A stretch of DNA of 64,000 nt from a virus. The notes under the pieces are model-generated. The model saw only the letters and a program-made list of their open reading frames with translations. It ran no database searches and was not told the DNA's origin. This document shows positions 1 to 64,000 of this stretch, piece by piece. The translations under genes were made by a program, and so were the position numbers. Within the stretch, counting starts at the first letter, position 1. Each line of letters opens with the position of its first letter. The stretch spans positions 1-64,000 of IMG/VR virus record IMGVR_UViG_3300042090_001530, one strand, 5' to 3'.

Positions 1-1
1 C

Positions 2-433
2 GCCGCCGGTCACGAGGTGGGCGACCTGTGGATTCAGCGGCACACCGACGCCCGGGACAAGGGCAAGCCGGGCGCCGAGGGCCGTCGGGCGTGCGCCACG
101 CACGTGGCGACGTACACCGCAACGCAGGCCGCCGCGCTCGCACTCGTCCAGGCCGCCACCGGTACACGGATCAGTGCCCGGCGGGCCGCGCTCGGCCTGG
201 CCGTCTCGGCGGCCACACACTACGCGGCCGACCGGCGTACCCCGCTGCGCCGCCTGGCCGAGGCGATGCAGCCCCGGTTCGGCAAGGCCGACTTCTACGC
301 GCTCGGCGCACCGCGCGAGGGCCACGACGACAACCCGACCCTTGGCACCGGCGCCTACGCCCTCGATCAAGCCTGGCACACCGCGACTAGCGTGTTCGCC
401 GCCGCCCTGATCATCGCCGGGGGTGCCCGATGA
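2..433 (+). CDS. DUF3307-like membrane protein (5' end cut by window)
   Basis: The frame is open from the window edge, so the true start probably lies upstream; the first in-frame start inside is GTG at 17. The visible part begins with a His-Glu-x-x-Asp-Leu pattern (HEVGDLW), continues with hydrophobic stretches around a conserved His (ATHVATY), and ends with a hydrophobic helix after LDQAWH. A DxxxQ-type start, central H and C-terminal LDQxxH helix recall the DUF3307 membrane family found on actinobacterial plasmids and phages, whose function is unknown. The stop overlaps the next start (ATGA at 430), implying coupling. The family assignment is moderate; an unrelated small integral membrane protein is the alternative. 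Confidence 0.6.
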   Translation, partial: AAGHEVGDLWIQRHTDARDKGKPGAEGRRACATHVATYTATQAAALALVQAATGTRISARRAALGLAVSAATHYAADRRTPLRRLAEAMQPRFGKADFYALGAPREGHDDNPTLGTGAYALDQAWHTATSVFAAALIIAGGAR

Positions 434-726
434 ACGCCGACGCCACCGCCCAGCGCCCCATGCCCACCGCTGGCAAGTGGCGGCCCGCCGCGGCCCTCAA
501 GCAGGACTGGCAGATCCTCAAAACCAAGGACTACGAGGAGACCGGCGAGCAGCACTGGCTCACCATCACCCTCGCCATGCAGATCACCCGGCCGCTGCGG
601 GTCGCCTGGCTCACCTTCGACGACGGCACCCGCGCGAGCGTCCCGACCGACCCGGCCGAGGGCTACGAGTTCTTCACCCGCACCCCCGCCGAAGCCGAGC
701 GGGCCGCGAAGAAGACGAGGGCCTGA
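430..726 (+). CDS. hypothetical protein, 98 aa
   Basis: The start overlaps the previous stop (ATGA). The 98-residue product is soluble, has no signal or membrane segment, and has a central stretch rich in Trp and Thr (HWLTITLAMQITRP) followed by an acidic and then a basic C terminus. I do not recognise the family. Its tight coupling with the flanking genes and the conserved GC-rich codon use make it a credible gene of the early small-gene operon. Confidence 0.75.
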   Translation: MNADATAQRPMPTAGKWRPAAALKQDWQILKTKDYEETGEQHWLTITLAMQITRPLRVAWLTFDDGTRASVPTDPAEGYEFFTRTPAEAERAAKKTRA

Positions 727-728
727 CG

Positions 729-884
729 ATGCTGCACATCCTCGCCATCGCGGCCAGCGCCTCGTTCGCCGTAGCCATCGCCATCGCGGCCGTTCACCAC
801 GTCGCACGCCGACACCTCGCCGCCCGCGGACGCGAAATGTACGTGCCGCACGACCGGGCCGACGACGACAGCGAAGGGGTCTGA
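729..884 (+). CDS. small single-span membrane protein, 51 aa
   Basis: ATG lies two bases after the previous stop. The product has an N-terminal hydrophobic segment of about 20 residues (MLHILAIAASASFAVAIAIAAV) followed by a His/Arg-rich and then acidic tail, so it is predicted to be a one-span membrane protein with a cytoplasmic C terminus. No family is recognised. It sits between other small membrane-protein genes, which suggests a membrane-associated early function. Confidence 0.65.
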   Translation: MLHILAIAASASFAVAIAIAAVHHVARRHLAARGREMYVPHDRADDDSEGV

Positions 885-886
885 CC

Positions 887-1114
887 ATGCGCCGACGCCG
901 CACCGCCTGGCAGGCCACCGCGTTCGCCACGGGCGCACTCACGATCACCGTCACGGCCGCCGTCCTCGACGCCCCGGCCCGGCTGCTGTTCATCGCGCTC
1001 GCCGCCATCGCGGTCGGCGGGATCGCCGCCACATGGGCGATCGAATGGCGCATCGCCGTCAACCAGCGGCGCATCCACCGGCAGCGCACCAACCGCACAG
1101 ACGAGGAGAACTGA
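887..1114 (+). CDS. small two-span membrane protein, 75 aa
   Basis: The product starts with an Arg-rich stretch (MRRRRTAW), then has two hydrophobic segments at about residues 9-27 and 30-52, and ends with a basic and acidic tail. The start is two bases after the preceding stop. The N-terminal positive charges suggest an N-in topology. Function is unknown; it belongs to the same co-directional run of small membrane proteins. Confidence 0.65.
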   Translation: MRRRRTAWQATAFATGALTITVTAAVLDAPARLLFIALAAIAVGGIAATWAIEWRIAVNQRRIHRQRTNRTDEEN

Positions 1115-1115
1115 G

Positions 1116-1613
1116 ATGAGCGTCAGCATCACCCACCGCGAGACGGTGATCTTCTACGGGTACGTCTTCGACGCCGACACGTACTACGACCGCTACCCCG
1201 ACGCCACGGCAGCCATCAAAGCCATCCTCGCCGCAGCCGGCATGCCCGACCCGTACGACGCATTCCCCGAGGGCGCCGACTACGCCGACTGGGCCGACCG
1301 GCACGACACCGAGATCGAGGCGTACCTCGACGCCTGGACCAAGGCCGAAGCCGCGCTCCCCGTCGGCACCGGCACCCACGGCTCCAACGCCGTCCCCACC
1401 CCGTACCTGTACGTCGCCGGAACCCGCAGCGACACCCCGCGCGGCACCCCAAGGGCCAATCCGGCCATGAACCCGATCCACGTCGTCGGCCGCGACGTGG
1501 ACCCCGAGTGGAAGACCGTGCTCGACACGTTCCTCACCTCGCAGTCCATCACCCCGCCGACCGGGCCGAACCAGCCCAGCTGGTGGAGTGCCGCCTTCGA
1601 AGACAGGGACTGA
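1116..1613 (+). CDS. hypothetical acidic protein, 165 aa
   Basis: ATG follows a GAGGAGA ribosome site that overlaps the end of the previous gene. The product is acidic, rich in Asp, Tyr and Pro, and has no membrane segment. Its N-terminal half is Tyr-rich (YGYVFDADTYYDRYPD) and the middle contains an Asp/Trp-rich helix. I recognise no domain. Position and codon use support a real gene. Confidence 0.75.
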   Translation: MSVSITHRETVIFYGYVFDADTYYDRYPDATAAIKAILAAAGMPDPYDAFPEGADYADWADRHDTEIEAYLDAWTKAEAALPVGTGTHGSNAVPTPYLYVAGTRSDTPRGTPRANPAMNPIHVVGRDVDPEWKTVLDTFLTSQSITPPTGPNQPSWWSAAFEDRD

Positions 1614-1616
1614 CAC

Positions 1617-1850
1617 ATGTCCAAGGAACTACTCGCGCAGGCCGCCACAGCCGTCATCAGGGCTCAGGGCGCATCCTCCGGCCTCCTCATGCACGAACTC
1701 GACACCGACTTCGACGTCGCGAGCCGACTCATCGACGAACTGCACCGCCTCGGCATCATCGCAGGCCCCAACGGCTCCCAGCGGCGCGAAGTCCTGTACC
1801 GGCCCGGCCAGCTCGACACGGCCATCAACAAGATCCAGAAGGAGAACTAA
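1617..1850 (+). CDS. stand-alone FtsK-gamma-like winged-helix protein
   Basis: This 77-residue protein looks like the C-terminal gamma domain of FtsK/SpoIIIE translocases, which reads orientation sequences (KOPS/SRS) on DNA. The match is the spaced pattern L-x2-A..V (residues 5-13), then AS (19-20), followed by ASRLIDELHRLGII and a GPxGSxxREVL wing near residues 35-60. In FtsK this domain is fused to the motor; here it is free, while the FtsK-like motor gene at 5818-7983 ends in a different winged helix. It may recruit or orient that motor, or act as a small DNA-binding regulator. The fold assignment is fairly secure and the role is inference. Confidence 0.75.
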   Translation: MSKELLAQAATAVIRAQGASSGLLMHELDTDFDVASRLIDELHRLGIIAGPNGSQRREVLYRPGQLDTAINKIQKEN

Positions 1851-1852
1851 CC

Positions 1853-1990
1853 GTGCTCGCCGTCATCGCGCTCGTCGTGCTCTACGCCCTGTTCCACGGC
1901 CACCACTACCGCAAGCGGCGGCGGCACGGACTGTCCATCACCGCCAGCATCGCCGGCCCGTTCGGAACCCGCGTCAGCAAAAGGCTCTAA
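1853..1990 (+). CDS. small membrane peptide, 45 aa (GTG start)
   Basis: A GTG start two bases after the previous stop opens a 45-codon frame. The product begins with a short hydrophobic segment (VLAVIALVVLYALF), followed by a strongly basic stretch (HHYRKRRRHG) and a Ser/Gly-rich tail. It could be a one-span membrane protein or leader. The evidence is composition, spacing and gene order only. Confidence 0.5.
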   Translation: MLAVIALVVLYALFHGHHYRKRRRHGLSITASIAGPFGTRVSKRL

Positions 1991-1994
1991 CCGA

Positions 1995-2012
1995 CCGGCC
2001 GAAGCGAGCCGG
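1995..2012 (+). terminator. small GC hairpin between early genes
   Basis: Arms CCGGC (1995-1999) and GCCGG (2008-2012) enclose an 8-base loop. There is no T-run. It is the first of several hairpins found directly after small early genes and may be a weak terminator or an mRNA-stabilising element. Confidence 0.35.
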
Positions 2013-2041
2013 CTATCAACCCCAGAAAGGACAGCAGCACC

Positions 2042-2479
2042 ATGACTGAGCAGGTCAGCAGCCCCATGCCCCTGATCCAGTACCGGACCGTCGGCGGCGC
2101 GATCGTGACCGTGACCGACGCGGGCCACCCGAGCGACGACTACCTGTCCACCGACCCGGCCGCAGCGCAGTGCGGCGGGTGCCTGGAGTCGCTCGTCCTG
2201 CACTCCAAGGTCACGGTCCACGACGCCCGCAGCTGGGCGACCGGCCACGCCCAGGAGTGCACCGCGCTGCCGCGGTTCGTGTCCGGCGGCGACGTGGACA
2301 ACGCGACGTGGACCGCGCTCGCCGAGGAGTACGCGGCCCGTGCGGTGCGGCTGCTTGAGGGCAAGCCGTCCACCGAGGACAGGCTCTCCACCGGTACCCG
2401 CGAGTCCCGCGACCCGCTCGGGTCCGCGCAGACCTACGCCGGCATCGCGGACGTGTACGCCCGGCTCGCCAGCCGCTGA
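2042..2479 (+). CDS. hypothetical protein with CxxC motif, 145 aa
   Basis: The ATG is preceded by an AGAAAGGA ribosome site. The protein has a beta-rich N-terminal part, a CGGC motif at about residues 43-46, a further Cys and His-rich region (WATGHAQEC) and a helical C-terminal half. The Cys/His arrangement might bind one zinc. No family is recognised. It starts a new transcription-unit-like segment after a hairpin. Confidence 0.7.
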   Translation: MTEQVSSPMPLIQYRTVGGAIVTVTDAGHPSDDYLSTDPAAAQCGGCLESLVLHSKVTVHDARSWATGHAQECTALPRFVSGGDVDNATWTALAEEYAARAVRLLEGKPSTEDRLSTGTRESRDPLGSAQTYAGIADVYARLASR

Positions 2480-2533
2480 TCGAGCCGGGTGGGAACCGTC
2501 TGCTGCTCCGCTTCGAGACGGCGCCCGCCCAGC

Positions 2534-2592
2534 CCGGCCAACTGGCCGGACGTGCCGCGCCTGCCAACAGCCCCCACCCCGGGGGTGCTGGC
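2534..2592 (+). terminator. two hairpins after the 145-aa gene
   Basis: A first stem pairs CCGGCC (2534-2539) with GGCCGG (2544-2549). A second, longer but imperfect stem pairs 2563-2575 with 2581-2592 around the CCCCC/GGGGG core. No T-run follows. They lie between two small genes and probably attenuate or end transcription or protect the mRNA. Confidence 0.4.
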
Positions 2593-2638
2593 GGAAGCGG
2601 TCGACCAACCGATACCAACCAGGAAAAGGAACCCCGCC

Positions 2639-2809
2639 ATGAAGAACCCGATCAGCAGGATCACCGACCGTCGCAGGCCGATGACTTTCGCCGAGCTCAA
2701 GGCCGCGGCCATCAAGCGCGGGGAGAAGGTCGGCCCCGACTGGGGCGCCACCAACGGCGCCACCCCCGCCACCGTCGGCTTCAACGCGCCGCGCGACAAG
2801 CAGCGCTGA
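2639..2809 (+). CDS. small basic protein, 56 aa
   Basis: ATG at 2639 has a GGAAAAGGA ribosome site about eight bases upstream, which decides the start against longer in-frame alternatives. The product is basic (many Arg and Lys), with a central helix (TFAELKAAAIKRGEKVG) and a Gly/Ala/Asn-rich tail. It could be a small nucleic-acid-binding protein. No family is recognised. Confidence 0.55.
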   Translation: MKNPISRITDRRRPMTFAELKAAAIKRGEKVGPDWGATNGATPATVGFNAPRDKQR

Positions 2810-2826
2810 CCGGACGGGCCACGCCC

Positions 2827-2861
2827 GCCGGCGGCCCCGAGCTCTCCCCGGGACCGCCGGC
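2827..2861 (+). terminator. GC-rich hairpin
   Basis: GCCGGCGG (2827-2834) pairs perfectly with CCGCCGGC (2854-2861). The loop is long and can fold further. It follows the 56-aa gene and has no T-run, like the other hairpins in this block. Confidence 0.4.
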
Positions 2862-2908
2862 CCCCGCGGCCAACCGGCCGGAACCAAGCACCAACCACGA
2901 AAGGACAC

Positions 2909-2992
2909 ATGATGACCCGTCCCGAGATCGACAGCCGCCCGAGCAGCGACCAGTCCGCCCTGCGGCCGACCGCGCGCCCGGCCGGCAAGTAG
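2909..2992 (+). CDS. possible 27-aa peptide
   Basis: A short frame starting with two ATG codons follows a good ribosome site (GAAAGGA). The peptide begins MMTRPEIDSRPS and ends with PAGK; it is hydrophilic. It is supported only by the ribosome site and by its placement between two hairpins, a layout shared with neighbouring genes. It may instead be a leader peptide for the membrane protein that follows. Confidence 0.35.
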   Translation: MMTRPEIDSRPSSDQSALRPTARPAGK

Positions 2993-2999
2993 CAGCAAC

Positions 3000-3032
3000 C
3001 CCGCCGCCGCGGCAGCACGTCGCGGCGGCGGG
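3000..3032 (+). terminator. perfect 12-bp GC hairpin
   Basis: CCCGCCGCCGCG (3000-3011) is the exact reverse complement of 3021-3032, with a 9-base loop. It is one of the strongest stems in the window and directly follows the 27-codon frame. No T-run follows, as is common for terminators in high-GC actinobacteria. Confidence 0.55.
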
Positions 3033-3068
3033 ACCCCAGACCCAAACCGCCGAAGGAGGCGAGCCCCA

Positions 3069-3362
3069 ATGCTTCTAGTCACCATCCTGCTGCTCGCGGC
3101 AGGAGCCCTGCTCGCCGCCCTCGGCACCGCCGGGTTCTACACCGTCGCCACCACCGCACCCGACCCCGACGACCTCGGGTTCACCAAGCACATGGCCACC
3201 ACCGGCCGCCGCCTCATCTACACCGGCCTGCCGATGCTCGCCGCCAGCCACATCGGGATCGCCGGACCCACGGCCAGCGTCCTCGCGGTCGTCGGATTCC
3301 TCGCCGCAGCCAGCTACCTCACCTCCGCGCCACTACGCGCCACGAACGGAGCGGCACGATGA
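3069..3362 (+). CDS. membrane protein with three hydrophobic segments, 97 aa
   Basis: ATG follows a GGAGG site. The protein starts with a long hydrophobic segment (residues 2-27), then a polar stretch rich in Asp and Pro, and two further hydrophobic segments in the second half (about 52-65 and 67-85). It is therefore an integral membrane protein of unknown function. Its end overlaps the next start (ATGA at 3359), so the two are likely co-translated. Confidence 0.7.
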   Translation: MLLVTILLLAAGALLAALGTAGFYTVATTAPDPDDLGFTKHMATTGRRLIYTGLPMLAASHIGIAGPTASVLAVVGFLAAASYLTSAPLRATNGAAR

Positions 3363-4000
3363 ACCCCCGCGAGCAGGCCGAAGCAATCACCGACCTCACC
3401 GGCGTCCAGGACGGCGGCAAGACCACCGAAGCGTTCACCAGGTTCTTCCGCCGCGGATCGCAAGGCGGCTGGAACAGCCTCACCCAAGACGACTTCGCCA
3501 TGATCGAAGACGCGTTCGCCGACGGCACCGGCAAGCCCCGCCGCAAGCGCAAGCACCCCCTCGTCTGGAAGATCGGCTACTGGTGGCATTGGCACATCAC
3601 CTCGCCGATCATCTACCCGATCATCGAAGTGCCCTCCGCGATCAGCCGCAAGATCCACTGGCATGCGTGGAAGAAACGCCACGGCGGCAAGGTGCTCGTC
3701 CCCGAATGGCACGACGACGGCGAGGCCTACCTCGCGTTCCTGCCCTGGACCGAGCTCGACGCCCAGCGTCGCACGCTCACCGCCAACCTCCCGCTCCGCC
3801 ACCGCATCGCCTCCCGGCTCGGCCGACTCCACGCCGGCTGGGGCTGGTGCTGCCCCGAATGCGGCATCGACTTCGCCGAACCCGGCGACCTCGCGCCGTG
3901 CGACGTCAGGGCGTACGCGGAACTCGACGCGCACGTCGAAGAAGCCCACGGCGGGGCGATGCCCGAAGAAGCCGAAGCCATCCAGCTGTTCTGGATCTAG
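3359..4000 (+). CDS. zinc-finger-containing hypothetical protein, 213 aa
   Basis: The start overlaps the preceding membrane-protein stop. The N-terminal half is charged and ends in an aromatic, Ile-rich segment (about residues 69-92) that may touch the membrane. The C-terminal part carries CCPECG followed by a helix ending in HVEEAH, a C2H2-like zinc finger with an H-x4-H pair. The next gene (4063-4212) has the same finger type as a free domain, which suggests a related DNA- or protein-binding role. No named family is recognised. Confidence 0.7.
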   Translation: MNPREQAEAITDLTGVQDGGKTTEAFTRFFRRGSQGGWNSLTQDDFAMIEDAFADGTGKPRRKRKHPLVWKIGYWWHWHITSPIIYPIIEVPSAISRKIHWHAWKKRHGGKVLVPEWHDDGEAYLAFLPWTELDAQRRTLTANLPLRHRIASRLGRLHAGWGWCCPECGIDFAEPGDLAPCDVRAYAELDAHVEEAHGGAMPEEAEAIQLFWI

Positions 4001-4062
4001 CAAGGCGAGACCGCAGCTGCACGGCCAACTGACTGCCACCCGAACCGAAGGAGAACCCGACC

Positions 4063-4212
4063 ATGGCGAGAGACGTCACCTGGACCTGCCCGAAGTGCGG
4101 GGTGACCAAGGGCGGATACAGCTTCCAGTGGACTGCTCGCGACGACGCTCAGCACCACCTGTGGAAGAAGCACGGCGTGGACGTGACCAGGAACAAGCGC
4201 TACTCGCGCTGA
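4063..4212 (+). CDS. small C2H2-type zinc-finger protein, 49 aa
   Basis: ATG at 4063 has a GAAGGAGA ribosome site. The 49-residue product has C9-x2-C12 and H32-x4-H37 in a basic context (HHLWKKHG), so it is essentially one zinc finger. Small proteins of this kind are frequent in actinophages and often bind nucleic acid. It was too short to be called by length alone; the ribosome site and finger motif support it. Confidence 0.65.
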   Translation: MARDVTWTCPKCGVTKGGYSFQWTARDDAQHHLWKKHGVDVTRNKRYSR

Positions 4213-4250
4213 GCGCGGCCGCCCCAGCCCGAATGAAGGAGACCAAGACC

Positions 4251-4448
4251 ATGGCATGGAAGACGAAGTCCGGACAGACCAGCAACCCAGGCCAGGACGC
4301 CGAGCGGCGCGGCACCGAACCGCGCACGGGAATCCTCAAGCCCGGCGACAACACCAAACCCGAAGTGCGCGCCGCTATGGACCGCGTCCGCGACACCGCG
4401 CAGTTCCTACGCGACGGCGACTGGCACTCGGCCTGGTACCGCGACTGA
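4251..4448 (+). CDS. hypothetical hydrophilic protein, 65 aa
   Basis: ATG at 4251 is preceded by GAAGGAGACC; an in-frame ATG at 4233 lies before that ribosome site and is less likely. The product is hydrophilic with a Gly/Thr/Pro-rich first half and a helical second half that ends in WHSAWYRD. No domain is recognised. It is the last gene before two strong hairpins. Confidence 0.6.
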   Translation: MAWKTKSGQTSNPGQDAERRGTEPRTGILKPGDNTKPEVRAAMDRVRDTAQFLRDGDWHSAWYRD

Positions 4449-4459
4449 CCCCACGAGCC

Positions 4460-4494
4460 CCGCCCGCCGGGATGAGGCAGGGCCCGGCGGGCGG
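4460..4494 (+). terminator. strong terminator hairpin 1
   Basis: CCGCCCGCCGGG (4460-4471) pairs perfectly with CCCGGCGGGCGG (4483-4494) around an 11-base loop. It lies 12 bases after the stop of the last gene in the early block. Confidence 0.65.
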
Positions 4495-4522
4495 CACGGA
4501 GACAGATCCAGCTGACTCCGAC

Positions 4523-4559
4523 CCGGCCCGGACAGTGATTCCAGCACTGCCCGGGCCGG
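4523..4559 (+). terminator. strong terminator hairpin 2
   Basis: Fifteen-base arms (4523-4537 and 4545-4559) pair with one mismatch around a 7-base loop. Together with the hairpin at 4460-4494 it forms a tandem terminator that isolates the early block from the transfer-like module. Confidence 0.6.
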
Positions 4560-4738
4560 ACCAACAACAAAACTGAAGCACCATCAAACGCACAAAGAAC
4601 ACTGACACAGCAACAAAACCCAATACCCACAACCCGGGGTAGTGTGTGTGAAAACAGAAAAGCGGCCCCAGCAAGGCGATTCCAGCGCCAAGCCAGGGCC
4701 TGACCACACACCGCTATCTCCTTGGCAGGGAGCGACAA
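4560..4738 (+). promoter_or_regulatory. A/C-rich leader before the DUF2637-like gene
   Basis: After the tandem terminators the sequence is unusually A-rich for this window (4560-4640). It carries a GTGTGTG run near 4645 and an opposing CACACAC near 4705, a partial inverted repeat. A promoter and possibly an operator for the gene at 4739 would be expected here, but I cannot identify convincing -35 and -10 boxes. A GGCAGGGAG ribosome site ends the region. Confidence 0.4.
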
Positions 4739-5821
4739 GTGGCTACGACGAAGGATAACCGCGCCCCGAAGAAGGGGCGAGCACGAGACGACAACGAGCA
4801 GCCAGTCAGCGCGCCCGCAGACGTCCACGCCGTCCTACGGCACGGCGGCACCGCGGCCCTCGTCTGCGCCGCCGCGAGCTCGGCCGTGTCCCTGTTCTGG
4901 CTCGCCATCCTTGTCGGATGGCCTCCCGCACTCGCATGGCTGCTGCCCGCGTCCCTCGATGTGTACGCCGGCACGAGCCTCTACGTCGGCTACCGGCTCC
5001 CCGGCGCGCATCCCGCCGCGAACACCGCGCGCCGTAACGCCCGCTTCGCCCTCTCCCTCTCGGTCGCCTGCAACGGGATCTACCACGCGCTCGTGCTCTT
5101 CGGCGCCGAATGGCCCTACTGGGTGCACGACTCGCTCCTCGTCGCGGTCTCCGCACTGCCGCCGGTCGTCGTCGAGCGGCTCCTCCACCTCCGCTCGAAG
5201 ATCGGCAACGGGCACGCGGCGGCATCCGACACCGTTGCCGCCCCGGCGCCAAAGGCTGCCGCCGGGACCGACAACACCCCGGCCGTCGTCAAGGAGACCG
5301 GCAAGCCTCCGCTTGACCGGCAATCGTCCACCGAGGCGGACATCGACAACCCGGCAACCGGCAACCCCGAGGATCCGACAACCCGGATCGGCAACCCGGC
5401 GACCCAGACCGGCAAGCCTCCCGTCAACGACAACCCGTCCGACCGTCAGGCCCAGACCGGCAACCCGTCCGATCGTCAAAAGCCGGCCGTCAAGCAGCCC
5501 GCTGCCGGTCAGCCGTCAACCGACACCTGGGTCGAGATCGGCAAGCCGCTCTACGACCGGCTGCGCATCGAACTCGGCAAGCGGCCCGGGGAAACCAAGT
5601 TCCACGCCTACCTCTCCGAGTGCGTCGCCGAACTGATCGAAGACGGCGTTCCCGTCGGCGCGAACAAGGACGAGAGCCCCGAGGTGTACGCGAACCCGTC
5701 CCTGTCCACGGCCAAGCGCATCCGCAAGGAGATCGAGGACCGATTTCCCGGAATCGTCTTCGGCCACGCCCAAGACGCCGCCGAGGGGCAGCTCGACCTG
5801 ACCGAGGAGGCGGCCTCGTGA
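4739..5821 (+). CDS. DUF2637/Spd-like membrane protein
   Basis: GTG at 4739 follows a GGGAG site. Residues 36-150 hold four hydrophobic segments with the WLLPASLDVYAG pattern typical of DUF2637 proteins, membrane proteins of Streptomyces plasmids and integrative conjugative elements that are linked to plasmid spread. Residues 160-265 form a low-complexity linker with repeated TGKPP, TGNP and SDRQ units. The last 90 residues are a charged helical domain. The stop overlaps the GTG of the FtsK-like ATPase, so the two proteins are probably made together and may act together at the membrane. The family call is fairly secure; involvement in conjugation here is inference. Confidence 0.75.
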   Translation: MATTKDNRAPKKGRARDDNEQPVSAPADVHAVLRHGGTAALVCAAASSAVSLFWLAILVGWPPALAWLLPASLDVYAGTSLYVGYRLPGAHPAANTARRNARFALSLSVACNGIYHALVLFGAEWPYWVHDSLLVAVSALPPVVVERLLHLRSKIGNGHAAASDTVAAPAPKAAAGTDNTPAVVKETGKPPLDRQSSTEADIDNPATGNPEDPTTRIGNPATQTGKPPVNDNPSDRQAQTGNPSDRQKPAVKQPAAGQPSTDTWVEIGKPLYDRLRIELGKRPGETKFHAYLSECVAELIEDGVPVGANKDESPEVYANPSLSTAKRIRKEIEDRFPGIVFGHAQDAAEGQLDLTEEAAS

Positions 5822-7983
5822 CCATCGTCCAGGGACATGTGATCCAACCCGGCGGAAACGAAGATCCCTCCGCCCCGGGGCAGATCATGCCTTCCCGCAG
5901 CTACGTTGCAAGTGAGCACTTGCAGGTCATCCACGGGCTGCTCCCGGCCCCCGCCTCGCCGCTCCAGGAGTGGCCAGGCCGCGCCCGCCTGGCCGAACGC
6001 GCCGTCGTGGGCATGATCCACGGCGTCCTGGCGTACAAGGCCGTCGCGCTCGTGCCGCTCGCCGTGGCCGCGACCGAGATCATGGCCTCGGTGATCCACA
6101 TGGCGCCGCATCACATGTTGGCCGGCGGCCTCATGTGCACCGTCGGGGTCGGCGCGTCCGCCCTTGCCGGGATCATGTCGCTCGCGCACGTCTCGAACAC
6201 CCCGGCTCCGCACCACGCCGCGACGCACCACGCCGGACACTCCGGGAAGATCATCGGGACGGCGTTCGGGATCGCCCTGGCCCTGTTCGAAGTCGGCACC
6301 ACCATCTGGCTCGGCCCCCTCTCGGCCCTGTCGTGGGGCGCCGGGATGCTCGCCACCATCGGCGGCAGCATCGGCCTCGGCGTCGCCATCCACCACCACC
6401 GCGGCCACACCCAGATCCGCGACACCGACCGGATCCGGGCCGTCGCCGAATTCGCGGCGTCAACCGCCATCGAACCGGCAAGCCACATGCCCCCGACGGC
6501 AACCCAGTACGACCAGCACCCGCTGTCGACGGAAGTGATCTACGCGTTGTCGGTTGTCGGCTGGCCCGGCGCGACCATCGACGCCATGCCGGTCGTCGTC
6601 AACCCCAACCGGTGGACGGTCACCGCCAACCTCCCCGAAGGCGTCGCGTTCAAGACCGTCAAGGCGAAGGAGGTCGAGCTCGCCGCGACCATGCGGATCG
6701 TCGCCGGAGGCTTGACGCTCACCCAGGGCCGCGGCAGCCACCAGGTCGTGTTCTCCGTCAACAACCTCGCGATCGCGGAACTCGCGAAGCCCGGCCCCCA
6801 CCCGGCCGTCGAAGCTCCGGGCCGGTCCGTCTCCATCTGGGACCCGGTCGACTTCGGGCTCGACGACGACGATGACGACGTCGGCATCGTGCTCGCCGGC
6901 ACCCCTGGCATCCTGATCGCAGGCGACCCGGGCAGCGGCAAGTCGAACGCCGTCGCGCACGCCCTGTGCCACGTCGTGCAGGCGGTCGACTGCAGGCTCA
7001 TCACCATTGACGGCTCCGGCCGCGAACTGGTGATCTTCAACGAGGTGGCCGACCAGCACACCACCACCGACATGGACGCCGCCATCGCGATCCTCGACTG
7101 GCTGCAAACCGAGATCACCCGCCGCGGCGCACTCCTCGCCGAACAGCGCGCCACGGAACTCACCCGCGAACTCGCCGAAGACCTCGAACTCGACTGCATC
7201 TGCTACGCCATCGGCGAACTCGCCTACTTCACCAACTACGACGACAGCAAGAAGAAGACCACGTTCAATCTGAAACTGCGCGACATCACCTCACGGGGCC
7301 GCGCCGCCGGAATCTTCGGCGTATTCGACACTCAGAAACCGGAAGACCGAACAGTGCCCTCGGCGATTCGCGACATGGTGCCGTTCAAGCTGGCATTGCG
7401 CTGCGAGACGGCCGACGCGGTCAACACGATCCTCGGCAAGGGTATGGCGAAGCAATACCCGGCGCACGAGCTGGACGCGGGAGCCAAGGGAGTCGGGTAC
7501 CTCAAGGGCGTCCCGGGACGCAAGCCGTTCCGGCTGCGCACGCGCCGGATCGAGCCGGCGGAACGCTACGCGATCGTCGACTCGGCCAAGGTCGGCTTCG
7601 TCGCGCCGCCGCCGATCGTGCCCGGCCCCGGCGGGGGACAGGCGGACTACGACGACGGGCCCGCGCCGGGCACCGGGGCCCCGGCGCTGCGCCTGGTGAA
7701 GGGCGGACTCTACCCCGACGGCACCAAGTTCGAGAACGAGACGTTCTCCGCCGTCTGGAGCCTGCTCGATCGGCTCCCGGAGGGTTTCACCTACCGGGAT
7801 GTCGGCGTGCTCGCCCCGTCGGTCGGCCTGTTCGGCGGGCGCAGCACCGTGCAGACGCAGCTCGACGCCTGGCGCGATCAGGGCCGGATCGTGGCGATCG
7901 GCGAGCGACGCGGCCCGGCCGGGCCGCCCACCGCCGTCTATCAGCGCTCCGACCGGGCCGGGCGCGGCGAGGTGACCGCCTGA
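5818..7983 (+). CDS. FtsK/SpoIIIE/TraSA-like DNA translocase ATPase, 721 aa
   Basis: The start is GTG at 5818, overlapping the upstream stop (GTGA). Four hydrophobic segments lie at about residues 72-92, 100-122, 145-165 and 168-190. The motor region has Walker A GDPGSGKS at 369-376. The Walker B site reads YAIGELAYF, with Gly466-Glu467 where the family normally has Asp-Glu. A C-terminal winged-helix-like region covers about 670-721. AICE TraSA/TraB proteins move double-stranded plasmid DNA between mycelial cells; FtsK relatives pump DNA through membranes. The membrane region plus motor fits such a role, with the DUF2637-like neighbour as partner. The Gly in Walker B may weaken Mg-ATP binding or signal a divergent motor. 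Confidence 0.85.
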   Translation: MTIVQGHVIQPGGNEDPSAPGQIMPSRSYVASEHLQVIHGLLPAPASPLQEWPGRARLAERAVVGMIHGVLAYKAVALVPLAVAATEIMASVIHMAPHHMLAGGLMCTVGVGASALAGIMSLAHVSNTPAPHHAATHHAGHSGKIIGTAFGIALALFEVGTTIWLGPLSALSWGAGMLATIGGSIGLGVAIHHHRGHTQIRDTDRIRAVAEFAASTAIEPASHMPPTATQYDQHPLSTEVIYALSVVGWPGATIDAMPVVVNPNRWTVTANLPEGVAFKTVKAKEVELAATMRIVAGGLTLTQGRGSHQVVFSVNNLAIAELAKPGPHPAVEAPGRSVSIWDPVDFGLDDDDDDVGIVLAGTPGILIAGDPGSGKSNAVAHALCHVVQAVDCRLITIDGSGRELVIFNEVADQHTTTDMDAAIAILDWLQTEITRRGALLAEQRATELTRELAEDLELDCICYAIGELAYFTNYDDSKKKTTFNLKLRDITSRGRAAGIFGVFDTQKPEDRTVPSAIRDMVPFKLALRCETADAVNTILGKGMAKQYPAHELDAGAKGVGYLKGVPGRKPFRLRTRRIEPAERYAIVDSAKVGFVAPPPIVPGPGGGQADYDDGPAPGTGAPALRLVKGGLYPDGTKFENETFSAVWSLLDRLPEGFTYRDVGVLAPSVGLFGGRSTVQTQLDAWRDQGRIVAIGERRGPAGPPTAVYQRSDRAGRGEVTA

Positions 7984-8423
7984 TGGCGCGCAGGAAGCGC
8001 GGCTACCTGGCCTCGGAAGCGCGGAAGGCTGCCCGCGCGATGAGGCCAGACCGCGTTTTTCTTCGCTTCTGGACCGGGGGCAAGTATCAGACGTTCGGGG
8101 GCCTCGTGCGCGGGGCGCTCGGCGCAAGCCGGCAGCAGGTTCCGATGCGTGCAGTGCCACCCGGCTCGCCGGTTCCGAAGACAGCGGGGGCAGCGAAGCG
8201 CGCGCGTGCCGTTGCGGCGAAGACGGCGTCCGCGAGCAAGCAGACCACCAAGCAGCCGGTCATCAAGAAGACCGCGCGCGGCAAGCAGGTCGCCAAGCGC
8301 AAGGGCAAAGGCCAGTTCGACGGGTCCGTCGTGCTGCCGGGCGCCGACCTGACGCTGTACCGGCGCGCGGTGGACGGCAACGCGATCGTCCAGCCGGGCG
8401 AACCCGGGCGGAGGCGGATTTGA
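7983..8423 (+). CDS. very basic Lys/Ala-rich protein, probably DNA-binding
   Basis: The ATG overlaps the ATPase stop (TGATG). The 146-residue product is strongly basic, with an Arg-rich N terminus and a low-complexity Lys/Ala/Thr stretch at about residues 65-112 that resembles histone-like tails. The C terminus is compact and non-repetitive. It could bind DNA non-specifically, perhaps as a substrate adaptor for the translocase. No family is recognised. Confidence 0.7.
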   Translation: MARRKRGYLASEARKAARAMRPDRVFLRFWTGGKYQTFGGLVRGALGASRQQVPMRAVPPGSPVPKTAGAAKRARAVAAKTASASKQTTKQPVIKKTARGKQVAKRKGKGQFDGSVVLPGADLTLYRRAVDGNAIVQPGEPGRRRI

Positions 8424-8857
8424 TTACCGGTGGACGCAGCGACGGGCTTGCGCTCGGCACGCTCATCCCAACCAGTTCGGGACTGACGCCCTTGGGGCAG
8501 CTCCGCGTCGGCGACAGCGTCTTCGACGAAAACGGGCAACCCTGCACGGTCGTTGGAGCGGGTCGCTCGACCGGAGACCGTGCGTGCTACGAGATCGAGT
8601 TCAGCGGCGGCTCGACTTTCATCGTCGGCGCCGATCAGCCGTGGATCGTCGATACTCGCAAGTCGCGCATGTATCGACTTGAACAGACGCGTCGTGCGGC
8701 GACCGTGGGCCCACTGGGCAAGCGTCGGTACGGCGCCGCACTGCCGCCGGCGCGGCTCGCGCCCGAGCGACGTGCGGCACTCGCCGAACTCGGTATGACG
8801 TGGCCGCCGTCGGTGACCGACCTGGAGTTCACGGCGCCTGTCGCCCCGGCCGACTAG
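8420..8857 (+). CDS. stand-alone Hint (intein-like) domain protein, 145 aa
   Basis: The start is TTG at 8420, overlapping the previous stop (TTGA). Residues 11-72 read like the N-terminal half of an intein: LALGTLIPT, then LRVGDSVFDENGQPC, then CYEIEFSGGS and GADQPW. In active inteins a Cys directly precedes LA(L)GT; here that position is Gly10, so self-splicing through the usual nucleophile is unlikely. The C-terminal splicing motif (HN) and a TxxH block are also not seen, and there are no flanking exteins. The protein may be a relic intein or a Hint domain reused as a binding module. Confidence 0.65.
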   Translation: MITGGRSDGLALGTLIPTSSGLTPLGQLRVGDSVFDENGQPCTVVGAGRSTGDRACYEIEFSGGSTFIVGADQPWIVDTRKSRMYRLEQTRRAATVGPLGKRRYGAALPPARLAPERRAALAELGMTWPPSVTDLEFTAPVAPAD

Positions 8858-9028
8858 TCCGCGTGGTGCGCAGCCCGGGGGGCGCATTCGTCAACGACTT
8901 GCGCGCCGGGGTCCGTAGCCCCAAACTCGGGCTAGAAGATCACGCCCGCCCCGATCACCAGTCGAGGCGGGCTACACGGATCGAATCGGCTCCCCCCAAT
9001 GCTAGAACGCACCAACGGGAGCTGACGC
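8858..9028 (+). terminator. intergenic region with two hairpins
   Basis: AGCCC (8917-8921) pairs with GGGCT (8929-8933), and GCCCGCC (8944-8950) pairs with GGCGGGC (8966-8972). No open frame is convincing. The second stem is a plausible terminator for the transfer-like operon, and a promoter for the 9029 gene may follow; a GGGAG ribosome site lies just upstream of that gene. Confidence 0.45.
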
Positions 9029-10270
9029 ATGCCGCGAGATCACCGGAACGCACGGCCCTACTGGCCGCACTCCCAGCCCGAGCCCATCCACGAAGCCGAC
9101 ATCCCCGATGCGCCCGTCTGTCCCGGGAAATGCAACGCGGCCTGGCGCGCCGCCGAAGAACGCGTCCGGCTCCACGGCGGCGAACACGACCTCGAGCCCG
9201 AACCCGGCGCGCCCGTCTGGTGCCCGCCGTGCCAAACCGAGATCCGCGGCGCCCTCGACGACTGGCCCGACCTCGCCGTGCGCCTCGCCGAAGAGATCGG
9301 ATCCGGCGTCAGGACCCGCATCGGCGAATACGTGTCCGGGTCCAAAACGCGGCCCATCCACGAGCACGAAGCGCCCAGCCTCCTGCTCGACGAGATGGCC
9401 GAATGGCTGCCGGAATGGGGCGCGACCATCGCCAGAGAGCGCGGGCTGCCGGAGCGCCCCGGCCGGCGCCCGGGCGCGGACCCCATCGCGCAGATCACCG
9501 ACGCCTGCCGGTTCCTGACCATCCACCTCACTTGGCACCTGGGCGAACGTCCCGCCGACGAGCACGAACGCGCCGAAGACTTCGGCCGCGAACTGCTCGC
9601 CGCCACCCGCCGCGCCCGCACCATCACCGGCACCCAGGAGTCCGAGCCCATCCGCGTCATCGGCGTCGCCTGCCCGCACTGCGACCGCAAGGCGCTCGAA
9701 TACGAGATCGAAGACAGCCCCACCCGTAAAGCCGCCGTCAAGCGGTATCGGTACGACGGCGACGACGTGGCCAACGAACCGCAAACCATCGGCCCCGACG
9801 AGGCACGACGCCTGCGCCTGCCCCGACACTTCGAGACCGCGCTACGCCAGCGCATGCAACTCGGCCCCGACCCGGCCGGCTGGAAACTCCTCGCCGACTG
9901 CGACACCCACGACCTACGAGCCCTCGACGGCCACCCCGGCATCGACAGTCGGCTCACCGACCGCCTCGACGAGTATCAGGCCGAGCGCGTCCGCGACCTG
10001 CCCGCCGCGGTCCTCGACGACCTGTTCGCCGGGCCGTACGGCATCCCCGGCAAGGCGGTCGAGACCATCACCGTGAACGTGCAAGGCTCCGTCGTCGGCT
10101 ACGTCCGCTGCCGCCGCTGCAGGCCCCTGTTCCGCATGAACCTCGACGAATACCACAAGTGGACGCGCATGCTCGCCGCCGGCGACGAAGTACGCGCCAA
10201 GGCCACCGCCGAGAAACTGCGCGAAGTGTTCGGCAACTCCGTCCCCGTGCAGTACCGAGTCAAGAAGTGA
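9029..10270 (+). CDS. Cys-rich (zinc-ribbon-like) hypothetical protein, 413 aa
   Basis: ATG at 9029 follows GGGAGC. The protein has four Cys pairs: CPGKC near residue 31, CPPC near 65, CPHC near 218 and CRRC near 363. They suggest two zinc sites formed within the long chain. Between them are charged helices and a His-rich segment (TIHLTWHLG). Large proteins of this type commonly precede an excisionase-like gene in actinobacterial mobile elements, as here (GTGA overlap with the next gene). A DNA-binding or replication-accessory role is possible but unproven. Confidence 0.75.
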   Translation: MPRDHRNARPYWPHSQPEPIHEADIPDAPVCPGKCNAAWRAAEERVRLHGGEHDLEPEPGAPVWCPPCQTEIRGALDDWPDLAVRLAEEIGSGVRTRIGEYVSGSKTRPIHEHEAPSLLLDEMAEWLPEWGATIARERGLPERPGRRPGADPIAQITDACRFLTIHLTWHLGERPADEHERAEDFGRELLAATRRARTITGTQESEPIRVIGVACPHCDRKALEYEIEDSPTRKAAVKRYRYDGDDVANEPQTIGPDEARRLRLPRHFETALRQRMQLGPDPAGWKLLADCDTHDLRALDGHPGIDSRLTDRLDEYQAERVRDLPAAVLDDLFAGPYGIPGKAVETITVNVQGSVVGYVRCRRCRPLFRMNLDEYHKWTRMLAAGDEVRAKATAEKLREVFGNSVPVQYRVKK

Positions 10271-10545
10271 GCGCGCAGATCGATCCGACGGACCCGCTGT
10301 TCAAGCCGCTCACGCTGAACGAAGTCCTCGAGATCACCGAGCGGTCCCAGCGCACGATCAACCGGTGGATCCAGACCGGCCGGCTGACCGCCTACGAGGA
10401 GAAGCATCGGCGTCAGATTCTGTTCAACGAGGACGAAGTCGTCGAGCTCGAGTACGAGAAGAACCGGGCGCGCAGACAGGGTCGCCCGCGACCCAAGGGA
10501 AGCCGCGAGGGTCCTGGGGCTGAGGGAATTGACGCAGGTGGCTAG
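10267..10545 (+). CDS. MerR/excisionase-type HTH DNA-binding protein
   Basis: GTG at 10267 overlaps the upstream stop. Residues 13-60 match the HTH_17/excisionase pattern: LTLNEVLEITERSQRTINRW, then I-x-TGRLTAYEE and a wing ending ILFNEDEVVE. The C terminus is basic and Gly-rich. In AICEs and phages such proteins act as Xis or repressors and usually sit beside the integrase gene. No integrase follows; instead there is a terminator, a tRNA and an IS607 element. A transcriptional regulator is the alternative. Confidence 0.75.
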   Translation: MSAQIDPTDPLFKPLTLNEVLEITERSQRTINRWIQTGRLTAYEEKHRRQILFNEDEVVELEYEKNRARRQGRPRPKGSREGPGAEGIDAGG

Positions 10546-10672
10546 GCTGACCCACAATGGCCGGGGATAAGTGCGCCCGCAGGCGCCGTCCGGATGAGAA
10601 TTGCCGAACCCCGTGGGGATCGGAAGTAGGCTCGCCTCGGTTCCGGCCGGACCTGGCTGAGCTTGCGGCTTT

Positions 10673-10699
10673 GAGAACCCCGCCCACCGCGGGGTTCTC
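10673..10699 (+). terminator. rho-independent terminator
   Basis: GAGAACCCCGC (10673-10683) pairs perfectly with GCGGGGTTCTC (10689-10699) around CCACC, followed by GGCTTTCT. It ends the transcript of the HTH gene just before the tRNA. The preceding stretch 10546-10672 contains no convincing gene. Confidence 0.8.
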
Positions 10700-10710
10700 G
10701 GCTTTCTGGT

Positions 10711-10782
10711 GCCGTGTTAACTCAGCGGTAGAGTGCCGCCTTCGTAAGGCGGAAGTCCAGGGTCCGATCCCCTGACGCGGCT
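10711..10782 (+). tRNA. tRNA-Thr (anticodon CGT)
   Basis: A complete cloverleaf is visible. The acceptor stem is 10711-10717 with 10775-10781 (one G-T pair) and the D arm is ACTC/GAGT with GG in the loop. The anticodon stem is CCGCC/GGCGG, with loop TTCGTAA and CGT at 10743-10745. The variable loop has 5 bases and the T arm is CAGGG/CCCTG. The T loop reads TCCGATC, so the usual T55 is C, an atypical base. The CCA end is not encoded. It reads ACG codons. It may be a phage-borne tRNA or part of a host tRNA used as attachment site, since an excisionase-like gene lies next to it. Confidence 0.85.
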
Positions 10783-10884
10783 CGAAGCACTGACGTACCC
10801 TGGGCGTGTCGGCGGAGACGAGGGTAGCGAACTGTTCCGTGGATCATCAGTAAACATCAGCTTCCATAGGCATATACTGACCCT
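10783..10884 (+). promoter_or_regulatory. AT-richer region before tnpA
   Basis: The region contains the repeated hexamer CATCAG (twice around 10845-10860), an inverted pair TCAGTA/TACTGA flanking about 22 bases, and a CATATACT stretch that could serve as a -10 box shortly before the GTG of tnpA. These could be recombinase-binding sites at the left end of the element and its promoter. No clear ribosome site is visible. Confidence 0.35.
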
Positions 10885-11454
10885 GTGAAGCTTTCGGAGT
10901 GGGCGCGGCGGGAGGGTGTGCACTACCAGACCGCGTGGGAGTGGGCCCGGGACGGGAAAATGCCTGTGCCGACCTACCGCACCCCGTCTGGGACCTGGAT
11001 GGTACGCGCCGAACCCGAACGGCCTACGGGCCGAGTTGTCGCCTACTGCCGGGTCTCCTCGCAGGATCAGAAGCCCGACCTCGAACGCCAGGCCGGGCGC
11101 GTGGTCGCGGGCGCAACATCCCAGGGTTTCGCAGTGGCGGAGGTCGTCACCGAGATCGGATCCGGCCTCAACGGCAAGCGCCGGAAACTACATCGGCTGC
11201 TCGCCGACCCGGACGCTACGGTGATCGTGGTCGAGCATCGCGACCGGCTCGCCCGGTTCGGCGTCGAGCACCTCGAGGCCGCGCTCGCCGCGACCGGCCG
11301 CAGGCTCGTGATCCTCGACCCGGAGGAGACCGCCGACGATCTCGTGCGGGACATGACCGAGATCCTCACCTCGATGTGCGCGCGCCTCTACGGGCGCCGC
11401 TCCGCGAAGAACCGCGCGGCACGCGGCATGGCCGCGATGGCAGCCGACCAGTGA
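10885..11454 (+). CDS. tnpA: IS607-type serine recombinase TnpA
   Basis: The 189-residue protein has an N-terminal MerR-like helix-turn-helix (residues 1-45, LSEWARREGVHYQTAWEWA). The serine-recombinase catalytic domain follows: YCRVSSQDQ at 54-62 with the expected nucleophile Ser58, and the conserved EHRDRLARFG segment. Length and layout match IS607 transposases, which are far shorter than phage serine integrases. It would cut and rejoin DNA as the element moves. The start is GTG with no strong ribosome site. All motifs look intact, so the enzyme may be active. Confidence 0.92.
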   Translation: MKLSEWARREGVHYQTAWEWARDGKMPVPTYRTPSGTWMVRAEPERPTGRVVAYCRVSSQDQKPDLERQAGRVVAGATSQGFAVAEVVTEIGSGLNGKRRKLHRLLADPDATVIVVEHRDRLARFGVEHLEAALAATGRRLVILDPEETADDLVRDMTEILTSMCARLYGRRSAKNRAARGMAAMAADQ

Positions 11455-12836
11455 CCGTACAGGCGTTCAAGTTCGCCCTGGACCCGACGCCGTCTCAGGC
11501 CCGGGATCTGCTGCGGCACGCCGGCGCCGCGCGGGTCGCGTTCAACTGGGGTCTCGCGCAGGTCAAGGCGAACCTCTCGCAGCGCGAGGCCGAACGCTCC
11601 TACGGCATCGACGGCGACGACCTGACGCCGTCCCTGAGCTGGTCGATGTATTCGCTGCGCAAGGCCTGGAACCAGGCCAAGGATGATGTTGCGCCGTGGT
11701 GGGCCGAATGCTCGAAAGAGGCGTACGCGGCCGGGCTGAACCACCTGGCCGCGGCACTGAAGAACTGGTCGGACTCAAAGAAGGGCAAGCGCGCCGGGCG
11801 CCCGATGGGCTTCCCCAGGTTCAAGTCCCGGCGCCGCGCGACACCGTCGGTGAAGTTCACCACCGGCGCGATCCGCGTCGAGCCCGATCGCAAGCACGTC
11901 ACACTGCCCGTCCTGGGCACGATCAAGACGCACGAGTCGACGCGGAAACTGTCGCGGAAGATCGAGGCGGGTGCGGCGCGGATCCTGTCCGCGACGGTCC
12001 GGTTCGAGCGGGGCCGCTGGTTCGTCGCGTTCACCGTCGAGGCCGTGCGCAAGGAAGTCGCACCACGCCGACCCGGCGCCGTGGTCGGCGTGGACCTGGG
12101 CATCAAGACGCTCGCGGTCCTGTCCGAGGGCGAGCCGGTCCCGAACCCGCGGCACTTCGACGCCGCGCGCCGGAAACTCGCGCGCACTTCGCGCACCGTG
12201 TCCCGCCGTCAAGGCCCGGACCGGCGTACCGGGCGGCAGCCGTCGAACCGGTGGAAGCGTGCGAACGCGGCCCGCAACAAGGTGCACCACCAGGTGGCGG
12301 CGCAGCGCCGTGACGGCCTGCACAAGCTGACGACGCGCCTGGCGAAGCATTACGGCACGATCGTGATCGAAGACCTCAACGTCGCCGGGATGGTGCGGAA
12401 CAAGAAGCTCGCCCGGCTGATCTCGGATGCCGGGTTCGGCGAGTTCCGGCGGCAGCTCGCCTACAAGACCGAGTGGTACGGCGCCCGGCTGGTGGTTGCC
12501 GACCGCTGGTACCCCAGCAGCAAGACGTGTTCGGGCTGTAAGACAGTGAAACCCAAGCTGTCCCTAGCCGAGCGCGTGTTTACCTGTGAGGCGTGCGGCC
12601 TGGTCATCGACCGGGACCTGAACGCTGCTCTGAATCTGCGCGACCTTGTCGCGCACGTCGCCGGGAGTGGCCCGGAGACGTTAAACGGACGCCGAGCCGA
12701 CCGTGAGACCAGGCCTCGCCTGGCAGGTGGCGCAACCCCGCGACAGCGGACAGAAACGTCAATCTTGCGCCCGGCAGCAGTCGGGGTCAGACAGGAACCT
12801 TCGCCCCTCACGGGGCGGATCCTTGAGATTCACTGA
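11451..12836 (+). CDS. tnpB: TnpB RNA-guided nuclease of the IS607 element
   Basis: GTG at 11451 overlaps the tnpA stop (GTGA). The 461-residue protein has the N-terminal KFALDPTPSQ start of TnpB and the three RuvC acidic residues Asp215 (VDLGIKTLAV), Glu307 (IVIEDLNV) and Asp389 (DRDLNAALN). The zinc finger uses C360, C363, C379 and C382. TnpB proteins are guided by an RNA made from the 3' end of the element and cut target DNA at a short TAM; they are ancestors of Cas12. All catalytic positions are kept, so activity is plausible. The last 60 or so residues are low in conservation and overlap the presumed guide-RNA region. Confidence 0.93.
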   Translation: MTVQAFKFALDPTPSQARDLLRHAGAARVAFNWGLAQVKANLSQREAERSYGIDGDDLTPSLSWSMYSLRKAWNQAKDDVAPWWAECSKEAYAAGLNHLAAALKNWSDSKKGKRAGRPMGFPRFKSRRRATPSVKFTTGAIRVEPDRKHVTLPVLGTIKTHESTRKLSRKIEAGAARILSATVRFERGRWFVAFTVEAVRKEVAPRRPGAVVGVDLGIKTLAVLSEGEPVPNPRHFDAARRKLARTSRTVSRRQGPDRRTGRQPSNRWKRANAARNKVHHQVAAQRRDGLHKLTTRLAKHYGTIVIEDLNVAGMVRNKKLARLISDAGFGEFRRQLAYKTEWYGARLVVADRWYPSSKTCSGCKTVKPKLSLAERVFTCEACGLVIDRDLNAALNLRDLVAHVAGSGPETLNGRRADRETRPRLAGGATPRQRTETSILRPAAVGVRQEPSPLTGRILEIH

Positions 12837-12840
12837 AACT
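12640..12840 (+). ncRNA. probable omega (guide) RNA overlapping the 3' end of tnpB
   Basis: In IS200/IS605 and IS607 elements the guide RNA arises from the tnpB 3' end and the right end of the element. Here the region contains several stems, including CGCCCC (12802-12807) with GGGGCG (12812-12817). The guide would be the bases just beyond the element end. The extent is inferred from family knowledge and not resolved from the sequence. Confidence 0.4.
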
Positions 12841-12942
12841 CAGGGAACGGCGCCCCTGTCGTACACGCTGTGGACCACGGACACGACGTCGGCCCCGCGC
12901 GGCGAGGAGCCGCCGGACACCGCGGTTCCGGCACGGGTCTGA
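12838..12942 (+). pseudogene. 3' remnant of a gene probably interrupted by the IS607 element
   Basis: A short open stretch ending in TGA at 12940-12942 overlaps the next ATG as TGATG, the junction seen between intact coupled genes in this window. It encodes a Thr/Pro-rich tail (SYTLWTTDTTSAP and onward) and runs back into the right end of the mobile element without its own start. This fits the end of a gene whose 5' part was separated by the insertion. The matching 5' part was not identified. Confidence 0.4.
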
Positions 12943-13130
12943 TGCGCGGCCGACTGCTCGGCTGGGCCGACGCGCTCGCCCACGCCCTGTACTGCCCGAC
13001 GATGCTGGGGCGCCGCATCGTGCGCGCCCGCTGGCACCACCGGATCCACCTGATCCCGGGCCAACTGCTCGTCGTGGCGTGTGACCGGTACGAGCGCTCG
13101 GTCACCGATGGGGACCCGGACGCCGCATAG
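12942..13130 (+). CDS. hypothetical basic protein, 62 aa
   Basis: ATG at 12942 overlaps the stop of the presumed interrupted gene. The product is basic with a mixed hydrophobic stretch (WADALAHALYCPTMLGRRIV) and no recognised domain. Coupling and codon use support translation. It may be a small membrane-associated or DNA-binding protein. Confidence 0.5.
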   Translation: MRGRLLGWADALAHALYCPTMLGRRIVRARWHHRIHLIPGQLLVVACDRYERSVTDGDPDAA

Positions 13131-13152
13131 GCCCGCGGCCGGGGGCGAGCCG

Positions 13153-13704
13153 ATGCGCAACTCCGAGCCGGGCCACAGCGAGCACGTCCCGCTCCGGGAC
13201 TACCTCGACAGTAAGGTCGACCACCTCGAGTCGTTGATCCACGCGAACGCCGAACTCGCACACCAACGCTTCGAAGACCAGGACAAGGCGGTTCTTGCCG
13301 CGCTCGCCGCGCAGGAGAAGGCCGTCGCGGCAACTCTGGCCGCACAGGAGAAGTCGAGTGCTGCGGCACTGGCCTCCGCCGATCGTGCGGTGACCAAGGC
13401 CGAACTCGCAGCAGGCGAGAGATTCGCCGCGGTTAACGAGTTCAGGGCCCAGCTCAGCGACCAGGCCTCGACGTTCATGTCCCGGGCCGAAGCGCTGCTC
13501 CAGATCCAAGCGAACACCGAGAAAATCGACGGCTTGTCTGCCCGCATGGACCGGAACGAGGGCGGCCGCGCCGGATCCCTGGAGACCCGCAGCGAGCTCC
13601 GCGAATCGCACAACACTGGCGTGAGTCACACGGTGTTGGCCTTCATGGGCACCTCGATCTTGATTTCTGTCGGCGCGCTGGTCGCGTCGATCCTGCTGCG
13701 CTGA
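13153..13704 (+). CDS. coiled-coil protein with C-terminal membrane anchor (holin-like)
   Basis: ATG at 13153 follows a GGGGGCGAG site. The 183-residue protein begins with a polar region, then has a long Ala-rich coiled coil (about residues 25-110) with near repeats of AALAAQEKAVAA. One transmembrane helix lies at the extreme C terminus (about 160-182). Related proteins are common in actinophages, often near lysis or tail genes, and are sometimes called holin-like. A similar architecture recurs at 62594-63013. The exact role is unknown. Confidence 0.75.
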   Translation: MRNSEPGHSEHVPLRDYLDSKVDHLESLIHANAELAHQRFEDQDKAVLAALAAQEKAVAATLAAQEKSSAAALASADRAVTKAELAAGERFAAVNEFRAQLSDQASTFMSRAEALLQIQANTEKIDGLSARMDRNEGGRAGSLETRSELRESHNTGVSHTVLAFMGTSILISVGALVASILLR

Positions 13705-13744
13705 CGGCGCGTTGCCAAGAGTCCGCGCGCGGGGACCTCGCCCC

Positions 13745-13777
13745 TACCTTCTTCGATGTGGCACCTCAAAGAAGGTA
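13745..13777 (+). promoter_or_regulatory. inverted repeat, possible operator with -10 box
   Basis: TACCTTCTT (13745-13753) is the perfect reverse complement of AAGAAGGTA (13769-13777), separated by 15 bases. A TATACA stretch (13776-13781) overlaps its right edge and could be a -10 box for the gene cluster starting at 13808. The AT-rich arms are unusual in this GC-rich genome, which favours a regulator-binding site over a terminator. Confidence 0.4.
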
Positions 13778-13807
13778 TACATTCCTCGATGCGCACAGGG
13801 GGCAGTC

Positions 13808-14101
13808 TTGACCGTCCCCGACCACCTGCCCGGCGATGACGACTGGACGCCGCTCGATCCGGACAACGCGATCCGGTACTACTACCGTACCGACGTGGTC
13901 GGCCCGATCGGATTGGTCTGGTCGCACCACCTCGACGATGGCCGGTGGTGCGCAGCGAACATCCCTTTTCGCGGGTACGGCGACGGACGGCCCGAATGGA
14001 CGGTCGTGCTCGACGACCCGCTCACGATCACCCCGGCACTCCGATGTAAGGCCTGCGCCACGAAGGCCTGGCTCGATGGGGGAGCAGTGAGACCGGCATG
14101 A
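13808..14101 (+). CDS. DUF6527-like small protein, copy 1
   Basis: TTG at 13808 has an AGGGGG ribosome site five bases upstream, which is better than any upstream in-frame start. The 97-residue protein has a W-rich middle and ends with a CKAC pair followed by an AWLDGG turn. That ending parallels the next gene (LTPSIQC...FWDG). Both look like the DUF6527 type, small phage proteins with a pattern of aromatic residue, TPS/TPA, Cys pair and Trp-Gly. The stop overlaps the next start. Confidence 0.65.
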   Translation: MTVPDHLPGDDDWTPLDPDNAIRYYYRTDVVGPIGLVWSHHLDDGRWCAANIPFRGYGDGRPEWTVVLDDPLTITPALRCKACATKAWLDGGAVRPA

Positions 14102-14334
14102 CTGGGCCGCTGCCTCGAGTTGAGCGCGACCCAGAAGACGATCACCCGCTGTTCTTCCACGCCTGCACTGGCGTGCACGCCGGCTGGGAGAACTTCGGCG
14201 CGAAACTGCCGCTCGGCCCGGACGGCTGGCAGTGGCAGGCCGACGGGTCGCTCACGCCGTCGATCCAGTGCCTCGAGGGCTGCGGCACGCACGGTTTCTG
14301 GGACGGCCCAGAGCGCGGATGGCGGCCAGCATGA
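14098..14334 (+). CDS. DUF6527-like small protein, copy 2
   Basis: The ATGA overlap with the previous gene indicates coupling. The 78-residue product has HAC near the start, WQWQADGSLTPSI, then C-x3-C and HGFWDG at the end. This arrangement suggests a zinc-binding beta structure like that of its upstream neighbour. The two probably arose by duplication and then diverged strongly. Confidence 0.65.
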   Translation: MTGPLPRVERDPEDDHPLFFHACTGVHAGWENFGAKLPLGPDGWQWQADGSLTPSIQCLEGCGTHGFWDGPERGWRPA

Positions 14335-14420
14335 CCGCCCGCTCGTTCCGTGTCCGCATTGTCGCCGATTTCGATGAATGGCGCGCATGGCTGCGCGACG
14401 GAATGCTCGAACTCGCATGA
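14331..14420 (+). CDS. possible 29-aa peptide
   Basis: An ATGA overlap at both ends (14331 with the upstream stop, 14417 with the downstream start) places this 29-codon frame neatly between two coupled genes. It encodes a short amphipathic peptide (VRIVADFDEWRAWLRDG). The double coupling is the main evidence that it is translated. Confidence 0.5.
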   Translation: MTARSFRVRIVADFDEWRAWLRDGMLELA

Positions 14421-14728
14421 CCGGCCTCGACCCCGAGCCCGCGGATCGCGCGGTCGCCCGGATCCTCGCGGGCGGCCAACCTGACATCACTGAGCCGGCA
14501 ACTCTCGCCAGGAGCGAACTCGCGGACTGCGCCTGTCTCGCATGCGCGGACACCGGACACGCCTGCGAAGATCACCCGGACTTCCCATGGGAAGGCATCC
14601 ACGGCCCGACCGCGCTCCACCCCGAGCACGGTGGTCTAGGAATTCCCTGCCCGGCCTGTTGCGACCCGATCCCAGCCGACGGCCAGCACTCCATCAGCGA
14701 CGCCTTCACCCCGAGGCACCTGCGCTAA
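14417..14728 (+). CDS. Cys-rich hypothetical protein, 103 aa
   Basis: ATG at 14417 overlaps the upstream stop. The protein has CACLAC and later HACEDHP and CPACC, enough Cys and His for one or two zinc sites, in an acidic background. Similar small Cys-rich proteins are frequent in actinophage accessory clusters. No function is known. Confidence 0.65.
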   Translation: MTGLDPEPADRAVARILAGGQPDITEPATLARSELADCACLACADTGHACEDHPDFPWEGIHGPTALHPEHGGLGIPCPACCDPIPADGQHSISDAFTPRHLR

Positions 14729-14823
14729 GCACGACCCAAACCAATCCGGAGAACAGCGCCATCAGCACCACCGCACTCCTAGACCGACCCGCGCCACCTG
14801 CCCGAGCAGTCGGGGACCGTCCG

Positions 14824-15024
14824 ATGAACTTCCGGCCTCCCCGCATCGGCGACCTGATGGCCGTGCGCACCACCGACCCGTACCTGGACGAGGTCCACGT
14901 CGTCGTAGACCGCGTCGCCGACCACGGATCCTTCCTGCTCATTTCCGGCGCCTGGGGCGAGCACGACCTTGAGGTCGTGGTCCGCAGGGTCGGCGAGCAC
15001 CAACACCAACCAATGGAGCACTGA
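14824..15024 (+). CDS. hypothetical protein, 66 aa
   Basis: The product begins MNFRPPRIGDLMAVR and is mainly beta strand (VHVVVDRVADHGSFLLI), ending in a His-rich tail. It resembles a small SH3-like barrel. The 95-base gap upstream carries no clear ribosome site, so the start is uncertain. No family is recognised. Confidence 0.55.
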   Translation: MNFRPPRIGDLMAVRTTDPYLDEVHVVVDRVADHGSFLLISGAWGEHDLEVVVRRVGEHQHQPMEH

Positions 15025-15025
15025 C

Positions 15026-15271
15026 ATGTCCCGTGCAGGCGAGTACTTCGACGAGCGACTCAAGGCCCTCGAAGCCCTGGCGCACAAGCTGATCAGCCAC
15101 GAAGACCCGGAGGTCAAGGCCGCCGGTGAGGACGTCTCCAAGGCCGTCGCCGAACTCCGCAGCGACGCCCCCGCGCTCGAGGCCGAAGTGAAGGCCGACG
15201 CCGAGAAGGTCGCCAAGACCGCCGAGAAGGACGCGGGCGAGATCGCGGCCGATGTCGCGAAGGACGCCTGA
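15026..15271 (+). CDS. acidic coiled-coil protein, 81 aa
   Basis: ATG at 15026 directly follows the previous stop. Almost the whole protein is predicted to be helical, with Ala, Glu, Asp and Lys in heptad-like spacing (AGEDVSKAVAELRSDAP and onward). It has no Cys and no membrane segment. It may be a small oligomeric scaffold or regulator. Function is unknown. Confidence 0.65.
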   Translation: MSRAGEYFDERLKALEALAHKLISHEDPEVKAAGEDVSKAVAELRSDAPALEAEVKADAEKVAKTAEKDAGEIAADVAKDA

Positions 15272-15273
15272 GC

Positions 15274-15552
15274 GTGCCAGCCGCAATCGGCGCGAGGATC
15301 GCCAGCATCACGTGCGAGCAGTGTCGGACCGCTGAAGCCGAAGCCGCCACGCTCTCCGGCAGCATCCTGTGCCGCGCATGCGCGCAGGTCGGCAATCACC
15401 AGGCCCTCCCGAACGACGCGTGCGCCAAGTGCCGCAGCCGCGAACCGGCTTTCACCCGCCTGCCGTCCGGCATCCAGATGTGCAGGCCGTGCACGGTCGA
15501 GATCGTCGAAGGCGCGCAGGCCATCGGCGACAGGACCGACATCGAGAACTGA
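15274..15552 (+). CDS. zinc-ribbon-like protein with four CxxC motifs
   Basis: A GTG start opens a 92-residue protein with CEQC, CRAC, CAKC and CRPC, spaced as two tandem treble-clef-like zinc sites. Such a small double zinc ribbon probably binds nucleic acid or protein. It lies two bases after the upstream stop. No named family is recognised. Confidence 0.7.
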   Translation: MPAAIGARIASITCEQCRTAEAEAATLSGSILCRACAQVGNHQALPNDACAKCRSREPAFTRLPSGIQMCRPCTVEIVEGAQAIGDRTDIEN

Positions 15553-15592
15553 CCGCCAACCCACCACCCACCACAGCGCAGGACGGACAACC

Positions 15593-15913
15593 ATGAGCCA
15601 GACCGAAGACCGGCGCTACCGCGTCACCTGGCGGAGCCTGCCGCCCGCCTCGATCACCCCCATCAACTCGTCCGGGATCGAGGTTCTGGAAGAGCGTGTG
15701 GTGACCGCTGCGTACTACCGGCGCGAAGGTGAACGCGACGAGCGGTACGTGTTCAAGCGCGCCGACGGGATGCCCGCATTCGACGTCGCCGTCTCTCTGG
15801 TCGAGACCGTTGAGGTCCTCGACGATGAGGACGCGAACGAAGCGGCCACTCAGGCCGCGTACGAGCGGGCGAAGACTGCCGGGCGCTCCAAGCTGCGGAT
15901 GGCGAGCGCCTGA
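15593..15913 (+). CDS. hypothetical protein, 106 aa
   Basis: ATG at 15593 follows a weak purine-rich stretch (GGACGGACAACC). The product has a beta-rich N-terminal half containing RYRVTWRSLPP, then a charged strand region and an acidic/helical C terminus. It resembles small structural or DNA-mimic proteins in composition but has no recognised domain. The stop overlaps the next start (TGATG). Confidence 0.65.
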   Translation: MSQTEDRRYRVTWRSLPPASITPINSSGIEVLEERVVTAAYYRREGERDERYVFKRADGMPAFDVAVSLVETVEVLDDEDANEAATQAAYERAKTAGRSKLRMASA

Positions 15914-16257
15914 TGCTCACCGGAAAGGCCGCCAAGCTGCGGCCCGACATCAACGACCTCCACGTCACCCCGCTCGTGCTCGTCTCCGAGGACGACGCGC
16001 CCCAGCCGTACGCGGCCGACGGCGAGCACGCGGACATGCTCCGCGCCTGGGCACGCACCACGAACGTGCGCCGCATGCAGGAATCGCGAGCGCGCAATGC
16101 CCGCGACATCCCGACCTCCGGGCCAGGGCGGCGGCGGGCCAAGCAGCACCGCAACCGCGGCCTGTGCCTCGAACGGGTCGCGGGCGCCAAGCGGTGCAGG
16201 CGCGACGCGGCCGACGAGACCGGGCGCTGCGGGCGGCACGCGAAGGATGACGCATGA
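15913..16257 (+). CDS. basic protein with C-x9-C-x10-C-x2-H zinc knuckle
   Basis: The start overlaps the upstream stop (TGATG). The 114-residue protein is polar, with a basic C-terminal half. Near the C terminus three Cys and one His are spaced C-x9-C-x10-C-x2-H (starting at the LCLERV segment). The same knuckle, with x10, occurs twice in the small terminase protein at 29709-30500. It probably binds zinc and perhaps nucleic acid. The stop overlaps the next gene. Confidence 0.65.
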   Translation: MLTGKAAKLRPDINDLHVTPLVLVSEDDAPQPYAADGEHADMLRAWARTTNVRRMQESRARNARDIPTSGPGRRRAKQHRNRGLCLERVAGAKRCRRDAADETGRCGRHAKDDA

Positions 16258-16904
16258 TCACGTCCGAGGTGCCGCTCGACCAGTACGGCCACGGCCGCAT
16301 TCCCGCATCGGACGCCGAAGTCCGAACTGCCATCGACTCCATCGCCGAGATCCACGCGCAAGACCAAAACGAGCCCGACCACACGGTCGGCCGCCTGACC
16401 ATCTCCTGGCCGAACGGCCCAAGGCGCCCGGCGGCGGTAGAAGTCGAATTCCACGATGCCCAGACCGGCGAACCCATCACCGGCTGCGTCGCCTTCAGCC
16501 TCGGCGGCAGGCGCCTCGACGTCCACGGCAGGATCACGGCCGACCTCACGCTCCTCGTAGACGACGACGGCCAGCCGCTGAGCCCCGGCGCGGCCCCCGC
16601 GTTCACCGACGAATACCGCCAGTGGATCGAGCAGGGCCAGCCGATCGACGAAGAGCCGTCGCCCCAGGTGAAGACGGCCGTATTCCGCTACCTCGTCGAG
16701 AAGATGCGGATGCCGGCCCCCAGTCCCGGGCAGTGCGCATGGACCGGCTGCCGCCACACTGCGAGCCAGCACGCGGATGGGACGGGACCTTGCACGTACG
16801 ACGACCCGTACGGGTTTGACTACGGGGTCGCGTGCACGTGCCGCGGGTTCAACTACAACGCCCCGCCAGCCGGCCGCGACGACTCCATGGGGGTCGACGC
16901 GTGA
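16254..16904 (+). CDS. paralog family member A, 216 aa
   Basis: The core (residues about 55-150) follows the pattern D-x-TGEPI, then beta strands, ADLTLLVDDDGQPLSPG, a Tyr-Arg segment and VFRYLVEKMRM. The same order is seen in the products at 16901-17599 and 18971-19339. The last 60 residues add a Cys-rich region (CAWTGCRHTASQH and CTCRGF). The fold looks like a beta sandwich; function is unknown. The start overlaps the upstream stop. Confidence 0.65.
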   Translation: MITSEVPLDQYGHGRIPASDAEVRTAIDSIAEIHAQDQNEPDHTVGRLTISWPNGPRRPAAVEVEFHDAQTGEPITGCVAFSLGGRRLDVHGRITADLTLLVDDDGQPLSPGAAPAFTDEYRQWIEQGQPIDEEPSPQVKTAVFRYLVEKMRMPAPSPGQCAWTGCRHTASQHADGTGPCTYDDPYGFDYGVACTCRGFNYNAPPAGRDDSMGVDA

Positions 16905-17599
16905 CGGAAAGCCGCATAGTCGAACTGTCCGAACTGGCCACGTTCCAGATCACAGATGCCGAGAAGCTGATCGTCCAGCTGCACTCGGACGTCACGCCGT
17001 CCCAGGCGGCGGAGATGGCCGACCACATCGAGGCGATCGGCTTCCCGCGCGGGCAGATGGTCATCGCGCCGCCCTGGTCCGACGTCCTCATCGAAGTCGA
17101 CAGCCAGCCCGAACCCGAATACGACGGCGGCCGCGTCAACATCACCTGGCCCGCCGCGGACAGCGGCGGCGCACTGCCCATCCAGGGTGTCACCGTTGAG
17201 GACGCGGACACCGGCAAGCAGATCCTCGCCGGATTCAAGCTCGTCCTCGGCACCGACGCCGGCTACGAGGGCGACGCGATCTACGCCGACATCACCGTCT
17301 TGGTCGACGAAGACGGCGCCATCATCACCGGCGCGCCCGTCCCGACCGACGCCTATCGGGAGCACTGCGAGCACGTCCGCGCCCAGCGCCCCGACGGGCC
17401 GCTCACCGAAGAGGGCGCCGAATACCTCGACGCACTCGACCGCGGCTTCATCGGCCGCCAGTGGCGGACCGCGGTACGGCGCTACCTGGTAGCCGAGATG
17501 CGGATCGCGGAAGACGGGTCCGCAGACAGCGTCGCCGGGAGCGTCGAGGCCGAGTACGACCTCGACACCGGCGAACGCCGCGTCGAACCGCAGGAGTAG
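16901..17599 (+). CDS. paralog family member B, 232 aa
   Basis: GTG at 16901 overlaps the stop of member A. An N-terminal alpha/beta region (about 1-70) resembles a small ferredoxin-like domain. It is followed by the family core: DADTGKQILAG, ADITVLVDEDGAI, TDAYREH and VRRYLVAEMRI. The C terminus is acidic. The shared core and adjacency with member A show tandem duplication. No known function. Confidence 0.65.
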   Translation: MTESRIVELSELATFQITDAEKLIVQLHSDVTPSQAAEMADHIEAIGFPRGQMVIAPPWSDVLIEVDSQPEPEYDGGRVNITWPAADSGGALPIQGVTVEDADTGKQILAGFKLVLGTDAGYEGDAIYADITVLVDEDGAIITGAPVPTDAYREHCEHVRAQRPDGPLTEEGAEYLDALDRGFIGRQWRTAVRRYLVAEMRIAEDGSADSVAGSVEAEYDLDTGERRVEPQE

Positions 17600-17607
17600 G
17601 GGGCGTC

Positions 17608-17976
17608 ATGCGCGCGCTCATCGAGGACCCAGCGCGGCATCCGCGTGAACCCGCCGTGCAGCGTGTCGCCACCACTGCGGCCCTAACGGTGTACGCGTCG
17701 ATCGGGAACAGCGACGACAAGCTCACCCAGGCGCAGTGGTCCGAGTTCCACGACATCTTCGCCGCGCTGATCCGCACGGCGGCGACCCAGATCTTCGGCG
17801 ACTGGCTGTCCGCTTCGAACGCCAGATGGCAGAACGCATGTGTCGCGTTCGAGATCGACGTCGAGGCCGCGGACCGACTCAAGCGCGCACTGGTCAACCT
17901 CGCCGCCGAGTTCAACCAGGAATCCATCGCCTGGGCCGAGACCACCGGCACACAGTTCCTCGGACCCGGCATCTAG
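17608..17976 (+). CDS. hypothetical helical protein, 122 aa
   Basis: ATG at 17608 follows TAGGGGGCG. The protein is mostly helical and hydrophilic, with several Trp residues (QWSEFHDIFAALIR, FGDWLSASNARWQN). No membrane segment or Cys pair is present. No family is recognised. Confidence 0.65.
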   Translation: MRALIEDPARHPREPAVQRVATTAALTVYASIGNSDDKLTQAQWSEFHDIFAALIRTAATQIFGDWLSASNARWQNACVAFEIDVEAADRLKRALVNLAAEFNQESIAWAETTGTQFLGPGI

Positions 17977-18033
17977 CCCCCCTCGACGTTCGAGCCGCTG
18001 CGCCCCCGATCGCTATCACCAGCAGGAGGCGCC

Positions 18034-18564
18034 ATGTTCAGCGACCGCGTGCAGCTACGACTGGCCGCAGCCGACCTCGCCGAGCGCTTCGACGCCAACG
18101 AACTCGGACCGCGACGCGTGGGCGTCCTCGAACGCGCCCGCGAGGCCCTCGAAGCCGCAGACGAAATTTTCGCGTGGGTCAACAGGCCCGCACCCGTAGC
18201 GCGCCTCGTCGGCCGCATCGGACCCCTCACTCAGATCCCGGAAGGATCCATCATGGCGAACCCCCAGATCCCCGTCGGCTACAGCTTCGACATCACCATC
18301 GAGCCGGAGGATTCGGAGGGCAACGCGGTCAGCGACACCCTGACCTGGACCTCGTCCGACGAGACCGACGCCCCGGTCACCGCCGACTCGACCACGCTGA
18401 TCGGCACCGTCGAGGTGCTCAACGCGGCCGTCGACAACGTCATCACCGCCACCGACGGCACCAACAGCTACGAGTTCACGTTCGACGGCGTGGTCGACGC
18501 CCCCGTCACCCTCGTCGGCACCGTCGGCGTCCCGACCAAGACCGACGCGGCCCCGGCCGCCTGA
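18034..18564 (+). CDS. two-part protein with C-terminal Ig-like domain; internal start likely
   Basis: ATG at 18034 follows an AGGAGG site. Residues 1-70 are a charged helical region. Residues 74-176 form a beta-sandwich of Ig/Big type (SFDITIEPEDSEGNAVSD, then LTWTSSDET and the final TLVGTVGVPT). An in-frame ATG at 18253 is preceded by GGAAGGATCC, a strong ribosome site. The Ig-like domain could therefore also be made alone as a 103-residue protein. Such domains are used on virions for surface attachment. Confidence 0.65.
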   Translation: MFSDRVQLRLAAADLAERFDANELGPRRVGVLERAREALEAADEIFAWVNRPAPVARLVGRIGPLTQIPEGSIMANPQIPVGYSFDITIEPEDSEGNAVSDTLTWTSSDETDAPVTADSTTLIGTVEVLNAAVDNVITATDGTNSYEFTFDGVVDAPVTLVGTVGVPTKTDAAPAA

Positions 18565-18569
18565 CGCCC

Positions 18570-18776
18570 GTGCACCCGGCACCGGACTGCGACCCGTGCT
18601 CCTGCGGCCACATGGCCGCCAGGCACGTCAACACCACCGGCCGGTGCCGGGAACGCGACTCCTACCTTCAGCCTTGCGAATGCCCGTCGTTCGAGCACGA
18701 CGTCAACACCGACGAGCACCCCGACGACGACTTTAACGAGTTCGATCCGGACGGCGAAGGACGAGGTCAACCATGA
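18570..18776 (+). CDS. small Cys-rich protein (CxCGH type), 68 aa
   Basis: GTG at 18570 opens a 68-residue protein with the pattern CDPCSCGHMAARH, a further Cys, and PCECPSFEHD, then an acidic tail. The C-x-CGH...C...C-x-CP-x-F arrangement is common in small actinobacterial and phage proteins and likely binds zinc. The stop overlaps the next start (ATGA). Confidence 0.65.
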   Translation: MHPAPDCDPCSCGHMAARHVNTTGRCRERDSYLQPCECPSFEHDVNTDEHPDDDFNEFDPDGEGRGQP

Positions 18777-18964
18777 CAGCATTCTGCGACTGGGTGGCGG
18801 TCGTCGCGTTCGGGATTGCGCTCATCCTGTGTGTTATCCAGCCCAGTCCGACTGCGCCCGCGACGTATCCGGCCCGCTGGACCTGGCCCACCTTCGTGGC
18901 GCTCGGCCTCGTCGCCTGGGCGATCCCGGTCGCCCTGACGGCTTCGCACATCACGCATAGCTGA
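18773..18964 (+). CDS. two-span membrane protein, 63 aa
   Basis: ATG overlaps the upstream stop. Two hydrophobic helices (about residues 7-23 and 38-56) are separated by a Pro/Thr-rich loop. Size and topology would fit a small holin or an accessory membrane protein, but its location far from other lysis-like genes gives no further support. Confidence 0.6.
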   Translation: MTAFCDWVAVVAFGIALILCVIQPSPTAPATYPARWTWPTFVALGLVAWAIPVALTASHITHS

Positions 18965-18970
18965 GCGGGG

Positions 18971-19339
18971 GTGACGGTGACCACCACGGGCATTCCGAGC
19001 GCGACGGCGACATCGGACGAGGTCGTAGAGATCTGGGCCGAAGGCTGGGTGATCGTCGAACTCGGCGGTCCCCGCCGGGATGTCCCCATCTTCGCGACAA
19101 CCACGATCACCGATGTCGAGTCCGGACTGCCGATCACCAGCTGTCTCGACGTCACGCTCAGCACGAGCGGCGAGCGCGCCGAATGGATCTGCGAGGCGAC
19201 GACGATCGCAGACCAGGACGGCAAGCCGCTGATCGGCTACGTGCCCCCGGGCGTGTACGCCGAGCGGTACACCGTGGATGGCGAGCCGCGCACCGCCCGG
19301 TTCCGGTGGATCGTCAAGGAATTCCGGCTCGACTCGTGA
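18971..19339 (+). CDS. paralog family member C, 122 aa
   Basis: GTG at 18971 follows GCGGGG. The protein consists almost only of the core shared with the 16254 and 16901 products: TDVESGLPITS, then TTIADQDGKPLIG, a Tyr-rich turn and FRWIVKEFRLDS at the end. It lacks their extra terminal regions, so it may represent the minimal domain. The stop overlaps the next GTG. Confidence 0.65.
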   Translation: MTVTTTGIPSATATSDEVVEIWAEGWVIVELGGPRRDVPIFATTTITDVESGLPITSCLDVTLSTSGERAEWICEATTIADQDGKPLIGYVPPGVYAERYTVDGEPRTARFRWIVKEFRLDS

Positions 19340-19686
19340 CCGCAGCGATCGAGGGCGCGCACAACCCCAACTCGCCGCAGGCTCTACGCGGCAAGCGCAG
19401 GTTGAAGGCTTTGGGTATCGACGTCGACATCATGGACCACGACCAGATCCGACAGGCGTACGAGACCTTCCGGGCCGCGTACATCGACATGGCCGAAGCC
19501 GGGCGCCATTTCGAGCCGATGCGGGTCGAAGGTGACCCGCTGTCTGGGGCATGTCTCCACTCGCGTTACGGCATGTTGATTGAAAGCCTCAAAGACATGC
19601 TCGGGGCACACCCCGAGGGCTGGTCACCGCCGCGCGTCACCTGGCCGACCCCCGCAGAACGCCGGACAGGGATGCGAGGACGATGA
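19336..19686 (+). CDS. hypothetical protein, 116 aa
   Basis: GTG at 19336 overlaps the upstream stop (GTGA). The product is helical in the middle (IRQAYETFRAAYIDMAEAGRHF), with one Cys and a Trp/Pro-rich C terminus. No family is recognised. It is coupled on both sides. Confidence 0.6.
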   Translation: MTAAIEGAHNPNSPQALRGKRRLKALGIDVDIMDHDQIRQAYETFRAAYIDMAEAGRHFEPMRVEGDPLSGACLHSRYGMLIESLKDMLGAHPEGWSPPRVTWPTPAERRTGMRGR

Positions 19687-20057
19687 GTGAGCACGATGAC
19701 GAACCCGCCCGGCTCGTCCCCGATGAGGTCCGTCGCCTACGGCTCGAGCCCGGCGACCGACTCGTCGTGCGCAGCTCGAGGCTCACGTCGATCCAAGTCC
19801 ACGATTACCAGGAATACCTTCAAGCCTGGTTTCCAGACAACGAGGTCCTCGTCCTGGTCGCAGACGAGGTGTTCGTTGAGCGGGCCGCGCCCGCACCGTA
19901 CTGGATCACCACGCGCGGCGGCCACACCGTGATGTCGGACGACGACCTGCGCCGGTTCGCCGAACAGATCGCCAAGCGGATTCTGCAAAACCCGCCCAGT
20001 GTACGCAAGGACGACGACCCCGACGACGGCCTGGCAGGCGTCCCCGCGCGGAGGTGA
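19683..20057 (+). CDS. hypothetical protein, 124 aa
   Basis: The ATG overlaps the upstream stop. The protein begins with an acidic stretch, then has strands consistent with a small beta domain (RLRLEPGDRLVVRS), a hydrophobic strand NEVLVLVADEVFV, and a basic/acidic tail. No family is recognised, but the context and coupling are good. Confidence 0.65.
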   Translation: MSEHDDEPARLVPDEVRRLRLEPGDRLVVRSSRLTSIQVHDYQEYLQAWFPDNEVLVLVADEVFVERAAPAPYWITTRGGHTVMSDDDLRRFAEQIAKRILQNPPSVRKDDDPDDGLAGVPARR

Positions 20058-20062
20058 GCGCG

Positions 20063-20665
20063 ATGTCCGCACAGTCCGTCAGCATCACGCCCGACCTCGG
20101 GGACTATTTCGTCACGAGGACCAGCGGACCGCTGCTCGACCGGCTCGCCGCCTGGTTCATACGCTGGTGGACGGCCCGCAAGAACGCGCAGCGCGTGTGG
20201 AAGCCGAGTGACGTAAACCATGCCGGGACGTACGTCGGGCCCACCGAGGAGTACCCGGAGGGCGCGATCGTCGAGGCGGTTCGGCGCGTCCGGTTCAACT
20301 CCGTCAACGCCTACCCGGACGCGATCTGGTCCACCGGCCGGCTCCCCGCGCACCTGACGCCGACCGCCGAGCAGCGCGCCCGGATCGTCGAGTCCGCGAA
20401 GTGGATGGTCGGGGACCGTTACAACACAGTGGACCTGCTCGCGGTCGGGCTCGCGCAGCCCCGTGCGAAGCACGTCGTCAACAGCGACACCTGGTGGGCC
20501 AAGCGCCTAGATCATGACCATCGGGAGATTTGCAGCCAAGCAGTCGACCAGCAGTACCTTGACGCGAACATTCACCTGTTTGACGACGGACGGCTCGCGG
20601 GCTTGGTGGCGCCTGAAGACCTGGCCGATCTGCTCTCTGGCCAAGCGAAAGAGGCGGCGCAGTGA
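20063..20665 (+). CDS. permuted NlpC/P60-like (YiiX-type) hydrolase, 200 aa
   Basis: ATG at 20063 has GGAGG eight bases upstream and is preferred over the GTG at 20054. The protein shows the circularly permuted papain-like order: His53 in NHAGTYVG comes before Cys157 in EICSQAVDQ, with a helix containing IVESAKWMVGDRYN between. Proteins of this fold cut peptide or amide bonds, sometimes in peptidoglycan or lipids. No signal peptide is present. It could be a virion-associated wall-opening enzyme or a lysis factor; it is the only candidate cell-wall enzyme in the window. The stop overlaps the first tail-fibre gene. Confidence 0.65.
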   Translation: MSAQSVSITPDLGDYFVTRTSGPLLDRLAAWFIRWWTARKNAQRVWKPSDVNHAGTYVGPTEEYPEGAIVEAVRRVRFNSVNAYPDAIWSTGRLPAHLTPTAEQRARIVESAKWMVGDRYNTVDLLAVGLAQPRAKHVVNSDTWWAKRLDHDHREICSQAVDQQYLDANIHLFDDGRLAGLVAPEDLADLLSGQAKEAAQ

Positions 20666-23520
20666 GTCCATCGACGATCACACCCACCGCCGTGATGGCC
20701 GCGAACTACACGGCGAAGCCGTTCGACTTCGTGCCCTGCGACACCACGGCCGCGCCGCTCGTTGTCGCGCTGCCGGCCGCGCCCCCGGACGGCACCATCG
20801 TCGGCGTCAAAGTCATCGTCTACGGCACCGGCCACAACGTGACCATCGCCGCCAGCGGCACCGACGTCTTCAACAAGGCCCGCGGGTCGGCGACCGCCAC
20901 CCTGTCCCTGCCCGGCCAAACCCAGCTCTACCAGTACAACGCGGCCCTCGGCGTCTGGTACATCACCACCGACGACCTGCCGCTCGCGCAACTCGACACC
21001 CGCTACCTCGCCACCGCCGGCACTGCCGCCAACGCGACCGCCGTCGGCGCCGTCACCGTCACCGGAACGCCGTCCGCCGGCCAGGTCCTCACCGCGACCT
21101 CACCGAGCGCGGCCGACTGGCAGACCGGCGGCGGCAGCAGCGGTGTCACCTCGTTCAACACCCGCACCGGCGCCGTCGTCCCGGCCACCGGCGACTACAC
21201 GTGGGCACAGACCGCCGCGGCCATGGGCCTGAACACCACGGCGGTCAAAACCTCGGCATACACCCTGTCGGCCGGCGACTGGGTGCCGTGCAACGTCTCC
21301 GGCGGAAACTTCACCCTCACCCTGCCGAACGCGCCCGCGAACGGCACCCGGGTCGGGGCGAAACTCGTCGTCAACAACACGGGCGCGACCGGAGTGGTCA
21401 CCCTCGCCTGCCAGGGCTCGGACGTGTTCAACGTGTCCGGCGGCGCGACCAGCGGCACGCTACAGCTGACCAGCCAGGGCCAACTGCTGCAGTACTACTC
21501 GGGGATCTGGTACGTGCAGGCCGACGACCTGCCCCTGAGTCAACTCGACCTGCGCTACCAGCGCCTGGTCGCCGTCGGCCCGCCCACCGGCACGTACGCG
21601 ACCGACGTCGCCACCGTCAGCACGGCGATCACGAACGCGGGCACGTACGGCACCCTGTACTTCCCCTACAGCGCCACCGCATACAACGTGGACGGTCTCG
21701 CGCCGCTCACCGGGCAGACCTGGTACGGCAACGCGACCCTGCAACGGCCCGCATCCTCAAGCGCGAGCATCGTCACCGCGACCGGCATCAACTCGTTCAC
21801 GATGCGCGGACTGACGGTCGACGGCAACTCTTCGTCCACCGCCACATCGAACGCCGCGATCTACCTGATCAACACGACGTTCACGCTGCTCGAGAACCTC
21901 ACCGTGCAGAACTGCCCGTCCACCAACAACGCGATCATCCTGCGCGGTTCGGTCCGCGGCCTGATCGACGCCTGCCAGATCACCAGCTGCGGATACGGGA
22001 TCGCGATCGGCCTGAACCACGCCGACGCGTACTCGTGCTACGGCAACGTCATCCGCAACACGATGATCGATACCACCACGTGGGATGCGATCTTCCTGAC
22101 GGAGAACCTCGGATCGACCGGCTCCGTCAGCGTCGTCGGCAACGTCATCGGCACCGTCGTGACCGGCTGCACCGTACGCAACTTCGGGGACTGCGGCATC
22201 GAGATCGGCTCCGGCACCGTGCACACCGAGGTCTCCGGCTGCGCATTCATCGGCATCTCGAACGCCAACGGCAACAACGGCATCCTGTTCCGCGACGCCC
22301 AGCACGCCAACGTCACCGGCTGCACCGTCAGCAACCTGACGAAAACCGGCAGCAACGGCGTGTACTCCGTGAACCTCAACGGCAACAACGCCCACAACTC
22401 GATCAACGGCGTCGACGTGTACAACTGCGGCTACGGCTACCTCATCGTCGGCGGCACCTCCCCCACCGCGATCGGCACCGCAGCGCAGGACATCGCGATC
22501 AACGGCGGCACCATCGACACCACCGCCGCAGACGGCATCCAACTCGCCAACGTCGCAGGCTTCAACATCACCGGCACGCAGATCCACAACGCCGGAAACC
22601 AGGGAATCTCCATCGGCAAGGTCTCCTCCACCTCCGCCAGCGACGGCACGATCACCGGCGCACGGGTTTTCAACTCCTCACAGCAGACCGCCGGCGACGC
22701 CGGGATCATCCTTTTCCAGACGTCCGCGGACATCACCATCACCGGCTGCCGGATCGGCGACAACCAAGGCGCGTCCAAGACACAGGCGTACGGCATCCGG
22801 GTCTACGACTCGACCGTCACCAACGTCAAAATCACCAGCTGCGATCTGACCAACGGCGGCACCACCGCGAACTTCTCCAACAACTCCAGCGCCGCCAACG
22901 GCGTCGAGGTCTACGCCTGCACCGGCATCTCCCCGGTCGGGCTGCGCACCGCCGTCACCCGACCCGACGCAACCTGGGACGCGACCGACCACGGCCTGAT
23001 CGCCTGGTCCTACGACGCCACACTCGCCCCGGAAGGAAGCTCCGCGCCGGTCAACGGCCTCGTCTACCTCATCGGCATCCAGGTCCGGGCCCCGTTCACC
23101 ACCACCAAGGGCTACTTCTCGTGCAGCAGCGCGACGACGCCCGCCGGAACCGTGGCCGGCGAGAACTTCCTCGGACTGTACAACTCGGCCGGAACGCTCT
23201 GCGCATCCGCCGAGATCGACTCCAACCTGACTTCCTTCACAGCCGGGCTCCAGACAATCACCTGGTCGGCCGGCTACACGGGGCCGGCAGGGCAATACTG
23301 GGTGGCGCTGCTGCTCAACGGGACCACGAACCCGACGCTGTACCGTGCCGCGACCTCCGTGGACAACGCGACACCCAACGCGGGCATCACGACGGCGGCG
23401 AACTACCGGATCTGCAAGAACGGCTCCGGTGCGACGGCGCTGAGCGCGATCACGCCGTCGTCCAACACGATCAGCTCGACCAGCGACTCGCCGCGAAACT
23501 GGTGGGTCGCCATCGGCTGA
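20662..23520 (+). CDS. large tail fibre/spike protein with beta-helix, 952 aa
   Basis: GTG at 20662 overlaps the hydrolase stop. Residues about 12-112 and 195-297 are two copies of a module that ends DDLPLxQLDxRY; a third copy is in the next gene. Residues about 300-760 form a right-handed beta helix of pectate-lyase/tailspike type with many short Asn- and Thr-rich turns. The last 190 residues are a compact beta domain that probably caps the trimer. Such proteins bind or cut surface polysaccharide. The absence of a signal peptide and the adjacent phage genes support a virion role; the receptor is unknown. Confidence 0.85.
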   Translation: MSPSTITPTAVMAANYTAKPFDFVPCDTTAAPLVVALPAAPPDGTIVGVKVIVYGTGHNVTIAASGTDVFNKARGSATATLSLPGQTQLYQYNAALGVWYITTDDLPLAQLDTRYLATAGTAANATAVGAVTVTGTPSAGQVLTATSPSAADWQTGGGSSGVTSFNTRTGAVVPATGDYTWAQTAAAMGLNTTAVKTSAYTLSAGDWVPCNVSGGNFTLTLPNAPANGTRVGAKLVVNNTGATGVVTLACQGSDVFNVSGGATSGTLQLTSQGQLLQYYSGIWYVQADDLPLSQLDLRYQRLVAVGPPTGTYATDVATVSTAITNAGTYGTLYFPYSATAYNVDGLAPLTGQTWYGNATLQRPASSSASIVTATGINSFTMRGLTVDGNSSSTATSNAAIYLINTTFTLLENLTVQNCPSTNNAIILRGSVRGLIDACQITSCGYGIAIGLNHADAYSCYGNVIRNTMIDTTTWDAIFLTENLGSTGSVSVVGNVIGTVVTGCTVRNFGDCGIEIGSGTVHTEVSGCAFIGISNANGNNGILFRDAQHANVTGCTVSNLTKTGSNGVYSVNLNGNNAHNSINGVDVYNCGYGYLIVGGTSPTAIGTAAQDIAINGGTIDTTAADGIQLANVAGFNITGTQIHNAGNQGISIGKVSSTSASDGTITGARVFNSSQQTAGDAGIILFQTSADITITGCRIGDNQGASKTQAYGIRVYDSTVTNVKITSCDLTNGGTTANFSNNSSAANGVEVYACTGISPVGLRTAVTRPDATWDATDHGLIAWSYDATLAPEGSSAPVNGLVYLIGIQVRAPFTTTKGYFSCSSATTPAGTVAGENFLGLYNSAGTLCASAEIDSNLTSFTAGLQTITWSAGYTGPAGQYWVALLLNGTTNPTLYRAATSVDNATPNAGITTAANYRICKNGSGATALSAITPSSNTISSTSDSPRNWWVAIG

Positions 23521-23576
23521 CCGCAGGCACACCACCGACAACTGTCCAGGCGGTTCGACGTCGGGGGTGAAATCCG

Positions 23577-26500
23577 ATGTCGCTCACCACCATCACCGTG
23601 ACCGGTTCGTACCCGGCCGGAGCCGGCAGTGGCGTCGCCACCGGGTTCGTGACGTTCGTCCCGACCGCCCGGATCGTCAACGCCGCGGGCCACACCATCA
23701 TCCCGCAACTCCCGGTCCAGGTGCAGCTGCAGCTCGGCGCGTTCTCCCTGCCCAACGTCATCACCACGGACAACGCGGGCCTGAGCCCGGCCGGGTGGGC
23801 GTGGGAAGTGACGGAGTACATCTCCGGTGTCGCGGCGGACCCCTACTACGTCTTTATTCCCAGCACCTTCGGCGAGACCGTCGACCTGTCGCAGTTGACC
23901 GAGGCCACGCCCGGCCCGATCGTCACCGCGTACGCGAACCTCGGCGCCAGCAACACGTTCACGCTGGGAAACACGTTCGCTGCGGGCATCACGGTCGAGG
24001 GCGCGTTCGAACTCGACGGAACCGGCATCGCCAGCCCGCCCGGCGGCACCACCGAGTTCCTGCGCGCCGACGGCACCTGGGACGTCCCGGCCGGAGGCGG
24101 AGGCGGGGGAGTCACCCCGCCCGCCGGGGACCTCGGCGGCACCGCCGGAGACCCCACGGTCGTCTCCACGCACCTCGCCTCGCCGCTGCCCACCGCGCAG
24201 GGCGGAACCGGCGCGGCATCGCTCGCCGCGGCGGGCCTCGTGCAGGGCGCGAACAACCTCTCGGATCTCGCGTCCGCGAGCAGCGCCCGCACCAACCTCG
24301 GCTTGGGCACGGCGGCGACCCAGTCCGCGGCCGCGTTCGATGCGGCGGGCGCCGCAGCCACCGCGCAGGCGACCGCCGAGTCCTTCGCGACCAGCGCGGT
24401 CGGCGCCGAAACGACCCGAGCCGAGGCCGCGGAAGCACTGCTGGCCCCGCTGGCCAGCCCCGCACTGACCGGCTCCCCGACAGCGCCCACGAAGACCGCG
24501 CTGACCAACAGCACGGACATCGCCACCACCGCCTACACCGACGCGGCGGTAGCGGTAGAGACGACCCGAGCCGAAGCCGCCGAAGCACTCAAGGCGCCGC
24601 TGGCCTCGCCCGCGCTCACCGGATCCCCGACCGCGCCGACACAGACCACGGGCGACAACAGCACGAAACTCGCCACGGACGCGTTCGTCACGACCGCGGT
24701 CGCCACCGAAACCACGCGCGCCGAGACGGCCGAGGCCGCGCTGCTCCCGCTGACCGGCGGAACGATGACCGGCGCGATCGCGATGGGCGCCCACAAGGTC
24801 ACCGGCCTGACCAACGGCAGCGCCCCCACGGACGCGGCGGCCTACGGGCAGATCCCGACCTCCGCGGGCAGCATCGGCGGCCTGCTCGCCGCGAACAACC
24901 TCTCGGACGTGGCCTCGGCCGGAACCGCCCGCACGAATCTGGGCCTCGGCTCGGCCGCCGTACTCGCGGGTTCCGCAGTCGCGCAGACCGCCAACAACCT
25001 CGCCGACCTGGCCAACGAAGCCACCGCGCGCACCAACCTCGGACTCGGCGGCGCCGCCGTCCTCGCCGCGAGCGCCGTGGCCCAGACGGCGAACAACCTT
25101 TCGGATCTCGCGTCCGCAACTGCGGCCCGGACCAACCTGGGACTCGGTGCGGCGGCGACGGCGTCCCTGCCGCTGCCGCTCGCCTCCGGCGGCACGGGTC
25201 TGAACGCCGCGCCCGGAGCAGTCAGCGAGTCGCTGCTCGCGACCTCGACCAGCGCCGTGGCCTGGTCCACCCAGACCTACAACATCGTCGCGTACGGCGC
25301 CGACCCCACCGGCGCCGCCGACTCCACCACCGCGATCAACAGCGCGATCGCCGCCGCCGTCGCGGCCGGCGGCACCGTCCTGATCCCGCCCGGCACGTTC
25401 TCGACGACCGGCATCGTCATCAGCGGCGCATCCAAGTTCTGCATCCGCGCGGACCGCGGCGCCACCCTGTGGATCGCCGCCCCCACCAACGCCGCACCCA
25501 CGCAGGTCACCCGCAACATCCTCACGCTCGTCGGCTGCACGGACTTCGCGATCGAGAACCTGACGATCGACGGGCGCCGCGACGCCATCGCGCCCCTCAC
25601 GGTGCTCGCCGCCAACGCCGCCTCCGGGCAGGCGTTGGTGCACGTCGCCAACGGCGCGGCCGCCGCCTACAAAGTCGGGCAGGTCCTCAACGTCTGCGGC
25701 GGCTGGACCGTCGCGAGCGGCGCGCAGCAGAACCAGCAAGACCAGAACCTCACCATCGCGTCGATCACGCCCGGCACCAGCGGCGGCAACGACACGATCA
25801 CCTTCACCGCGAACCTCGCCAACGCCTACACGTCGGCCACCGGCACCCAGACCGACGGGTACGGGCCCATCGCCGGCAACGGCGGCTACATCACCCCATG
25901 GCAGACCGGCACCGCCACCATCGCCGGACGCGTCCTGACGCAGGAAGATCAGCAGTGCGGCATCCACCTGATCGCATGCACCAGGTTCCGCGTGTCCGGC
26001 TGCGAGATAACCGGCATGTGGGAATCCGGGATCCGCTGCGGCGACCATCTGCTCAACGGCTCCGCGCAGAACGACGGCGCCACCCTCGGCACCATCACCG
26101 GCAACATCATCACGCACTGCTACGACCAGGGCATCGGCCTGTGGTGCAGCGCGAACATGACCGTCACCGGCAACACGGTCACCGCAGCGGGCTGGGCCGG
26201 GATCTGCATGACCGGTTCCGACCAGTGCACCATCACCGGGAACGTCTCGACCAACAACACGCAGCTGATCCCCAACGGGCCCGGAGGGTACGGCGCCGCG
26301 ATCGAAGGCGGCCTCGGCAACGTCGTCTCAGCGAACCAGTTCAACGGCAACGCGTACTGCCCGATCCTGCTCACCGCACTCGGCACGATCCCCTTCGGCG
26401 GACCCGCCCAGGTCGCCACCACCGTCGCGTCCGGATCGAACACCGTCGCACTGCCCGCCACCGCCGTGAACCTCGCGTCCGCGACGGGGCTCGCCACGGC

Positions 26501-29390
26501 CGGGCAGGTCACGATCCTCAGCTCGGCCGGCGCCCAGCAGATCACCTACACCGGCGTCTCGGGCAACCAGCTCACCGGCTGCACCGGCGGCGTCGGCACC
26601 ATGTACACCGGGCAGCGCGTCACCCAGTACCCGGTCTTCACGAACAACGGCGCGACCCTAGCGGTCGGCTCCACGACCACGATCGTCTCCAACGGCGCCC
26701 TGTTCCAAGTCGGCGGCAAATACAGCATCGTCGACGGGCCGCGCACCGAACGCATCACCGTCACCGCGATCAGCACCAACACCCTGACGCTGCAGTACCC
26801 GACCTCGTTCCAGCACATCGACCAGTGCCAGATCGGCCAAGCGGTCGCCGAGTCCAACCAGATCCTCGGCAACTTCTGCTCCGGCGGCACCGACGCCGGC
26901 ATCAAACTCGCGTCGGCCATCAGGACCACGATCGACGACAACAGCCTGTACCAGATCGGCCTGCGGGGCATCGACGGGATCATCTGGTCCTCCGGCGGCC
27001 TCCAGCCCCCCTACGGCACGATCGTGTCCAACAACACGATCACCGCCCCGGACACGACGGGCAACGGCGCCGCATACTCGTCCATCGCCTTCGCCCAGAT
27101 GTCCGACCTGCAGATCTCCGGCAACAGGTGCGGCGGCGCGCTCAACGCCACCCAGGAATCATACGTAGCCCTGTTCATCCAGGCCGTCACCGACAGCGTC
27201 GTCTCCCGCAACATCGTCGCCGACACGTACGGCGTCGGAATGAGACTCGACGTCGTCAACGAATGGCCATGCAAGCGGGTCCGGGTCGCCGACAACCAGA
27301 TCTTGCGCACCGGCGGCGAAGGACTCGTCCTGTACGGCGGCCAGGAACTCCAGGTCGCCGGGAACGTCATCGAAGGCTGCGCCCCCAACTCCGGCGGCGG
27401 CTACGGCGGCGCCCTGGACGTACGCGGCGTGCAGAGCAGCATCATCGCCAACAACCTCGTCATCGACAACGGGCACGGCGGCATCAGCCTCGACAGCGCC
27501 ACCATCAACGGGGCCACCGTCTACACCAGCGCGAACACGTTCTCAGGCAACATCGCCGGCGACGACGGGCTCAACTACGACTGCTGGACCGGCGCCCACC
27601 AGCAGCAGGGCTCCGGAATCAAAGAGGTCTCGAGCGGCCAAGGCCCCAACGCCTACGACGGCAACATCGTCTTCGGGACCGGCGCCAACTTCTCGCTGAC
27701 CAGCCTCGGCAACACGTTCACCGGCACCTCGCTCGTGCCCGTCGCCGTCAAGACCGCGAACTACACGGCGAACCCCAGCGAGTTCGTGCCCTGCGACACC
27801 ACGACGGCCGCGCTCACCGTCACCCTCCCCACCGCGCCGACCGACCGCACCGTAGCCGGGGTCAAAGCCGTCACCCTCGGCGCAGGCCACAACGTCACCG
27901 TCGCCTGCGGCGGCACCGACGTGTTCAACAAGACCGGCGGCGGCACCACGGCCACGATCTCACTGCCCGGCCAAGCCCAGTTCTACCAGTACAGCGCCAG
28001 CCTCGGCGTCTGGTACATCGTCGGCGACGACCTGCCACTGACCCAACTCGACACCCGGTACGTCCTCGACTCGACGATGACCACGCTCGGCGACACCCTC
28101 TACGGCGGCGCGGCAGGCACCGCCACGCGCGTACCCGGCAACACCACGGCGACGAAGAACTTCTACACCCAGACCGGCACCGGCAGCGCATCCGCCGCGC
28201 CCGCCTGGGGCGCCATCGCCGCCGCCGACATACCCACCCTCAACCAGAACACCACTGGCACGGCAGGCGGCCTGAGCACCACCCTCGCGATCGGCTCCGG
28301 CGGCACGGGCCAGACAACCCAACAGGCAGCGATCAACGCGCTCACCGGCACCCAGAACGCCAGCACATACCTGCGCAGCAACGGCACCAACGCGAGCCTC
28401 TCCGCCATCCAAGCCAGCGACATCCCGACTCTCAACCAATCCACGACCGGGACGGCCGCAGGCCTCAGCACCACCCTGGCCGTCGGCAGCGGCGGCACCG
28501 GGCAGACCACACAGCAAGCGGCCATCAACGCCCTGACCGGGACGCAGTCCGCAGGCACCTACCTGCGCTCCAACGGCACCAACGCGGCCCTGGCGGCGAT
28601 CCAAGCCGCCGACGTCCCCACGTTGAATCAGTCCACCACCGGCAACGCCGCATCCGTCGGCGGCATCACCGTCACCGGAACACCCGCCACCGGCCAAGCC
28701 CTCGTCGCCACCTCCGCCACGGCCGCCGACTGGCAGGCCGCAGGCGCCGTCACCGCACTGACCCAATTCGGGACCGCCAGCGCCAACGGGTCCACCGGCC
28801 AATACTCCGACGCCGGGCACGTCCACGGCGCCCCCGACTCCTACACCTGGGACTCCCCGAAACAGCACGGCTTCAAAGAATGGCTCTTCCCGCTCCTCAC
28901 CAGCTACCTCAACCAGTCCTTCACCTCCGGCACCATCTACGGCGCCACCTTCATCGCGCAAACCAACTCCACCATCTCCAAAGTCGCCGTCGACGTCACC
29001 TCGGCCGCCGCCACCCCCACCGCCGGTGAAAACCTCATCGGGTTCTACACCGTCTCCGGCACCACCTGGACCCAGGCCACCGTCACCGGAGACCTCAGCA
29101 CCTGGGGCTCGACCGGCCTCAACGAATACACCTTCGGCGCCAGCCAAACCCTCGTGCCCGGCACCACCTACATGCTGCTGATGCTCTCCGTCGCCACCAC
29201 CGCCGTGCACCTCGGCGGATTCACCGGAAACAACAATTTCACCAACCTCGGCTGTTCCGCGACCGCCGCCCCGTGGATGAGGTTCTTCACCTACGGCACC
29301 AGCCAAACCGCGCTGCCCGCCTCGTTCACCGCGTCCACCAGCACCCTGAGCATCACGTCCGCGATCTTCCCGTGGGCCGGACTGCTCTAG
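23577..29390 (+). CDS. giant tail fibre protein, 1937 aa
   Basis: ATG at 23577 follows GGGGGTG. The order of parts is: an N-terminal beta domain (about 1-110); stalk repeats with ASPALTGSPTAPT and ANNLSDLAS...ARTNLGLG units (about 200-550); a pectate-lyase-like beta helix starting near residue 567 (VAYGADPTGAADS); the DDLPL-QLDTRY module (about 1390-1498); further stalk repeats with GSGGTGQTTQQAAINALTGT; and a C-terminal jelly-roll-like domain after residue 1760. The protein is an extreme example of mosaic tail-fibre evolution and probably determines host range together with the 952-residue protein. Confidence 0.88.
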   Translation: MSLTTITVTGSYPAGAGSGVATGFVTFVPTARIVNAAGHTIIPQLPVQVQLQLGAFSLPNVITTDNAGLSPAGWAWEVTEYISGVAADPYYVFIPSTFGETVDLSQLTEATPGPIVTAYANLGASNTFTLGNTFAAGITVEGAFELDGTGIASPPGGTTEFLRADGTWDVPAGGGGGGVTPPAGDLGGTAGDPTVVSTHLASPLPTAQGGTGAASLAAAGLVQGANNLSDLASASSARTNLGLGTAATQSAAAFDAAGAAATAQATAESFATSAVGAETTRAEAAEALLAPLASPALTGSPTAPTKTALTNSTDIATTAYTDAAVAVETTRAEAAEALKAPLASPALTGSPTAPTQTTGDNSTKLATDAFVTTAVATETTRAETAEAALLPLTGGTMTGAIAMGAHKVTGLTNGSAPTDAAAYGQIPTSAGSIGGLLAANNLSDVASAGTARTNLGLGSAAVLAGSAVAQTANNLADLANEATARTNLGLGGAAVLAASAVAQTANNLSDLASATAARTNLGLGAAATASLPLPLASGGTGLNAAPGAVSESLLATSTSAVAWSTQTYNIVAYGADPTGAADSTTAINSAIAAAVAAGGTVLIPPGTFSTTGIVISGASKFCIRADRGATLWIAAPTNAAPTQVTRNILTLVGCTDFAIENLTIDGRRDAIAPLTVLAANAASGQALVHVANGAAAAYKVGQVLNVCGGWTVASGAQQNQQDQNLTIASITPGTSGGNDTITFTANLANAYTSATGTQTDGYGPIAGNGGYITPWQTGTATIAGRVLTQEDQQCGIHLIACTRFRVSGCEITGMWESGIRCGDHLLNGSAQNDGATLGTITGNIITHCYDQGIGLWCSANMTVTGNTVTAAGWAGICMTGSDQCTITGNVSTNNTQLIPNGPGGYGAAIEGGLGNVVSANQFNGNAYCPILLTALGTIPFGGPAQVATTVASGSNTVALPATAVNLASATGLATAGQVTILSSAGAQQITYTGVSGNQLTGCTGGVGTMYTGQRVTQYPVFTNNGATLAVGSTTTIVSNGALFQVGGKYSIVDGPRTERITVTAISTNTLTLQYPTSFQHIDQCQIGQAVAESNQILGNFCSGGTDAGIKLASAIRTTIDDNSLYQIGLRGIDGIIWSSGGLQPPYGTIVSNNTITAPDTTGNGAAYSSIAFAQMSDLQISGNRCGGALNATQESYVALFIQAVTDSVVSRNIVADTYGVGMRLDVVNEWPCKRVRVADNQILRTGGEGLVLYGGQELQVAGNVIEGCAPNSGGGYGGALDVRGVQSSIIANNLVIDNGHGGISLDSATINGATVYTSANTFSGNIAGDDGLNYDCWTGAHQQQGSGIKEVSSGQGPNAYDGNIVFGTGANFSLTSLGNTFTGTSLVPVAVKTANYTANPSEFVPCDTTTAALTVTLPTAPTDRTVAGVKAVTLGAGHNVTVACGGTDVFNKTGGGTTATISLPGQAQFYQYSASLGVWYIVGDDLPLTQLDTRYVLDSTMTTLGDTLYGGAAGTATRVPGNTTATKNFYTQTGTGSASAAPAWGAIAAADIPTLNQNTTGTAGGLSTTLAIGSGGTGQTTQQAAINALTGTQNASTYLRSNGTNASLSAIQASDIPTLNQSTTGTAAGLSTTLAVGSGGTGQTTQQAAINALTGTQSAGTYLRSNGTNAALAAIQAADVPTLNQSTTGNAASVGGITVTGTPATGQALVATSATAADWQAAGAVTALTQFGTASANGSTGQYSDAGHVHGAPDSYTWDSPKQHGFKEWLFPLLTSYLNQSFTSGTIYGATFIAQTNSTISKVAVDVTSAAATPTAGENLIGFYTVSGTTWTQATVTGDLSTWGSTGLNEYTFGASQTLVPGTTYMLLMLSVATTAVHLGGFTGNNNFTNLGCSATAAPWMRFFTYGTSQTALPASFTASTSTLSITSAIFPWAGLL

Positions 29391-29408
29391 AAACCGAAGG
29401 AGCCCGAG

Positions 29409-29678
29409 ATGGCCAGCATCGGCGACCAGGTCCTCTACAACGAGGGCGACGCCAACGTCAGCGCCTGGGCGTGGGGCGTGATCGTCATGACGGACACCGA
29501 CCCCACCAGCGAGGAGATCGCCGCCGCCGTCGCCGAGTTCAGCAACTACCCCACCGCACCGCCGGCCGGGTCCGTCCTGATCTGCTATCAGGGCCTGGTC
29601 GGCAACACGTACCCCGTCGCCAGTTACGAGTACGCGAGCGAAGGCACCGGCCCCGGCCAGTACCAGGCGCTCGCCTAG
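29409..29678 (+). CDS. small protein after tail fibre, 89 aa
   Basis: ATG follows GAAGGAG. The product is acidic, with a Trp-rich N-terminal third (SAWAWGVIVMTDTD) and a Gly/Tyr-rich C terminus. Position right after the giant fibre suggests a fibre assembly factor or a small virion component. No family is recognised. Its stop lies inside the first copy of a 19-bp tandem repeat. Confidence 0.6.
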   Translation: MASIGDQVLYNEGDANVSAWAWGVIVMTDTDPTSEEIAAAVAEFSNYPTAPPAGSVLICYQGLVGNTYPVASYEYASEGTGPGQYQALA

Positions 29679-29709
29679 GAACCGCGCCGACGCCTAGGAA
29701 CCGCGCCGA
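29672..29709 (+). repeat. perfect 19-bp tandem duplication
   Basis: CGCCTAGGAACCGCGCCGA occurs twice in direct contact (29672-29690 and 29691-29709). The first copy contains the stop of the 89-residue gene; the second ends on the A of the terminase start codon. The sequence contains CCTAGG. It may be a recent slippage event or a functional site between the fibre and packaging modules. Confidence 0.9.
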
Positions 29710-30500
29710 TGCTCAGACGGGCTCACCCCGGCGAAACCGCCTGCACGGGCATATGGCCGATCACGAGCAACCCGTGCAGGAACGCGCCGCGCGACGGGCA
29801 TGACACCTGCGAGGCGCACGACCCCTCAGGCGACAAGCGCCGACCACCGCCACCGGACGAGCAGCGCTGCACCGGCACCAACCGGGAATCCGGCGAACGC
29901 TGCCGCAACGGGCATGGGCCCGGCCGGAAGGCCTGCGGCATGCACGGGGGCAACGCCAAACAGGTCGTCGGAAAAGCCGAGGAACGCGTTGCGGAAGGGA
30001 AGGCGCGGCGGCTCATGGCAACCTATGGCCGCAAGGTGGAAACCACCGCCACCCAAGCCCTGATCGATGAGGTCCAATGGACCGCCGGGCATGTCGAATG
30101 GCTGCGCGAACGCGTTCAGGAGATCGAGGGAGTACGAGCCGCCGTCCTCGAACCCGGCGAGGGCGGGATCCCCGCCGACAGTGACCGGCACCCGCTGGTC
30201 TGGGGTATCACCAAGATTAAGGAGGGCGGCGAGGACGCAGGGACGACGTACGAGGCAGCGGCGTCGATTTGGCTAGCCTTATATTGGAAAGAACGTGAAC
30301 ATCTTGTCAGGGTGTGCGCAGCCACCGTCAAGGCCGGAGTCGACGAACGCCTCGTCAAACTCGCCGAGGATCAGGGGCGCCTGGTGGCAGACGTCTTGAG
30401 AGCCATCCTCGGCGACCTCGACCTCACCCCCGAACAGCACACCCGCGCCTATGAAGTCGCCCCACGGCACCTGCGAGCCCTCACCGCCCGAACCGCCTAA
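29709..30500 (+). CDS. terminase small subunit
   Basis: This 263-residue protein precedes the large terminase gene. It begins with two zinc knuckles spaced C-x10-C-x10-C-x2-H, the second ending in CGMHGGN, a motif typical of actinophage small terminases. The middle is a charged coiled coil (about 85-130), and the C terminus is helical. Small terminases bind the packaging site on phage DNA and stimulate the motor. The ribosome site is weak because the tandem repeat occupies the leader. The assignment rests on position plus the HGGN region. Confidence 0.75.
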   Translation: MLRRAHPGETACTGIWPITSNPCRNAPRDGHDTCEAHDPSGDKRRPPPPDEQRCTGTNRESGERCRNGHGPGRKACGMHGGNAKQVVGKAEERVAEGKARRLMATYGRKVETTATQALIDEVQWTAGHVEWLRERVQEIEGVRAAVLEPGEGGIPADSDRHPLVWGITKIKEGGEDAGTTYEAAASIWLALYWKEREHLVRVCAATVKAGVDERLVKLAEDQGRLVADVLRAILGDLDLTPEQHTRAYEVAPRHLRALTARTA

Positions 30501-30512
30501 CCAGGGGGCGGG

Positions 30513-32165
30513 ATGACCGCCGTCCTCGACTGGGCTGAACACGCGGCCCGCGAATTCGAAGACGACGCACCCAAGCCCCGGCACCGCTTCTACGACGACC
30601 CGGTCGGATTCGCCGACACCTGCATCCGCTGGCCCCCCGATGCGGGACTGACCGCCTACCAGCGCGACGTGCTCGCCGCACTGCCCACCAAACGCAAAGT
30701 ATCCGTGCGCGGACCGCACGGCCTGGGCAAGACCACCACTGCGGCCGTGGCCGTCCTGTGGTTCGCCCTGACCCGCGAACTCTCCGGACGCGACTGGAAG
30801 ATCCCCACGACTGCCGGGGCATGGCGCCAGCTCGAATTTTATCTCTGGCCGGAGATAAAGAAGTGGGCGCGGCAGTTGGACTGGAACGCCCTCGGCTGCG
30901 AACCGCTCTCGGAGCGCACCGAACTGCTCACCCTGAACATCAAACTCGCGCACGGGCACGCGTTCGCCGCCGCGTCCGACAACCCGTCCCTGATCGAAGG
31001 CGCGCACGGCGACAGCATCCTATACGTCTTCGACGAATCCAAGGCGATCATCCCGGCGACGTTCGACGCCGCCGAAGGTGCGTTCTCCGGCGCGGACGCC
31101 ACCGGCAACCTCGAGGCATACGCCCTTGCGATGTCCACCCCAGGCGAACCCAACGGCCGCTTCTACGAGATCCACTCGCGCAAACCGGGCCTAGAAGACT
31201 GGTGGGCACGGCACGTCACCGTCGACGAGGCGATCGCCGCCGGTCGCATCAGCAAGTCCTGGGTGGAACAGAGGCGCCTACAGTGGGGCGCCGACAGCGC
31301 GCTCTTCGCCAACCGCGTCCTCGGCGAATTCCACTCCAGCGACGAAGACGGCGTCATCCCGCTCGCCTGGGTAGAGGCCGCCAACGAACGCTGGCGCGCC
31401 TGGGACGACGACGGCCGTCCCGAAATGCCGGGGCCCCGCACTGTCGGAGTCGACGTCGCAAGGTCTGGATCCGACAAGACCGTGATGGCGCTCCTCGACG
31501 GCGCCGTGCTCACCGAACTGCGCCACAGCTCCCTTGAAGACACGATGCAGACCACCGGCCGCGTCATCGGAATCGTCACCGCCCACCCGGACCGGCGCCC
31601 GATCGTGGACGTCATCGGCATCGGCGCCGGCGTCGTCGACCGGCTGCGCGAGCAAGGCGTCAGCGTCGAGGCGTTCAACGCCAGCGAAGGCACCGACCGC
31701 AAGGACCGATCGGGCGAGTTGGGCTTCACCAACACGCGCAGCGCCGCGCACTGGAACCTCAGGGAACTGCTCGATCCGGCCTACGGCGCCGAGTTGGCGC
31801 TCCCGCCCGACGACCGGCTCACCGGAGACCTGACCGCCCCGCACTGGCGGGTGATGTCCGGAGGCCGGATCCAGGTGGAATCCAAGGACGAGATCCGAAA
31901 GAGGCTCGGCCGGTCCACCGACGACGGCGACGCCGTAGTCCAAGCCACATGGGACGGCGACGGCACCGACGCGCAAGCCTGGATCGACCACTTCCGGCGC
32001 AAAGCCGAAGCCGTCGGCATGACACCACGTGCGGCCATCGGCGCGGCATCCGCAGAACCCGAACCGACCCCCGAACCCGAACCCCCCACCAGCGACATAG
32101 ACCTCCGGCGGGCAGCACGCACAGCGGCACTACGCGGCGGCCGGTTCACGACGTCCTCACGCTGA
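30513..32165 (+). CDS. terL: terminase large subunit (packaging ATPase and nuclease)
   Basis: The 550-residue protein has Walker A RGPHGLGKT at 66-74 and Walker B YVFDES at 171-176. The RuvC-like nuclease domain carries Asp314 (GVDVARSGSD), Asp366 (VDVIGIG) and Asp471/Asp473 (TDDGDAVV). Length and layout match phage large terminases, which cut concatemers and pump DNA into the prohead. It starts 12 bases after the small subunit gene with a GGGGG site. All catalytic residues are present, so a functional motor is expected. Confidence 0.95.
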   Translation: MTAVLDWAEHAAREFEDDAPKPRHRFYDDPVGFADTCIRWPPDAGLTAYQRDVLAALPTKRKVSVRGPHGLGKTTTAAVAVLWFALTRELSGRDWKIPTTAGAWRQLEFYLWPEIKKWARQLDWNALGCEPLSERTELLTLNIKLAHGHAFAAASDNPSLIEGAHGDSILYVFDESKAIIPATFDAAEGAFSGADATGNLEAYALAMSTPGEPNGRFYEIHSRKPGLEDWWARHVTVDEAIAAGRISKSWVEQRRLQWGADSALFANRVLGEFHSSDEDGVIPLAWVEAANERWRAWDDDGRPEMPGPRTVGVDVARSGSDKTVMALLDGAVLTELRHSSLEDTMQTTGRVIGIVTAHPDRRPIVDVIGIGAGVVDRLREQGVSVEAFNASEGTDRKDRSGELGFTNTRSAAHWNLRELLDPAYGAELALPPDDRLTGDLTAPHWRVMSGGRIQVESKDEIRKRLGRSTDDGDAVVQATWDGDGTDAQAWIDHFRRKAEAVGMTPRAAIGAASAEPEPTPEPEPPTSDIDLRRAARTAALRGGRFTTSSR

Positions 32166-32177
32166 GGGGGCGCCCCG

Positions 32178-35100
32178 GTGGTATCGCGCGAACTCGCCCT
32201 CCCCGAACCCGCGGCCGTAACCCGGCAGCGAGCCAGGGCGGTACGCGCACAAGCCGCCGCCTCACCGCGCGCCCGAGTCGCCAAAGTCTGGGGCACCGCA
32301 GTACCCACTGCGGTCCAGGCCGGTGAAGCCGCGTCGCAGATGACCCCGGCGAGCCCGTTCGCACCGGGCGAGCCGGTCAGCCCCTATGACGGATTCAGCC
32401 GTACCCCGCGCACATTCGACTACATCCCGCAGTACAACGTCGCCACCCGGCCGCGCACCCACGAGCGCGTAGCGTTCAGCACCCTGCGCGGGCTGATCGA
32501 GTCCTATGACATCGCCCAAGTCGCGATCTGGCACCGGATCGACTCGATCCGCTCCCTCGAATGGTCGCTGGTCGCAGACGACGGCTACCAGGGCGATGTA
32601 ACGGGTGCGGTCGCGCTCGGCATGGCCGCCCTGAAGAAGCCGGACAGGAAAAACCCTTTCGACGCGTGGCTCGCCGAGTTCCTCTTCGACGTGCTCGCAT
32701 TCGACGCTGGCGCCCTGTACCGGATGCGCAACCGCGCCGGACAGGTCATCGGCCTCAAGCCGGTAGACGGCACGATCCTGGCGCCGCTCCTTGACTACTG
32801 GGGCGACCCGCCGGAGCCGCCCGCCCCGGCCTACGTGCAGTACGCCAACGGGCTGCCGTGGAACTGGCTGACGGCCGACGACCTGATCTACCAGCCCTTC
32901 CGGAAGATCACCAACTCGCCGTACGGCCGCGCGCCCCTCGAGTCGATCCTGCTCAACGCGAACACCGACTTGAGGTTCCAGGCCTACTTCCTGCAGCGGT
33001 ACACCGAAGGCAACCTGCCCGCCGCGTTCGCGTCCGCACCGGAGACCTGGACCCCGCAGCAGATCGAATCGTTCCAGGAGTACTGGGACGGGTTCATCCT
33101 CGGCGACCAGTCGTTCAAGAACCAGATCCGGTGGATCCCGCCCGGAAGCAAGATCGAATGGTCGAACGAGAAAGACTTCACCGACGCGTTCTCGCTGTTC
33201 ATGATGCGAAAGACCCTAGCGGCCTACCACGTGGTGCCCGCAGACCTGGGCTTCACGGAAAGCGTCAACAAGTCGGCAGGGGAGACGCAGACCGACGTTC
33301 AGCATCGCATCGGCGACGCGCCCCTCGCTAAGCACGTCTCCAGCATCCTCACCGGATTCCTGCAAGACGACCTACGCCTTCCCCTCAAGCACCAGTTCGA
33401 CTTCGGCGAGGAGCAGGACGACCGTCTCGCCACTGCGCAGGCCGACCAGGTGTACATCCAGAACGCCGTCGTCTCCCCGTCCGAGATCCGCGAACTGCGG
33501 TTCGGCCTCGGCGAGCCCGACGGGCGCCCCGTGCCGCGTTACATCTTCTCCTCGCGTGGCGGCGCAGTGCCGCTGGCCCCGCTGTTCGCGGTCGCCGGCC
33601 CCATCGACCCCGCATCCGGCGCGCCTCTCCCTGGCGCGCCGCTACCGAAGAAGCCCTTCAGTCCCATCGAGGGGGTTGAACCGAACCCGGCCCCGCCGAC
33701 GAAGCCGCTCGCGGTGCAAATCTACGGGGACCTGAATCCGCCCACGCCCAATCCGGTGGTCGGTGTCGCCCCGGCGCCGCACGCTGTGATGCCTGGCGCA
33801 GCCGCGCCTCAGGCCGCCGCAACGCCCGTCGCCAAGGACGGCGCGGCAGCCCCGGCGGCTGGGTCCGGCTCGACCGCCGGGATCACCGCCGCGACCGGCA
33901 TCTACTCGTATGACCTAGGCACCGAGCCCGTCATCATGCCCGACGCCGACGACATCGACTACGAAGTCGCCAAGTCGGAACTCGCCACCTACCGGCGGTA
34001 CGTCAAGGCACGCAAGCGCAGCGGACGCTGGAAAGACTTCGAGTTCGCGGCCATCGACCGCGTCACCGCGCACCGGCTCAACGACGCCGGACGCTTGGAG
34101 ATCCGGAAGGCTGGCGGCGTCATCGCGTGCGCCGGCCTCGCAGTCCTCGCCGAGGACACCGGCCGCGTCCTCATGCTCCAGCGCGGGCTCGACCCGAACG
34201 ACCCCGCCTCCGGGACCTTTGAATTTCCTGGCGGGCACGTCGAGGACGGAGAAACCCCGCTCGCGGCTGCCGAGCGCGAATTCCAAGAGGAAACAGGGCT
34301 CCTCCTCTCGGCCGACGCACTGACCAACGCCAACCCCGACGCAACCTGGACCAGCGCCGACCGCGTCTACCGCGGGTTCGTCGTCACCATCCCCGTCGAA
34401 GCGGCGCTGCCGATCGCGGAACGCGGCCAGGTCGCCAATCCCGACGACCCGGACGCTGACGCAGTCGAAATGATCGCCTGGTGGGATCCGAGATTGTTGC
34501 CGGCCAACCCGGCGGTGCGCCCGGAACTGCTCGCGTCCATGGACGACGTACAGCGGGCGATCGCGATCGCGCAACCGTGCGACACGGTCCCTGCAGAGGT
34601 CGCGGCTCCCGTAGAGAAGGCCGCGCCGATGCTCGGGGAAGTGCCGGGGCTCACCAAGCGCTCCGGCATGATCTCGCTGGACCTCCCGGCAGGTCTCATC
34701 CCCGTCGTGCCCGGAGGCTTGAACGATCACCATGTGACCGTGGTCTATCTCGGGAAAGACCTCGACGATGAGGACTTTGCCGCAGCCTGCGACCGTGCCG
34801 AAACCGCCGCGACGGCCATGGCCGGACCGCTCACCGGCAGCATCAGCGGCCGAGGAGTGTTCCCGCCCTCAGCGTCCAGCGACGGGAAGATCCCCGTGTT
34901 CGCCGAGGTCGAACTGCCCGGCATCAGCGCGCTCCACGCGGAACTCGAAGACCTGTCCGCGTCCGAGCACGCCAGCTATCACGCGCACGTCACCCGCACG
35001 TACGCCGAGCCCGGCGACCAACTGCCGGACCCGCTCCCGTATACGCCGGTGACTTTCACGCACCTCACGGTCCATCGCGGCGACGAGCAGATGAGCTTCC

Positions 35101-35996
35101 CGTTCGGGCAGCGCGGACTCGGCGTGATGAAGGCCAGCGGCGGTGAACCCGACGGCCCAAAAGCTGACGCCTCCGCCAAGGAGGCGTCCAAGGCGTGGCC
35201 CGGCTGGGAACACGACCTCCAAGCCGCCCGGCACTGGGCCGACAGACTCAACAACGGATACACCAACGCATTAAGCCGGACGCACGCCGAACGCATCGCA
35301 GCCTCGTTCATCGCCGCACACCCGCAACCGAAAACCGAGAAGAAGCCGACCAAAGCCGAGACCGCGGCGGTAGCGGCAGCACTCCTCGCCGCCGCGCTCG
35401 CACACCTCGAAAACCAAGGCCTCGACCTCACCAGCCATGCCACCGAGAACCTGCGCGGTATCTACGCCGACGGCTACTTGATCGGCGCCGCATCCGGCAA
35501 CGCGGTCATCGACGGCGGCGCGCCCGCGCTCGGTAACTGGGCGCCCGGCAAAACCGCCGACGCGCACCACCTCATCGAAACCCTCGCGCTCGGCGCCGGG
35601 CTCTCCGCGCTCCTGCTACGAGCACCCGAAGTAGCAGCGGAGATGTCGAACACGCGCATGACCGCCATGGCCACAGCGCTCGCCGCCGGCGCGGCATCCG
35701 GATCGGGGCCGGCCGTCATCGCCGGAACCCTAGTCGCGGTCCTCGCCGCGGGCTGGCGATCCCTCAGATCCGCGATCACCGGAATCACCACCGGATCCAG
35801 CGCCGGAGCGAGCGACACCTACCAGAAGCGCGGCGTCGAACTCGGCCAATGGCTGCTGGACCCCAGCAGCAAGAGCTGTCCGAACTGCATCGCCAACGCC
35901 AACGCCAAGCCGCGCCCACTCGGGCAGCCGTGGCCCAGCGGCAGCGCATATCCGCCAGAGCATGATCACTGTCGGTGCGAAATCGGCCCTGCGTAA
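32178..35996 (+). CDS. portal - NUDIX - 2H phosphoesterase - MuF polyprotein, 1272 aa
   Basis: GTG at 32178 follows GAGGGGGCG. Residues about 80-480 are a portal domain (RSLEWSLV, YGRAPLESIL). Residues about 640-800 form a NUDIX hydrolase with a complete Nudix box: Gly686, Glu692, Arg700, Glu701, Glu704, Glu705 and Gly707. Residues about 835-970 are a 2H phosphoesterase (LigT/CPDase type) with HVT at 852-854 and HLT at 962-964. The final part ends in CPNCIANA and HDHCRCEIGP, the signature of MuF minor head proteins. The portal is the DNA gate; MuF proteins enter the head. The two enzyme domains may process nucleotides or RNA, or counter host signalling. Portal-MuF fusions are known; the inserted enzyme pair is unusual. 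Confidence 0.9.
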   Translation: MVSRELALPEPAAVTRQRARAVRAQAAASPRARVAKVWGTAVPTAVQAGEAASQMTPASPFAPGEPVSPYDGFSRTPRTFDYIPQYNVATRPRTHERVAFSTLRGLIESYDIAQVAIWHRIDSIRSLEWSLVADDGYQGDVTGAVALGMAALKKPDRKNPFDAWLAEFLFDVLAFDAGALYRMRNRAGQVIGLKPVDGTILAPLLDYWGDPPEPPAPAYVQYANGLPWNWLTADDLIYQPFRKITNSPYGRAPLESILLNANTDLRFQAYFLQRYTEGNLPAAFASAPETWTPQQIESFQEYWDGFILGDQSFKNQIRWIPPGSKIEWSNEKDFTDAFSLFMMRKTLAAYHVVPADLGFTESVNKSAGETQTDVQHRIGDAPLAKHVSSILTGFLQDDLRLPLKHQFDFGEEQDDRLATAQADQVYIQNAVVSPSEIRELRFGLGEPDGRPVPRYIFSSRGGAVPLAPLFAVAGPIDPASGAPLPGAPLPKKPFSPIEGVEPNPAPPTKPLAVQIYGDLNPPTPNPVVGVAPAPHAVMPGAAAPQAAATPVAKDGAAAPAAGSGSTAGITAATGIYSYDLGTEPVIMPDADDIDYEVAKSELATYRRYVKARKRSGRWKDFEFAAIDRVTAHRLNDAGRLEIRKAGGVIACAGLAVLAEDTGRVLMLQRGLDPNDPASGTFEFPGGHVEDGETPLAAAEREFQEETGLLLSADALTNANPDATWTSADRVYRGFVVTIPVEAALPIAERGQVANPDDPDADAVEMIAWWDPRLLPANPAVRPELLASMDDVQRAIAIAQPCDTVPAEVAAPVEKAAPMLGEVPGLTKRSGMISLDLPAGLIPVVPGGLNDHHVTVVYLGKDLDDEDFAAACDRAETAATAMAGPLTGSISGRGVFPPSASSDGKIPVFAEVELPGISALHAELEDLSASEHASYHAHVTRTYAEPGDQLPDPLPYTPVTFTHLTVHRGDEQMSFPFGQRGLGVMKASGGEPDGPKADASAKEASKAWPGWEHDLQAARHWADRLNNGYTNALSRTHAERIAASFIAAHPQPKTEKKPTKAETAAVAAALLAAALAHLENQGLDLTSHATENLRGIYADGYLIGAASGNAVIDGGAPALGNWAPGKTADAHHLIETLALGAGLSALLLRAPEVAAEMSNTRMTAMATALAAGAASGSGPAVIAGTLVAVLAAGWRSLRSAITGITTGSSAGASDTYQKRGVELGQWLLDPSSKSCPNCIANANAKPRPLGQPWPSGSAYPPEHDHCRCEIGPA

Positions 35997-36022
35997 CGAC
36001 CCGAGCCGATACGGAGGTGCCC

Positions 36023-36643
36023 GTGGATCGCTACGACACCCCCGGATGGGAAGGCTCGGTCGGCCCATTCCCCGACGACTACACCAAGCCCCACGTATAC
36101 GCACGCGACATCTGCTCCGGCGCCGGCAACTGCGTCTGCGGCATAGGGCTACCCGACGAGATCCACGTCCAAGCAGCGCCCGGCATCGACATCCCCGGGA
36201 GAGCAATCGTCGTCCCGTCCCGCTACCTGGGCAAGTCCGCCGAGGAACAGCGCTACGTGCTCGGCGTTGGGTATCAACCGGGCCCCGACCCGCGAATCGC
36301 CCGCGGCGCCGACGGGTACCGCGACTACTTCACTGCCGAGGAACTCGAGAAGGCCGCATGGTCCTTCCTCAAGAGCGGCGGCCAGATAGGGCTGTTCCAT
36401 GAGGACGGCACCCTCGGACATGCGACGCCCGTCGAAAGCTACGTGCATCGTGCCCCCGACTGGGATCAGGGCAACGGCATTGTCATCAAGACCGGCACCT
36501 GGCTCATCGGCGCCATCTGTGACGACATCGCGTGGCAGCTAGTCAAATCCGGACGTGTCACCGGCTTCTCGCCGCAGGGGTTCGCGAAGCGCCGTCGCCC
36601 CTCCATCCCACCGAACTCCACGAGGGAGCTGTGCCGTGTCTGA
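36023..36643 (+). CDS. XkdF-like prohead protease, 206 aa
   Basis: GTG at 36023 has an ACGGAGG site with five-base spacing and is chosen over an earlier ATG inside the portal gene. The second half shows features of XkdF-type phage serine proteases: a helix with LKSGGQIGLFHED (His126), HATPVESY, TGTWLIGAICDDIAWQLV and GFSPQG (Ser183). An N-terminal Cys group (CSGAGNCVCG) may bind metal. It would mature the capsid and scaffold. The stop overlaps the next start region. The catalytic residue assignment is inference. Confidence 0.75.
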   Translation: MDRYDTPGWEGSVGPFPDDYTKPHVYARDICSGAGNCVCGIGLPDEIHVQAAPGIDIPGRAIVVPSRYLGKSAEEQRYVLGVGYQPGPDPRIARGADGYRDYFTAEELEKAAWSFLKSGGQIGLFHEDGTLGHATPVESYVHRAPDWDQGNGIVIKTGTWLIGAICDDIAWQLVKSGRVTGFSPQGFAKRRRPSIPPNSTRELCRV

Positions 36644-38933
36644 CGCGCAACCGGAGGAGTGGACGGAACTCTACGACCCTGAGGTGCCAGAGATGCACAT
36701 GGTCGGCAAAGGGGCTAACGGCTTCCCCGAATTCCTGATCATCAAGCAGGACGCCGAGGGCGGCCTGTTCGAAGCCGACTACGTACGCGAACTCATTGCC
36801 AAGGCCGACGCGGAGCACCCCCCGGCCACTGACCCGCGGGAGACGGTGACCATGAGCGGCAGCCCCGCAGCGATCGCAGCACTCATCCACGGCGCCGCAG
36901 TGCGCAAGGCCACGCCGGAGCCTGCGCCCGTCGAAGACGACGTGGCCAAAGCGGAGGAATCCACCGCGACCCAGAACGACTTGCCCGACTCTGCCTTCGC
37001 GTACATCGAAAGCGGTGGCACGAAGGACGAGCACGGCCGCACCGTCCCGCGGTCCCTGCGGCACTTCAACATCCACGACGCCGCGCACGTCCGCAACGCC
37101 CTGAGTCGAGCACCGCAGTCCCCGTTCGGCGACAAGGCCATGCCCAAGATCCGCGCCGCCGCGAAGCGCTTCGGGGTCGACGTATCCAAGGCCGAACAGG
37201 CCGCCCCCGAAACCAACGAGGTGAGCAAAGACATGGACGGTTCCGCGGGCATGCCGCTGGACGAAGGCATGGACGGGATGGACCCGACGGTCATCCTCGC
37301 GATGCCCGAAGAGGAAGCCCCGGGCGACCCGAACGACCCCGGCTCCCCGGCATGGGAGTCGATCGACGCCGCGACGGCCCTCAAGTGGACCGCGATCGCC
37401 GCCCGGCTGCGCTCCGCCCTCGGCATCATGTCCGACCGGGAGATGCTCGAAGCCGCCACCGCCGACCCGTCCGACGCCGACAACGCGATGGATCTCGACG
37501 ACGCCGCGTGCGCCGTGGACTTCGTGATCTCGACGCTCGCCCCGTTCGCGGTCGACGAGCAGGCGGAAGCCGACGAGGGCACCATGGCGATGGAGATGGT
37601 CGGCAAGGCGATGAGCACCCTCGACCCGGCCCACCTCGACACCGTCGAGACCCTCGGCACCGTCCGCAAGGCCGGGCGCGCCCTGAGCTCCGCGAACGAG
37701 AGCGCACTGCGCGCCGCGGTCAAGGCGCTCCAGCAGATCCTCGCGTCGCTGCCCCGCGCGGCCGACGCGCCCGCCCCGGCATCCGAGGGCGCCATGACGA
37801 AGGAGAGCGGCCTGCCGGTCGCCAAGACCGCGAACGAGGAGCCCGACATGCCGCAGACCACGACCGCCGAAGACACCACCACCGCATCTGGGCAGGCGCC
37901 CGCCATGGGCAGTGCATCCCCGGACCCGCAGCCCGTCGCCGGGACCGCCGTCACCGACGTGACGAAGACCGCCGACGCGCCGGTCGACCAGGCGGCGTTC
38001 GCCGAGATCGTCAAGCAGCTCGCGGCCGTGCTCAACTCGCAGGCCCCGGTCGCCAAGACCGATGGTGCCGCGAATGCAGAGCAGACCCCGGCCGCGCCGA
38101 TCGCCAAGGCTGAGGAGACTACGGCCGTCGAGACTGCGGCGGACGAGCCCGTCATCAAGGCCGAGCAGCCCGCGACCCCCGACGCCGCGCCCGTCGCGGA
38201 GCCGGCCAACGTGCAGAAGGCTGAGAAGCCGCCGCAGGTGGCGATCTACGACGCCAACGGCAACCTCGTCGGCACCGTCGACCCCGGCGAGATCACCATG
38301 CTCGCCCCCGCCAGGGCCCCCGAGCCCGCAGCCAAGGCCGACGACGCGGCACCGGACGAGCCCGCGGCCCCCGCCGCCGAGGCCCCGGCCACCCCGCCCA
38401 CAGATCTCGCCCCGCAGCCTCCGGCCGCGGCAGGCGTACCCGCCGACGCCGTCCCCGCCGACGACGCCATGACCAAGCAGGCCGCCAACGGCCAGCCCGA
38501 CAGCAACACCGCGACGCTCGAAAGCAGCGCCCCCGCCGACATCCTCAAGCAGGCCCTCGCCGACTACAGCGCCACACAGGGGCAGGCACTCGCCGCCCAG
38601 ATGGCGGACGTCCGCAAGGGACTGGAGGACCGCAACGCGGCGCTGGAAGAGGTCGTCAAGAACCTCCAGGCACAGATCGAAGAGCGCATCACTCGCATCG
38701 AGAACGCCCCCCCCGTCTACGCCATCGCCTCCAACGGCGCCATGCCCGACCCGCGCCACCTGCGCGGCCAGAACCAGGGCGCCCTCGCGGTCGACCCGGC
38801 CATCGGCCCCATGCTCAAGGCCCGCCTCGCCAACAGCGACGACGCCACCGAGCAGAAGCAGATCGCCGACGAGATGACCGAACGGGCCAACACCCTGTTC
38901 CAGCAGCTCCAGGCAGGCGCCCGGCAGCGGTAA
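36636..38933 (+). CDS. scaffold-like protein with DUF6582-like segment, 765 aa
   Basis: GTG at 36636 overlaps the protease end. Residues about 105-180 (LPDSAFAYIESGG, LRHFNIHDAAHVRNALSRA) resemble the DUF6582 segment seen in actinophage head proteins. Long Ala/Pro/Glu-rich disordered stretches follow (about 330-620). Near the C terminus there is a coiled coil (about 640-690) and a compact end that may bind the capsid protein. Placement between protease and capsid, acidic composition and coiled coil fit a scaffold. A fused capsid-assembly protein is the alternative. Confidence 0.7.
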   Translation: MSDAQPEEWTELYDPEVPEMHMVGKGANGFPEFLIIKQDAEGGLFEADYVRELIAKADAEHPPATDPRETVTMSGSPAAIAALIHGAAVRKATPEPAPVEDDVAKAEESTATQNDLPDSAFAYIESGGTKDEHGRTVPRSLRHFNIHDAAHVRNALSRAPQSPFGDKAMPKIRAAAKRFGVDVSKAEQAAPETNEVSKDMDGSAGMPLDEGMDGMDPTVILAMPEEEAPGDPNDPGSPAWESIDAATALKWTAIAARLRSALGIMSDREMLEAATADPSDADNAMDLDDAACAVDFVISTLAPFAVDEQAEADEGTMAMEMVGKAMSTLDPAHLDTVETLGTVRKAGRALSSANESALRAAVKALQQILASLPRAADAPAPASEGAMTKESGLPVAKTANEEPDMPQTTTAEDTTTASGQAPAMGSASPDPQPVAGTAVTDVTKTADAPVDQAAFAEIVKQLAAVLNSQAPVAKTDGAANAEQTPAAPIAKAEETTAVETAADEPVIKAEQPATPDAAPVAEPANVQKAEKPPQVAIYDANGNLVGTVDPGEITMLAPARAPEPAAKADDAAPDEPAAPAAEAPATPPTDLAPQPPAAAGVPADAVPADDAMTKQAANGQPDSNTATLESSAPADILKQALADYSATQGQALAAQMADVRKGLEDRNAALEEVVKNLQAQIEERITRIENAPPVYAIASNGAMPDPRHLRGQNQGALAVDPAIGPMLKARLANSDDATEQKQIADEMTERANTLFQQLQAGARQR

Positions 38934-38960
38934 CGCGCCGAGCACGACCTTCCTTCCTTC

Positions 38961-38991
38961 AAGCCCCCGAGCGCCAGGCGCCGGGGGCTTT
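38961..38991 (+). terminator. terminator between scaffold and capsid genes
   Basis: AAGCCCCCG pairs with CGGGGGCTT around GC-rich inner bases that can extend the stem, followed by TTTG. A terminator here, with a new unit starting at the capsid gene, would allow higher capsid expression. Confidence 0.75.
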
Positions 38992-39014
38992 GCCATGCCC
39001 AGAAAGAGGCATCC

Positions 39015-40517
39015 ATGAGCGCCCTCATGCAGGACGTGACCGAGGAGACCATCGCCGCGATCAGCAAGGCTCAGACCGCGGGCATCCTTGAGAACACGGG
39101 TATTTACAGCTATGACCTGTCCGAGCTCGTCACCCTGATCCCCGTGGTGACGCCCTTCCGGGACCACGTGTCGCGGAAGCAGTCCCCTGATGGTAACCCG
39201 TTTGCCGTATGGCGAGCGATCATGAACCTGACGGACAGCCAGCCCGACCCGTCCATGGGCTTCGACTACGCAGCCAACGAAGCCCTGTTCGACGAGCAGG
39301 ACTTCCAGGCCCGATACAAGCCCACCGGCCTCGCCGGCCTCGTCACCCAGGACGCGTTCGACCTCGCCAAGGGATACGCCGACCCGTATGCGGTCGCCAC
39401 CTTCAACGTCCTGAACCAGGTCCTGATCGGCGACGACCGCAAGCTCCTCGGCGGCCAGTCCTTCGCCCTCGCCGCCTCCACCGCGCCCACCATCACCCAG
39501 CACGCCACCGGCGGCACCATCGGCGCCGTCACCCCCTACGTCGGCGTCGCAGCGCGAACCGGCTCCGGCTACTACTACGGCTCCGGCAACAGCCAAGGCG
39601 CATCCAACAGCACCACCTTCGGCTCCGGCAGCACCAACTCGCTCACCGCCAGCACCACCGCGCAGCGCGGCGCCGTCGCCTACGACTGGTTCCAGTCGCC
39701 CACCGGGCTCGCCGGCTCGTGGCTCTACTACACCACCACCACCGTCAACACCGTGACGATGACCTCCATCATCACCTCCCCCAACGCCCTACCCGCCACC
39801 CTGCCCGACCTCCAGACCAACTTCTGGAAGGGCTCCAACACCAGCGCCACCCCCACCTACAACGCCGCCGCCGACAACGGCAGCGCCAACGCCCCCGACT
39901 ACGACGGATTCCTCGCGAGCCTCTCTGGCGACTTCAGCGGCACCGGCCAGTGGGTCCAGCCCGGCACCGGCACCGCCAACCCCAGCGTCGTCAACACCCT
40001 CAACGGCGCCGCCCTCACCCTCACCGGCGGCAGCATCACCGAGATCGAGCAGCTGCTGTTCCTGCCGCTGTGGAACCAGGTCAAGACGTCGCCCACCGCG
40101 CTCATGGTCAACGCCGCGCAGGCTCAGGAGATCGCCAACCTCGTCCTCGGCTCCAACAGTGCGACCACCTTCCTCAACACCGACGCATCCGGCCGTATCT
40201 CCGTCACCGCTGGTGGCCGGGTCGGCGAGATCGTCAACGCCCCGGCAGGCGGCGTCACCGTGCCCATTGAGGTGCACGTTTCCCTGCCGCCTGGCACCAT
40301 CATCGCCCGCAGCGACCGGGTCCCGTTCCCGCAGGCGAACATCGCATCAGTGCTCGAATACAGGGCGCTGCGCGATACGGCGCAGTACGACTACGGGATC
40401 TCCCGCATCGCGGGAACCCCCGGCGGAGGCCCTCGCCGTGAATTCGAGATCAGGAGCGTGGGTGCCTTCCTGAATCGTGCGCCCGTAGCGAACGCGGTAC
40501 TCAACTGCATTTCGTAG
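39015..40517 (+). CDS. major capsid protein (HK97-like), 500 aa
   Basis: ATG at 39015 follows AAAGAGG. The N-terminal region (TGIYSYDLSELVTLIPVVTP and FRDHVSRK), the RYKPTGLAG segment and the C-terminal VPFPQANIASVLEYRALRDT region are typical of actinophage HK97-fold capsid proteins. Residues about 165-320 form a large Gly/Ser/Thr-rich insertion with an Ig-like segment (GAVAYDWFQSP) likely exposed on the capsid surface. Position after protease and scaffold agrees. Confidence is high for the role and moderate for domain limits. Confidence 0.88.
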   Translation: MSALMQDVTEETIAAISKAQTAGILENTGIYSYDLSELVTLIPVVTPFRDHVSRKQSPDGNPFAVWRAIMNLTDSQPDPSMGFDYAANEALFDEQDFQARYKPTGLAGLVTQDAFDLAKGYADPYAVATFNVLNQVLIGDDRKLLGGQSFALAASTAPTITQHATGGTIGAVTPYVGVAARTGSGYYYGSGNSQGASNSTTFGSGSTNSLTASTTAQRGAVAYDWFQSPTGLAGSWLYYTTTTVNTVTMTSIITSPNALPATLPDLQTNFWKGSNTSATPTYNAAADNGSANAPDYDGFLASLSGDFSGTGQWVQPGTGTANPSVVNTLNGAALTLTGGSITEIEQLLFLPLWNQVKTSPTALMVNAAQAQEIANLVLGSNSATTFLNTDASGRISVTAGGRVGEIVNAPAGGVTVPIEVHVSLPPGTIIARSDRVPFPQANIASVLEYRALRDTAQYDYGISRIAGTPGGGPRREFEIRSVGAFLNRAPVANAVLNCIS

Positions 40518-40543
40518 GCCCCACCTGCGGTGATGTGACCCGT

Positions 40544-40604
40544 CCGTCAGTGCACTGACGGAAAATGTGGTATCCTGGCAGTAGCGAAAACCACTACTGC
40601 CAGG
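40544..40604 (+). promoter_or_regulatory. two perfect palindromes before the HNH gene
   Basis: CCGTCAGTGCACTGACGG (40544-40561) is a perfect 18-bp dyad. CCTGGCAGTAG (40574-40584) and CTACTGCCAGG (40594-40604) form a perfect 11-bp inverted repeat with a 9-base loop. TATCCT at 40571-40576 could be a -10 box lying between them. The dyad may be an operator, and the second stem a 5' hairpin that limits translation of the HNH gene. Confidence 0.55.
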
Positions 40605-40612
40605 GGCCAATA

Positions 40613-40783
40613 ATGAAGATCAAGCGTGGGGATCCCTGCATATTCCTGGCGAACGGACCGATCGCTGATGGTCTCGATGTTCATCACAAGTGCCTGAGAC
40701 GAAGTTGCGTGCGCGAATCCCACTTGGACGCGATTTCGCGTTCCGAGAATCTGCGCTTGCGCGCGAACCGAAGAGACGAATAG
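40613..40783 (+). CDS. mini HNH endonuclease, 56 aa
   Basis: ATG at 40613 follows CAGGGGCCA. The 56-residue product matches the core of HNH homing nucleases: DGLDVHHKC, then CVRESHLDAISRSEN. It lacks the N-terminal part present in usual 100-180 residue HNH proteins, so it may be a truncated or minimal enzyme. Its own palindromes upstream and a terminator downstream make it a self-contained insertion between capsid and decoration genes. Confidence 0.65.
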   Translation: MKIKRGDPCIFLANGPIADGLDVHHKCLRRSCVRESHLDAISRSENLRLRANRRDE

Positions 40784-40809
40784 CAGCAGCCTGCGGGCTG
40801 CGTTCCCGA

Positions 40810-40838
40810 GGCCGGAAGCATCCGCTTCCGGCCTTTTT
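40810..40838 (+). terminator. strong rho-independent terminator
   Basis: GGCCGGAAG (40810-40818) pairs with CTTCCGGCC (40825-40833), followed by TTTTT. It is the most classical terminator in the window and closes the HNH unit. The next gene has its own AAGGAGG ribosome site. Confidence 0.9.
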
Positions 40839-40879
40839 GCATGCCCGCGCGGCCCGCCGCGCCATCTCAAGGAGGCTCT

Positions 40880-41566
40880 ATGCCCACGCAGCTTGTGACT
40901 GGCGGCCCGAACGGCCCGCTGGCGGCCGAGACGACCGGCGACACGATGAACGGCCCGCTGACGTTGTCCAACCAGAGCGCGGGGCCGGGCGCGACTGCCG
41001 GGGCCGCATCGTTGTATGCGGTCGGCGGCCAGGCGACGTCGGTGAACCCGCAGGGTCTGGTGTCGACGCTGGTCGGTTCGCAGGGTGGCCTGCTTACTGC
41101 GGGTCTGGTGACGGTCGCGAACACGGCGACTGAGTCTCTGGTGTACGGCGTGTCGATTCCGGCGGGGGACCCGGTGGCGGGGTCGGTGTACCGGCTGGAG
41201 GCGTGGGGTGTGTTCAGCGCCACGAGCACGCCGACGATCGCGTTCACGTCGCGTCTGGGCGGCACGTCGGGTACGTCGCTGGCGGCGCTTCCGGCGTTCA
41301 CGCTGGCGGCGCTGACATCGGCGCCGTGGAAGATCAGGGCGGTTCTGAACTTCCTGTCGGCGACGACCGCGCAGTGTCTGCTGGAGGTCGATCTGGATTC
41401 TTCGACGTCGAGCGACGTGGCGGGGCGTTTCATCTCGACCCCGACCGCTGCGGTGACTGTGGCGACCGCCACTGCGAAGGTGTGGCAGATCGACGTGACG
41501 TGGGGTACTGCGGCGGCGGGCAACACCCTCAGCCTGCTGGGCGGCTACAGCGAGCGGGTCGCGTAG
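40880..41566 (+). CDS. capsid decoration or head-fibre-like protein, 228 aa
   Basis: ATG at 40880 has a strong AAGGAGG site. The N terminus (TGDTMNGPLTL) resembles the fibre motif GDTMTGxLxL. The rest is beta-rich, Ala/Thr/Ser-rich and without charged clusters, consistent with a jelly-roll surface protein. Its place directly after the capsid gene suggests a head decoration or head-fibre protein. No specific family is recognised. Confidence 0.65.
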   Translation: MPTQLVTGGPNGPLAAETTGDTMNGPLTLSNQSAGPGATAGAASLYAVGGQATSVNPQGLVSTLVGSQGGLLTAGLVTVANTATESLVYGVSIPAGDPVAGSVYRLEAWGVFSATSTPTIAFTSRLGGTSGTSLAALPAFTLAALTSAPWKIRAVLNFLSATTAQCLLEVDLDSSTSSDVAGRFISTPTAAVTVATATAKVWQIDVTWGTAAAGNTLSLLGGYSERVA

Positions 41567-41649
41567 ATCATCAGTGGCTTGTCGCCGCGCCTGGCGGTGC
41601 GGCGCGTGCTGGCCATGCAGCTTCAGCGCTGCGTTCTATCGCGATGGGC

Positions 41650-41677
41650 CGGAAGCCTCCCCGCTTCCGACCCTTTC
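41650..41677 (+). terminator. hairpin resembling the 40810 terminator
   Basis: CGGAAG (41650-41655) pairs with CTTCCG (41664-41669), followed by ACCCTTTCG. The sequence GCCGGAAGC...GCTTCCG echoes the terminator at 40810-40838, suggesting a diverged copy of the same intergenic element. The surrounding 41567-41713 holds no convincing gene. Confidence 0.55.
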
Positions 41678-41713
41678 GCGTGTCCCGGATCCAACTATCA
41701 AGGGAGCGCTCGA

Positions 41714-42319
41714 ATGCGCCTTTACACGACTACGGGCGCGACTCGAGTCGACGACCCGGTTCATGGAACGTTCGTCGTCGGCGACAACGACGCGTTCGAT
41801 TTCCCGAACGAGCTGTCTGACCGCCTGCACGGCGTGCACGTGAGGGGGAAGGCGGTTTGGGAGACCGACGATGAGCGGGTGACTCGCGTCAACGAGGAGC
41901 AGCTCAAGTCCGTCAGGGATCCGGCGGCGCTGTATTCGGCGGTGCGGGAGATGTCGGAGACGCAGAAGGGCTTGTCGGTCGGGCAGAACGTGCTGCTGGC
42001 TGCGGTGGTGAAGGCGCTGGGCATCGACATCCCGGGCGTGACCGCGGCGCCCGTGGCCGTCCCGGCGATCGTTCCGGCTGTCCCGCCGACTCCGGTTGCC
42101 GAGGAGGATCCGGCCGGCGAGGTCGAGGAGCCCGTGGCCGTCAAGGAGCCTGCCAAGAAGCCGGAGCCTGCCTCGCCCGCGAAGAAGGCTGAGGCCGAGC
42201 CCGCCGCGAAGGCGGCTCCGGTGTCGGTTCCGGATGTGCCGGTGGCTGCCGAGGCCGCGTCGAAGCCTGCGCGTGGCGGTCGCAAGAGTGCGGCGTCTTC
42301 GTCCGCCCCGTCGGCGTAG
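41714..42319 (+). CDS. head protein with Ala/Pro/Lys-rich tail, 201 aa
   Basis: ATG at 41714 follows AAGGGAG. Residues 1-115 are mixed alpha/beta and include FVVGDNDAFDFP and a helix LYSAVREMSETQKGLS. The rest is a low-complexity Ala/Pro/Lys/Glu tail. The location suggests a capsid accessory or head-tail joining protein; disordered tails of this kind are common in such proteins. No family is recognised. Confidence 0.6.
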   Translation: MRLYTTTGATRVDDPVHGTFVVGDNDAFDFPNELSDRLHGVHVRGKAVWETDDERVTRVNEEQLKSVRDPAALYSAVREMSETQKGLSVGQNVLLAAVVKALGIDIPGVTAAPVAVPAIVPAVPPTPVAEEDPAGEVEEPVAVKEPAKKPEPASPAKKAEAEPAAKAAPVSVPDVPVAAEAASKPARGGRKSAASSSAPSA

Positions 42320-42375
42320 TTCGTTGGACGTCTCCGCACTCTAGGCGCTGGTCCGGCGGACGCGAGGGGGCGACT

Positions 42376-43356
42376 GTGGCAACGCCCTACATTAGTCCAT
42401 CCATGATCAAAAACGCGTCCGTCGGCGTCCCGTGGGACCAACTTCCGTACCTTGGGGCCTCCGAGGAGGCTCAGTTACAAGAGCTATACGCGATCGTGTG
42501 GCGATCCACTTCCATCGTCGACTCGTACTGCAATGGCGTCCTGCGCTCCACGATCGACAACGAGACGCTGACCGGCCCCGGCACCGCGCGCTTCGGGTTC
42601 CAGCAGGGCAGCGGCCTGGGCTTTCTCTACATGCGCCGCTGGCCGGTGACTGCAGTGCTCGGGATCCAGATGTCGTGGAACCGGTCGTTCCCGCGCGAAT
42701 GGTCAACGATCCCTGCCGGCCAGTACGACATCAACCATCCGCTGATCAACATGTACGCGGATACCGCGTCGGCGACTGCCCCTGACGGCGGGTCGTCGAT
42801 CCTGGTCAACCCGTGCGCGCTCTACCCGGCGGCAGTGGGCGGCTCGATCTACGCCCCTGCGCGGGCCCGTCAGCCGGTGCGCAACTCTCTGCGGCTGATC
42901 GTGTCGTACACGAACGGCTGGCCGCACACCAGCTTGACCACGGCGGCCGATGCGGGCGCGTCCGCGATCGAGGTGGACGACGTGACGGGCTGGACGGGCG
43001 CGGCCGGGTTCATGTACGACGGCGCCTCGACCGAGCCGATCTCGGTGACGGCGGTGTCCGCGATCAGTCCGGTGGAGTTGCCGAACGGCATCGGCACCGC
43101 GCAGGCGGGCCCGGGGACGTTGACGCTCGCGTCGCCGCTGGCGTTTTCGCACGACGTGGGCGTGTTGACGACGGCGCTGCCGGCGAACGTGCTGGACGCG
43201 GCGATTCTGGCGTCGGCGGCGCAGGTGATCGGCCAGGGGATTCAGGCGATCGCGGTGCAGACGCTGTCGGGTTCGACGTCGCTGGGCGGCAAGGGCGTGG
43301 CGGACATCGAGGGCATGTACAAGAAGCTGCTTGATCCGTATGTCCGGGTGATCTGA
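42376..43356 (+). CDS. head-tail connector protein, 326 aa
   Basis: GTG at 42376 follows GAGGGGGCG. The N-terminal helical part (EEAQLQELYAIVWRSTSIVDSYC) is typical of gp6-like connectors that sit under the portal. A beta module is inserted at about residues 190-265 (TSLTTAADAGASAIEVDDVTG); related modules occur in the tail tube and giant fibre. The C terminus is helical. The role follows from order and the N-terminal pattern. Confidence 0.75.
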   Translation: MATPYISPSMIKNASVGVPWDQLPYLGASEEAQLQELYAIVWRSTSIVDSYCNGVLRSTIDNETLTGPGTARFGFQQGSGLGFLYMRRWPVTAVLGIQMSWNRSFPREWSTIPAGQYDINHPLINMYADTASATAPDGGSSILVNPCALYPAAVGGSIYAPARARQPVRNSLRLIVSYTNGWPHTSLTTAADAGASAIEVDDVTGWTGAAGFMYDGASTEPISVTAVSAISPVELPNGIGTAQAGPGTLTLASPLAFSHDVGVLTTALPANVLDAAILASAAQVIGQGIQAIAVQTLSGSTSLGGKGVADIEGMYKKLLDPYVRVI

Positions 43357-43836
43357 ATGCCCATGCTGAGCGTGCTGACGAAGGTCCAGGAGATCCTCAA
43401 CGATCTCCCGATCCCCGGTGGCACGCAGACTTTGCAGGCGTTCATCGTGCCGCCGCTGGCGCACAAGCCGATCCGCCCTACCGCGGTGGTGTGGGCGAGC
43501 CGGGCGCCGGTGGACCGGCGGTCGATGCCGCGTGGCGAGGGCTTCAAGCAGATCGTGTGGACCGTGGACGTGTGGCTGATGTACCTGATGAGCCCTCAGG
43601 TCCCGAACCTCGAGCAGCAGTATCCGCTGGTGGTGGATGCGGTGATGGCCGCGATGTGGGCGACTCCGATGGCGGTGACGTTGACGGATCCGGTGACGGG
43701 TCTGGTGACGCAGATGACGTCGATCGGCGAGGTGTTCACGGTGGAGAACGCGCCGGTGCGGTCGCCGGAGGGGCAGTCGATGTACTACTTCACGGGGAAG
43801 ATCAGTTTCACGGTGAAGGAATGGCCGCAGGCCTGA
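43357..43836 (+). CDS. head closure or tail terminator-type protein, 159 aa
   Basis: The gene starts immediately after the connector stop. The 159-residue product has an N-terminal helix (MLSVLTKVQEILNDL), a long set of strands (WTVDVWLMYLM) and a C-terminal strand (YYFTGKISFTVKEW). Such an alpha/beta layout is typical of tail terminator or head closure proteins in siphoviruses. The assignment rests on length and order. Confidence 0.65.
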   Translation: MPMLSVLTKVQEILNDLPIPGGTQTLQAFIVPPLAHKPIRPTAVVWASRAPVDRRSMPRGEGFKQIVWTVDVWLMYLMSPQVPNLEQQYPLVVDAVMAAMWATPMAVTLTDPVTGLVTQMTSIGEVFTVENAPVRSPEGQSMYYFTGKISFTVKEWPQA

Positions 43837-43845
43837 GGGGGCGTC

Positions 43846-44301
43846 GTGTCTGATCCTCTGCTGTCGATGGGGTTCGCTGACATCGCAAAGGCGGCGGGTG
43901 AACTTGACGGCCTGGATGTCATCGAGGCGATGCGGGGCTGGGGCGCCGAGTGGGGTCCGAAGATGGTTCAGGCGATCCAGGCCGTGGTGCCCGGTGATAG
44001 CGGCGGCCCGCTGGAGCAGTCGATCACGTTCGCGGGCGTTGAGGCGGCGTCGGGCGGCGTGACGTTGTCGTGGACGACGGATAAGGATTACGCGGTCTAC
44101 CTGATCGAGGGCACGGAGGCGCACGGCCCGGCGCAGGCGAGCGTCATGCACTGGTCGGCGGGCGGCACCGACGTGTTCGCGAAGTGGGTGTCGGGGGTTG
44201 CGCCGAATACTTTCCCGCTGTCGACGGCGGTTGAGGGCTTGATGCCTGCGATGGCTGATTCGCTGGCTGACCTGCTTGCCGATCTGTCCAAGGAGTCCTG
44301 A
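43846..44301 (+). CDS. HK97 gp10-like tail completion protein, 151 aa
   Basis: GTG at 43846 follows GAGGGGGCG. The protein has a long N-terminal helix, a GGPLEQSITF strand, the EGTEAHG segment and PNTFPLSTAVEGLMP, a pattern shared with HK97 gp10 type proteins that complete the head-tail joint. The stop overlaps the next start (TGATG). Confidence 0.65.
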   Translation: MSDPLLSMGFADIAKAAGELDGLDVIEAMRGWGAEWGPKMVQAIQAVVPGDSGGPLEQSITFAGVEAASGGVTLSWTTDKDYAVYLIEGTEAHGPAQASVMHWSAGGTDVFAKWVSGVAPNTFPLSTAVEGLMPAMADSLADLLADLSKES

Positions 44302-44543
44302 TGGCTGCCGCTAACACTAAGAAGACCGCTGCCGCTCCGGAGAGCGCTGAGGCGGCGGACGCCGATGTCGCGGAGCCCGAGGCGCCTGCGTCGCTGGTGT
44401 CGGTGCGGTTCAACTGGCCTGTCGCCCACGCCGTCGCGGGCATGGGCACGTGCGAGCCGGGCGAGGTGCGCGAGGTGTCTGAGGCGGTTGCCGCGGATCT
44501 GTGTCGGGGCGATGTGCCGCTGTTCGTGCGCACGTCCGAGTAG
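44301..44543 (+). CDS. small acidic protein, 80 aa
   Basis: The start overlaps the upstream stop. An Ala/Glu-rich disordered N terminus (about 1-30) precedes a short beta domain (VRFNWPVAHAVAGMG, VREVSEAVA). Its place between tail completion and tail tube genes suggests a minor structural or assembly protein. No family is recognised. Confidence 0.6.
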   Translation: MAAANTKKTAAAPESAEAADADVAEPEAPASLVSVRFNWPVAHAVAGMGTCEPGEVREVSEAVAADLCRGDVPLFVRTSE

Positions 44544-44572
44544 CTAGGACTCTCGGGGGTTTCTTTCTTTTG

Positions 44573-44600
44573 CGGGCTGGCCTGTTGGCCGGCCCGTTTT
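44573..44600 (+). terminator. rho-independent terminator before the tail tube gene
   Basis: CGGGCTGGCC (44573-44582) pairs with GGCCGGCCCG (44587-44596) with one wobble pair, followed by TTTT. It separates the connector genes from the tail tube gene, which is then likely expressed from its own promoter. Confidence 0.85.
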
Positions 44601-44666
44601 GCGTTCCTCGCCCGGCGTGGCCGTCGGCGATCTCTTGGCGCCTGTGCGCAGGAAGGTGGACGGTCC

Positions 44667-45908
44667 ATGCCTACGGCCCTGAAAGCGTTGTGGGGTTCGA
44701 TGTCGGACACGGGCGCGTGCCGTGAGGCGGTGTTCGGGACTCCGTTGACGCCGTCGTCGTATTTCCCGATGTCCGGGAACTCGATCAACCTGGATCCGGG
44801 CCTGTTCAGCCCGAAGGTCATGTTCGGACACAGGGAGGAAAATTCCTTCCCTCTGTACGGCCAGTACAAGAACTCTGGTTCGATCGGCGGCCCGCTGTTC
44901 CCGACGAACGGGGCGTTGTTCATCCCGGGCGGGATCGGCTTGGACGCGCAGCCCGGATACGGGGTGACGGGCACGTCGCCGACATCCGCGACAACGCTGG
45001 GCAGCCCGATCACCGCCAACTCGACAGCGTTCGCCCTGACGTCGGCGACGGGGTACGCGGTCGGGTCGATCATCCAGGTGGATGTGAATGTGCCGGCGAC
45101 GCCGACGACGTCGGAGTGCCGGAAGATCGCGACGCTGACGGGCACGACGGGCACGGTGGACGTGGCCTGGTCGTACGCGCACGCGTCGGGCGTGGCGGTG
45201 GATGTGGTGACGGCGCCGTTCACGCACAGCGTGCAGGAATCGGTGCAACTGTCCTCGTTCACGGTGGAGAAGAACCTTGGCGGCCCGGCCGTGTATGGCG
45301 GCGAGAGCATGCAGTTCGCGGGCTCCCGGGTGAACAAGCTGTCGGTCGCGGCGACGACGACGGACGCCGAGGCGACGGTGTCGGTGGACATGGTGGCGCA
45401 GTCGTATGCGATCCTGGACACGCCCTCGACGGTGTCGGTCATCAACGAGTCGCCGTACGTGTTCGCCGAAGGCACCGTGTCGCTGTTCGGGCAGACGGTG
45501 GCACAGGCGCAGAGTTTCAGCCTGGACATCGAGAACGGTCTGGTCAGCTCGTACACATTCAATCAGTCGCACAATCTCGAGTTCCTCTCCCCGGTGACGC
45601 TAGCCGTGTCGGGGAAGATCGACGTGATCTGGCAGTCCTTTGACGACACTACGTGGGGCTACCTGACGAAGGAAACCGCAGGCACGGGCGGCGCCTTGTC
45701 GTTCTCGCTGGCGCACCCCGGCTCGCCCACGGCAGGCTCGGTGACGTTCAGCTGCCCGAACGTTTATCTCAAGACCGTGCAGGAGCAGCCGAAGTTCGAG
45801 GACGTCGTGACCTCGACGCTCAACTTCATGGCGTTCCTGAATCTCGGTGCGGCCAACCCCAGCTGCATCTCGGCGACGATCGTGAACGCCACCTACCTGC
45901 CGCTTTGA
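44667..45908 (+). CDS. major tail (tube) protein, 413 aa
   Basis: ATG at 44667 follows AGGAAGG. The protein is beta-rich, starts with MPTALKALWGSMSD and has segments (FTVEKNLGGPAVYGGE, KIDVIWQSFDD) typical of tail tube proteins. An insertion near residues 105-180 (TLGSPITANSTAFALTSATG) resembles the module in the connector and the giant fibre. Terminators on both sides suggest separate high expression, as expected for a protein present in hundreds of copies. Confidence 0.8.
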   Translation: MPTALKALWGSMSDTGACREAVFGTPLTPSSYFPMSGNSINLDPGLFSPKVMFGHREENSFPLYGQYKNSGSIGGPLFPTNGALFIPGGIGLDAQPGYGVTGTSPTSATTLGSPITANSTAFALTSATGYAVGSIIQVDVNVPATPTTSECRKIATLTGTTGTVDVAWSYAHASGVAVDVVTAPFTHSVQESVQLSSFTVEKNLGGPAVYGGESMQFAGSRVNKLSVAATTTDAEATVSVDMVAQSYAILDTPSTVSVINESPYVFAEGTVSLFGQTVAQAQSFSLDIENGLVSSYTFNQSHNLEFLSPVTLAVSGKIDVIWQSFDDTTWGYLTKETAGTGGALSFSLAHPGSPTAGSVTFSCPNVYLKTVQEQPKFEDVVTSTLNFMAFLNLGAANPSCISATIVNATYLPL

Positions 45909-45926
45909 TCCGCACCGCCCACTTTG

Positions 45927-45953
45927 GCCGCCCGGTTTCGTCGGGCGGCTTTC
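45927..45953 (+). terminator. rho-independent terminator after the tail tube gene
   Basis: GCCGCCCG (45927-45934) pairs with CGGGCGGC (45942-45949) around a 7-base loop, followed by TTTCC. It may limit read-through from the abundant tail tube message. Confidence 0.8.
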
Positions 45954-45981
45954 CTGTTTGCCCATCACACCAAGGACCCTC

Positions 45982-46557
45982 ATGCCCTTCCTTTCCCGTT
46001 ACGCGGGCACGATCAAGCTGGACCTTTCGGATCTCGCCGATGACGGCGAGTACTGGGTGACGATCAAGAAGACGTTGACGGCGGACGAGACGGACCGGGC
46101 GGAGGACGCGCGCCTGTCGGCGACGAACGTGTCGAAGTCGGCGGGCCGCGCGGCGCGGGGCGCGGCGGCGCGGCGCCGGGCGGGCCGGTCGACCCCGGAG
46201 GACGACGAGACGGTCAAGACCCTGCTGAGCTTCAACACGGGCGCGTACAAGCAGAAGCTGCTCGAGGCCGCGGTCGTGGACTGGAATCTGACGGATGAGC
46301 ACGGCGTGATCCTGCCGTTGCGCCCGGCGCAGGCGAAGACGCGTTCGATCGCGAAGCTCCCGACGATCGCCCGCGACCGGATCTTCGAGGCGGTCGACGA
46401 GACGATGGCGCAGGAGGAGCCGGACGACGAGGACGGTGACGCCGACTTTCGAGATGACGTGCCGGCAGGCGGCGGCGAGCCGAACGACGGAGAACCCGCT
46501 GATTCAGGATCTGTGGGTGAGGGAGGTTTGGAAGGATCGCACTGGCCTGACGCTTGA
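45982..46557 (+). CDS. tail assembly chaperone G-like, 191 aa
   Basis: ATG at 45982 follows AAGGACC. The product is charged and mostly helical, with an Arg/Ala-rich segment (AARGAAARRRAGR) and an acidic C terminus. It is located between tail tube and tape measure genes and overlaps the next frame by about 120 bases, the hallmark of the tail-chaperone pair. The short form (G) and a frameshifted long form (GT) are expected. Confidence 0.8.
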   Translation: MPFLSRYAGTIKLDLSDLADDGEYWVTIKKTLTADETDRAEDARLSATNVSKSAGRAARGAAARRRAGRSTPEDDETVKTLLSFNTGAYKQKLLEAAVVDWNLTDEHGVILPLRPAQAKTRSIAKLPTIARDRIFEAVDETMAQEEPDDEDGDADFRDDVPAGGGEPNDGEPADSGSVGEGGLEGSHWPDA

Positions 46558-46744
46558 GCAGGTCACGGCGACGTACAGCACGATGCAGATCGCGCAGGCG
46601 TTGACGTATTGGCGCATCGAGGCCGAGGTGCGTGCGGCGGAGCGCGGGGAGTCGTCGGGTTCGGCGGAGGCGACGCAGGCGGGGTATGAGCGGGCGCGGG
46701 CGGCGAAGCTGCGGGCGCAGGGCGAGCCGGCCGGGGTGGCGTAG
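46436..46744 (+). CDS. tail assembly chaperone T part, reached by frameshift
   Basis: This frame overlaps the end of the previous gene and codes for a helical protein (LIQDLWVREVWKDRTGL, then TYSTMQIAQALTYWR). Relative to the upstream gene it is +1 (or -2). The codon CCC at 46495-46497 is followed by G, so a Pro tRNA could slip forward onto CCG and yield a G-T fusion. A GTG at 46436 could start it independently but lacks a clear ribosome site. Confidence 0.75.
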   Translation: MTPTFEMTCRQAAASRTTENPLIQDLWVREVWKDRTGLTLEQVTATYSTMQIAQALTYWRIEAEVRAAERGESSGSAEATQAGYERARAAKLRAQGEPAGVA

Positions 46745-46792
46745 GGCTGGGGTTCGGCGGGGCTGTGTCTGAGCGCGGACGGGCGGTGTCCC

Positions 46793-49700
46793 GTGGCGTC
46801 TTCAAGCTCCGAGATAACCGTGTTGCTGATGCTCGAGGCGATCGATAAGGCCTCCGGGATCCTCGAGGCCATCGGCGGCAAAATGGAGGCCCTCGGGGAC
46901 GCGGCGCAGGAGGCCGCGGACAAGGCGTCGCTGTCCGGCGACGAGCTCGAGTCGATGCAGGTGCGCGCGGAGGCGGCGGCGAACGCTGCGGCGGCCGCGC
47001 AGGACGCGCAGGCTGCGGCGCTGGATCGGCTCGCGGTTTCGACGCAGGCGGTAAAGGACGCGCAGTCGGCGCAGGTTGCCGCTGCCGCAGAGGCTGCGGA
47101 GGCGTCCGGGGGCTACGCGGACGAGGTCATCGCACAGTACGCCGCGATGTCTGAAGCCGCCGCTGCAGACGCTGCGGCCGCAGAAGCGTCTGGCGCGAAG
47201 ATCGAGGAACTGCAGGAGACGCTCACCAGGGTGAGCGGGGCTGCGGCCGAGTCAGTAGAGGCCGCACTGGATCGCGAGGCGGCCTCGTTCGTCGAACTGT
47301 CCGAGGTGGCGCGGGTCAGCGCGGACACGCTGGCAGAGGCGTTCTCGGACACGGACGCGAAAGCACTGGCGTCGGCGACGGCGCAGGCGACTGCTGCGCA
47401 GGAGGCGGCTGACGCGACGAAGGCCGCAGTGGCCGAGCAGGTCGCGGCGCTTGACGCGCTCAAGGACGCCGAGACGGACCTCGCAGCGCGCACGGCGCAG
47501 TCGGATGCGGCGCAGGACGCGGCGAACACGAGCCTCGACCTGTCGGGCGCTGCGATGAAGGGCGTTACGACAACCGCCCTGGTGACGGCGGCTGCGGTGG
47601 CCGGCATCGGCTACGAGTCGGTGAAGGCTGCGGCGAGTTTCCAGTCGGCGACGAGTGTGCTGGTCACCTCTGGCGGCGAGACGACGCAGAACATCGCGAT
47701 GGTGCGTCAGGGGATTCTGAACCTGGCCTCGTCTACGGGTACTGCGACATCGGAACTGACGTCCGGCATGTACATGATCGGCAGCGCCGGCTATACGGGC
47801 GCGGTCGGCTTGAACGTCCTGAAGTCGGCCGCCGAGGGCGCGAAGGCCGAGAACGCCGATCTCGGGACTGTCAGCAACGCCCTGACGACGGTCCTGACGG
47901 ACTACTACGGCAAGAGTCTCACGGCCGCGCAGGCGACGAAGGACTCGACCGCCGCGATGAACCAGATGATCGCGGTGGTGCAGAACGGCAAGACGACGAC
48001 GGAGGCCCTGTCGGGCGCGCTGTCGACCGTGCTGCCGATCGCGGCGCAGACGGGCCTGAGTTTCACCCAGGTCGGCGGCGCGATCGCGACGATGACTGGT
48101 GAGGGCATCAGCGCGCAGCAGGCTACCCAGGATCTTGCGAGCACCATCACGCACCTGCAGAACCCGTCGAACGTGATGGTCAACGAGATGGCCGCGATGG
48201 GCCTGAACGCGTCCAGCGTGTCGAAGAACCTGGGCAAGGAGGGCTTGACCGGCACGGTTGCGGAACTCACCGGCGCGATCACCTCGCACATGGGGCCGGC
48301 CGGAACCGTCCTGCAGTCCGCGTTCAACCAGTCTTCGGCTGCCGCGCAGGACGCTCAGGTCGAGTTCACCCACCTGGGCACGGCGGCGCAGGCCCTGGCC
48401 AAGCAGTACGAGAACGGTTCGATCGGGGAGAAGGCCTACCGCACGGACGCACAGGCGCTCGGCGGCACGCAGGGCGCGCTGGCCCTGCAGTTCGAGACCG
48501 CCTACAACAAGTCAAAGGGCTTCAACGACACACTGACCTCGGGTTCGCCTGCCGCGCAGACGTACATCCAGGCCCTGTCGAAAATGACCGGCACGTCCGA
48601 GGGCTTGAGCACGGTGCTCGCCCTGAGCGGCTCGCATTCGGCGGAGTTCGCCCAGAACGTGAAGGCCGTCGGGGCCGCGGCGACCACGGCCGGTTCGAAC
48701 GTCAACGGCTGGTCGACGATCCAGGGCAACATGAATCAGCGGCTTGATGAATTGAAGGAGACTGTCGAGGCCGCGTCGATCCAGCTCGGTACGGCTCTGC
48801 TGCCGATCGTGACCAAGATCCTTGATGTGGTCATGCACATCCTGACCCCGATCGCGACGTGGATCGAGCACAACAAGACCCTTGCGGCGATCATCCTGCT
48901 GGTGGTCGGCGGCCTGGCGATCCTGATCACGACGATGGTCGCGGTCGCCAAAATCGTCAAGGCCGTCGGTGAGGCGTGGACGACCCTCGGCCGTGCGCTC
49001 GGGCTCATCGGCGAGGAGACGACGACCGCAGCAGCCGAGACCGAAGCCGCCGGGGACACGATCGCGGCGGCGGGCGAGACCGCGGACGTGGCGTGGGGCC
49101 CGTGGCTGATCGCGATCGCGGCGATCGGGATTGCGGCGTACGAGATCGTCGAGCACTGGTCCACCGTCAAGCGCTGGCTCGCGGACTTCTGGGGCTGGGT
49201 CAAGCAGATCTTCGATGACGTGGTCGGGTTCGTGAAGGGCCACGTCAACGAGGTCGCCGGGGCCATGGCGGCACTACTGGGGCCCCTGGGGATCCTGCTC
49301 GCGGTCGCGCTGGAGATCGTGACGCACTGGAAGGCCGTCGAGAAGCTCCTCGCGGACGTGTGGGACTGGATCAAGGGCGCCGCGTCGGACGTCGCCGGGG
49401 CCGTGTCGAAGGCGTGGGGCGACGCGATCAAGCTGGTCGACGCCCTGTGGCGGCTGCAGATCGACGAACTCAAGGCGATCTGGGACGGCATCGAGACGGC
49501 GTGGGACGACACCGGCGGCAAGGCCATCACCGCGATCAAGCGTGCGTGGGACGAGGTCTCGGCGGCGTTCGATAAGGAATGGACCAAGATCTCCGGCGAC
49601 CTGTCGTCGATCTGGGGGTCGCTGGTCGAGATCTGGAACGCGACGGGTGGCGCCCTGATCTCGGCGATCATGGACGGGACGCGCGACGTCATCGATTTCG

Positions 49701-50941
49701 TGAGCGCGAACTGGTCGACGATCGTCGATATCGTCGAGGACGCGCTGCGGCCGCTGGTGGCGGCCGCGAAGGCGCTCTGGGACGCCACGGTCGAGGTTTT
49801 CACGGTCGCGTTCGGCGTGATCCGCGGGATCGCGCGGGCGCAGTGGGAGATCGTGTCGGCGATCTTCACGGCCACGTTCGACGTGATCAGGGGGGTCACG
49901 GAGGCCGCCTGGGATGCCATCTCCGGGGCCTTCAAGGCGGCGTGGGATGTGATCCGCGGCATCGTGCAGGTCGGCTGGGCTGTCGTCTCCGGGATGTTTA
50001 CCGCGTCATGGGACGTGATCGTCGGGTCCGTCAATGCCGGCTGGGACGTCGTGTCCGGAATCTTCAAGGCTTCGTGGGACGTGATCGTCGGGTTGGTGAG
50101 GGCGGCGTGGGACCTGATCACCACGGCCTTCAACGTGTCCCTCGATCTGCTGAAGGGGATCGTCGCCGGGTTCGCGGATCTGCTGACCGGCCAGTGGGGC
50201 AAGCTGTGGAACGACGTCAAGTCGACGTTCGACAGCGTGTGGAACGACATTTCGGGGTTTTTCAAGGAGATCCTCGGCGATATCGAGTCGACCGTGTCCG
50301 GCGCGGTCTCGCACATCTGGTCCGGGTTCATCGGCGCGATCCACAGCGCCCTGTCCGGCATCGAGGCCGCCCTCAAGGCCGTGTGGAACACGATCGTCAC
50401 CGCTTTCGACGATGCGAGTACCTGGCTGCTGGACGCGGGCGAGGCTATCATCGACGGCCTCGTCAAGGGCGTGGAGAACATGGCTGGGGCCGCGGTCGCG
50501 GCCGTGAAGAACGTGGGCTCGGACATCATCAAGGGCGCGAAAGACGTCTTGTCGATCTTCTCTCCGTCGCAGGAGTTCGCGGACATCGGCGGCATGACGA
50601 TCGCGGGTTTCGTGCAGGGCATCGAGGATGCGGCCCCGACGCTGCACGCGGCGATGGCGAAAGCGGCCTCGTCGATCACGGGGCCGTCGATCACGGCGAA
50701 CCTGACGGCGGACGCCAGGTCGAGCGGCTCAGCGATCGTGTCCGCCGCGGCGGCCGGGATCGGCGCCGCGGCGGGCGGCGGCGGGGGAGCCGGGTCGGGC
50801 GGCGTGACGGTGATCGTGCAGGGCGGGAACACGCTGATGACCGACTCGGACATCAACAAGTTCGCGCAGAAGATCGGCGGCGTGATCGCGAAGACGACGC
50901 TGAACCAGGGCGGAGTCAAGATCCAGCTGGCTGGCCGGTAG
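46793..50941 (+). CDS. tape measure protein, 1382 aa
   Basis: GTG at 46793 opens the longest head-tail gene. Residues 1-260 are an Ala-rich coiled coil. About 260-640 resemble the conserved tape-measure core (SVLVTSGGE, VLTDYYGKSLT, ATMTGEGISAQQA). A hydrophobic stretch lies near 698-722. About 790-1230 contains many Trp-spaced repeats (ASWDVIVG, AAWDLIT). Tape measure proteins set tail length at about 0.15 nm per residue, so a tail near 200 nm is estimated, consistent with a siphovirus. Confidence 0.92.
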   Translation: MASSSSEITVLLMLEAIDKASGILEAIGGKMEALGDAAQEAADKASLSGDELESMQVRAEAAANAAAAAQDAQAAALDRLAVSTQAVKDAQSAQVAAAAEAAEASGGYADEVIAQYAAMSEAAAADAAAAEASGAKIEELQETLTRVSGAAAESVEAALDREAASFVELSEVARVSADTLAEAFSDTDAKALASATAQATAAQEAADATKAAVAEQVAALDALKDAETDLAARTAQSDAAQDAANTSLDLSGAAMKGVTTTALVTAAAVAGIGYESVKAAASFQSATSVLVTSGGETTQNIAMVRQGILNLASSTGTATSELTSGMYMIGSAGYTGAVGLNVLKSAAEGAKAENADLGTVSNALTTVLTDYYGKSLTAAQATKDSTAAMNQMIAVVQNGKTTTEALSGALSTVLPIAAQTGLSFTQVGGAIATMTGEGISAQQATQDLASTITHLQNPSNVMVNEMAAMGLNASSVSKNLGKEGLTGTVAELTGAITSHMGPAGTVLQSAFNQSSAAAQDAQVEFTHLGTAAQALAKQYENGSIGEKAYRTDAQALGGTQGALALQFETAYNKSKGFNDTLTSGSPAAQTYIQALSKMTGTSEGLSTVLALSGSHSAEFAQNVKAVGAAATTAGSNVNGWSTIQGNMNQRLDELKETVEAASIQLGTALLPIVTKILDVVMHILTPIATWIEHNKTLAAIILLVVGGLAILITTMVAVAKIVKAVGEAWTTLGRALGLIGEETTTAAAETEAAGDTIAAAGETADVAWGPWLIAIAAIGIAAYEIVEHWSTVKRWLADFWGWVKQIFDDVVGFVKGHVNEVAGAMAALLGPLGILLAVALEIVTHWKAVEKLLADVWDWIKGAASDVAGAVSKAWGDAIKLVDALWRLQIDELKAIWDGIETAWDDTGGKAITAIKRAWDEVSAAFDKEWTKISGDLSSIWGSLVEIWNATGGALISAIMDGTRDVIDFVSANWSTIVDIVEDALRPLVAAAKALWDATVEVFTVAFGVIRGIARAQWEIVSAIFTATFDVIRGVTEAAWDAISGAFKAAWDVIRGIVQVGWAVVSGMFTASWDVIVGSVNAGWDVVSGIFKASWDVIVGLVRAAWDLITTAFNVSLDLLKGIVAGFADLLTGQWGKLWNDVKSTFDSVWNDISGFFKEILGDIESTVSGAVSHIWSGFIGAIHSALSGIEAALKAVWNTIVTAFDDASTWLLDAGEAIIDGLVKGVENMAGAAVAAVKNVGSDIIKGAKDVLSIFSPSQEFADIGGMTIAGFVQGIEDAAPTLHAAMAKAASSITGPSITANLTADARSSGSAIVSAAAAGIGAAAGGGGGAGSGGVTVIVQGGNTLMTDSDINKFAQKIGGVIAKTTLNQGGVKIQLAGR

Positions 50942-50965
50942 TTCCCTAAAGGAGGCGACCGAGCC

Positions 50966-52354
50966 TTGCCGATCACCCCGCACCTGTCTCTGATCGTCAC
51001 TCCGCCCGGCGGCGCCCCCACCGACTACACGTCGTACCTCGGGTACTCCGAGACCGTGCAGCAGATGACCGTGACTCAAAACTTCGGGCGCCAGGGCGAC
51101 ACGGCCGTGTTCCCGTTGGTCGAGGACTGGGGCGCGACCGGCACCCGGCACGTCGCGATCCTCGGGCAGTCCCAGGTGAGCCTCGTGGACGAGCATTCGG
51201 GGCAGAACCTGTTCGCGGGCGTCGTGAACGCCCCGACGCAGGTTGTGCGCTCCCCGACGTTCAACGAGTGGGACCTCGGGGCGACGGACTACACGGTCTA
51301 CGCGGACAACGCGATCGTGCAGGGGATTTTCTTCGGCTGGACCGTGGACCAGATCGTGATCTCCCTGGTGGCCCAGGCGAACTGCGGGATCACCGCGGCC
51401 TCCTCGGCCGACGGCGGGTATGTGCAGCCGGGGCCGCAGCTTGCCTCGTATGTTCTGAACTACAACCCCTTGTCGACGGCGTGGCGGCAGCTTGCCACAC
51501 TGGCCAGCAGCGTCACGCCCTACGGGTGGTTCGTCGACCAGAATCTCGAGCTCCACTTTTTCGACGCGTCCAGCGCCCAATCCTCCGGCGTCACGTTCAC
51601 GACGGTGCCGAGCACGTACGGGTCGCTCACCGAAGGCCATATCGCCCTGGACACGCAGAACGCGTACGAGCAGGACGGCACTGCTTTATCCAACAGGATC
51701 TTGGTGCAGGGCGCGAACCTGACGGTCAACGGCGGCTCCCCGGACACGACGCCCGCGACCGACACGTGGATGGCGGACGGCGCCCAGTCCGCATGGCCGC
51801 TGCGCTACACGGTCTCGGGCACCCCGACGCTATATGTGGGCGGCGTTGAGAAGACGGTCGTGGTCGCGCCGTCGGGTGCGACCGTGTCGGGCCCGTGGGT
51901 CGTAGAGCAGAACTCGGTGGGCGCATACTTCCTGGTGGCGCAGGTCGCACCCGCGTACGGCACGTCGATCCAGGCCTGGTATTCGTACCTGAAACCGGTG
52001 GTGGCGCAGCAGTCCGACTACACCTCGCAGGCCGAGTACGTAGGCCCGAACGGCGGCGTGTACTCCCAGTTCATTAGCGACTCGAGCCTGACGACGGTGC
52101 CGATGGCGCTGGCGCGCGCACAGCAGACGAGGGTCGAGTACGCGTTCGTGGTCGGCCGGGCTACGTGGGATACGACGGAGGACTGGCTGGGCTGGGTGCG
52201 GGCCGGTTGGACGTGCCAGGTTTTCAACCAGTTCGTGTTCGACAACCAGTCGCAAACGTGGGGCTTGAACGACCAGTTCATCGTCATCGCGAACACTGTG
52301 ACCTGGCAGGAAACCGGATTCAGAACGATGCAGATAACCGCCGTCCGAATCTAG
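50966..52354 (+). CDS. distal tail/baseplate protein, 462 aa
   Basis: TTG at 50966 has a strong AAGGAGG site. The protein is beta-rich, opens with a segment typical of baseplate proteins (TSYLGYSETVQQMTVTQ) and includes FNEWDLGATDYTVYADN and later FDNQSQTWGLND. It follows the tape measure gene, the usual place for distal tail and hub proteins. No enzyme motif is visible. Confidence 0.75.
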   Translation: MPITPHLSLIVTPPGGAPTDYTSYLGYSETVQQMTVTQNFGRQGDTAVFPLVEDWGATGTRHVAILGQSQVSLVDEHSGQNLFAGVVNAPTQVVRSPTFNEWDLGATDYTVYADNAIVQGIFFGWTVDQIVISLVAQANCGITAASSADGGYVQPGPQLASYVLNYNPLSTAWRQLATLASSVTPYGWFVDQNLELHFFDASSAQSSGVTFTTVPSTYGSLTEGHIALDTQNAYEQDGTALSNRILVQGANLTVNGGSPDTTPATDTWMADGAQSAWPLRYTVSGTPTLYVGGVEKTVVVAPSGATVSGPWVVEQNSVGAYFLVAQVAPAYGTSIQAWYSYLKPVVAQQSDYTSQAEYVGPNGGVYSQFISDSSLTTVPMALARAQQTRVEYAFVVGRATWDTTEDWLGWVRAGWTCQVFNQFVFDNQSQTWGLNDQFIVIANTVTWQETGFRTMQITAVRI

Positions 52355-52357
52355 GGG

Positions 52358-52576
52358 GTGGTCGTGCCCGGGGTTTATAGGCCGTACACGTGGGTGGACA
52401 TCCTCGGGTCATTGAACGGCCAGAACTCGAACGCCGCCGACACTTCCACGTCCGGGGTCGGGGCGGTCGCGGAGGCGGACGAAACCCTCGTCGTGGTGGA
52501 CGCGGTCACCGCGATCGTCGCGGCCCCGGCCGGCTGGGATCAGCAGGCGTGGGGATCGCTCTCGGTCTGGAACTAA
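52358..52576 (+). CDS. small tail protein, 72 aa
   Basis: GTG at 52358 lies three bases after the upstream stop, with GGGGG preceding; a GTG at 52364 is also possible. The product is mostly beta (YRPYTWVDILGSL, ETLVVVDAVTAIVA) and ends in Trp-rich residues. It likely forms part of the tail tip. No family is recognised. Confidence 0.6.
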   Translation: MVVPGVYRPYTWVDILGSLNGQNSNAADTSTSGVGAVAEADETLVVVDAVTAIVAAPAGWDQQAWGSLSVWN

Positions 52577-52599
52577 AGCCACAGAGGGGGACTTCCTTC

Positions 52600-53229
52600 A
52601 TGGTTGCCGTCGCTTCAGCCCGTGAGTCGATCGCGCTGCGCGGACATCTCGCGTTGACCGTGGTCCAGGACGGCGACCTGAAGCCGGGAGACCTGCAGCG
52701 CTACGCGGACCTCACCGTCCGGGACGGCCTGACTCCGACACAGGCGCTCGAGCAGATCCTCGGGGTGCCGGATCCGGTGCGCGAGCACCGCGAGGGCGAC
52801 AACATCATGTGCACGGCAGGCTGGACAGTTCTGGCTGCGGCGATGGTGTGGTCGGGCGTACAGGACCAGGCGGCTAATCTCGGCCTGACGTCGGGCACGT
52901 TCCTCACGCCGCTGTACGGCGCGGTGGGCGACGGGTCGGGCACTCCGGTGAAGTCCGATGGGCAGCTTTTCGCGGAGCTCTCGCGGCAGACGGTGGGTGC
53001 GGGCGCGTCGAGCCCGGCGACCAGCAGCATTGCGGCCGAGTGCACGTGGCTTTTCTACTTTCCTTCGCCGCTGGTGAACTGGACGATCACGGAGGCCGGG
53101 CTGTTTGCGCTGGCGTCCTCGACGGTGAACTCGGGTTCGATGGTGGATCACTGGGCTTTTTCGCCGACCGTGGCCGTGTCGACCACGAACAGTCTGATCC
53201 TCGAGATCTCCCTGGCTCTCGGGCCCTGA
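52600..53229 (+). CDS. minor tail protein, 209 aa
   Basis: ATG at 52600 follows GAGGGGG. Residues 1-60 are a helical region; the rest (about 85-209) is a beta domain like the fibre-associated proteins that display TPLYGAVGDGSGTP and a LFALASSTVN segment. Such proteins often sit at the base of tail fibres. The role is inferred from composition and order. Confidence 0.65.
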   Translation: MVAVASARESIALRGHLALTVVQDGDLKPGDLQRYADLTVRDGLTPTQALEQILGVPDPVREHREGDNIMCTAGWTVLAAAMVWSGVQDQAANLGLTSGTFLTPLYGAVGDGSGTPVKSDGQLFAELSRQTVGAGASSPATSSIAAECTWLFYFPSPLVNWTITEAGLFALASSTVNSGSMVDHWAFSPTVAVSTTNSLILEISLALGP

Positions 53230-53230
53230 G

Positions 53231-53983
53231 GTGGCGACAGCACCGTGGCTCGCCGCGTCGGCCGGCTACAAGCCGCAGCCCGGCCAGATCAACCAGCTCT
53301 TGGCTGCTCACACCTCGTCCTGGATCTACACGGGCAACAGCGTGCAGGCGTCGGAGGAGATCGGCTCCGGCGTGTACGTCTCGACCGCGTCGCAGTACCT
53401 GGCGCAGAGTTTCGTCACCGGTGCGGCGCAGACCACGATCGGCGTCGTGTACCTGCAGATCTCGGCGGTGGGCGGCTCCGCCGTGAGCGCGACGATCAGC
53501 CCGCTGACGGTGGCGCTGTACGCGTCGATTGCGGGCCTGCCGACGGGTGCGCCGCTGGCGACGGGGACGCTCGCGGAGGTCTCGGTGTATCTGGGCGCGT
53601 TCTGGCTGCCGGTGCCGCTCGCGGCGAGCGGCCTGACGCCGTCGACCGTGTACCAGCTGGTGGTTTCGCCGGCCGGGTCGTCGGCCTCGTATTTCGCGTG
53701 GCAGCAGTCGAATCAGACCTCCGGCGCGTCCACGTCCCAGTCCGGGACGACGTGGACGGGGCAGGCGTACGGGTTCATGTACCAGATACATGACCTGACG
53801 GGCACGACGTGGCCGCCGGCGTTCCTGGTGGACGACGGCGGCGCGCGCACGACGGCGTTCACGTACAACGCGGCCGGGCAGCTGGCGACGATCACCGAGC
53901 AGGTCGTGTCGCAGTCCGGCGCGGTCCAGTACTCGCAGCGCGCGCTCACCTATTCCAACGGGCTTCTGGCGGGGGTGGCGTAG
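53231..53983 (+). CDS. tail surface protein, AQVNQLL family copy 1
   Basis: GTG at 53231 follows GAG. The 250-residue protein starts with WLAASAGYKPQPGQINQLLAA and continues with QSFVTGAAQTTIGVVYLQIS, a beta-sandwich, then DDGGARTTAFTYN and ends YSNGLLAGVA. The proteins at 55899 and 56638 share these landmarks. The likely job is receptor binding or decoration at the tail tip. Confidence 0.7.
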   Translation: MATAPWLAASAGYKPQPGQINQLLAAHTSSWIYTGNSVQASEEIGSGVYVSTASQYLAQSFVTGAAQTTIGVVYLQISAVGGSAVSATISPLTVALYASIAGLPTGAPLATGTLAEVSVYLGAFWLPVPLAASGLTPSTVYQLVVSPAGSSASYFAWQQSNQTSGASTSQSGTTWTGQAYGFMYQIHDLTGTTWPPAFLVDDGGARTTAFTYNAAGQLATITEQVVSQSGAVQYSQRALTYSNGLLAGVA

Positions 53984-53985
53984 CG

Positions 53986-55899
53986 GTGCCTAACCTCGTG
54001 GGATGGGTGACTCCGTACGATTTCGGTGCGGCGGGCAACGGGACGACGAACGACACGGCCGCAGTCCAGGCGGCGATCACGTATGTGGAGGGCCAGGGTG
54101 GCGGGGTCGTCTACTTCCCGGAGGGCGACTTCCTGTGCACGCCGTCGGGAGGCAACCCGGCGCTGACGATCACTAGCAACGACGTGACGCTGATCGGGGC
54201 GAACTCGAATGTGTGCACCCTGACGAAGGGCGGCAATGGGATCCTGCTCGCGATGAGCGGGACGACGAACCCGGTGTCGGGCGCGACGCACGTGAAGTAC
54301 GGCAGTGTCCAGCACCTGGGGTTCGCCGGGGGCGGCTACACGGGCGCGCTGCTGCAGCTGTACTACAACGACAACACGTTGCTGCTCGACCTGTTCATGA
54401 ACAATAACGCCGACATCATGATCGACTGCGTTGAGTTCTGGGACTCCCGTTTCTACTACGTCGTGATGAACAACGGCGGCGGCGGCGCGGGCACGACCAC
54501 CCCGAACGTGTTCCTGCGCAACGCCTCGGCCGTCTCCGGCACCGGGGCGTCCACCGGGAACTGCAACAACATCTACTTCAACGGCTGCCGCTGGGAGTTC
54601 TTCTCCAACGGGGCGCTGTGGGTCGAGCAGGGCACGTACGGCACCGGCAACCCGCAGGAGATCTTCGTCACCGACTGCAAGATGGAGACGAGCAACCTCG
54701 CGGTCGGACCGCACCTGTACACCGACAGTTTCTGCCGCGGTATCTACGTCAACCATCTGTACTGTTTCTCGGGCGGGTTCGCGTCCGGCAGTTCCACCGC
54801 CTACGACGTGATCGACTGGAACGGGCAGGCTTCCACCCTTGAGAACGTTCTGATCATTAACGGCTCGGCGACGTCCGTTGCCAACGGCGTAACCGTGACG
54901 AGCCCCGTGGCCACCGAGAACGCGGTGCTGCGCAACGTCACGGGCATCTACAGCGCCGCCCCGAACGCGCACGTGAACTTCGGCACCGCGATCGGCGGCT
55001 TCGTGATCGACAACTGCAACAGCAACTCGGGGACGCAGTTCACCGGCACGACGCCGAACGGCTCGGTCGCCAACACGGTGCAGACGTTCACCTCGTCGGG
55101 GACGTGGACGAAGCCTCCGGGCGCCATCCTAGTGTCGGTCATCGCGATCGGCGGCGGCGGCGGCGGCGGGTCCGGCGCGGTGCAGGCGTCGGGCACTCTG
55201 GCGACGGGCGGCGCGGGCGGCGCGGGCGGCGGCTACTCGATGGCGACGTTCCCGGCGAGCATCCTCGGCTCGACGGAGACCGTGACCGTGGGCGCCGGCG
55301 GGTTGGGCGGTGCAGCGGTGGGCACGGCTGCGGCCGTCGGCAACGCCGGTGGCACCGGGCACAACAGCAGTTTCCGTTCGTCGGCGCTGCTGGTCGCATC
55401 GGGCGGGACGCAGGGCGCGGGCGGTACGGCGTCGGGCGCCGCGTCGGGCGGTTCGGCCGGGTCGGGGAGTTTCGCGGGCGGCGGCGGCGCGTCGTCGTCC
55501 TCGACCGGCGCTGTCGGCTCGACTGCCGCCACGGTCAGCCAGGGCGCGGCGGGCGGCGGCGGCGGCGGGGGCGTGGCGACGACGGCAGCCTCGGTCGCGG
55601 GCGGCGCGGGCGGCGCCGTGAACTCGTCCGGCGGCAACACGGCCGGCGCTGCGGGTGCGACGGCGGGCGGGACGGGCGGCGCGGGCTCCGGCACTACGGC
55701 GAACTATCCGGTGTCGGGCGCGGGCGGCGGCGGAGGCGGCTCCTCGATCACTGCGGTCGCGGGCGGGACGGGCGGCGCGGGCGGCATCTACGGCGGCGGC
55801 GGCGGGGGCGGCGGCGCGTCGCTGACCGGGCAGTCGTCCGGCGCGGGCGGCGCGGGCGCGGGCGGCATCGTCGTGGTCGTCACGACGGTCGCCACCTGA
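53986..55899 (+). CDS. tail spike with beta-helix and glycine-rich tip, 637 aa
   Basis: GTG at 53986 follows the upstream stop by two bases. Residues 1-360 match the pectate-lyase-like tailspike pattern (YDFGAAGNGTTNDTAAVQAA, VVYFPEGDFLC). Residues about 365-637 begin FTSSGTWTKPPGAILVSVIA and then turn into a long Gly/Ala-rich region with many GGxGG runs, like glycine-rich phage tip adhesins. The last base overlaps the next start (TGATG). A polysaccharide-binding or cleaving function is likely; catalytic residues cannot be assigned. Confidence 0.8.
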   Translation: MPNLVGWVTPYDFGAAGNGTTNDTAAVQAAITYVEGQGGGVVYFPEGDFLCTPSGGNPALTITSNDVTLIGANSNVCTLTKGGNGILLAMSGTTNPVSGATHVKYGSVQHLGFAGGGYTGALLQLYYNDNTLLLDLFMNNNADIMIDCVEFWDSRFYYVVMNNGGGGAGTTTPNVFLRNASAVSGTGASTGNCNNIYFNGCRWEFFSNGALWVEQGTYGTGNPQEIFVTDCKMETSNLAVGPHLYTDSFCRGIYVNHLYCFSGGFASGSSTAYDVIDWNGQASTLENVLIINGSATSVANGVTVTSPVATENAVLRNVTGIYSAAPNAHVNFGTAIGGFVIDNCNSNSGTQFTGTTPNGSVANTVQTFTSSGTWTKPPGAILVSVIAIGGGGGGGSGAVQASGTLATGGAGGAGGGYSMATFPASILGSTETVTVGAGGLGGAAVGTAAAVGNAGGTGHNSSFRSSALLVASGGTQGAGGTASGAASGGSAGSGSFAGGGGASSSSTGAVGSTAATVSQGAAGGGGGGGVATTAASVAGGAGGAVNSSGGNTAGAAGATAGGTGGAGSGTTANYPVSGAGGGGGGSSITAVAGGTGGAGGIYGGGGGGGGASLTGQSSGAGGAGAGGIVVVVTTVAT

Positions 55900-56621
55900 T
55901 GGCGACACCCGCGTGGATCGGCGCGACCCCGAGCTCGCCGCCGCTCGCCGCTCAGGTCAACCAGTTCCTGACCACGCATGCGATCACCTACCTGTACAGC
56001 GGGGCGTACGGCGGCGGCCAGACCACGTTGGGGTCCGGCGGCGTCAACTCGAACGGGCTGTACATCGCGCAGTCCTTCACGGCCGCCGCCACGTATTCGC
56101 TGGGCCGCGTCGTACTCGGGTTCAACACCGTGACGGGCACGCCGACGGCCCCGACCACGATCTCGATCCAGACCTCGACCGGGGGCGCGCCATCCGGGAC
56201 CGCCTTGATCAGCACGACGGTGCCGCCGCAGTTCCTCGCCAGCAACGTCTCCATACCGGTCCCGTGCGCACTGGCCTCGGGAACCGTGTATTGGATCGTG
56301 CTCGCGGCCGTGGGTGACGCTTCGAACTTCGCGACATGGCTCAAATCGAATCAGACGTCGGGCGCGAGCACCAGCACGAACGGCACGTCGTGGACGGCGC
56401 AGGCGTACGGGCTGTACTACGCCCTGTGGGATCAGTCGGCGTTTCTCCCGCTCGCGCACACATGGGAGGACGGCGGGGCGCGCTGGACGTCCGAGTTGTA
56501 TACGGGCGTGAACGAACTGTCGTCCCTCCAGGAATGCACGGTCGCACAGGGCAGCGGCCAGTACGTCTCAAGCTCGAGGGCGTTGACCTATTCCGGTTCG
56601 AATCTGATCTCGGTGGCTTGA
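55899..56621 (+). CDS. tail surface protein, AQVNQLL family copy 2
   Basis: ATG overlaps the spike stop. The 240-residue protein follows the same plan as the 53231 product: AAQVNQFLTTHAITYLYSGA, AQSFTAAATYSLGRVVLGF, WEDGGARWTSELY, and an end SGSNLISVA. The pair flanks the spike gene, so duplication around it is likely. A role as accessory tip protein is inferred. Confidence 0.7.
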   Translation: MATPAWIGATPSSPPLAAQVNQFLTTHAITYLYSGAYGGGQTTLGSGGVNSNGLYIAQSFTAAATYSLGRVVLGFNTVTGTPTAPTTISIQTSTGGAPSGTALISTTVPPQFLASNVSIPVPCALASGTVYWIVLAAVGDASNFATWLKSNQTSGASTSTNGTSWTAQAYGLYYALWDQSAFLPLAHTWEDGGARWTSELYTGVNELSSLQECTVAQGSGQYVSSSRALTYSGSNLISVA

Positions 56622-56637
56622 CGACGGAGGTGCGCGG

Positions 56638-58962
56638 ATGCCGGTGACCTCGAGCTCCGTCTGGAACGCGGCGCAGGCCGGGCTGATCGGCAACGCGGCA
56701 GCCACGGCAGCCTCAGCCCAGGTGAACCAACTGCTCACCACGCACCCGGCCACGGCGATCTACCAAGGCAACCGTGTTCTTCAGCCGGAGATCATCTACT
56801 CGACGACGCAGAACCCTTGGAACGTCCCGCTCGGCACCCTCGATGTCGACCAGCCCTTCACGATGTCCGGCACCGTCATCGGCCGGATCCAACTGCCGGT
56901 CCTCGCCGTGGGGAACGGCGCCGACCTGCTCGTGTCACTGTGCGCGGACAACGGGTCCGGCCAGCCCGGCACCATGGTCACGCAAACGCGCATCCCAGGT
57001 TCGTGGATCAGCGCCCTAGGTGCGGTGAACGCCCCCACGGGACCGGCGACACAGTTCCCAGTGGTCCAGTATTCGAACTCCCCGCTGGCAGTGGCACAGT
57101 TCAACATCTGGTCTGAGGCACTGCAGGTCGTCCAAGCGTACAACTACCCCGCCATCACGTTCATGGGCATCTCGGCGACCCCGTCGACCGCGTACTACCA
57201 GGGGTACATCATCGCTGTCGGCGGGGTGAGCAACGACGTCGCCCTGTCCACCGTGTACACGATCCCGTACAGTTCGGAAGGGGTGCTCTCGCCGACAGTG
57301 CCGCAGCCCGCGTTCCCGAACCCGAACGACGGCTCCTCGGCGACGATCGTGGCCGTCGACTCGTCCACGGGCGCCCCGGTGGTCGTGAACTGCGGCGGCG
57401 GCACCTCCTACGAAGGCGCGCCGGTCACGAACGCGTTCACGTCGTCGCTGACCACCTCGACCGGGCAACTCTCGGCGTGGGCGGCGCAGGCGGCACTGCC
57501 GGCGGCGATCCAGAACCACGGCATGGCCACCTGGGGCGGGTACGTGTATGTGGTCGGCGGCCGCACCTCTTCCGGGCTCGTCAACACCGTGTATTACGCG
57601 CAGGTGCAGAACGGCCAGATCGCGGCGTGGAACACGGGGACGCCGCTGCCACTGGCGGAGCAACTGCCGTTCGTCGTGGCGTGCAACGGGCTGCTGGTGG
57701 TGTTCGGCGGCGCCAACGCCTCGTTCGCCGGGAATCAGACGGCGTACTACGCGGTGATCAACGAGGGCGGGTCGCTCGGCCCGTGGCTGACACTGCCACC
57801 GCTGTACGCGGCCACCTATAACCTAAACGCGAACCCGTACGCGAATCAGTTCGGGATCATCAGCGCCACGAACTTCAATACCCTGACATTCTCCGAGCAG
57901 GGCGGCCCCTCGACCGAGTGGGGCACGATCACGTCGGGCGCGGGTGGCGTCCTGCTCGGCTACAACGATTCCGGCAACGGCCAGGTGCTGGTCTATGCGC
58001 TCTCCCCGAGCGAGAACCAGTTCGGCACCGTGTACATGAACCTGGTGCCGTACATTTCGGTGCCGCTCCCAGCGACGGGCCTGACCAGCGGGAACACGTA
58101 CCACATCTTGATCCAACAAAAGGGCGGAGATGCCGTCGACTACCTGTCGACGATGATCGGGTTCCGGACGTACACGGCATCATCCGGCCCGACCGCGCAG
58201 ACGAGCCCGCCCGGCGCGTACACGTGGACGACGGTAGCCACTAGTGACGCCGTGCCGATCCAGGTCTTCGATCAGACGCCGCCGGCCGCCCCGGGGATCC
58301 TGCCGTGGCACACCTGGTCGGATCAGGGCGCGCGCATTACCACGATCGTATGCGCGACGACCCCGGACCAGCGGCTGCTCGGCATATGCGAGGCGACCCG
58401 CATGGGGCTCGCGCTGAACCAGAACCAAGGGTTCGAGGCCGGCCTCTCCCCCTGGACGTGGTCCGGCGGCACGGCCGTCCAGTCCACCGCCCAGTCGTAC
58501 TCGGGGCTGCACTGCGCGCAGATCACCCCGAACGGCACCTCCGCATCCTGCTCCTTCGCCTCGGAGATTCTGCCGTGCCTGCCCGGGCAGGCGGTCACTG
58601 CGGCGGGCTGGTTCTACTTCACCAACACGGTAACCTCGAACTTTTCGCTCTCCGTAACGTGGTACACGGCCGTGACCGGCGGCACTGCGATCTCCACGAC
58701 CGCGAACCTCGTCAGCGTCAGCCCGGCCACCTGGACTGAGGTCGTCAACAACCTGACAGCGGTCGGCGGGGCGTACGGGTTCCAGATGGTGGCCACGCTC
58801 AGCGGAACCCCCGCGTCGTCGCAACTCTGGTACGTCGACAACGCCATCGGCACATACACCTACACCGGGCCGCAGCAATCCTCAGTCACGCAACTCGAAT
58901 ACGGGGGCAACTGGCCCTCGTATCAGACGTGGCCGCCCCTCGGCTCGACCGTGCTCGCGTAG
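56638..58962 (+). CDS. large tail protein with Kelch-like propeller and CBM, 774 aa
   Basis: ATG at 56638 follows CGGAGG. The N terminus has the AQVNQLLTTH motif of its neighbours. Residues about 265-400 contain Kelch-like blades (YVYVVGGRTSSGLVNTVYYA, LLVVFGGANAS), and a carbohydrate-binding module of CBM4/9 type starts near 595 (NQGFEAGLSPWTWSGGTA). Residues before it include WHTWSDQGARITTI, the family end motif. It is probably a receptor-recognition protein for a glycan on the host surface. Confidence 0.78.
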   Translation: MPVTSSSVWNAAQAGLIGNAAATAASAQVNQLLTTHPATAIYQGNRVLQPEIIYSTTQNPWNVPLGTLDVDQPFTMSGTVIGRIQLPVLAVGNGADLLVSLCADNGSGQPGTMVTQTRIPGSWISALGAVNAPTGPATQFPVVQYSNSPLAVAQFNIWSEALQVVQAYNYPAITFMGISATPSTAYYQGYIIAVGGVSNDVALSTVYTIPYSSEGVLSPTVPQPAFPNPNDGSSATIVAVDSSTGAPVVVNCGGGTSYEGAPVTNAFTSSLTTSTGQLSAWAAQAALPAAIQNHGMATWGGYVYVVGGRTSSGLVNTVYYAQVQNGQIAAWNTGTPLPLAEQLPFVVACNGLLVVFGGANASFAGNQTAYYAVINEGGSLGPWLTLPPLYAATYNLNANPYANQFGIISATNFNTLTFSEQGGPSTEWGTITSGAGGVLLGYNDSGNGQVLVYALSPSENQFGTVYMNLVPYISVPLPATGLTSGNTYHILIQQKGGDAVDYLSTMIGFRTYTASSGPTAQTSPPGAYTWTTVATSDAVPIQVFDQTPPAAPGILPWHTWSDQGARITTIVCATTPDQRLLGICEATRMGLALNQNQGFEAGLSPWTWSGGTAVQSTAQSYSGLHCAQITPNGTSASCSFASEILPCLPGQAVTAAGWFYFTNTVTSNFSLSVTWYTAVTGGTAISTTANLVSVSPATWTEVVNNLTAVGGAYGFQMVATLSGTPASSQLWYVDNAIGTYTYTGPQQSSVTQLEYGGNWPSYQTWPPLGSTVLA

Positions 58963-59035
58963 CTGCGCCGCTCTCCCGCATCCTCTGTCCCGCCCCATCC
59001 GGGCGCCGTGAACCCACATTCGGCAGAGAGGGTGC

Positions 59036-59530
59036 ATGGTGGCCGACACCTTCGAACTCATCGCCCTCGCCGCGGTCGCACAGCTGCAGCCGCTCGTCAA
59101 CGCCACACCCGCCTCCACCACCACCAACGGCACGCCCACCTCCGGCACTACCGAGACCGAAGACGCAGTCCTCGGCACCTACCAGTGCAACCTGATCTCC
59201 GGGCGCCGATACATGGCCGTCATGAACGGCCTCGTCGGCAACGGCTCCGTCGTGTCCGACGTGTTCCTCCTCAACATCCGCAACTCCGGCTCCTCATCTG
59301 CGCCGACGAGCTCGAGCACGCTCGTGGCCCAGCAAGAGTGGACGCCGCAGACCGCAGGCACCTCCGGGCGGTCGCCGATCCCGCTCGCCGGCTCTTTCAT
59401 CGCCCCCGCCACCGGGCTCAACACGTTCGCTTTCTTCGCGCAGCGCACGGCCGGCACCGGGGTGTTCACCCCCATCTCGCCACTCGCCATCGCGCGCGAG
59501 CTCTTCGTGATGTACCTAGGAGCCGTCTGA
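59036..59530 (+). CDS. minor tail or tip protein, 164 aa
   Basis: ATG at 59036 follows AGAGAGGG. The protein has a polar Thr/Ser-rich N-terminal region and a beta-rich C-terminal part (RRYMAVMNGLVGNGS, IPLAGSFIAPATGLN). It follows the large receptor-binding protein and overlaps the next gene (TGATG). No family is recognised. Confidence 0.6.
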   Translation: MVADTFELIALAAVAQLQPLVNATPASTTTNGTPTSGTTETEDAVLGTYQCNLISGRRYMAVMNGLVGNGSVVSDVFLLNIRNSGSSSAPTSSSTLVAQQEWTPQTAGTSGRSPIPLAGSFIAPATGLNTFAFFAQRTAGTGVFTPISPLAIARELFVMYLGAV

Positions 59531-59757
59531 TGACCGTCGCACCCGAGCCCATGCGCCAGGAGGCGCCGTACCCCGAGATCCTCGCCGGACTGGTCGACCG
59601 GCTCCGGTACCGCGCGGGCTGGCTGTTCGCGTTGCGCGACATCGACCGCGGGCAAGGCAGCTCCTCCGGAGCCCTGAAGCGCCGGGGTTCCTCGCCAGAC
59701 ACTGCTGAACGACTAGCGGTGAGGGAGAGTGAACCGCGGTGTCACTGCCTGACTTGA
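59530..59757 (+). pseudogene. truncated actinophage gene (IDRGQG family)
   Basis: ATG at 59530 overlaps the upstream stop. The first 43 residues (YPEILAGLVDRLRYRAGW, then FALRDIDRGQG) look like the start of a common actinophage protein of about 130-150 residues. The remaining 32 residues are Arg/Ser-rich and unlike that family, and the frame stops at 59757. The 3' part seems deleted or replaced. Known family length comes from memory and is not verified here. Confidence 0.5.
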
Positions 59758-59840
59758 GCGCACTCGACAAGCACAAGACCGGCGGATTCGCCCCCGGCTA
59801 TCCGGCGAACGCGAGGACTTTCTACAGTCCTGTCGCCTAG
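59739..59840 (+). pseudogene. 5' fragment of a phospholipase-D-like phage gene
   Basis: GTG at 59739 encodes MSLPDLSALDKHKTGGF followed by APGYPANARTFYSPV and a stop. This opening resembles PLD-like actinophage proteins, in which FYSP-DDV precedes the first catalytic domain. Here it stops after 33 residues exactly where the minus-strand HNH gene ends. The rest of the gene is missing from the window, pointing to disruption by the HNH insertion. Confidence 0.5.
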
Positions 59841-60634
59841 ACTCCCTCTGCGCCGCTTTCTTGCGCGGCTTCCCGCCGCCGACGCACGGCAGCCCTTCCG
59901 CACTCCTTGCAGACCCTAGCGCCGCGATACCACCGCGTGTTCTCTTCGGAGAACGCATGGCCGTGTTTGCAGTGCGTCTTAACGGCATTGGCGGCCGAGA
60001 CGGTACGTGCCCGCAATGTGTTGATCCGTGAGGTTGTCGGCTGCAGGTGAGCGGGGTTAACGCACCTGCGATGGCTACACGTGTCGCCGCCCGTGCATCG
60101 CGAGAAGTCGGTATGGCACATATGGTCCAGCTGAAGTCCATCCGGAATCTCGCCGACCAACTGCTCGTAGGCCCATCGGTGAACGAGGACGAAGCGGCCC
60201 GACTTGCCCCCCATCCGCACTTGGCAGTAGCCGTGCTTGCCGGGTTTGCCCTGCCAAACCCAGCACGGGCCCAGTTCGGGCTTGTGCCCCGGAACGGGCC
60301 CGTCCTTGTCAACTTTCGACCAGAACCTACGGTCATCGTCGCCATGGATCCGCTTTTGCACAAGCGGATCTCCGTAGCGATGCCAACGCTGATAGTGGAC
60401 GTTGCACCACCCTTTCACCTTCGCGCCCTCAGGGCAGTCGGCGATGGCGCACTTCACGAAAGCCTTTGGCTGCGGCTCGGCTCGCTGCAAGCGCTTCTCG
60501 GCGGCCTTCTTCTGCGCCCAAGCCTTTCCTCGCGCGCGAGCGCAGAGCCGACACTCCCTGGCGCGGCCGGGTCGATCGATCGTGCTTTCCGCGGTCCAGG
60601 GGTGGCCCTGGGCGCAACCCATCGATGATTTCAC
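59837..60634 (-). CDS. HNH homing endonuclease, 265 aa
   Basis: This is the only convincing minus-strand gene. It has a zinc knuckle region (about 61-92, KCAIADCPEG), then FWSKVDK, CWVWQG, His152 in LVHRWAYE, Asp170-His171 in LDHMC, and CVNPAHLQPTT with His196, the classic HNH layout. A second Cys pair lies near the C terminus (VCKECGRA). It would cut DNA at a specific site and promote its own spread. The start is GTG, with an in-frame ATG a few codons later. The neighbouring truncated genes suggest recent insertion. Confidence 0.85.
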   Translation of the reverse strand: MKSSMGCAQGHPWTAESTIDRPGRARECRLCARARGKAWAQKKAAEKRLQRAEPQPKAFVKCAIADCPEGAKVKGWCNVHYQRWHRYGDPLVQKRIHGDDDRRFWSKVDKDGPVPGHKPELGPCWVWQGKPGKHGYCQVRMGGKSGRFVLVHRWAYEQLVGEIPDGLQLDHMCHTDFSRCTGGDTCSHRRCVNPAHLQPTTSRINTLRARTVSAANAVKTHCKHGHAFSEENTRWYRGARVCKECGRAAVRRRREAAQESGAEGV

Positions 60635-60672
60635 TTTTCAGTTGTAGCAGCAACGCGAGTCTGAGGTGGCGA

Positions 60673-61119
60673 ATGTTTGACGCTGTAGAAGAAGTCGCTG
60701 CCCATACTCAGACCGAGACGCATCACTATTCGGTGCGCTTTCCGGCCCACCCCGCGCGCACCGACGATCCGCACTACAGGGACTTCGATCACCTGCACCG
60801 CGAGTGGAAGAAGGATCCCGAACGATGGCAGTGCGCCGTTGGCAAGCATCGCGGCGACTTCTCCGAATGCGACCTCGCCAAGCCGCTCGAACTGCACCAC
60901 GCGCACGTCGAGTTCAGCTTGCAAAACGGCGTCGACCTGTCATGGCTTGAGGCGGACTATCCGGGAATCTCGAACCCCGACGAGGTCGGAGCCTGGGTCG
61001 AGAGCCCGGACAACCTCTTAGTCCTGTGCGTAGCCCATCATCGCGGCCCGGGCGGCGTGCACGTCGCGTCCGCCTCGGACTTCGAGGCAGAGAAGTACGT
61101 GAGAGGACTCATCTCTTGA
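60673..61119 (+). CDS. HNH-domain phage protein, 148 aa
   Basis: ATG at 60673 follows GAGGTG. The protein has CDLAKPLELHHAHVEF (His75-His76), QNGVDLSWLEADYPGIS, then DNLLVLCVAHHRGPGG (Asn114, His122-His123), a variant HNH fold common in actinophage accessory genes. Unlike the minus-strand gene it looks like a resident phage nuclease or DNA-binding protein. The TTGA at its end couples it to the next small frame. Confidence 0.75.
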   Translation: MFDAVEEVAAHTQTETHHYSVRFPAHPARTDDPHYRDFDHLHREWKKDPERWQCAVGKHRGDFSECDLAKPLELHHAHVEFSLQNGVDLSWLEADYPGISNPDEVGAWVESPDNLLVLCVAHHRGPGGVHVASASDFEAEKYVRGLIS

Positions 61120-61208
61120 GCCGCCCGCTGATCCTCGTCGCGGCCGAAGCGCGTGCCCGAGTAGACATGATTCACCACGCGATGTTGACGAAGGCCGCGA
61201 AGAAGTGA
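61116..61208 (+). CDS. possible 30-aa peptide (TTG start)
   Basis: TTG at 61116 overlaps the upstream stop (TTGA), and its own stop overlaps the GTG at 61205. The peptide is SRPLILVAAEARARVDM and a Lys-rich end. Double coupling is the main support. It may act mainly to link translation of its neighbours. Confidence 0.45.
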   Translation: MSRPLILVAAEARARVDMIHHAMLTKAAKK

Positions 61209-61758
61209 CCGCTGTCGCCGACGGGCCACCAGGACGCTCGGATGCTGCGCGGGTGCTGATCGGCGCAGGTTTCACGGCGTCCGACATCGAACGCGTACTC
61301 GCAGGGGCGCCTGAGACATCCAAGCGCGCCTGGGTGCGCCCGGCGGTGTTCGGCGCGTCCGACGGCCTCATGTCGATCTTGGGTGTGGTGTTCTATCTGG
61401 GCAACCATGCCGGGCTCATCGTCCCGGCCGCCGCGATCGGCGGCCTCGGCGCCTCGCTGTCCATGGCGGCAGGGGAGTGGCTTTCGGAGAGCAGCAAGGG
61501 ATTCAGGGCGTCGTTGGTGATGGGCGCGGCACCGGCGTCGGCTCCATCGTCCCCGCGTTCCCGTACGCATTCCTTCACGGCGGCGCGGCGTTCGCGCTCT
61601 CGACAGTGCTGTGCATGGCCCTGACCGTCGCCGTCGGACTGCTGCGCACCACGCCGCCGCAGCGTGCCAGGCGGGTCGCGGTCACCATCGGCGTGCTCGC
61701 CGTCGTCTACGGCGTCACCCTCGCGTGTGCACTGGCGACCCGGGGAGGTGCGGCTTGA
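61205..61758 (+). pseudogene. VIT1/CCC1-like membrane protein split by a frameshift
   Basis: GTG at 61205 starts a protein with RPAVFGASDGLMSILGVVF and ASLSMAAGEWLSESSKG, typical of the VIT1/CCC1 iron/manganese transporter family. Near residue 108 the frame leaves the family pattern, while the -1 frame continues with GSIVPAFPYAFLHGGAAF and two hydrophobic helices to 61758. One base deletion, sequencing error or a -1 ribosomal shift near the run GGCACCGG (about 61530) would restore a full protein. Phage versions of this fold are unusual and of unknown use. Confidence 0.6.
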
Positions 61759-62282
61759 GTCTGTATCGGCACGTCCCGCACCCTCGCATCGCCGCCCGCA
61801 ACGATGATGGCCCGGCCAAGGTGGCGGACCAGCATTCGCGCGGGAGCGCAGTCCAGCGGTTCAATACGCGCCTCGCCCTGGCGACCACGAAGACGGTCGG
61901 CTCGATGTGGTGCGCCTACGCCTTCGCCCTGTTCGACTGCCTCGCGCTGCCGCAGGCGATCCAGGGCGGCCTTTTCGGCATCGTGCAGTGGGTCGCGTCG
62001 TTTTTCCTCCAACTGGTATTGTTGTCAATTATTTTAGTTGGACAGAACGTGCAGGCCGACGCGTCCGACAAGCGGTCCGAATCCACCTACCTCGACGCGG
62101 AAGCCATCCTTGACTCCGCGCGGCAGATCGCCGAGCACCTCGGCGCCCAGGACCAGCACCTGCTCACCCAGGACGACCGGCTCGCCGCGCTGGCGGACCG
62201 GTCCGACGCGCTCGCCGGCCAGCTGACCGCCCTGGTCATGCGCCTGACGCCTCCCGGCACGGAATCGGGCACGGAGCGTTGA
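61755..62282 (+). CDS. DUF1003-like membrane protein, 175 aa
   Basis: TTG at 61755 has GGGGAGG upstream and overlaps the previous stop. The pattern FNTRLALATTKTVGSMW, LPQAIQ and ILVGQNVQADASDKR matches DUF1003-type proteins with two membrane helices (about 45-95), followed by a coiled coil (about 110-165). Similar proteins occur in actinophages near lysis or end-of-tail genes. Its role is unknown. Confidence 0.7.
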   Translation: MSLYRHVPHPRIAARNDDGPAKVADQHSRGSAVQRFNTRLALATTKTVGSMWCAYAFALFDCLALPQAIQGGLFGIVQWVASFFLQLVLLSIILVGQNVQADASDKRSESTYLDAEAILDSARQIAEHLGAQDQHLLTQDDRLAALADRSDALAGQLTALVMRLTPPGTESGTER

Positions 62283-62494
62283 CATCAGCCGAGACGGTGA
62301 TCGCCGCAGCGCTCATCAGCTCCCTGCCCGGCTGGGCCGCCGTCTACGTGACCATCGCCAATCGGCGTGCGCTAAGGAGGCAGACCGCCGTGCTCCGGGA
62401 GGACACCGTCACGCAGACCGCGCAGATCAAGGCTCATATCGACACCTCGGGCGCCCCCGTGTTCACGGAAGGACAGGGCGAAGCAGGCAAATAA
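62279..62494 (+). CDS. small membrane protein (holin-like), 71 aa
   Basis: TTG at 62279 overlaps the upstream stop (TTGA). One hydrophobic helix (about 5-25) is followed by a basic and then a helical region. Size and topology fit an accessory holin or antiholin, and the surrounding genes are also membrane proteins. No motif confirms it. Confidence 0.6.
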   Translation: MTSAETVIAAALISSLPGWAAVYVTIANRRALRRQTAVLREDTVTQTAQIKAHIDTSGAPVFTEGQGEAGK

Positions 62495-62593
62495 GCCCGC
62501 AGACCGCGCGGCCTTAAACCCGGAACCGGTCGCCCCAACAGCCAGCCTCGCACACCGCCAGCCCCAGACCTCGGCTGACAAGAGAGGCCACCC

Positions 62594-63013
62594 GTGGCCG
62601 ACGACATGAGTCCAGGCGAAATCCGCCGAACGATCGAGCGCATCGAGCAGGCCCAGAGAGACTCGAACCGGGCGACCGACGACCGGATCAGTGAACTCGC
62701 ACGCAAAGCAGTGCCCGCCGAACTGTGGGCCAACGAACAAAGAAACATCACCGAACGCATCGAGCACGCGGAGCACGACCATGCCGAAGCGCTGCTCCGG
62801 ATGGAGAACCGCTCCCTGGAACGGTTCACCACGGTTCAGAACGAGTTGGCGGCGATCCGGGGCGACCTGCGCGACCACGAGCAGTCGCACAAAGAGTCGA
62901 CCGCGTGGAGCCGCAACCGGGTGTTGACTGCGATCGGGATCACGGTGGGGGCGTTCGCGACGCTCGCCGGTGCGTGGATCGCCGCCGTCATCGCCGCCAG
63001 GGGAGTGCATTAG
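62594..63013 (+). CDS. coiled-coil protein with C-terminal membrane helix, 139 aa
   Basis: GTG at 62594 follows AGAGAGG. Residues 8-100 form a charged coiled coil and residues about 108-135 a membrane helix (RVLTAIGITVGAFATLAG). The architecture matches the 13153 protein and small actinophage membrane proteins that work near the lysis cassette. Function is not proven. Confidence 0.7.
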   Translation: MADDMSPGEIRRTIERIEQAQRDSNRATDDRISELARKAVPAELWANEQRNITERIEHAEHDHAEALLRMENRSLERFTTVQNELAAIRGDLRDHEQSHKESTAWSRNRVLTAIGITVGAFATLAGAWIAAVIAARGVH

Positions 63014-63015
63014 GG

Positions 63016-64000
63016 ATGCCGTTGGTGGAGCGCAGGCGCAGAACCTTGATCGCTGGCAGTGTCGCTTTCGCGATCGCCCTGTTCGGCCTGGTCGTTTTCC
63101 TGATCGTCGTGGTGTCGCACGCGTCCACGCAGATCGCGGACCTGAACGCGGGTCGGGCGACACAGGACGCGCAGATCAACGGTCTCGCCGGGGCGGTGGA
63201 GTCGGCGAGGGCGCAGATCAAAGGGCTGGGTGCGACGCCGGTGGTGCCCGCGCCCTCGGAGATCTTGAAGACGATCACCGTGTCTGGTCCTGCCGGCCCG
63301 GCGGGTTCGCCGGGCGCGGCGGGCGTCGGGGCGACCGGGCCGGCTGGTGCGGTCGGTTTGCCGGGCGAACCCGGCGCCACTGGAGTCGGCGCGACAGGCC
63401 CGGCCGGCGCCAGCGGCGCGGCGGGCAGCCCGGGGGCTGCGGGCAGTCCCGGTGCGGCCGGCAGCCCTGGAGCCCAAGGCGTCCAGGGTGAACAGGGAGT
63501 CGCCGGAAACGCCGGCATGGAAGGCCCGGCGGGTCCCGCAGGGCCAGCGGGACCAAGCGGCGCCCAAGGAGCCCAGGGTTCGCCCGGCAGCGACCCGGCC
63601 GGCTGGTCGTGGACCGACCCGTCGGGCAACGTCTACACCTGCGCCGCGGATGGCCAGACGCCGTCGCCGAACTACGCATGCACGCTCGAGTCGTCCGCAT
63701 CAGCTTCGGCGACGGCGTCCGACAGCGCGAGCCCCAGTCCCGACCCGAGCTCCAGTTCAACGCCCAGCCCGAGCATGAGCCCCAATGCGAGCACGGCCCC
63801 GAGCGCGAGCATGAGCCCCGCACCGACAGCGACCGCATCTGACACCGCGCCCGACGCCCAGGCCGTCGCAGTGGACGCGTCCAGACCCACCGCGACGGCC
63901 GCCACCCCGGCGCCGACCGGCCCGCCCAGCCCGAGCCCCCGTGCCCTACTCCTACTCGCCATCCCGCTACTGCGGCGGGATGACCTTTACGCCATCGGAG
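63016..64000 (+). CDS. membrane-anchored collagen-like protein (3' end cut by window)
   Basis: ATG at 63016 follows TAGGG. The frame stays open to the window end, more than 325 codons. Residues 11-34 form a membrane helix after an Arg-rich start. Residues 35-90 are a short helical stalk. Residues 91-192 are collagen-like Gly-X-Y repeats with two short interruptions (near 103-108 and 123-128). A small Trp/Cys-containing region follows, then a long Ser/Pro/Ala/Thr-rich stretch. It may be a surface or virion fibre, or a lysogenic-conversion protein. The missing end prevents a firm call. Confidence 0.65.
   Translation, partial: MPLVERRRRTLIAGSVAFAIALFGLVVFLIVVVSHASTQIADLNAGRATQDAQINGLAGAVESARAQIKGLGATPVVPAPSEILKTITVSGPAGPAGSPGAAGVGATGPAGAVGLPGEPGATGVGATGPAGASGAAGSPGAAGSPGAAGSPGAQGVQGEQGVAGNAGMEGPAGPAGPAGPSGAQGAQGSPGSDPAGWSWTDPSGNVYTCAADGQTPSPNYACTLESSASASATASDSASPSPDPSSSSTPSPSMSPNASTAPSASMSPAPTATASDTAPDAQAVAVDASRPTATAATPAPTGPPSPSPRALLLLAIPLLRRDDLYAIG

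Follow-up and report, generated by a model that had tools for sequence, protein, structure and literature searches.

A pair of genes near the start of the 64,000-nucleotide window that we analysed (positions 1-64,000 of a viral record of 202,490 bp), coding for a DUF2637/SpdB2-like membrane protein and an FtsK/TraB-like DNA translocase, is a native and conserved backbone locus in a group of large temperate actinophages, and the record itself is the genome sequence of such a phage. At this locus the tail of the membrane protein and the translocase are swapped between phages as a single cassette, and each phage's module carries short repeats of its own that resemble the clt/TRS sites of plasmids and are putatively recognised by FtsK; both points appear to be new.

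The viral record and its translocase locus

The features on which the analysis rests are as follows (window coordinates, unless marked otherwise).

4739..5821, plus strand: DUF2637/SpdB2-like membrane protein, 360 aa (PF10935 E=0.02, below the cut-off)
5203..5575, plus strand: CGGCAA repeat array within the DUF2637 linker, candidate clt/TRS-like site (octamer scan)
5818..7983, plus strand: FtsK/TraB-like dsDNA translocase, 721 aa (PF01580 E=1.8e-11; phrog_1358)
6164..6497, plus strand: another cluster of CGGCAA sites, weaker than the first, within the N-terminal portion of ftsK
7983..8423, plus strand: basic protein, 146 aa, function unassigned (no Pfam or PHROG match)
8420..8857, plus strand: free-standing Hint domain (Hint_2 E=0.003)
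9029..10270, plus strand: Cys-rich putative DNA-binding protein (phrog_1467/1568, PHROG DNA-binding families)
10267..10545, plus strand: HTH_17/MerR-like small protein (PF12728 E=7e-8)
10711..10783, plus strand: tRNA-Thr (CGT) (ARAGORN, Rfam)
10847..12836, plus strand: IS607-type element (PF00239, PF01385, PF07282)
10885-11454: serine resolvase of the IS607-type element
11451-12836: TnpB of the IS607-type element
30513..32165, plus strand: terminase large subunit, TerL (phrog_2 E=4e-32)
32340..35996, plus strand: portal, fused to NUDIX and other domains (phrog_2662; PF04860 E=4.8e-13)
46829..50941, plus strand: tape measure protein (phrog_2723 and others)
66503-67891 of the record: integrase (PF00589; homolog in the related phage G045, 38% identity)

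All the genes that an earlier note on this DNA had named between 4739 and 10545 are present and open, and the head-tail module that it placed downstream is borne out by TerL, the portal at 32.3 kb and the tape measure protein at 46.8 kb. Together with the integrase, these genes characterize a tailed temperate phage (Caudoviricetes), whose TerL is 58% identical to its counterpart in Streptomyces phage TurkishDelight; by analogy with the relatives, the host is assumed to form a septate mycelium. The basic 146-aa reading frame and the tRNA-Thr had gone unmentioned in the note. No direct terminal repeats were found in the 202-kb record; exact ones occur in the relatives G048 (99 bp) and G050 (127 bp). 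A chimeric contig is unlikely, as relatives bridge the sequence from 198 kb round to 4.7 kb, from 4.7 to 8 kb and from 9 to 30 kb.

The DUF2637 assignment, for which the profile score is weak in the window itself, is backed by the ortholog at the same position in G045 (E=9.5e-4). An AlphaFold model (mean pLDDT 58) predicts four membrane helices (residues 27-163), followed by a low-complexity linker and a helical C-terminal domain; a fold search with this protein returned no significant match. Its neighbour possesses an intact Walker A motif (GDPGSGKS) and, in the model, an N-terminal helical region presumed to lie in the membrane, a motor (235-592) and a C-terminal winged helix (641-710), and it matches the FtsK motor of known structure (2iut in the PDB) both by profile (E=4e-31) and by Foldseek (E=3.6e-20). 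The locus thus combines a pump built of an FtsK motor and a C-terminal winged helix with a DUF2637/SpdB2 partner close by, as in systems of the TraB/SpdB2 type. However, in a tree with long branches (notably that of G045) the translocase falls outside the TraB clade, within an 11-member group of phages and phage-plasmids (98/98 support) that lies apart from TraB of the Streptomyces plasmid pSVH1. No close relatives were found in bacterial genomes, only distant TraB and phage types.

Synteny supports the phage origin of the locus. The order g7-DUF2637-FtsK is found in G045 and g7-g10-g11-DUF2637-FtsK in G048, partly kept in G050, while L141 has the C-terminus of FtsK followed by two genes, the Cys-rich gene, the HTH gene and the portal. 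The carriers of the module contain other phage genes (TerL and portal in G048; portal in G050, G052, G030, G045 and L141). The pair is kept in several phages with different head genes, in the same position in most, and 29 contigs with relatives of TerL, many of them fragments, lack this FtsK, which suggests that the module moves independently of the head genes. Orthologs of the Cys-rich protein in G045, L141 and L143 (35-53%) are followed in every case by the HTH gene, and since the order of this pair and of the genes at 13-30 kb is kept in other phages, synteny spans the 10.5-13 kb gap, which holds the tRNA and the IS607-type insertion (with a copy in G050, 78% DNA identity) and nothing else. 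For the Hint protein, the matches are the intein portion of TerL (phrog_15, E=2.7e-10) and intein-like stretches of related viral contigs; it is probably a degenerate intein remnant.

Cassette exchange and the repeats

The exchange is evident from the uneven identities along the locus. Against L144/G048 and L146/G050, the membrane half of the DUF2637 protein is 77-78% identical (78% over aa 1-190 for L144/G048), compared with 19-25% for its tail and 22-25% for FtsK; against G030 the respective values are 39%, 43% and 62%.

The CGGCAA array lies within the exchanged segment. Its core is ACCGGCAA, present five times at 5297-5456, and it is the joint top octamer cluster of the 202-kb record once low-complexity words are set aside; this filter was introduced because GC-rich low-complexity words of unrelated genes partly dominated the rankings. 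The module holds 16 CGGCAA against 3.3 expected, and the copies of the array fall into two reading frames (P 0.02-0.03 by synonymous shuffle). Low-complexity linkers can generate repeats, and the shuffles are a partial control only; the test failed for the DUF2637 genes of G030, G050 and G051. By heptamer enrichment the signal in our window is modest, with 44/385 windows equally enriched, and so are those of G045 and G050 (9% and 7%). However, the module is the top window in G048 (0/199), G052 (0/99) and G051 (0/35), and close to the top in G030 (1/96). The repeat analysis is exploratory except for L172 and L174. In L172, a locus unseen before the test, 13/16 sites of the repeat CGTCCCG lie within the module; the signal of L174 is partly a palindrome counted twice. 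Repeats common to G051, G052 and L172 may have been inherited with homologous sequence, while GGTTCCA is common to G045 and G050 although their FtsK proteins are only 25% identical. Applied to pSVH1, the octamer scan independently picks a GACCCGG array directly after traB; a literature search for the pSVH1 TRS sequence itself gave only unrelated papers.

The likeness to pSVH1 thus extends to a DUF2637-type membrane gene upstream of the motor gene and to a repeat array adjoining the pump gene. Unlike in pSVH1, the module is carried by a tailed phage, its repeats are located within the gene for the membrane protein and not 3' of traB, and its FtsK is only 25-30% identical, belongs to another branch and ends in a different winged helix. 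A homologous motor in the context of a phage genome is found in Streptomyces phage Gilgamesh, Mycobacterium phage Thibault and a 125-kb circular, prophage-like plasmid of S. zaomyceticus that carries a capsid gene; Gilgamesh-type FtsK shares the C-terminal YPDG winged helix, but these elements have no adjacent annotated DUF2637 gene, and their FtsK is 28-30% identical to ours.

Relationship to integrative conjugative elements

The earlier note had proposed an element akin to actinomycete integrative conjugative elements (AICEs) inside a phage genome, either as a phage-AICE hybrid or as two elements integrated side by side. What holds is the resemblance of the FtsK and DUF2637 genes to the SpdB2-TraB pair of Streptomyces conjugative plasmids, within a single phage genome; the fusion with an AICE does not. 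The definition of AICEs includes an FtsK/SpoIIIE-type transfer protein (PMC3218068), and such a protein (PF01580) is present here, matching TraB of Streptomyces plasmids at E of about 1e-25. Moreover, the order of the DUF2637, FtsK and HTH_17 genes beside a tRNA looks AICE-like, and is similar to the order in AICEs such as pSAM2. Nonetheless, the sole integrase identified in the record is about 56 kb away from the genes at 4.7-10.5 kb, no att duplication is visible around them in the 202 kb, and no Rep was found: Prim-Pol was not detected in the record (with working controls), and RepSA and RepAM/DUF3631 went undetected in a search that lacked a working control. AICEs usually integrate at the 3' end of a tRNA gene, and we considered tRNA-Thr as an att site; however, its 3' end has no second copy anywhere in the 202-kb record, and the AICE-like genes lie on its 5' side. 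The Cys-rich and excisionase-like genes, which had been counted as part of the AICE, lie in the phage region that precedes the terminase and are not part of an integration module; the HTH_17 protein is excisionase-like in fold only, paired in phages with the Cys-rich gene and with no integrase adjoining. In place of an autonomous unit with foreign flanks we find phage synteny continuing across both sides, and an FtsK that groups with phages. Other actinophages have this kind of module as a syntenic backbone locus, and FtsK translocases are also present in cultured actinophages, a finding that the note itself had named as contrary to its proposal. A true hybrid or two neighbouring elements, including an AICE beside a phage, is therefore very improbable. 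A phage-plasmid with partition genes was also considered and rejected, as neither ParA nor ParB occurs in the record (working controls).

Possible roles of the phage translocase

We lean slightly towards a phage-encoded septal DNA translocase that would act on phage DNA and whose FtsK would recognise the repeats, an analogy to plasmids in which TraB reads 8-bp repeats via its winged helix (PMC3583192) and SpdB2 interacts with TraB (PMC4170104). The DUF2637 protein would anchor or organise a membrane complex, as SpdB2 does in plasmids, and FtsK would form a membrane-attached hexameric dsDNA pump, with its winged helix recognising short repeats in or beside its own gene. Such a pump would probably move or segregate the phage's own dsDNA through the septa of the host and so deliver prophage or replicating DNA to neighbouring hyphal compartments. 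Our literature search found no tested role for the FtsK-like genes of actinophages, though these have been annotated for years, and no experiments with a homolog from any phage.

It is possible, though on the unlikely side, that the pump serves prophage maintenance instead, segregating the phage chromosome or helping to resolve dimers at the closing septum without any intercellular transfer, in the way that chromosomes are served by FtsK. The pump is equally FtsK-like in fold and profile, the related FtsK of S. zaomyceticus sits on a circular phage-plasmid, functions in spread and stability overlap in Streptomyces plasmids (PMC4170104), and segregation was proposed for the FtsK of Thermobifida phage P1312 by its authors (PMC4569894). 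However, a DUF2637 partner typifies the spreading modules of plasmids, ParA and ParB were not found in the relatives or in the record, and the integrase in this phage and in G045 raises doubt that the prophage is a plasmid. A role in the lytic cycle, in which the pump would draw in incoming DNA or clear host DNA and the repeats would be operators of a regulator, is improbable: the module does lie upstream of the terminase region on the same strand, and cultured Mycobacterium phages have FtsK genes without an adjacent annotated DUF2637 gene, but here the pump is conserved with a membrane Spd-like partner and the repeats lie in coding DNA of exchangeable segments rather than in promoters.

If the septal translocase is taken one step further, one may tentatively consider, as an unlikely scenario, a phage lineage that spreads both as virions and as naked dsDNA driven by the pump through the septa that separate hyphal compartments or mycelia, the specificity of the pump residing in a swappable lock-and-key cassette of DUF2637 tail, FtsK and matching repeats. 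Such a dual lifestyle would not be wholly new, because the plasmid-phage pZL12 is a precedent: it is reported (Zhong et al. 2010, as cited in later papers) to be a single element that produces phage and is also transferred by conjugation via a tra gene, and, unlike our record, it is a plasmid with ParA/ParB. The conserved partner, the cassette exchange and the candidate recognition repeats turn into a testable question whether phages of filamentous bacteria use a plasmid-type septal pump for their spread in the mycelium; in that case, the prophages that antibiotic-producing bacteria carry could have a mobility like that of conjugative plasmids.

The record and the genes of its pump module

The whole 202,490-bp record, of which the window forms bases 1-64,000, was retrieved and has the make-up of a single large temperate tailed phage, with the following landmarks:

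TerL, window 30.5 kb
Portal, window 32.3 kb
Tape measure, window 46.8 kb
Tyrosine integrase, record 66.5 kb
DnaB, record 95 kb

The record also contains an HNH endonuclease and several TnpB genes. Its TerL is 58% identical to that of the Streptomyces phage TurkishDelight and 57% identical to that of the Actinoplanes phage phiAsp2, which makes an actinomycete the most likely host. No terminal repeat was found in the 202,490 bp; homologs of the last gene and of the first genes sit close together, in order, in relatives, so the ends probably join and the record is probably close to complete. At about 1,220-1,270 aa, the portal protein (32340-35996) is unusually long; it has a region resembling NUDIX and also gives an RNA-ligase-like hit (phrog_2659). 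Window 23577-29390 encodes a protein of 1,937 aa that resembles tail fibres or spikes. A mannosyltransferase-like membrane protein, a glycosyltransferase, a GH26-like protein and an RNB-domain ribonuclease follow one another at record positions 114107-120513.

All the genes from which the earlier note had assembled a transfer module resembling actinomycete integrative conjugative elements (AICEs) are present. The central pair is:

4739-5821, DUF2637/SpdB2-like membrane protein
5818-7983, FtsK/TraB-like pump

The profile evidence for DUF2637 is weak (E=0.02); the assignment nevertheless stands, because an ortholog at the matching place in another phage scores E=9.5e-4 and four membrane helices are predicted. 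In the FtsK protein the Walker A motif is intact, and the model places a motor, predicted with confidence, at residues 235-592 and a winged helix at the C-terminal end (641-710). Among solved structures the protein comes nearest to FtsK motors and next to TcpA, the conjugative coupling protein of plasmid pCW3. The free-standing Hint gene within the module (8420-8857) matches intein-like stretches that related phages carry in TerL and elsewhere among their genes. Active inteins usually begin with Cys; this protein starts DGLALGT, with Gly apparently replacing that Cys, and therefore looks like a dead intein remnant.

Phage backbone or conjugative element

In the related contig G045 (128.8 kb), a homolog of gene g7 of the record is followed by a DUF2637-like gene, a 484-aa gene, FtsK, the Cys-rich and HTH genes, homologs of g23-g42 and the portal. 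Locus L141 runs from the FtsK C-terminus through two genes, Cys-rich and HTH, onward to the portal. In G048 (109.5 kb; exact terminal repeat of 99 bp), homologs of g315, g7, g10 and g11 precede DUF2637 and FtsK, and G050 (116 kb; terminal repeat of 127 bp) keeps g315, g10 and the pair. TerL and portal in G048, and portal and serine integrase in G050, belong to families different from those of the window phage. In G030, FtsK and the DUF2637 protein are 62% and 42% identical to their window counterparts, with tRNAs and a portal gene nearby. This FtsK is absent from 29 contigs picked for TerL similarity. Given the order kept beside differing head genes, the pair is a backbone component of these phages, not tied to one head-tail type; it is of phage origin and holds a conserved position.

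Three parts define an AICE, namely an integrase, an FtsK pump and a Rep protein (RepSA, RepAM or Prim-Pol; PMC3218068), and the pump is the sole defining part found here. No Prim-Pol, ParA or ParB was found, with controls working; RepSA and DUF3631 gave no match in a search that had no working control. The HTH gene and the integrase lie 56 kb apart, and the 202-kb record has no second copy of the tRNA-Thr end. We therefore reject an AICE identity, and the AICE-phage hybrid proposed earlier is unsupported. A tRNA and an IS607 element occupy the 10.5-13 kb gap. The latter, carrying TnpB (10847-12836), has a 78% DNA-identical copy about 3 kb downstream of ftsK in G050; four more TnpB genes lie at 90.7, 101, 130.9 and 179.5 kb of the record.

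Ancestry and apparent exchange of the pump

The best single-sequence matches of the window FtsK are a 125-kb plasmid of S. zaomyceticus and Streptomyces plasmid pumps, including TraB of pSVH1. The 125-kb plasmid is a prophage, since it has a major capsid gene and, around ftsK, a gene layout identical to that of the Streptomyces phage Gilgamesh. NZ_CP107934.1, annotated as a non-mobilizable plasmid, looks like a Gilgamesh-related phage-plasmid with ftsK and a separate DUF2637 gene. In a 60-sequence tree, to be read with caution for its long branches (above all G045), the window FtsK forms a group with the G030 protein and the FtsKs of actinophages and phage-plasmids (support 98/98), and pSVH1 TraB and the relatives from bacterial genomes fall across a branch. 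Gilgamesh-type proteins share with the window FtsK a C-terminal YPDG-winged-helix segment, which TraB lacks.

Compared with G048 (locus L144) and G050 (L146), the membrane half of the DUF2637 protein is 77-78% identical, whereas its C-terminal half is 19-25% and FtsK 22-25% identical; the corresponding values against G030 are 39%, 43% and 62%. Because the identity break falls inside the DUF2637 gene, the DUF2637 tail and the pump appear to have been swapped as one.

Candidate recognition repeats and a possible function

A scan of the 202 kb for clustered octamers placed ACCGGCAA, present five times in the DUF2637 linker, as joint top match; the copies are spread over two reading frames and are more numerous than synonymous-codon shuffles yield (P 0.02-0.03). 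In a positive control, the octamer scan recovers a GACCCGG array just after pSVH1 traB, at the expected place of clt. In G048, octamer clusters occur genome-wide only in DUF2637 and ftsK, with 22 GGCAAC against 1.7 expected. When enrichment was calibrated within each genome against its remaining windows, the module ranked first in G048 (0/199), G052 (0/99) and G051 (0/35 windows), second in G030 (1/96 windows), and no higher than the top 7-11% in G050, G045 and the window record. The enriched word differs by phage (CCGGCAA in the window, GGCAACG in G048, ACCGCTC in G030); CGTCCCG is enriched in both G051 and G052, whose FtsKs are 64% identical, and GGTTCCA is common to G045 and G050 despite 25% FtsK identity and differing site contexts. 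Two loci were retrieved after this initial analysis: L172 again has CGTCCCG, with 13/16 sites within the module (0/27 windows), and in L174 the module ranks first with a palindrome-like word, partly counted twice. Sites often cluster in two places, one within the linker of DUF2637 and the other about 1 kb downstream of it.

TraB is a dsDNA translocase whose C-terminal winged helix binds 8-bp repeats (PMC3583192). SpdB2, a membrane protein that binds DNA, interacts with TraB and is involved in spreading (PMC4170104). By analogy, the phage pair would form a membrane-anchored pump, which could pick phage DNA via the phage's own candidate repeats and move it across septa, in mycelial spread or prophage segregation. 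The pattern of the repeats is what supports such recognition, and DNA transfer by the pair we infer from the SpdB2-TraB analogy. A Streptomyces element that is both phage and conjugative, pZL12, is described by Zhong et al. (2010), as related in PMC3583192, PMC4487206 and PMC7157519. The best reading is a septal-pump module, conserved among phages, whose specificity is exchangeable. With a module distantly related to that of FtsK and an IMG identifier suggestive of an isolate genome, the contig L174 (IMGVR_UViG_2675903202_000003, 86,984 bp) is a possible laboratory model.
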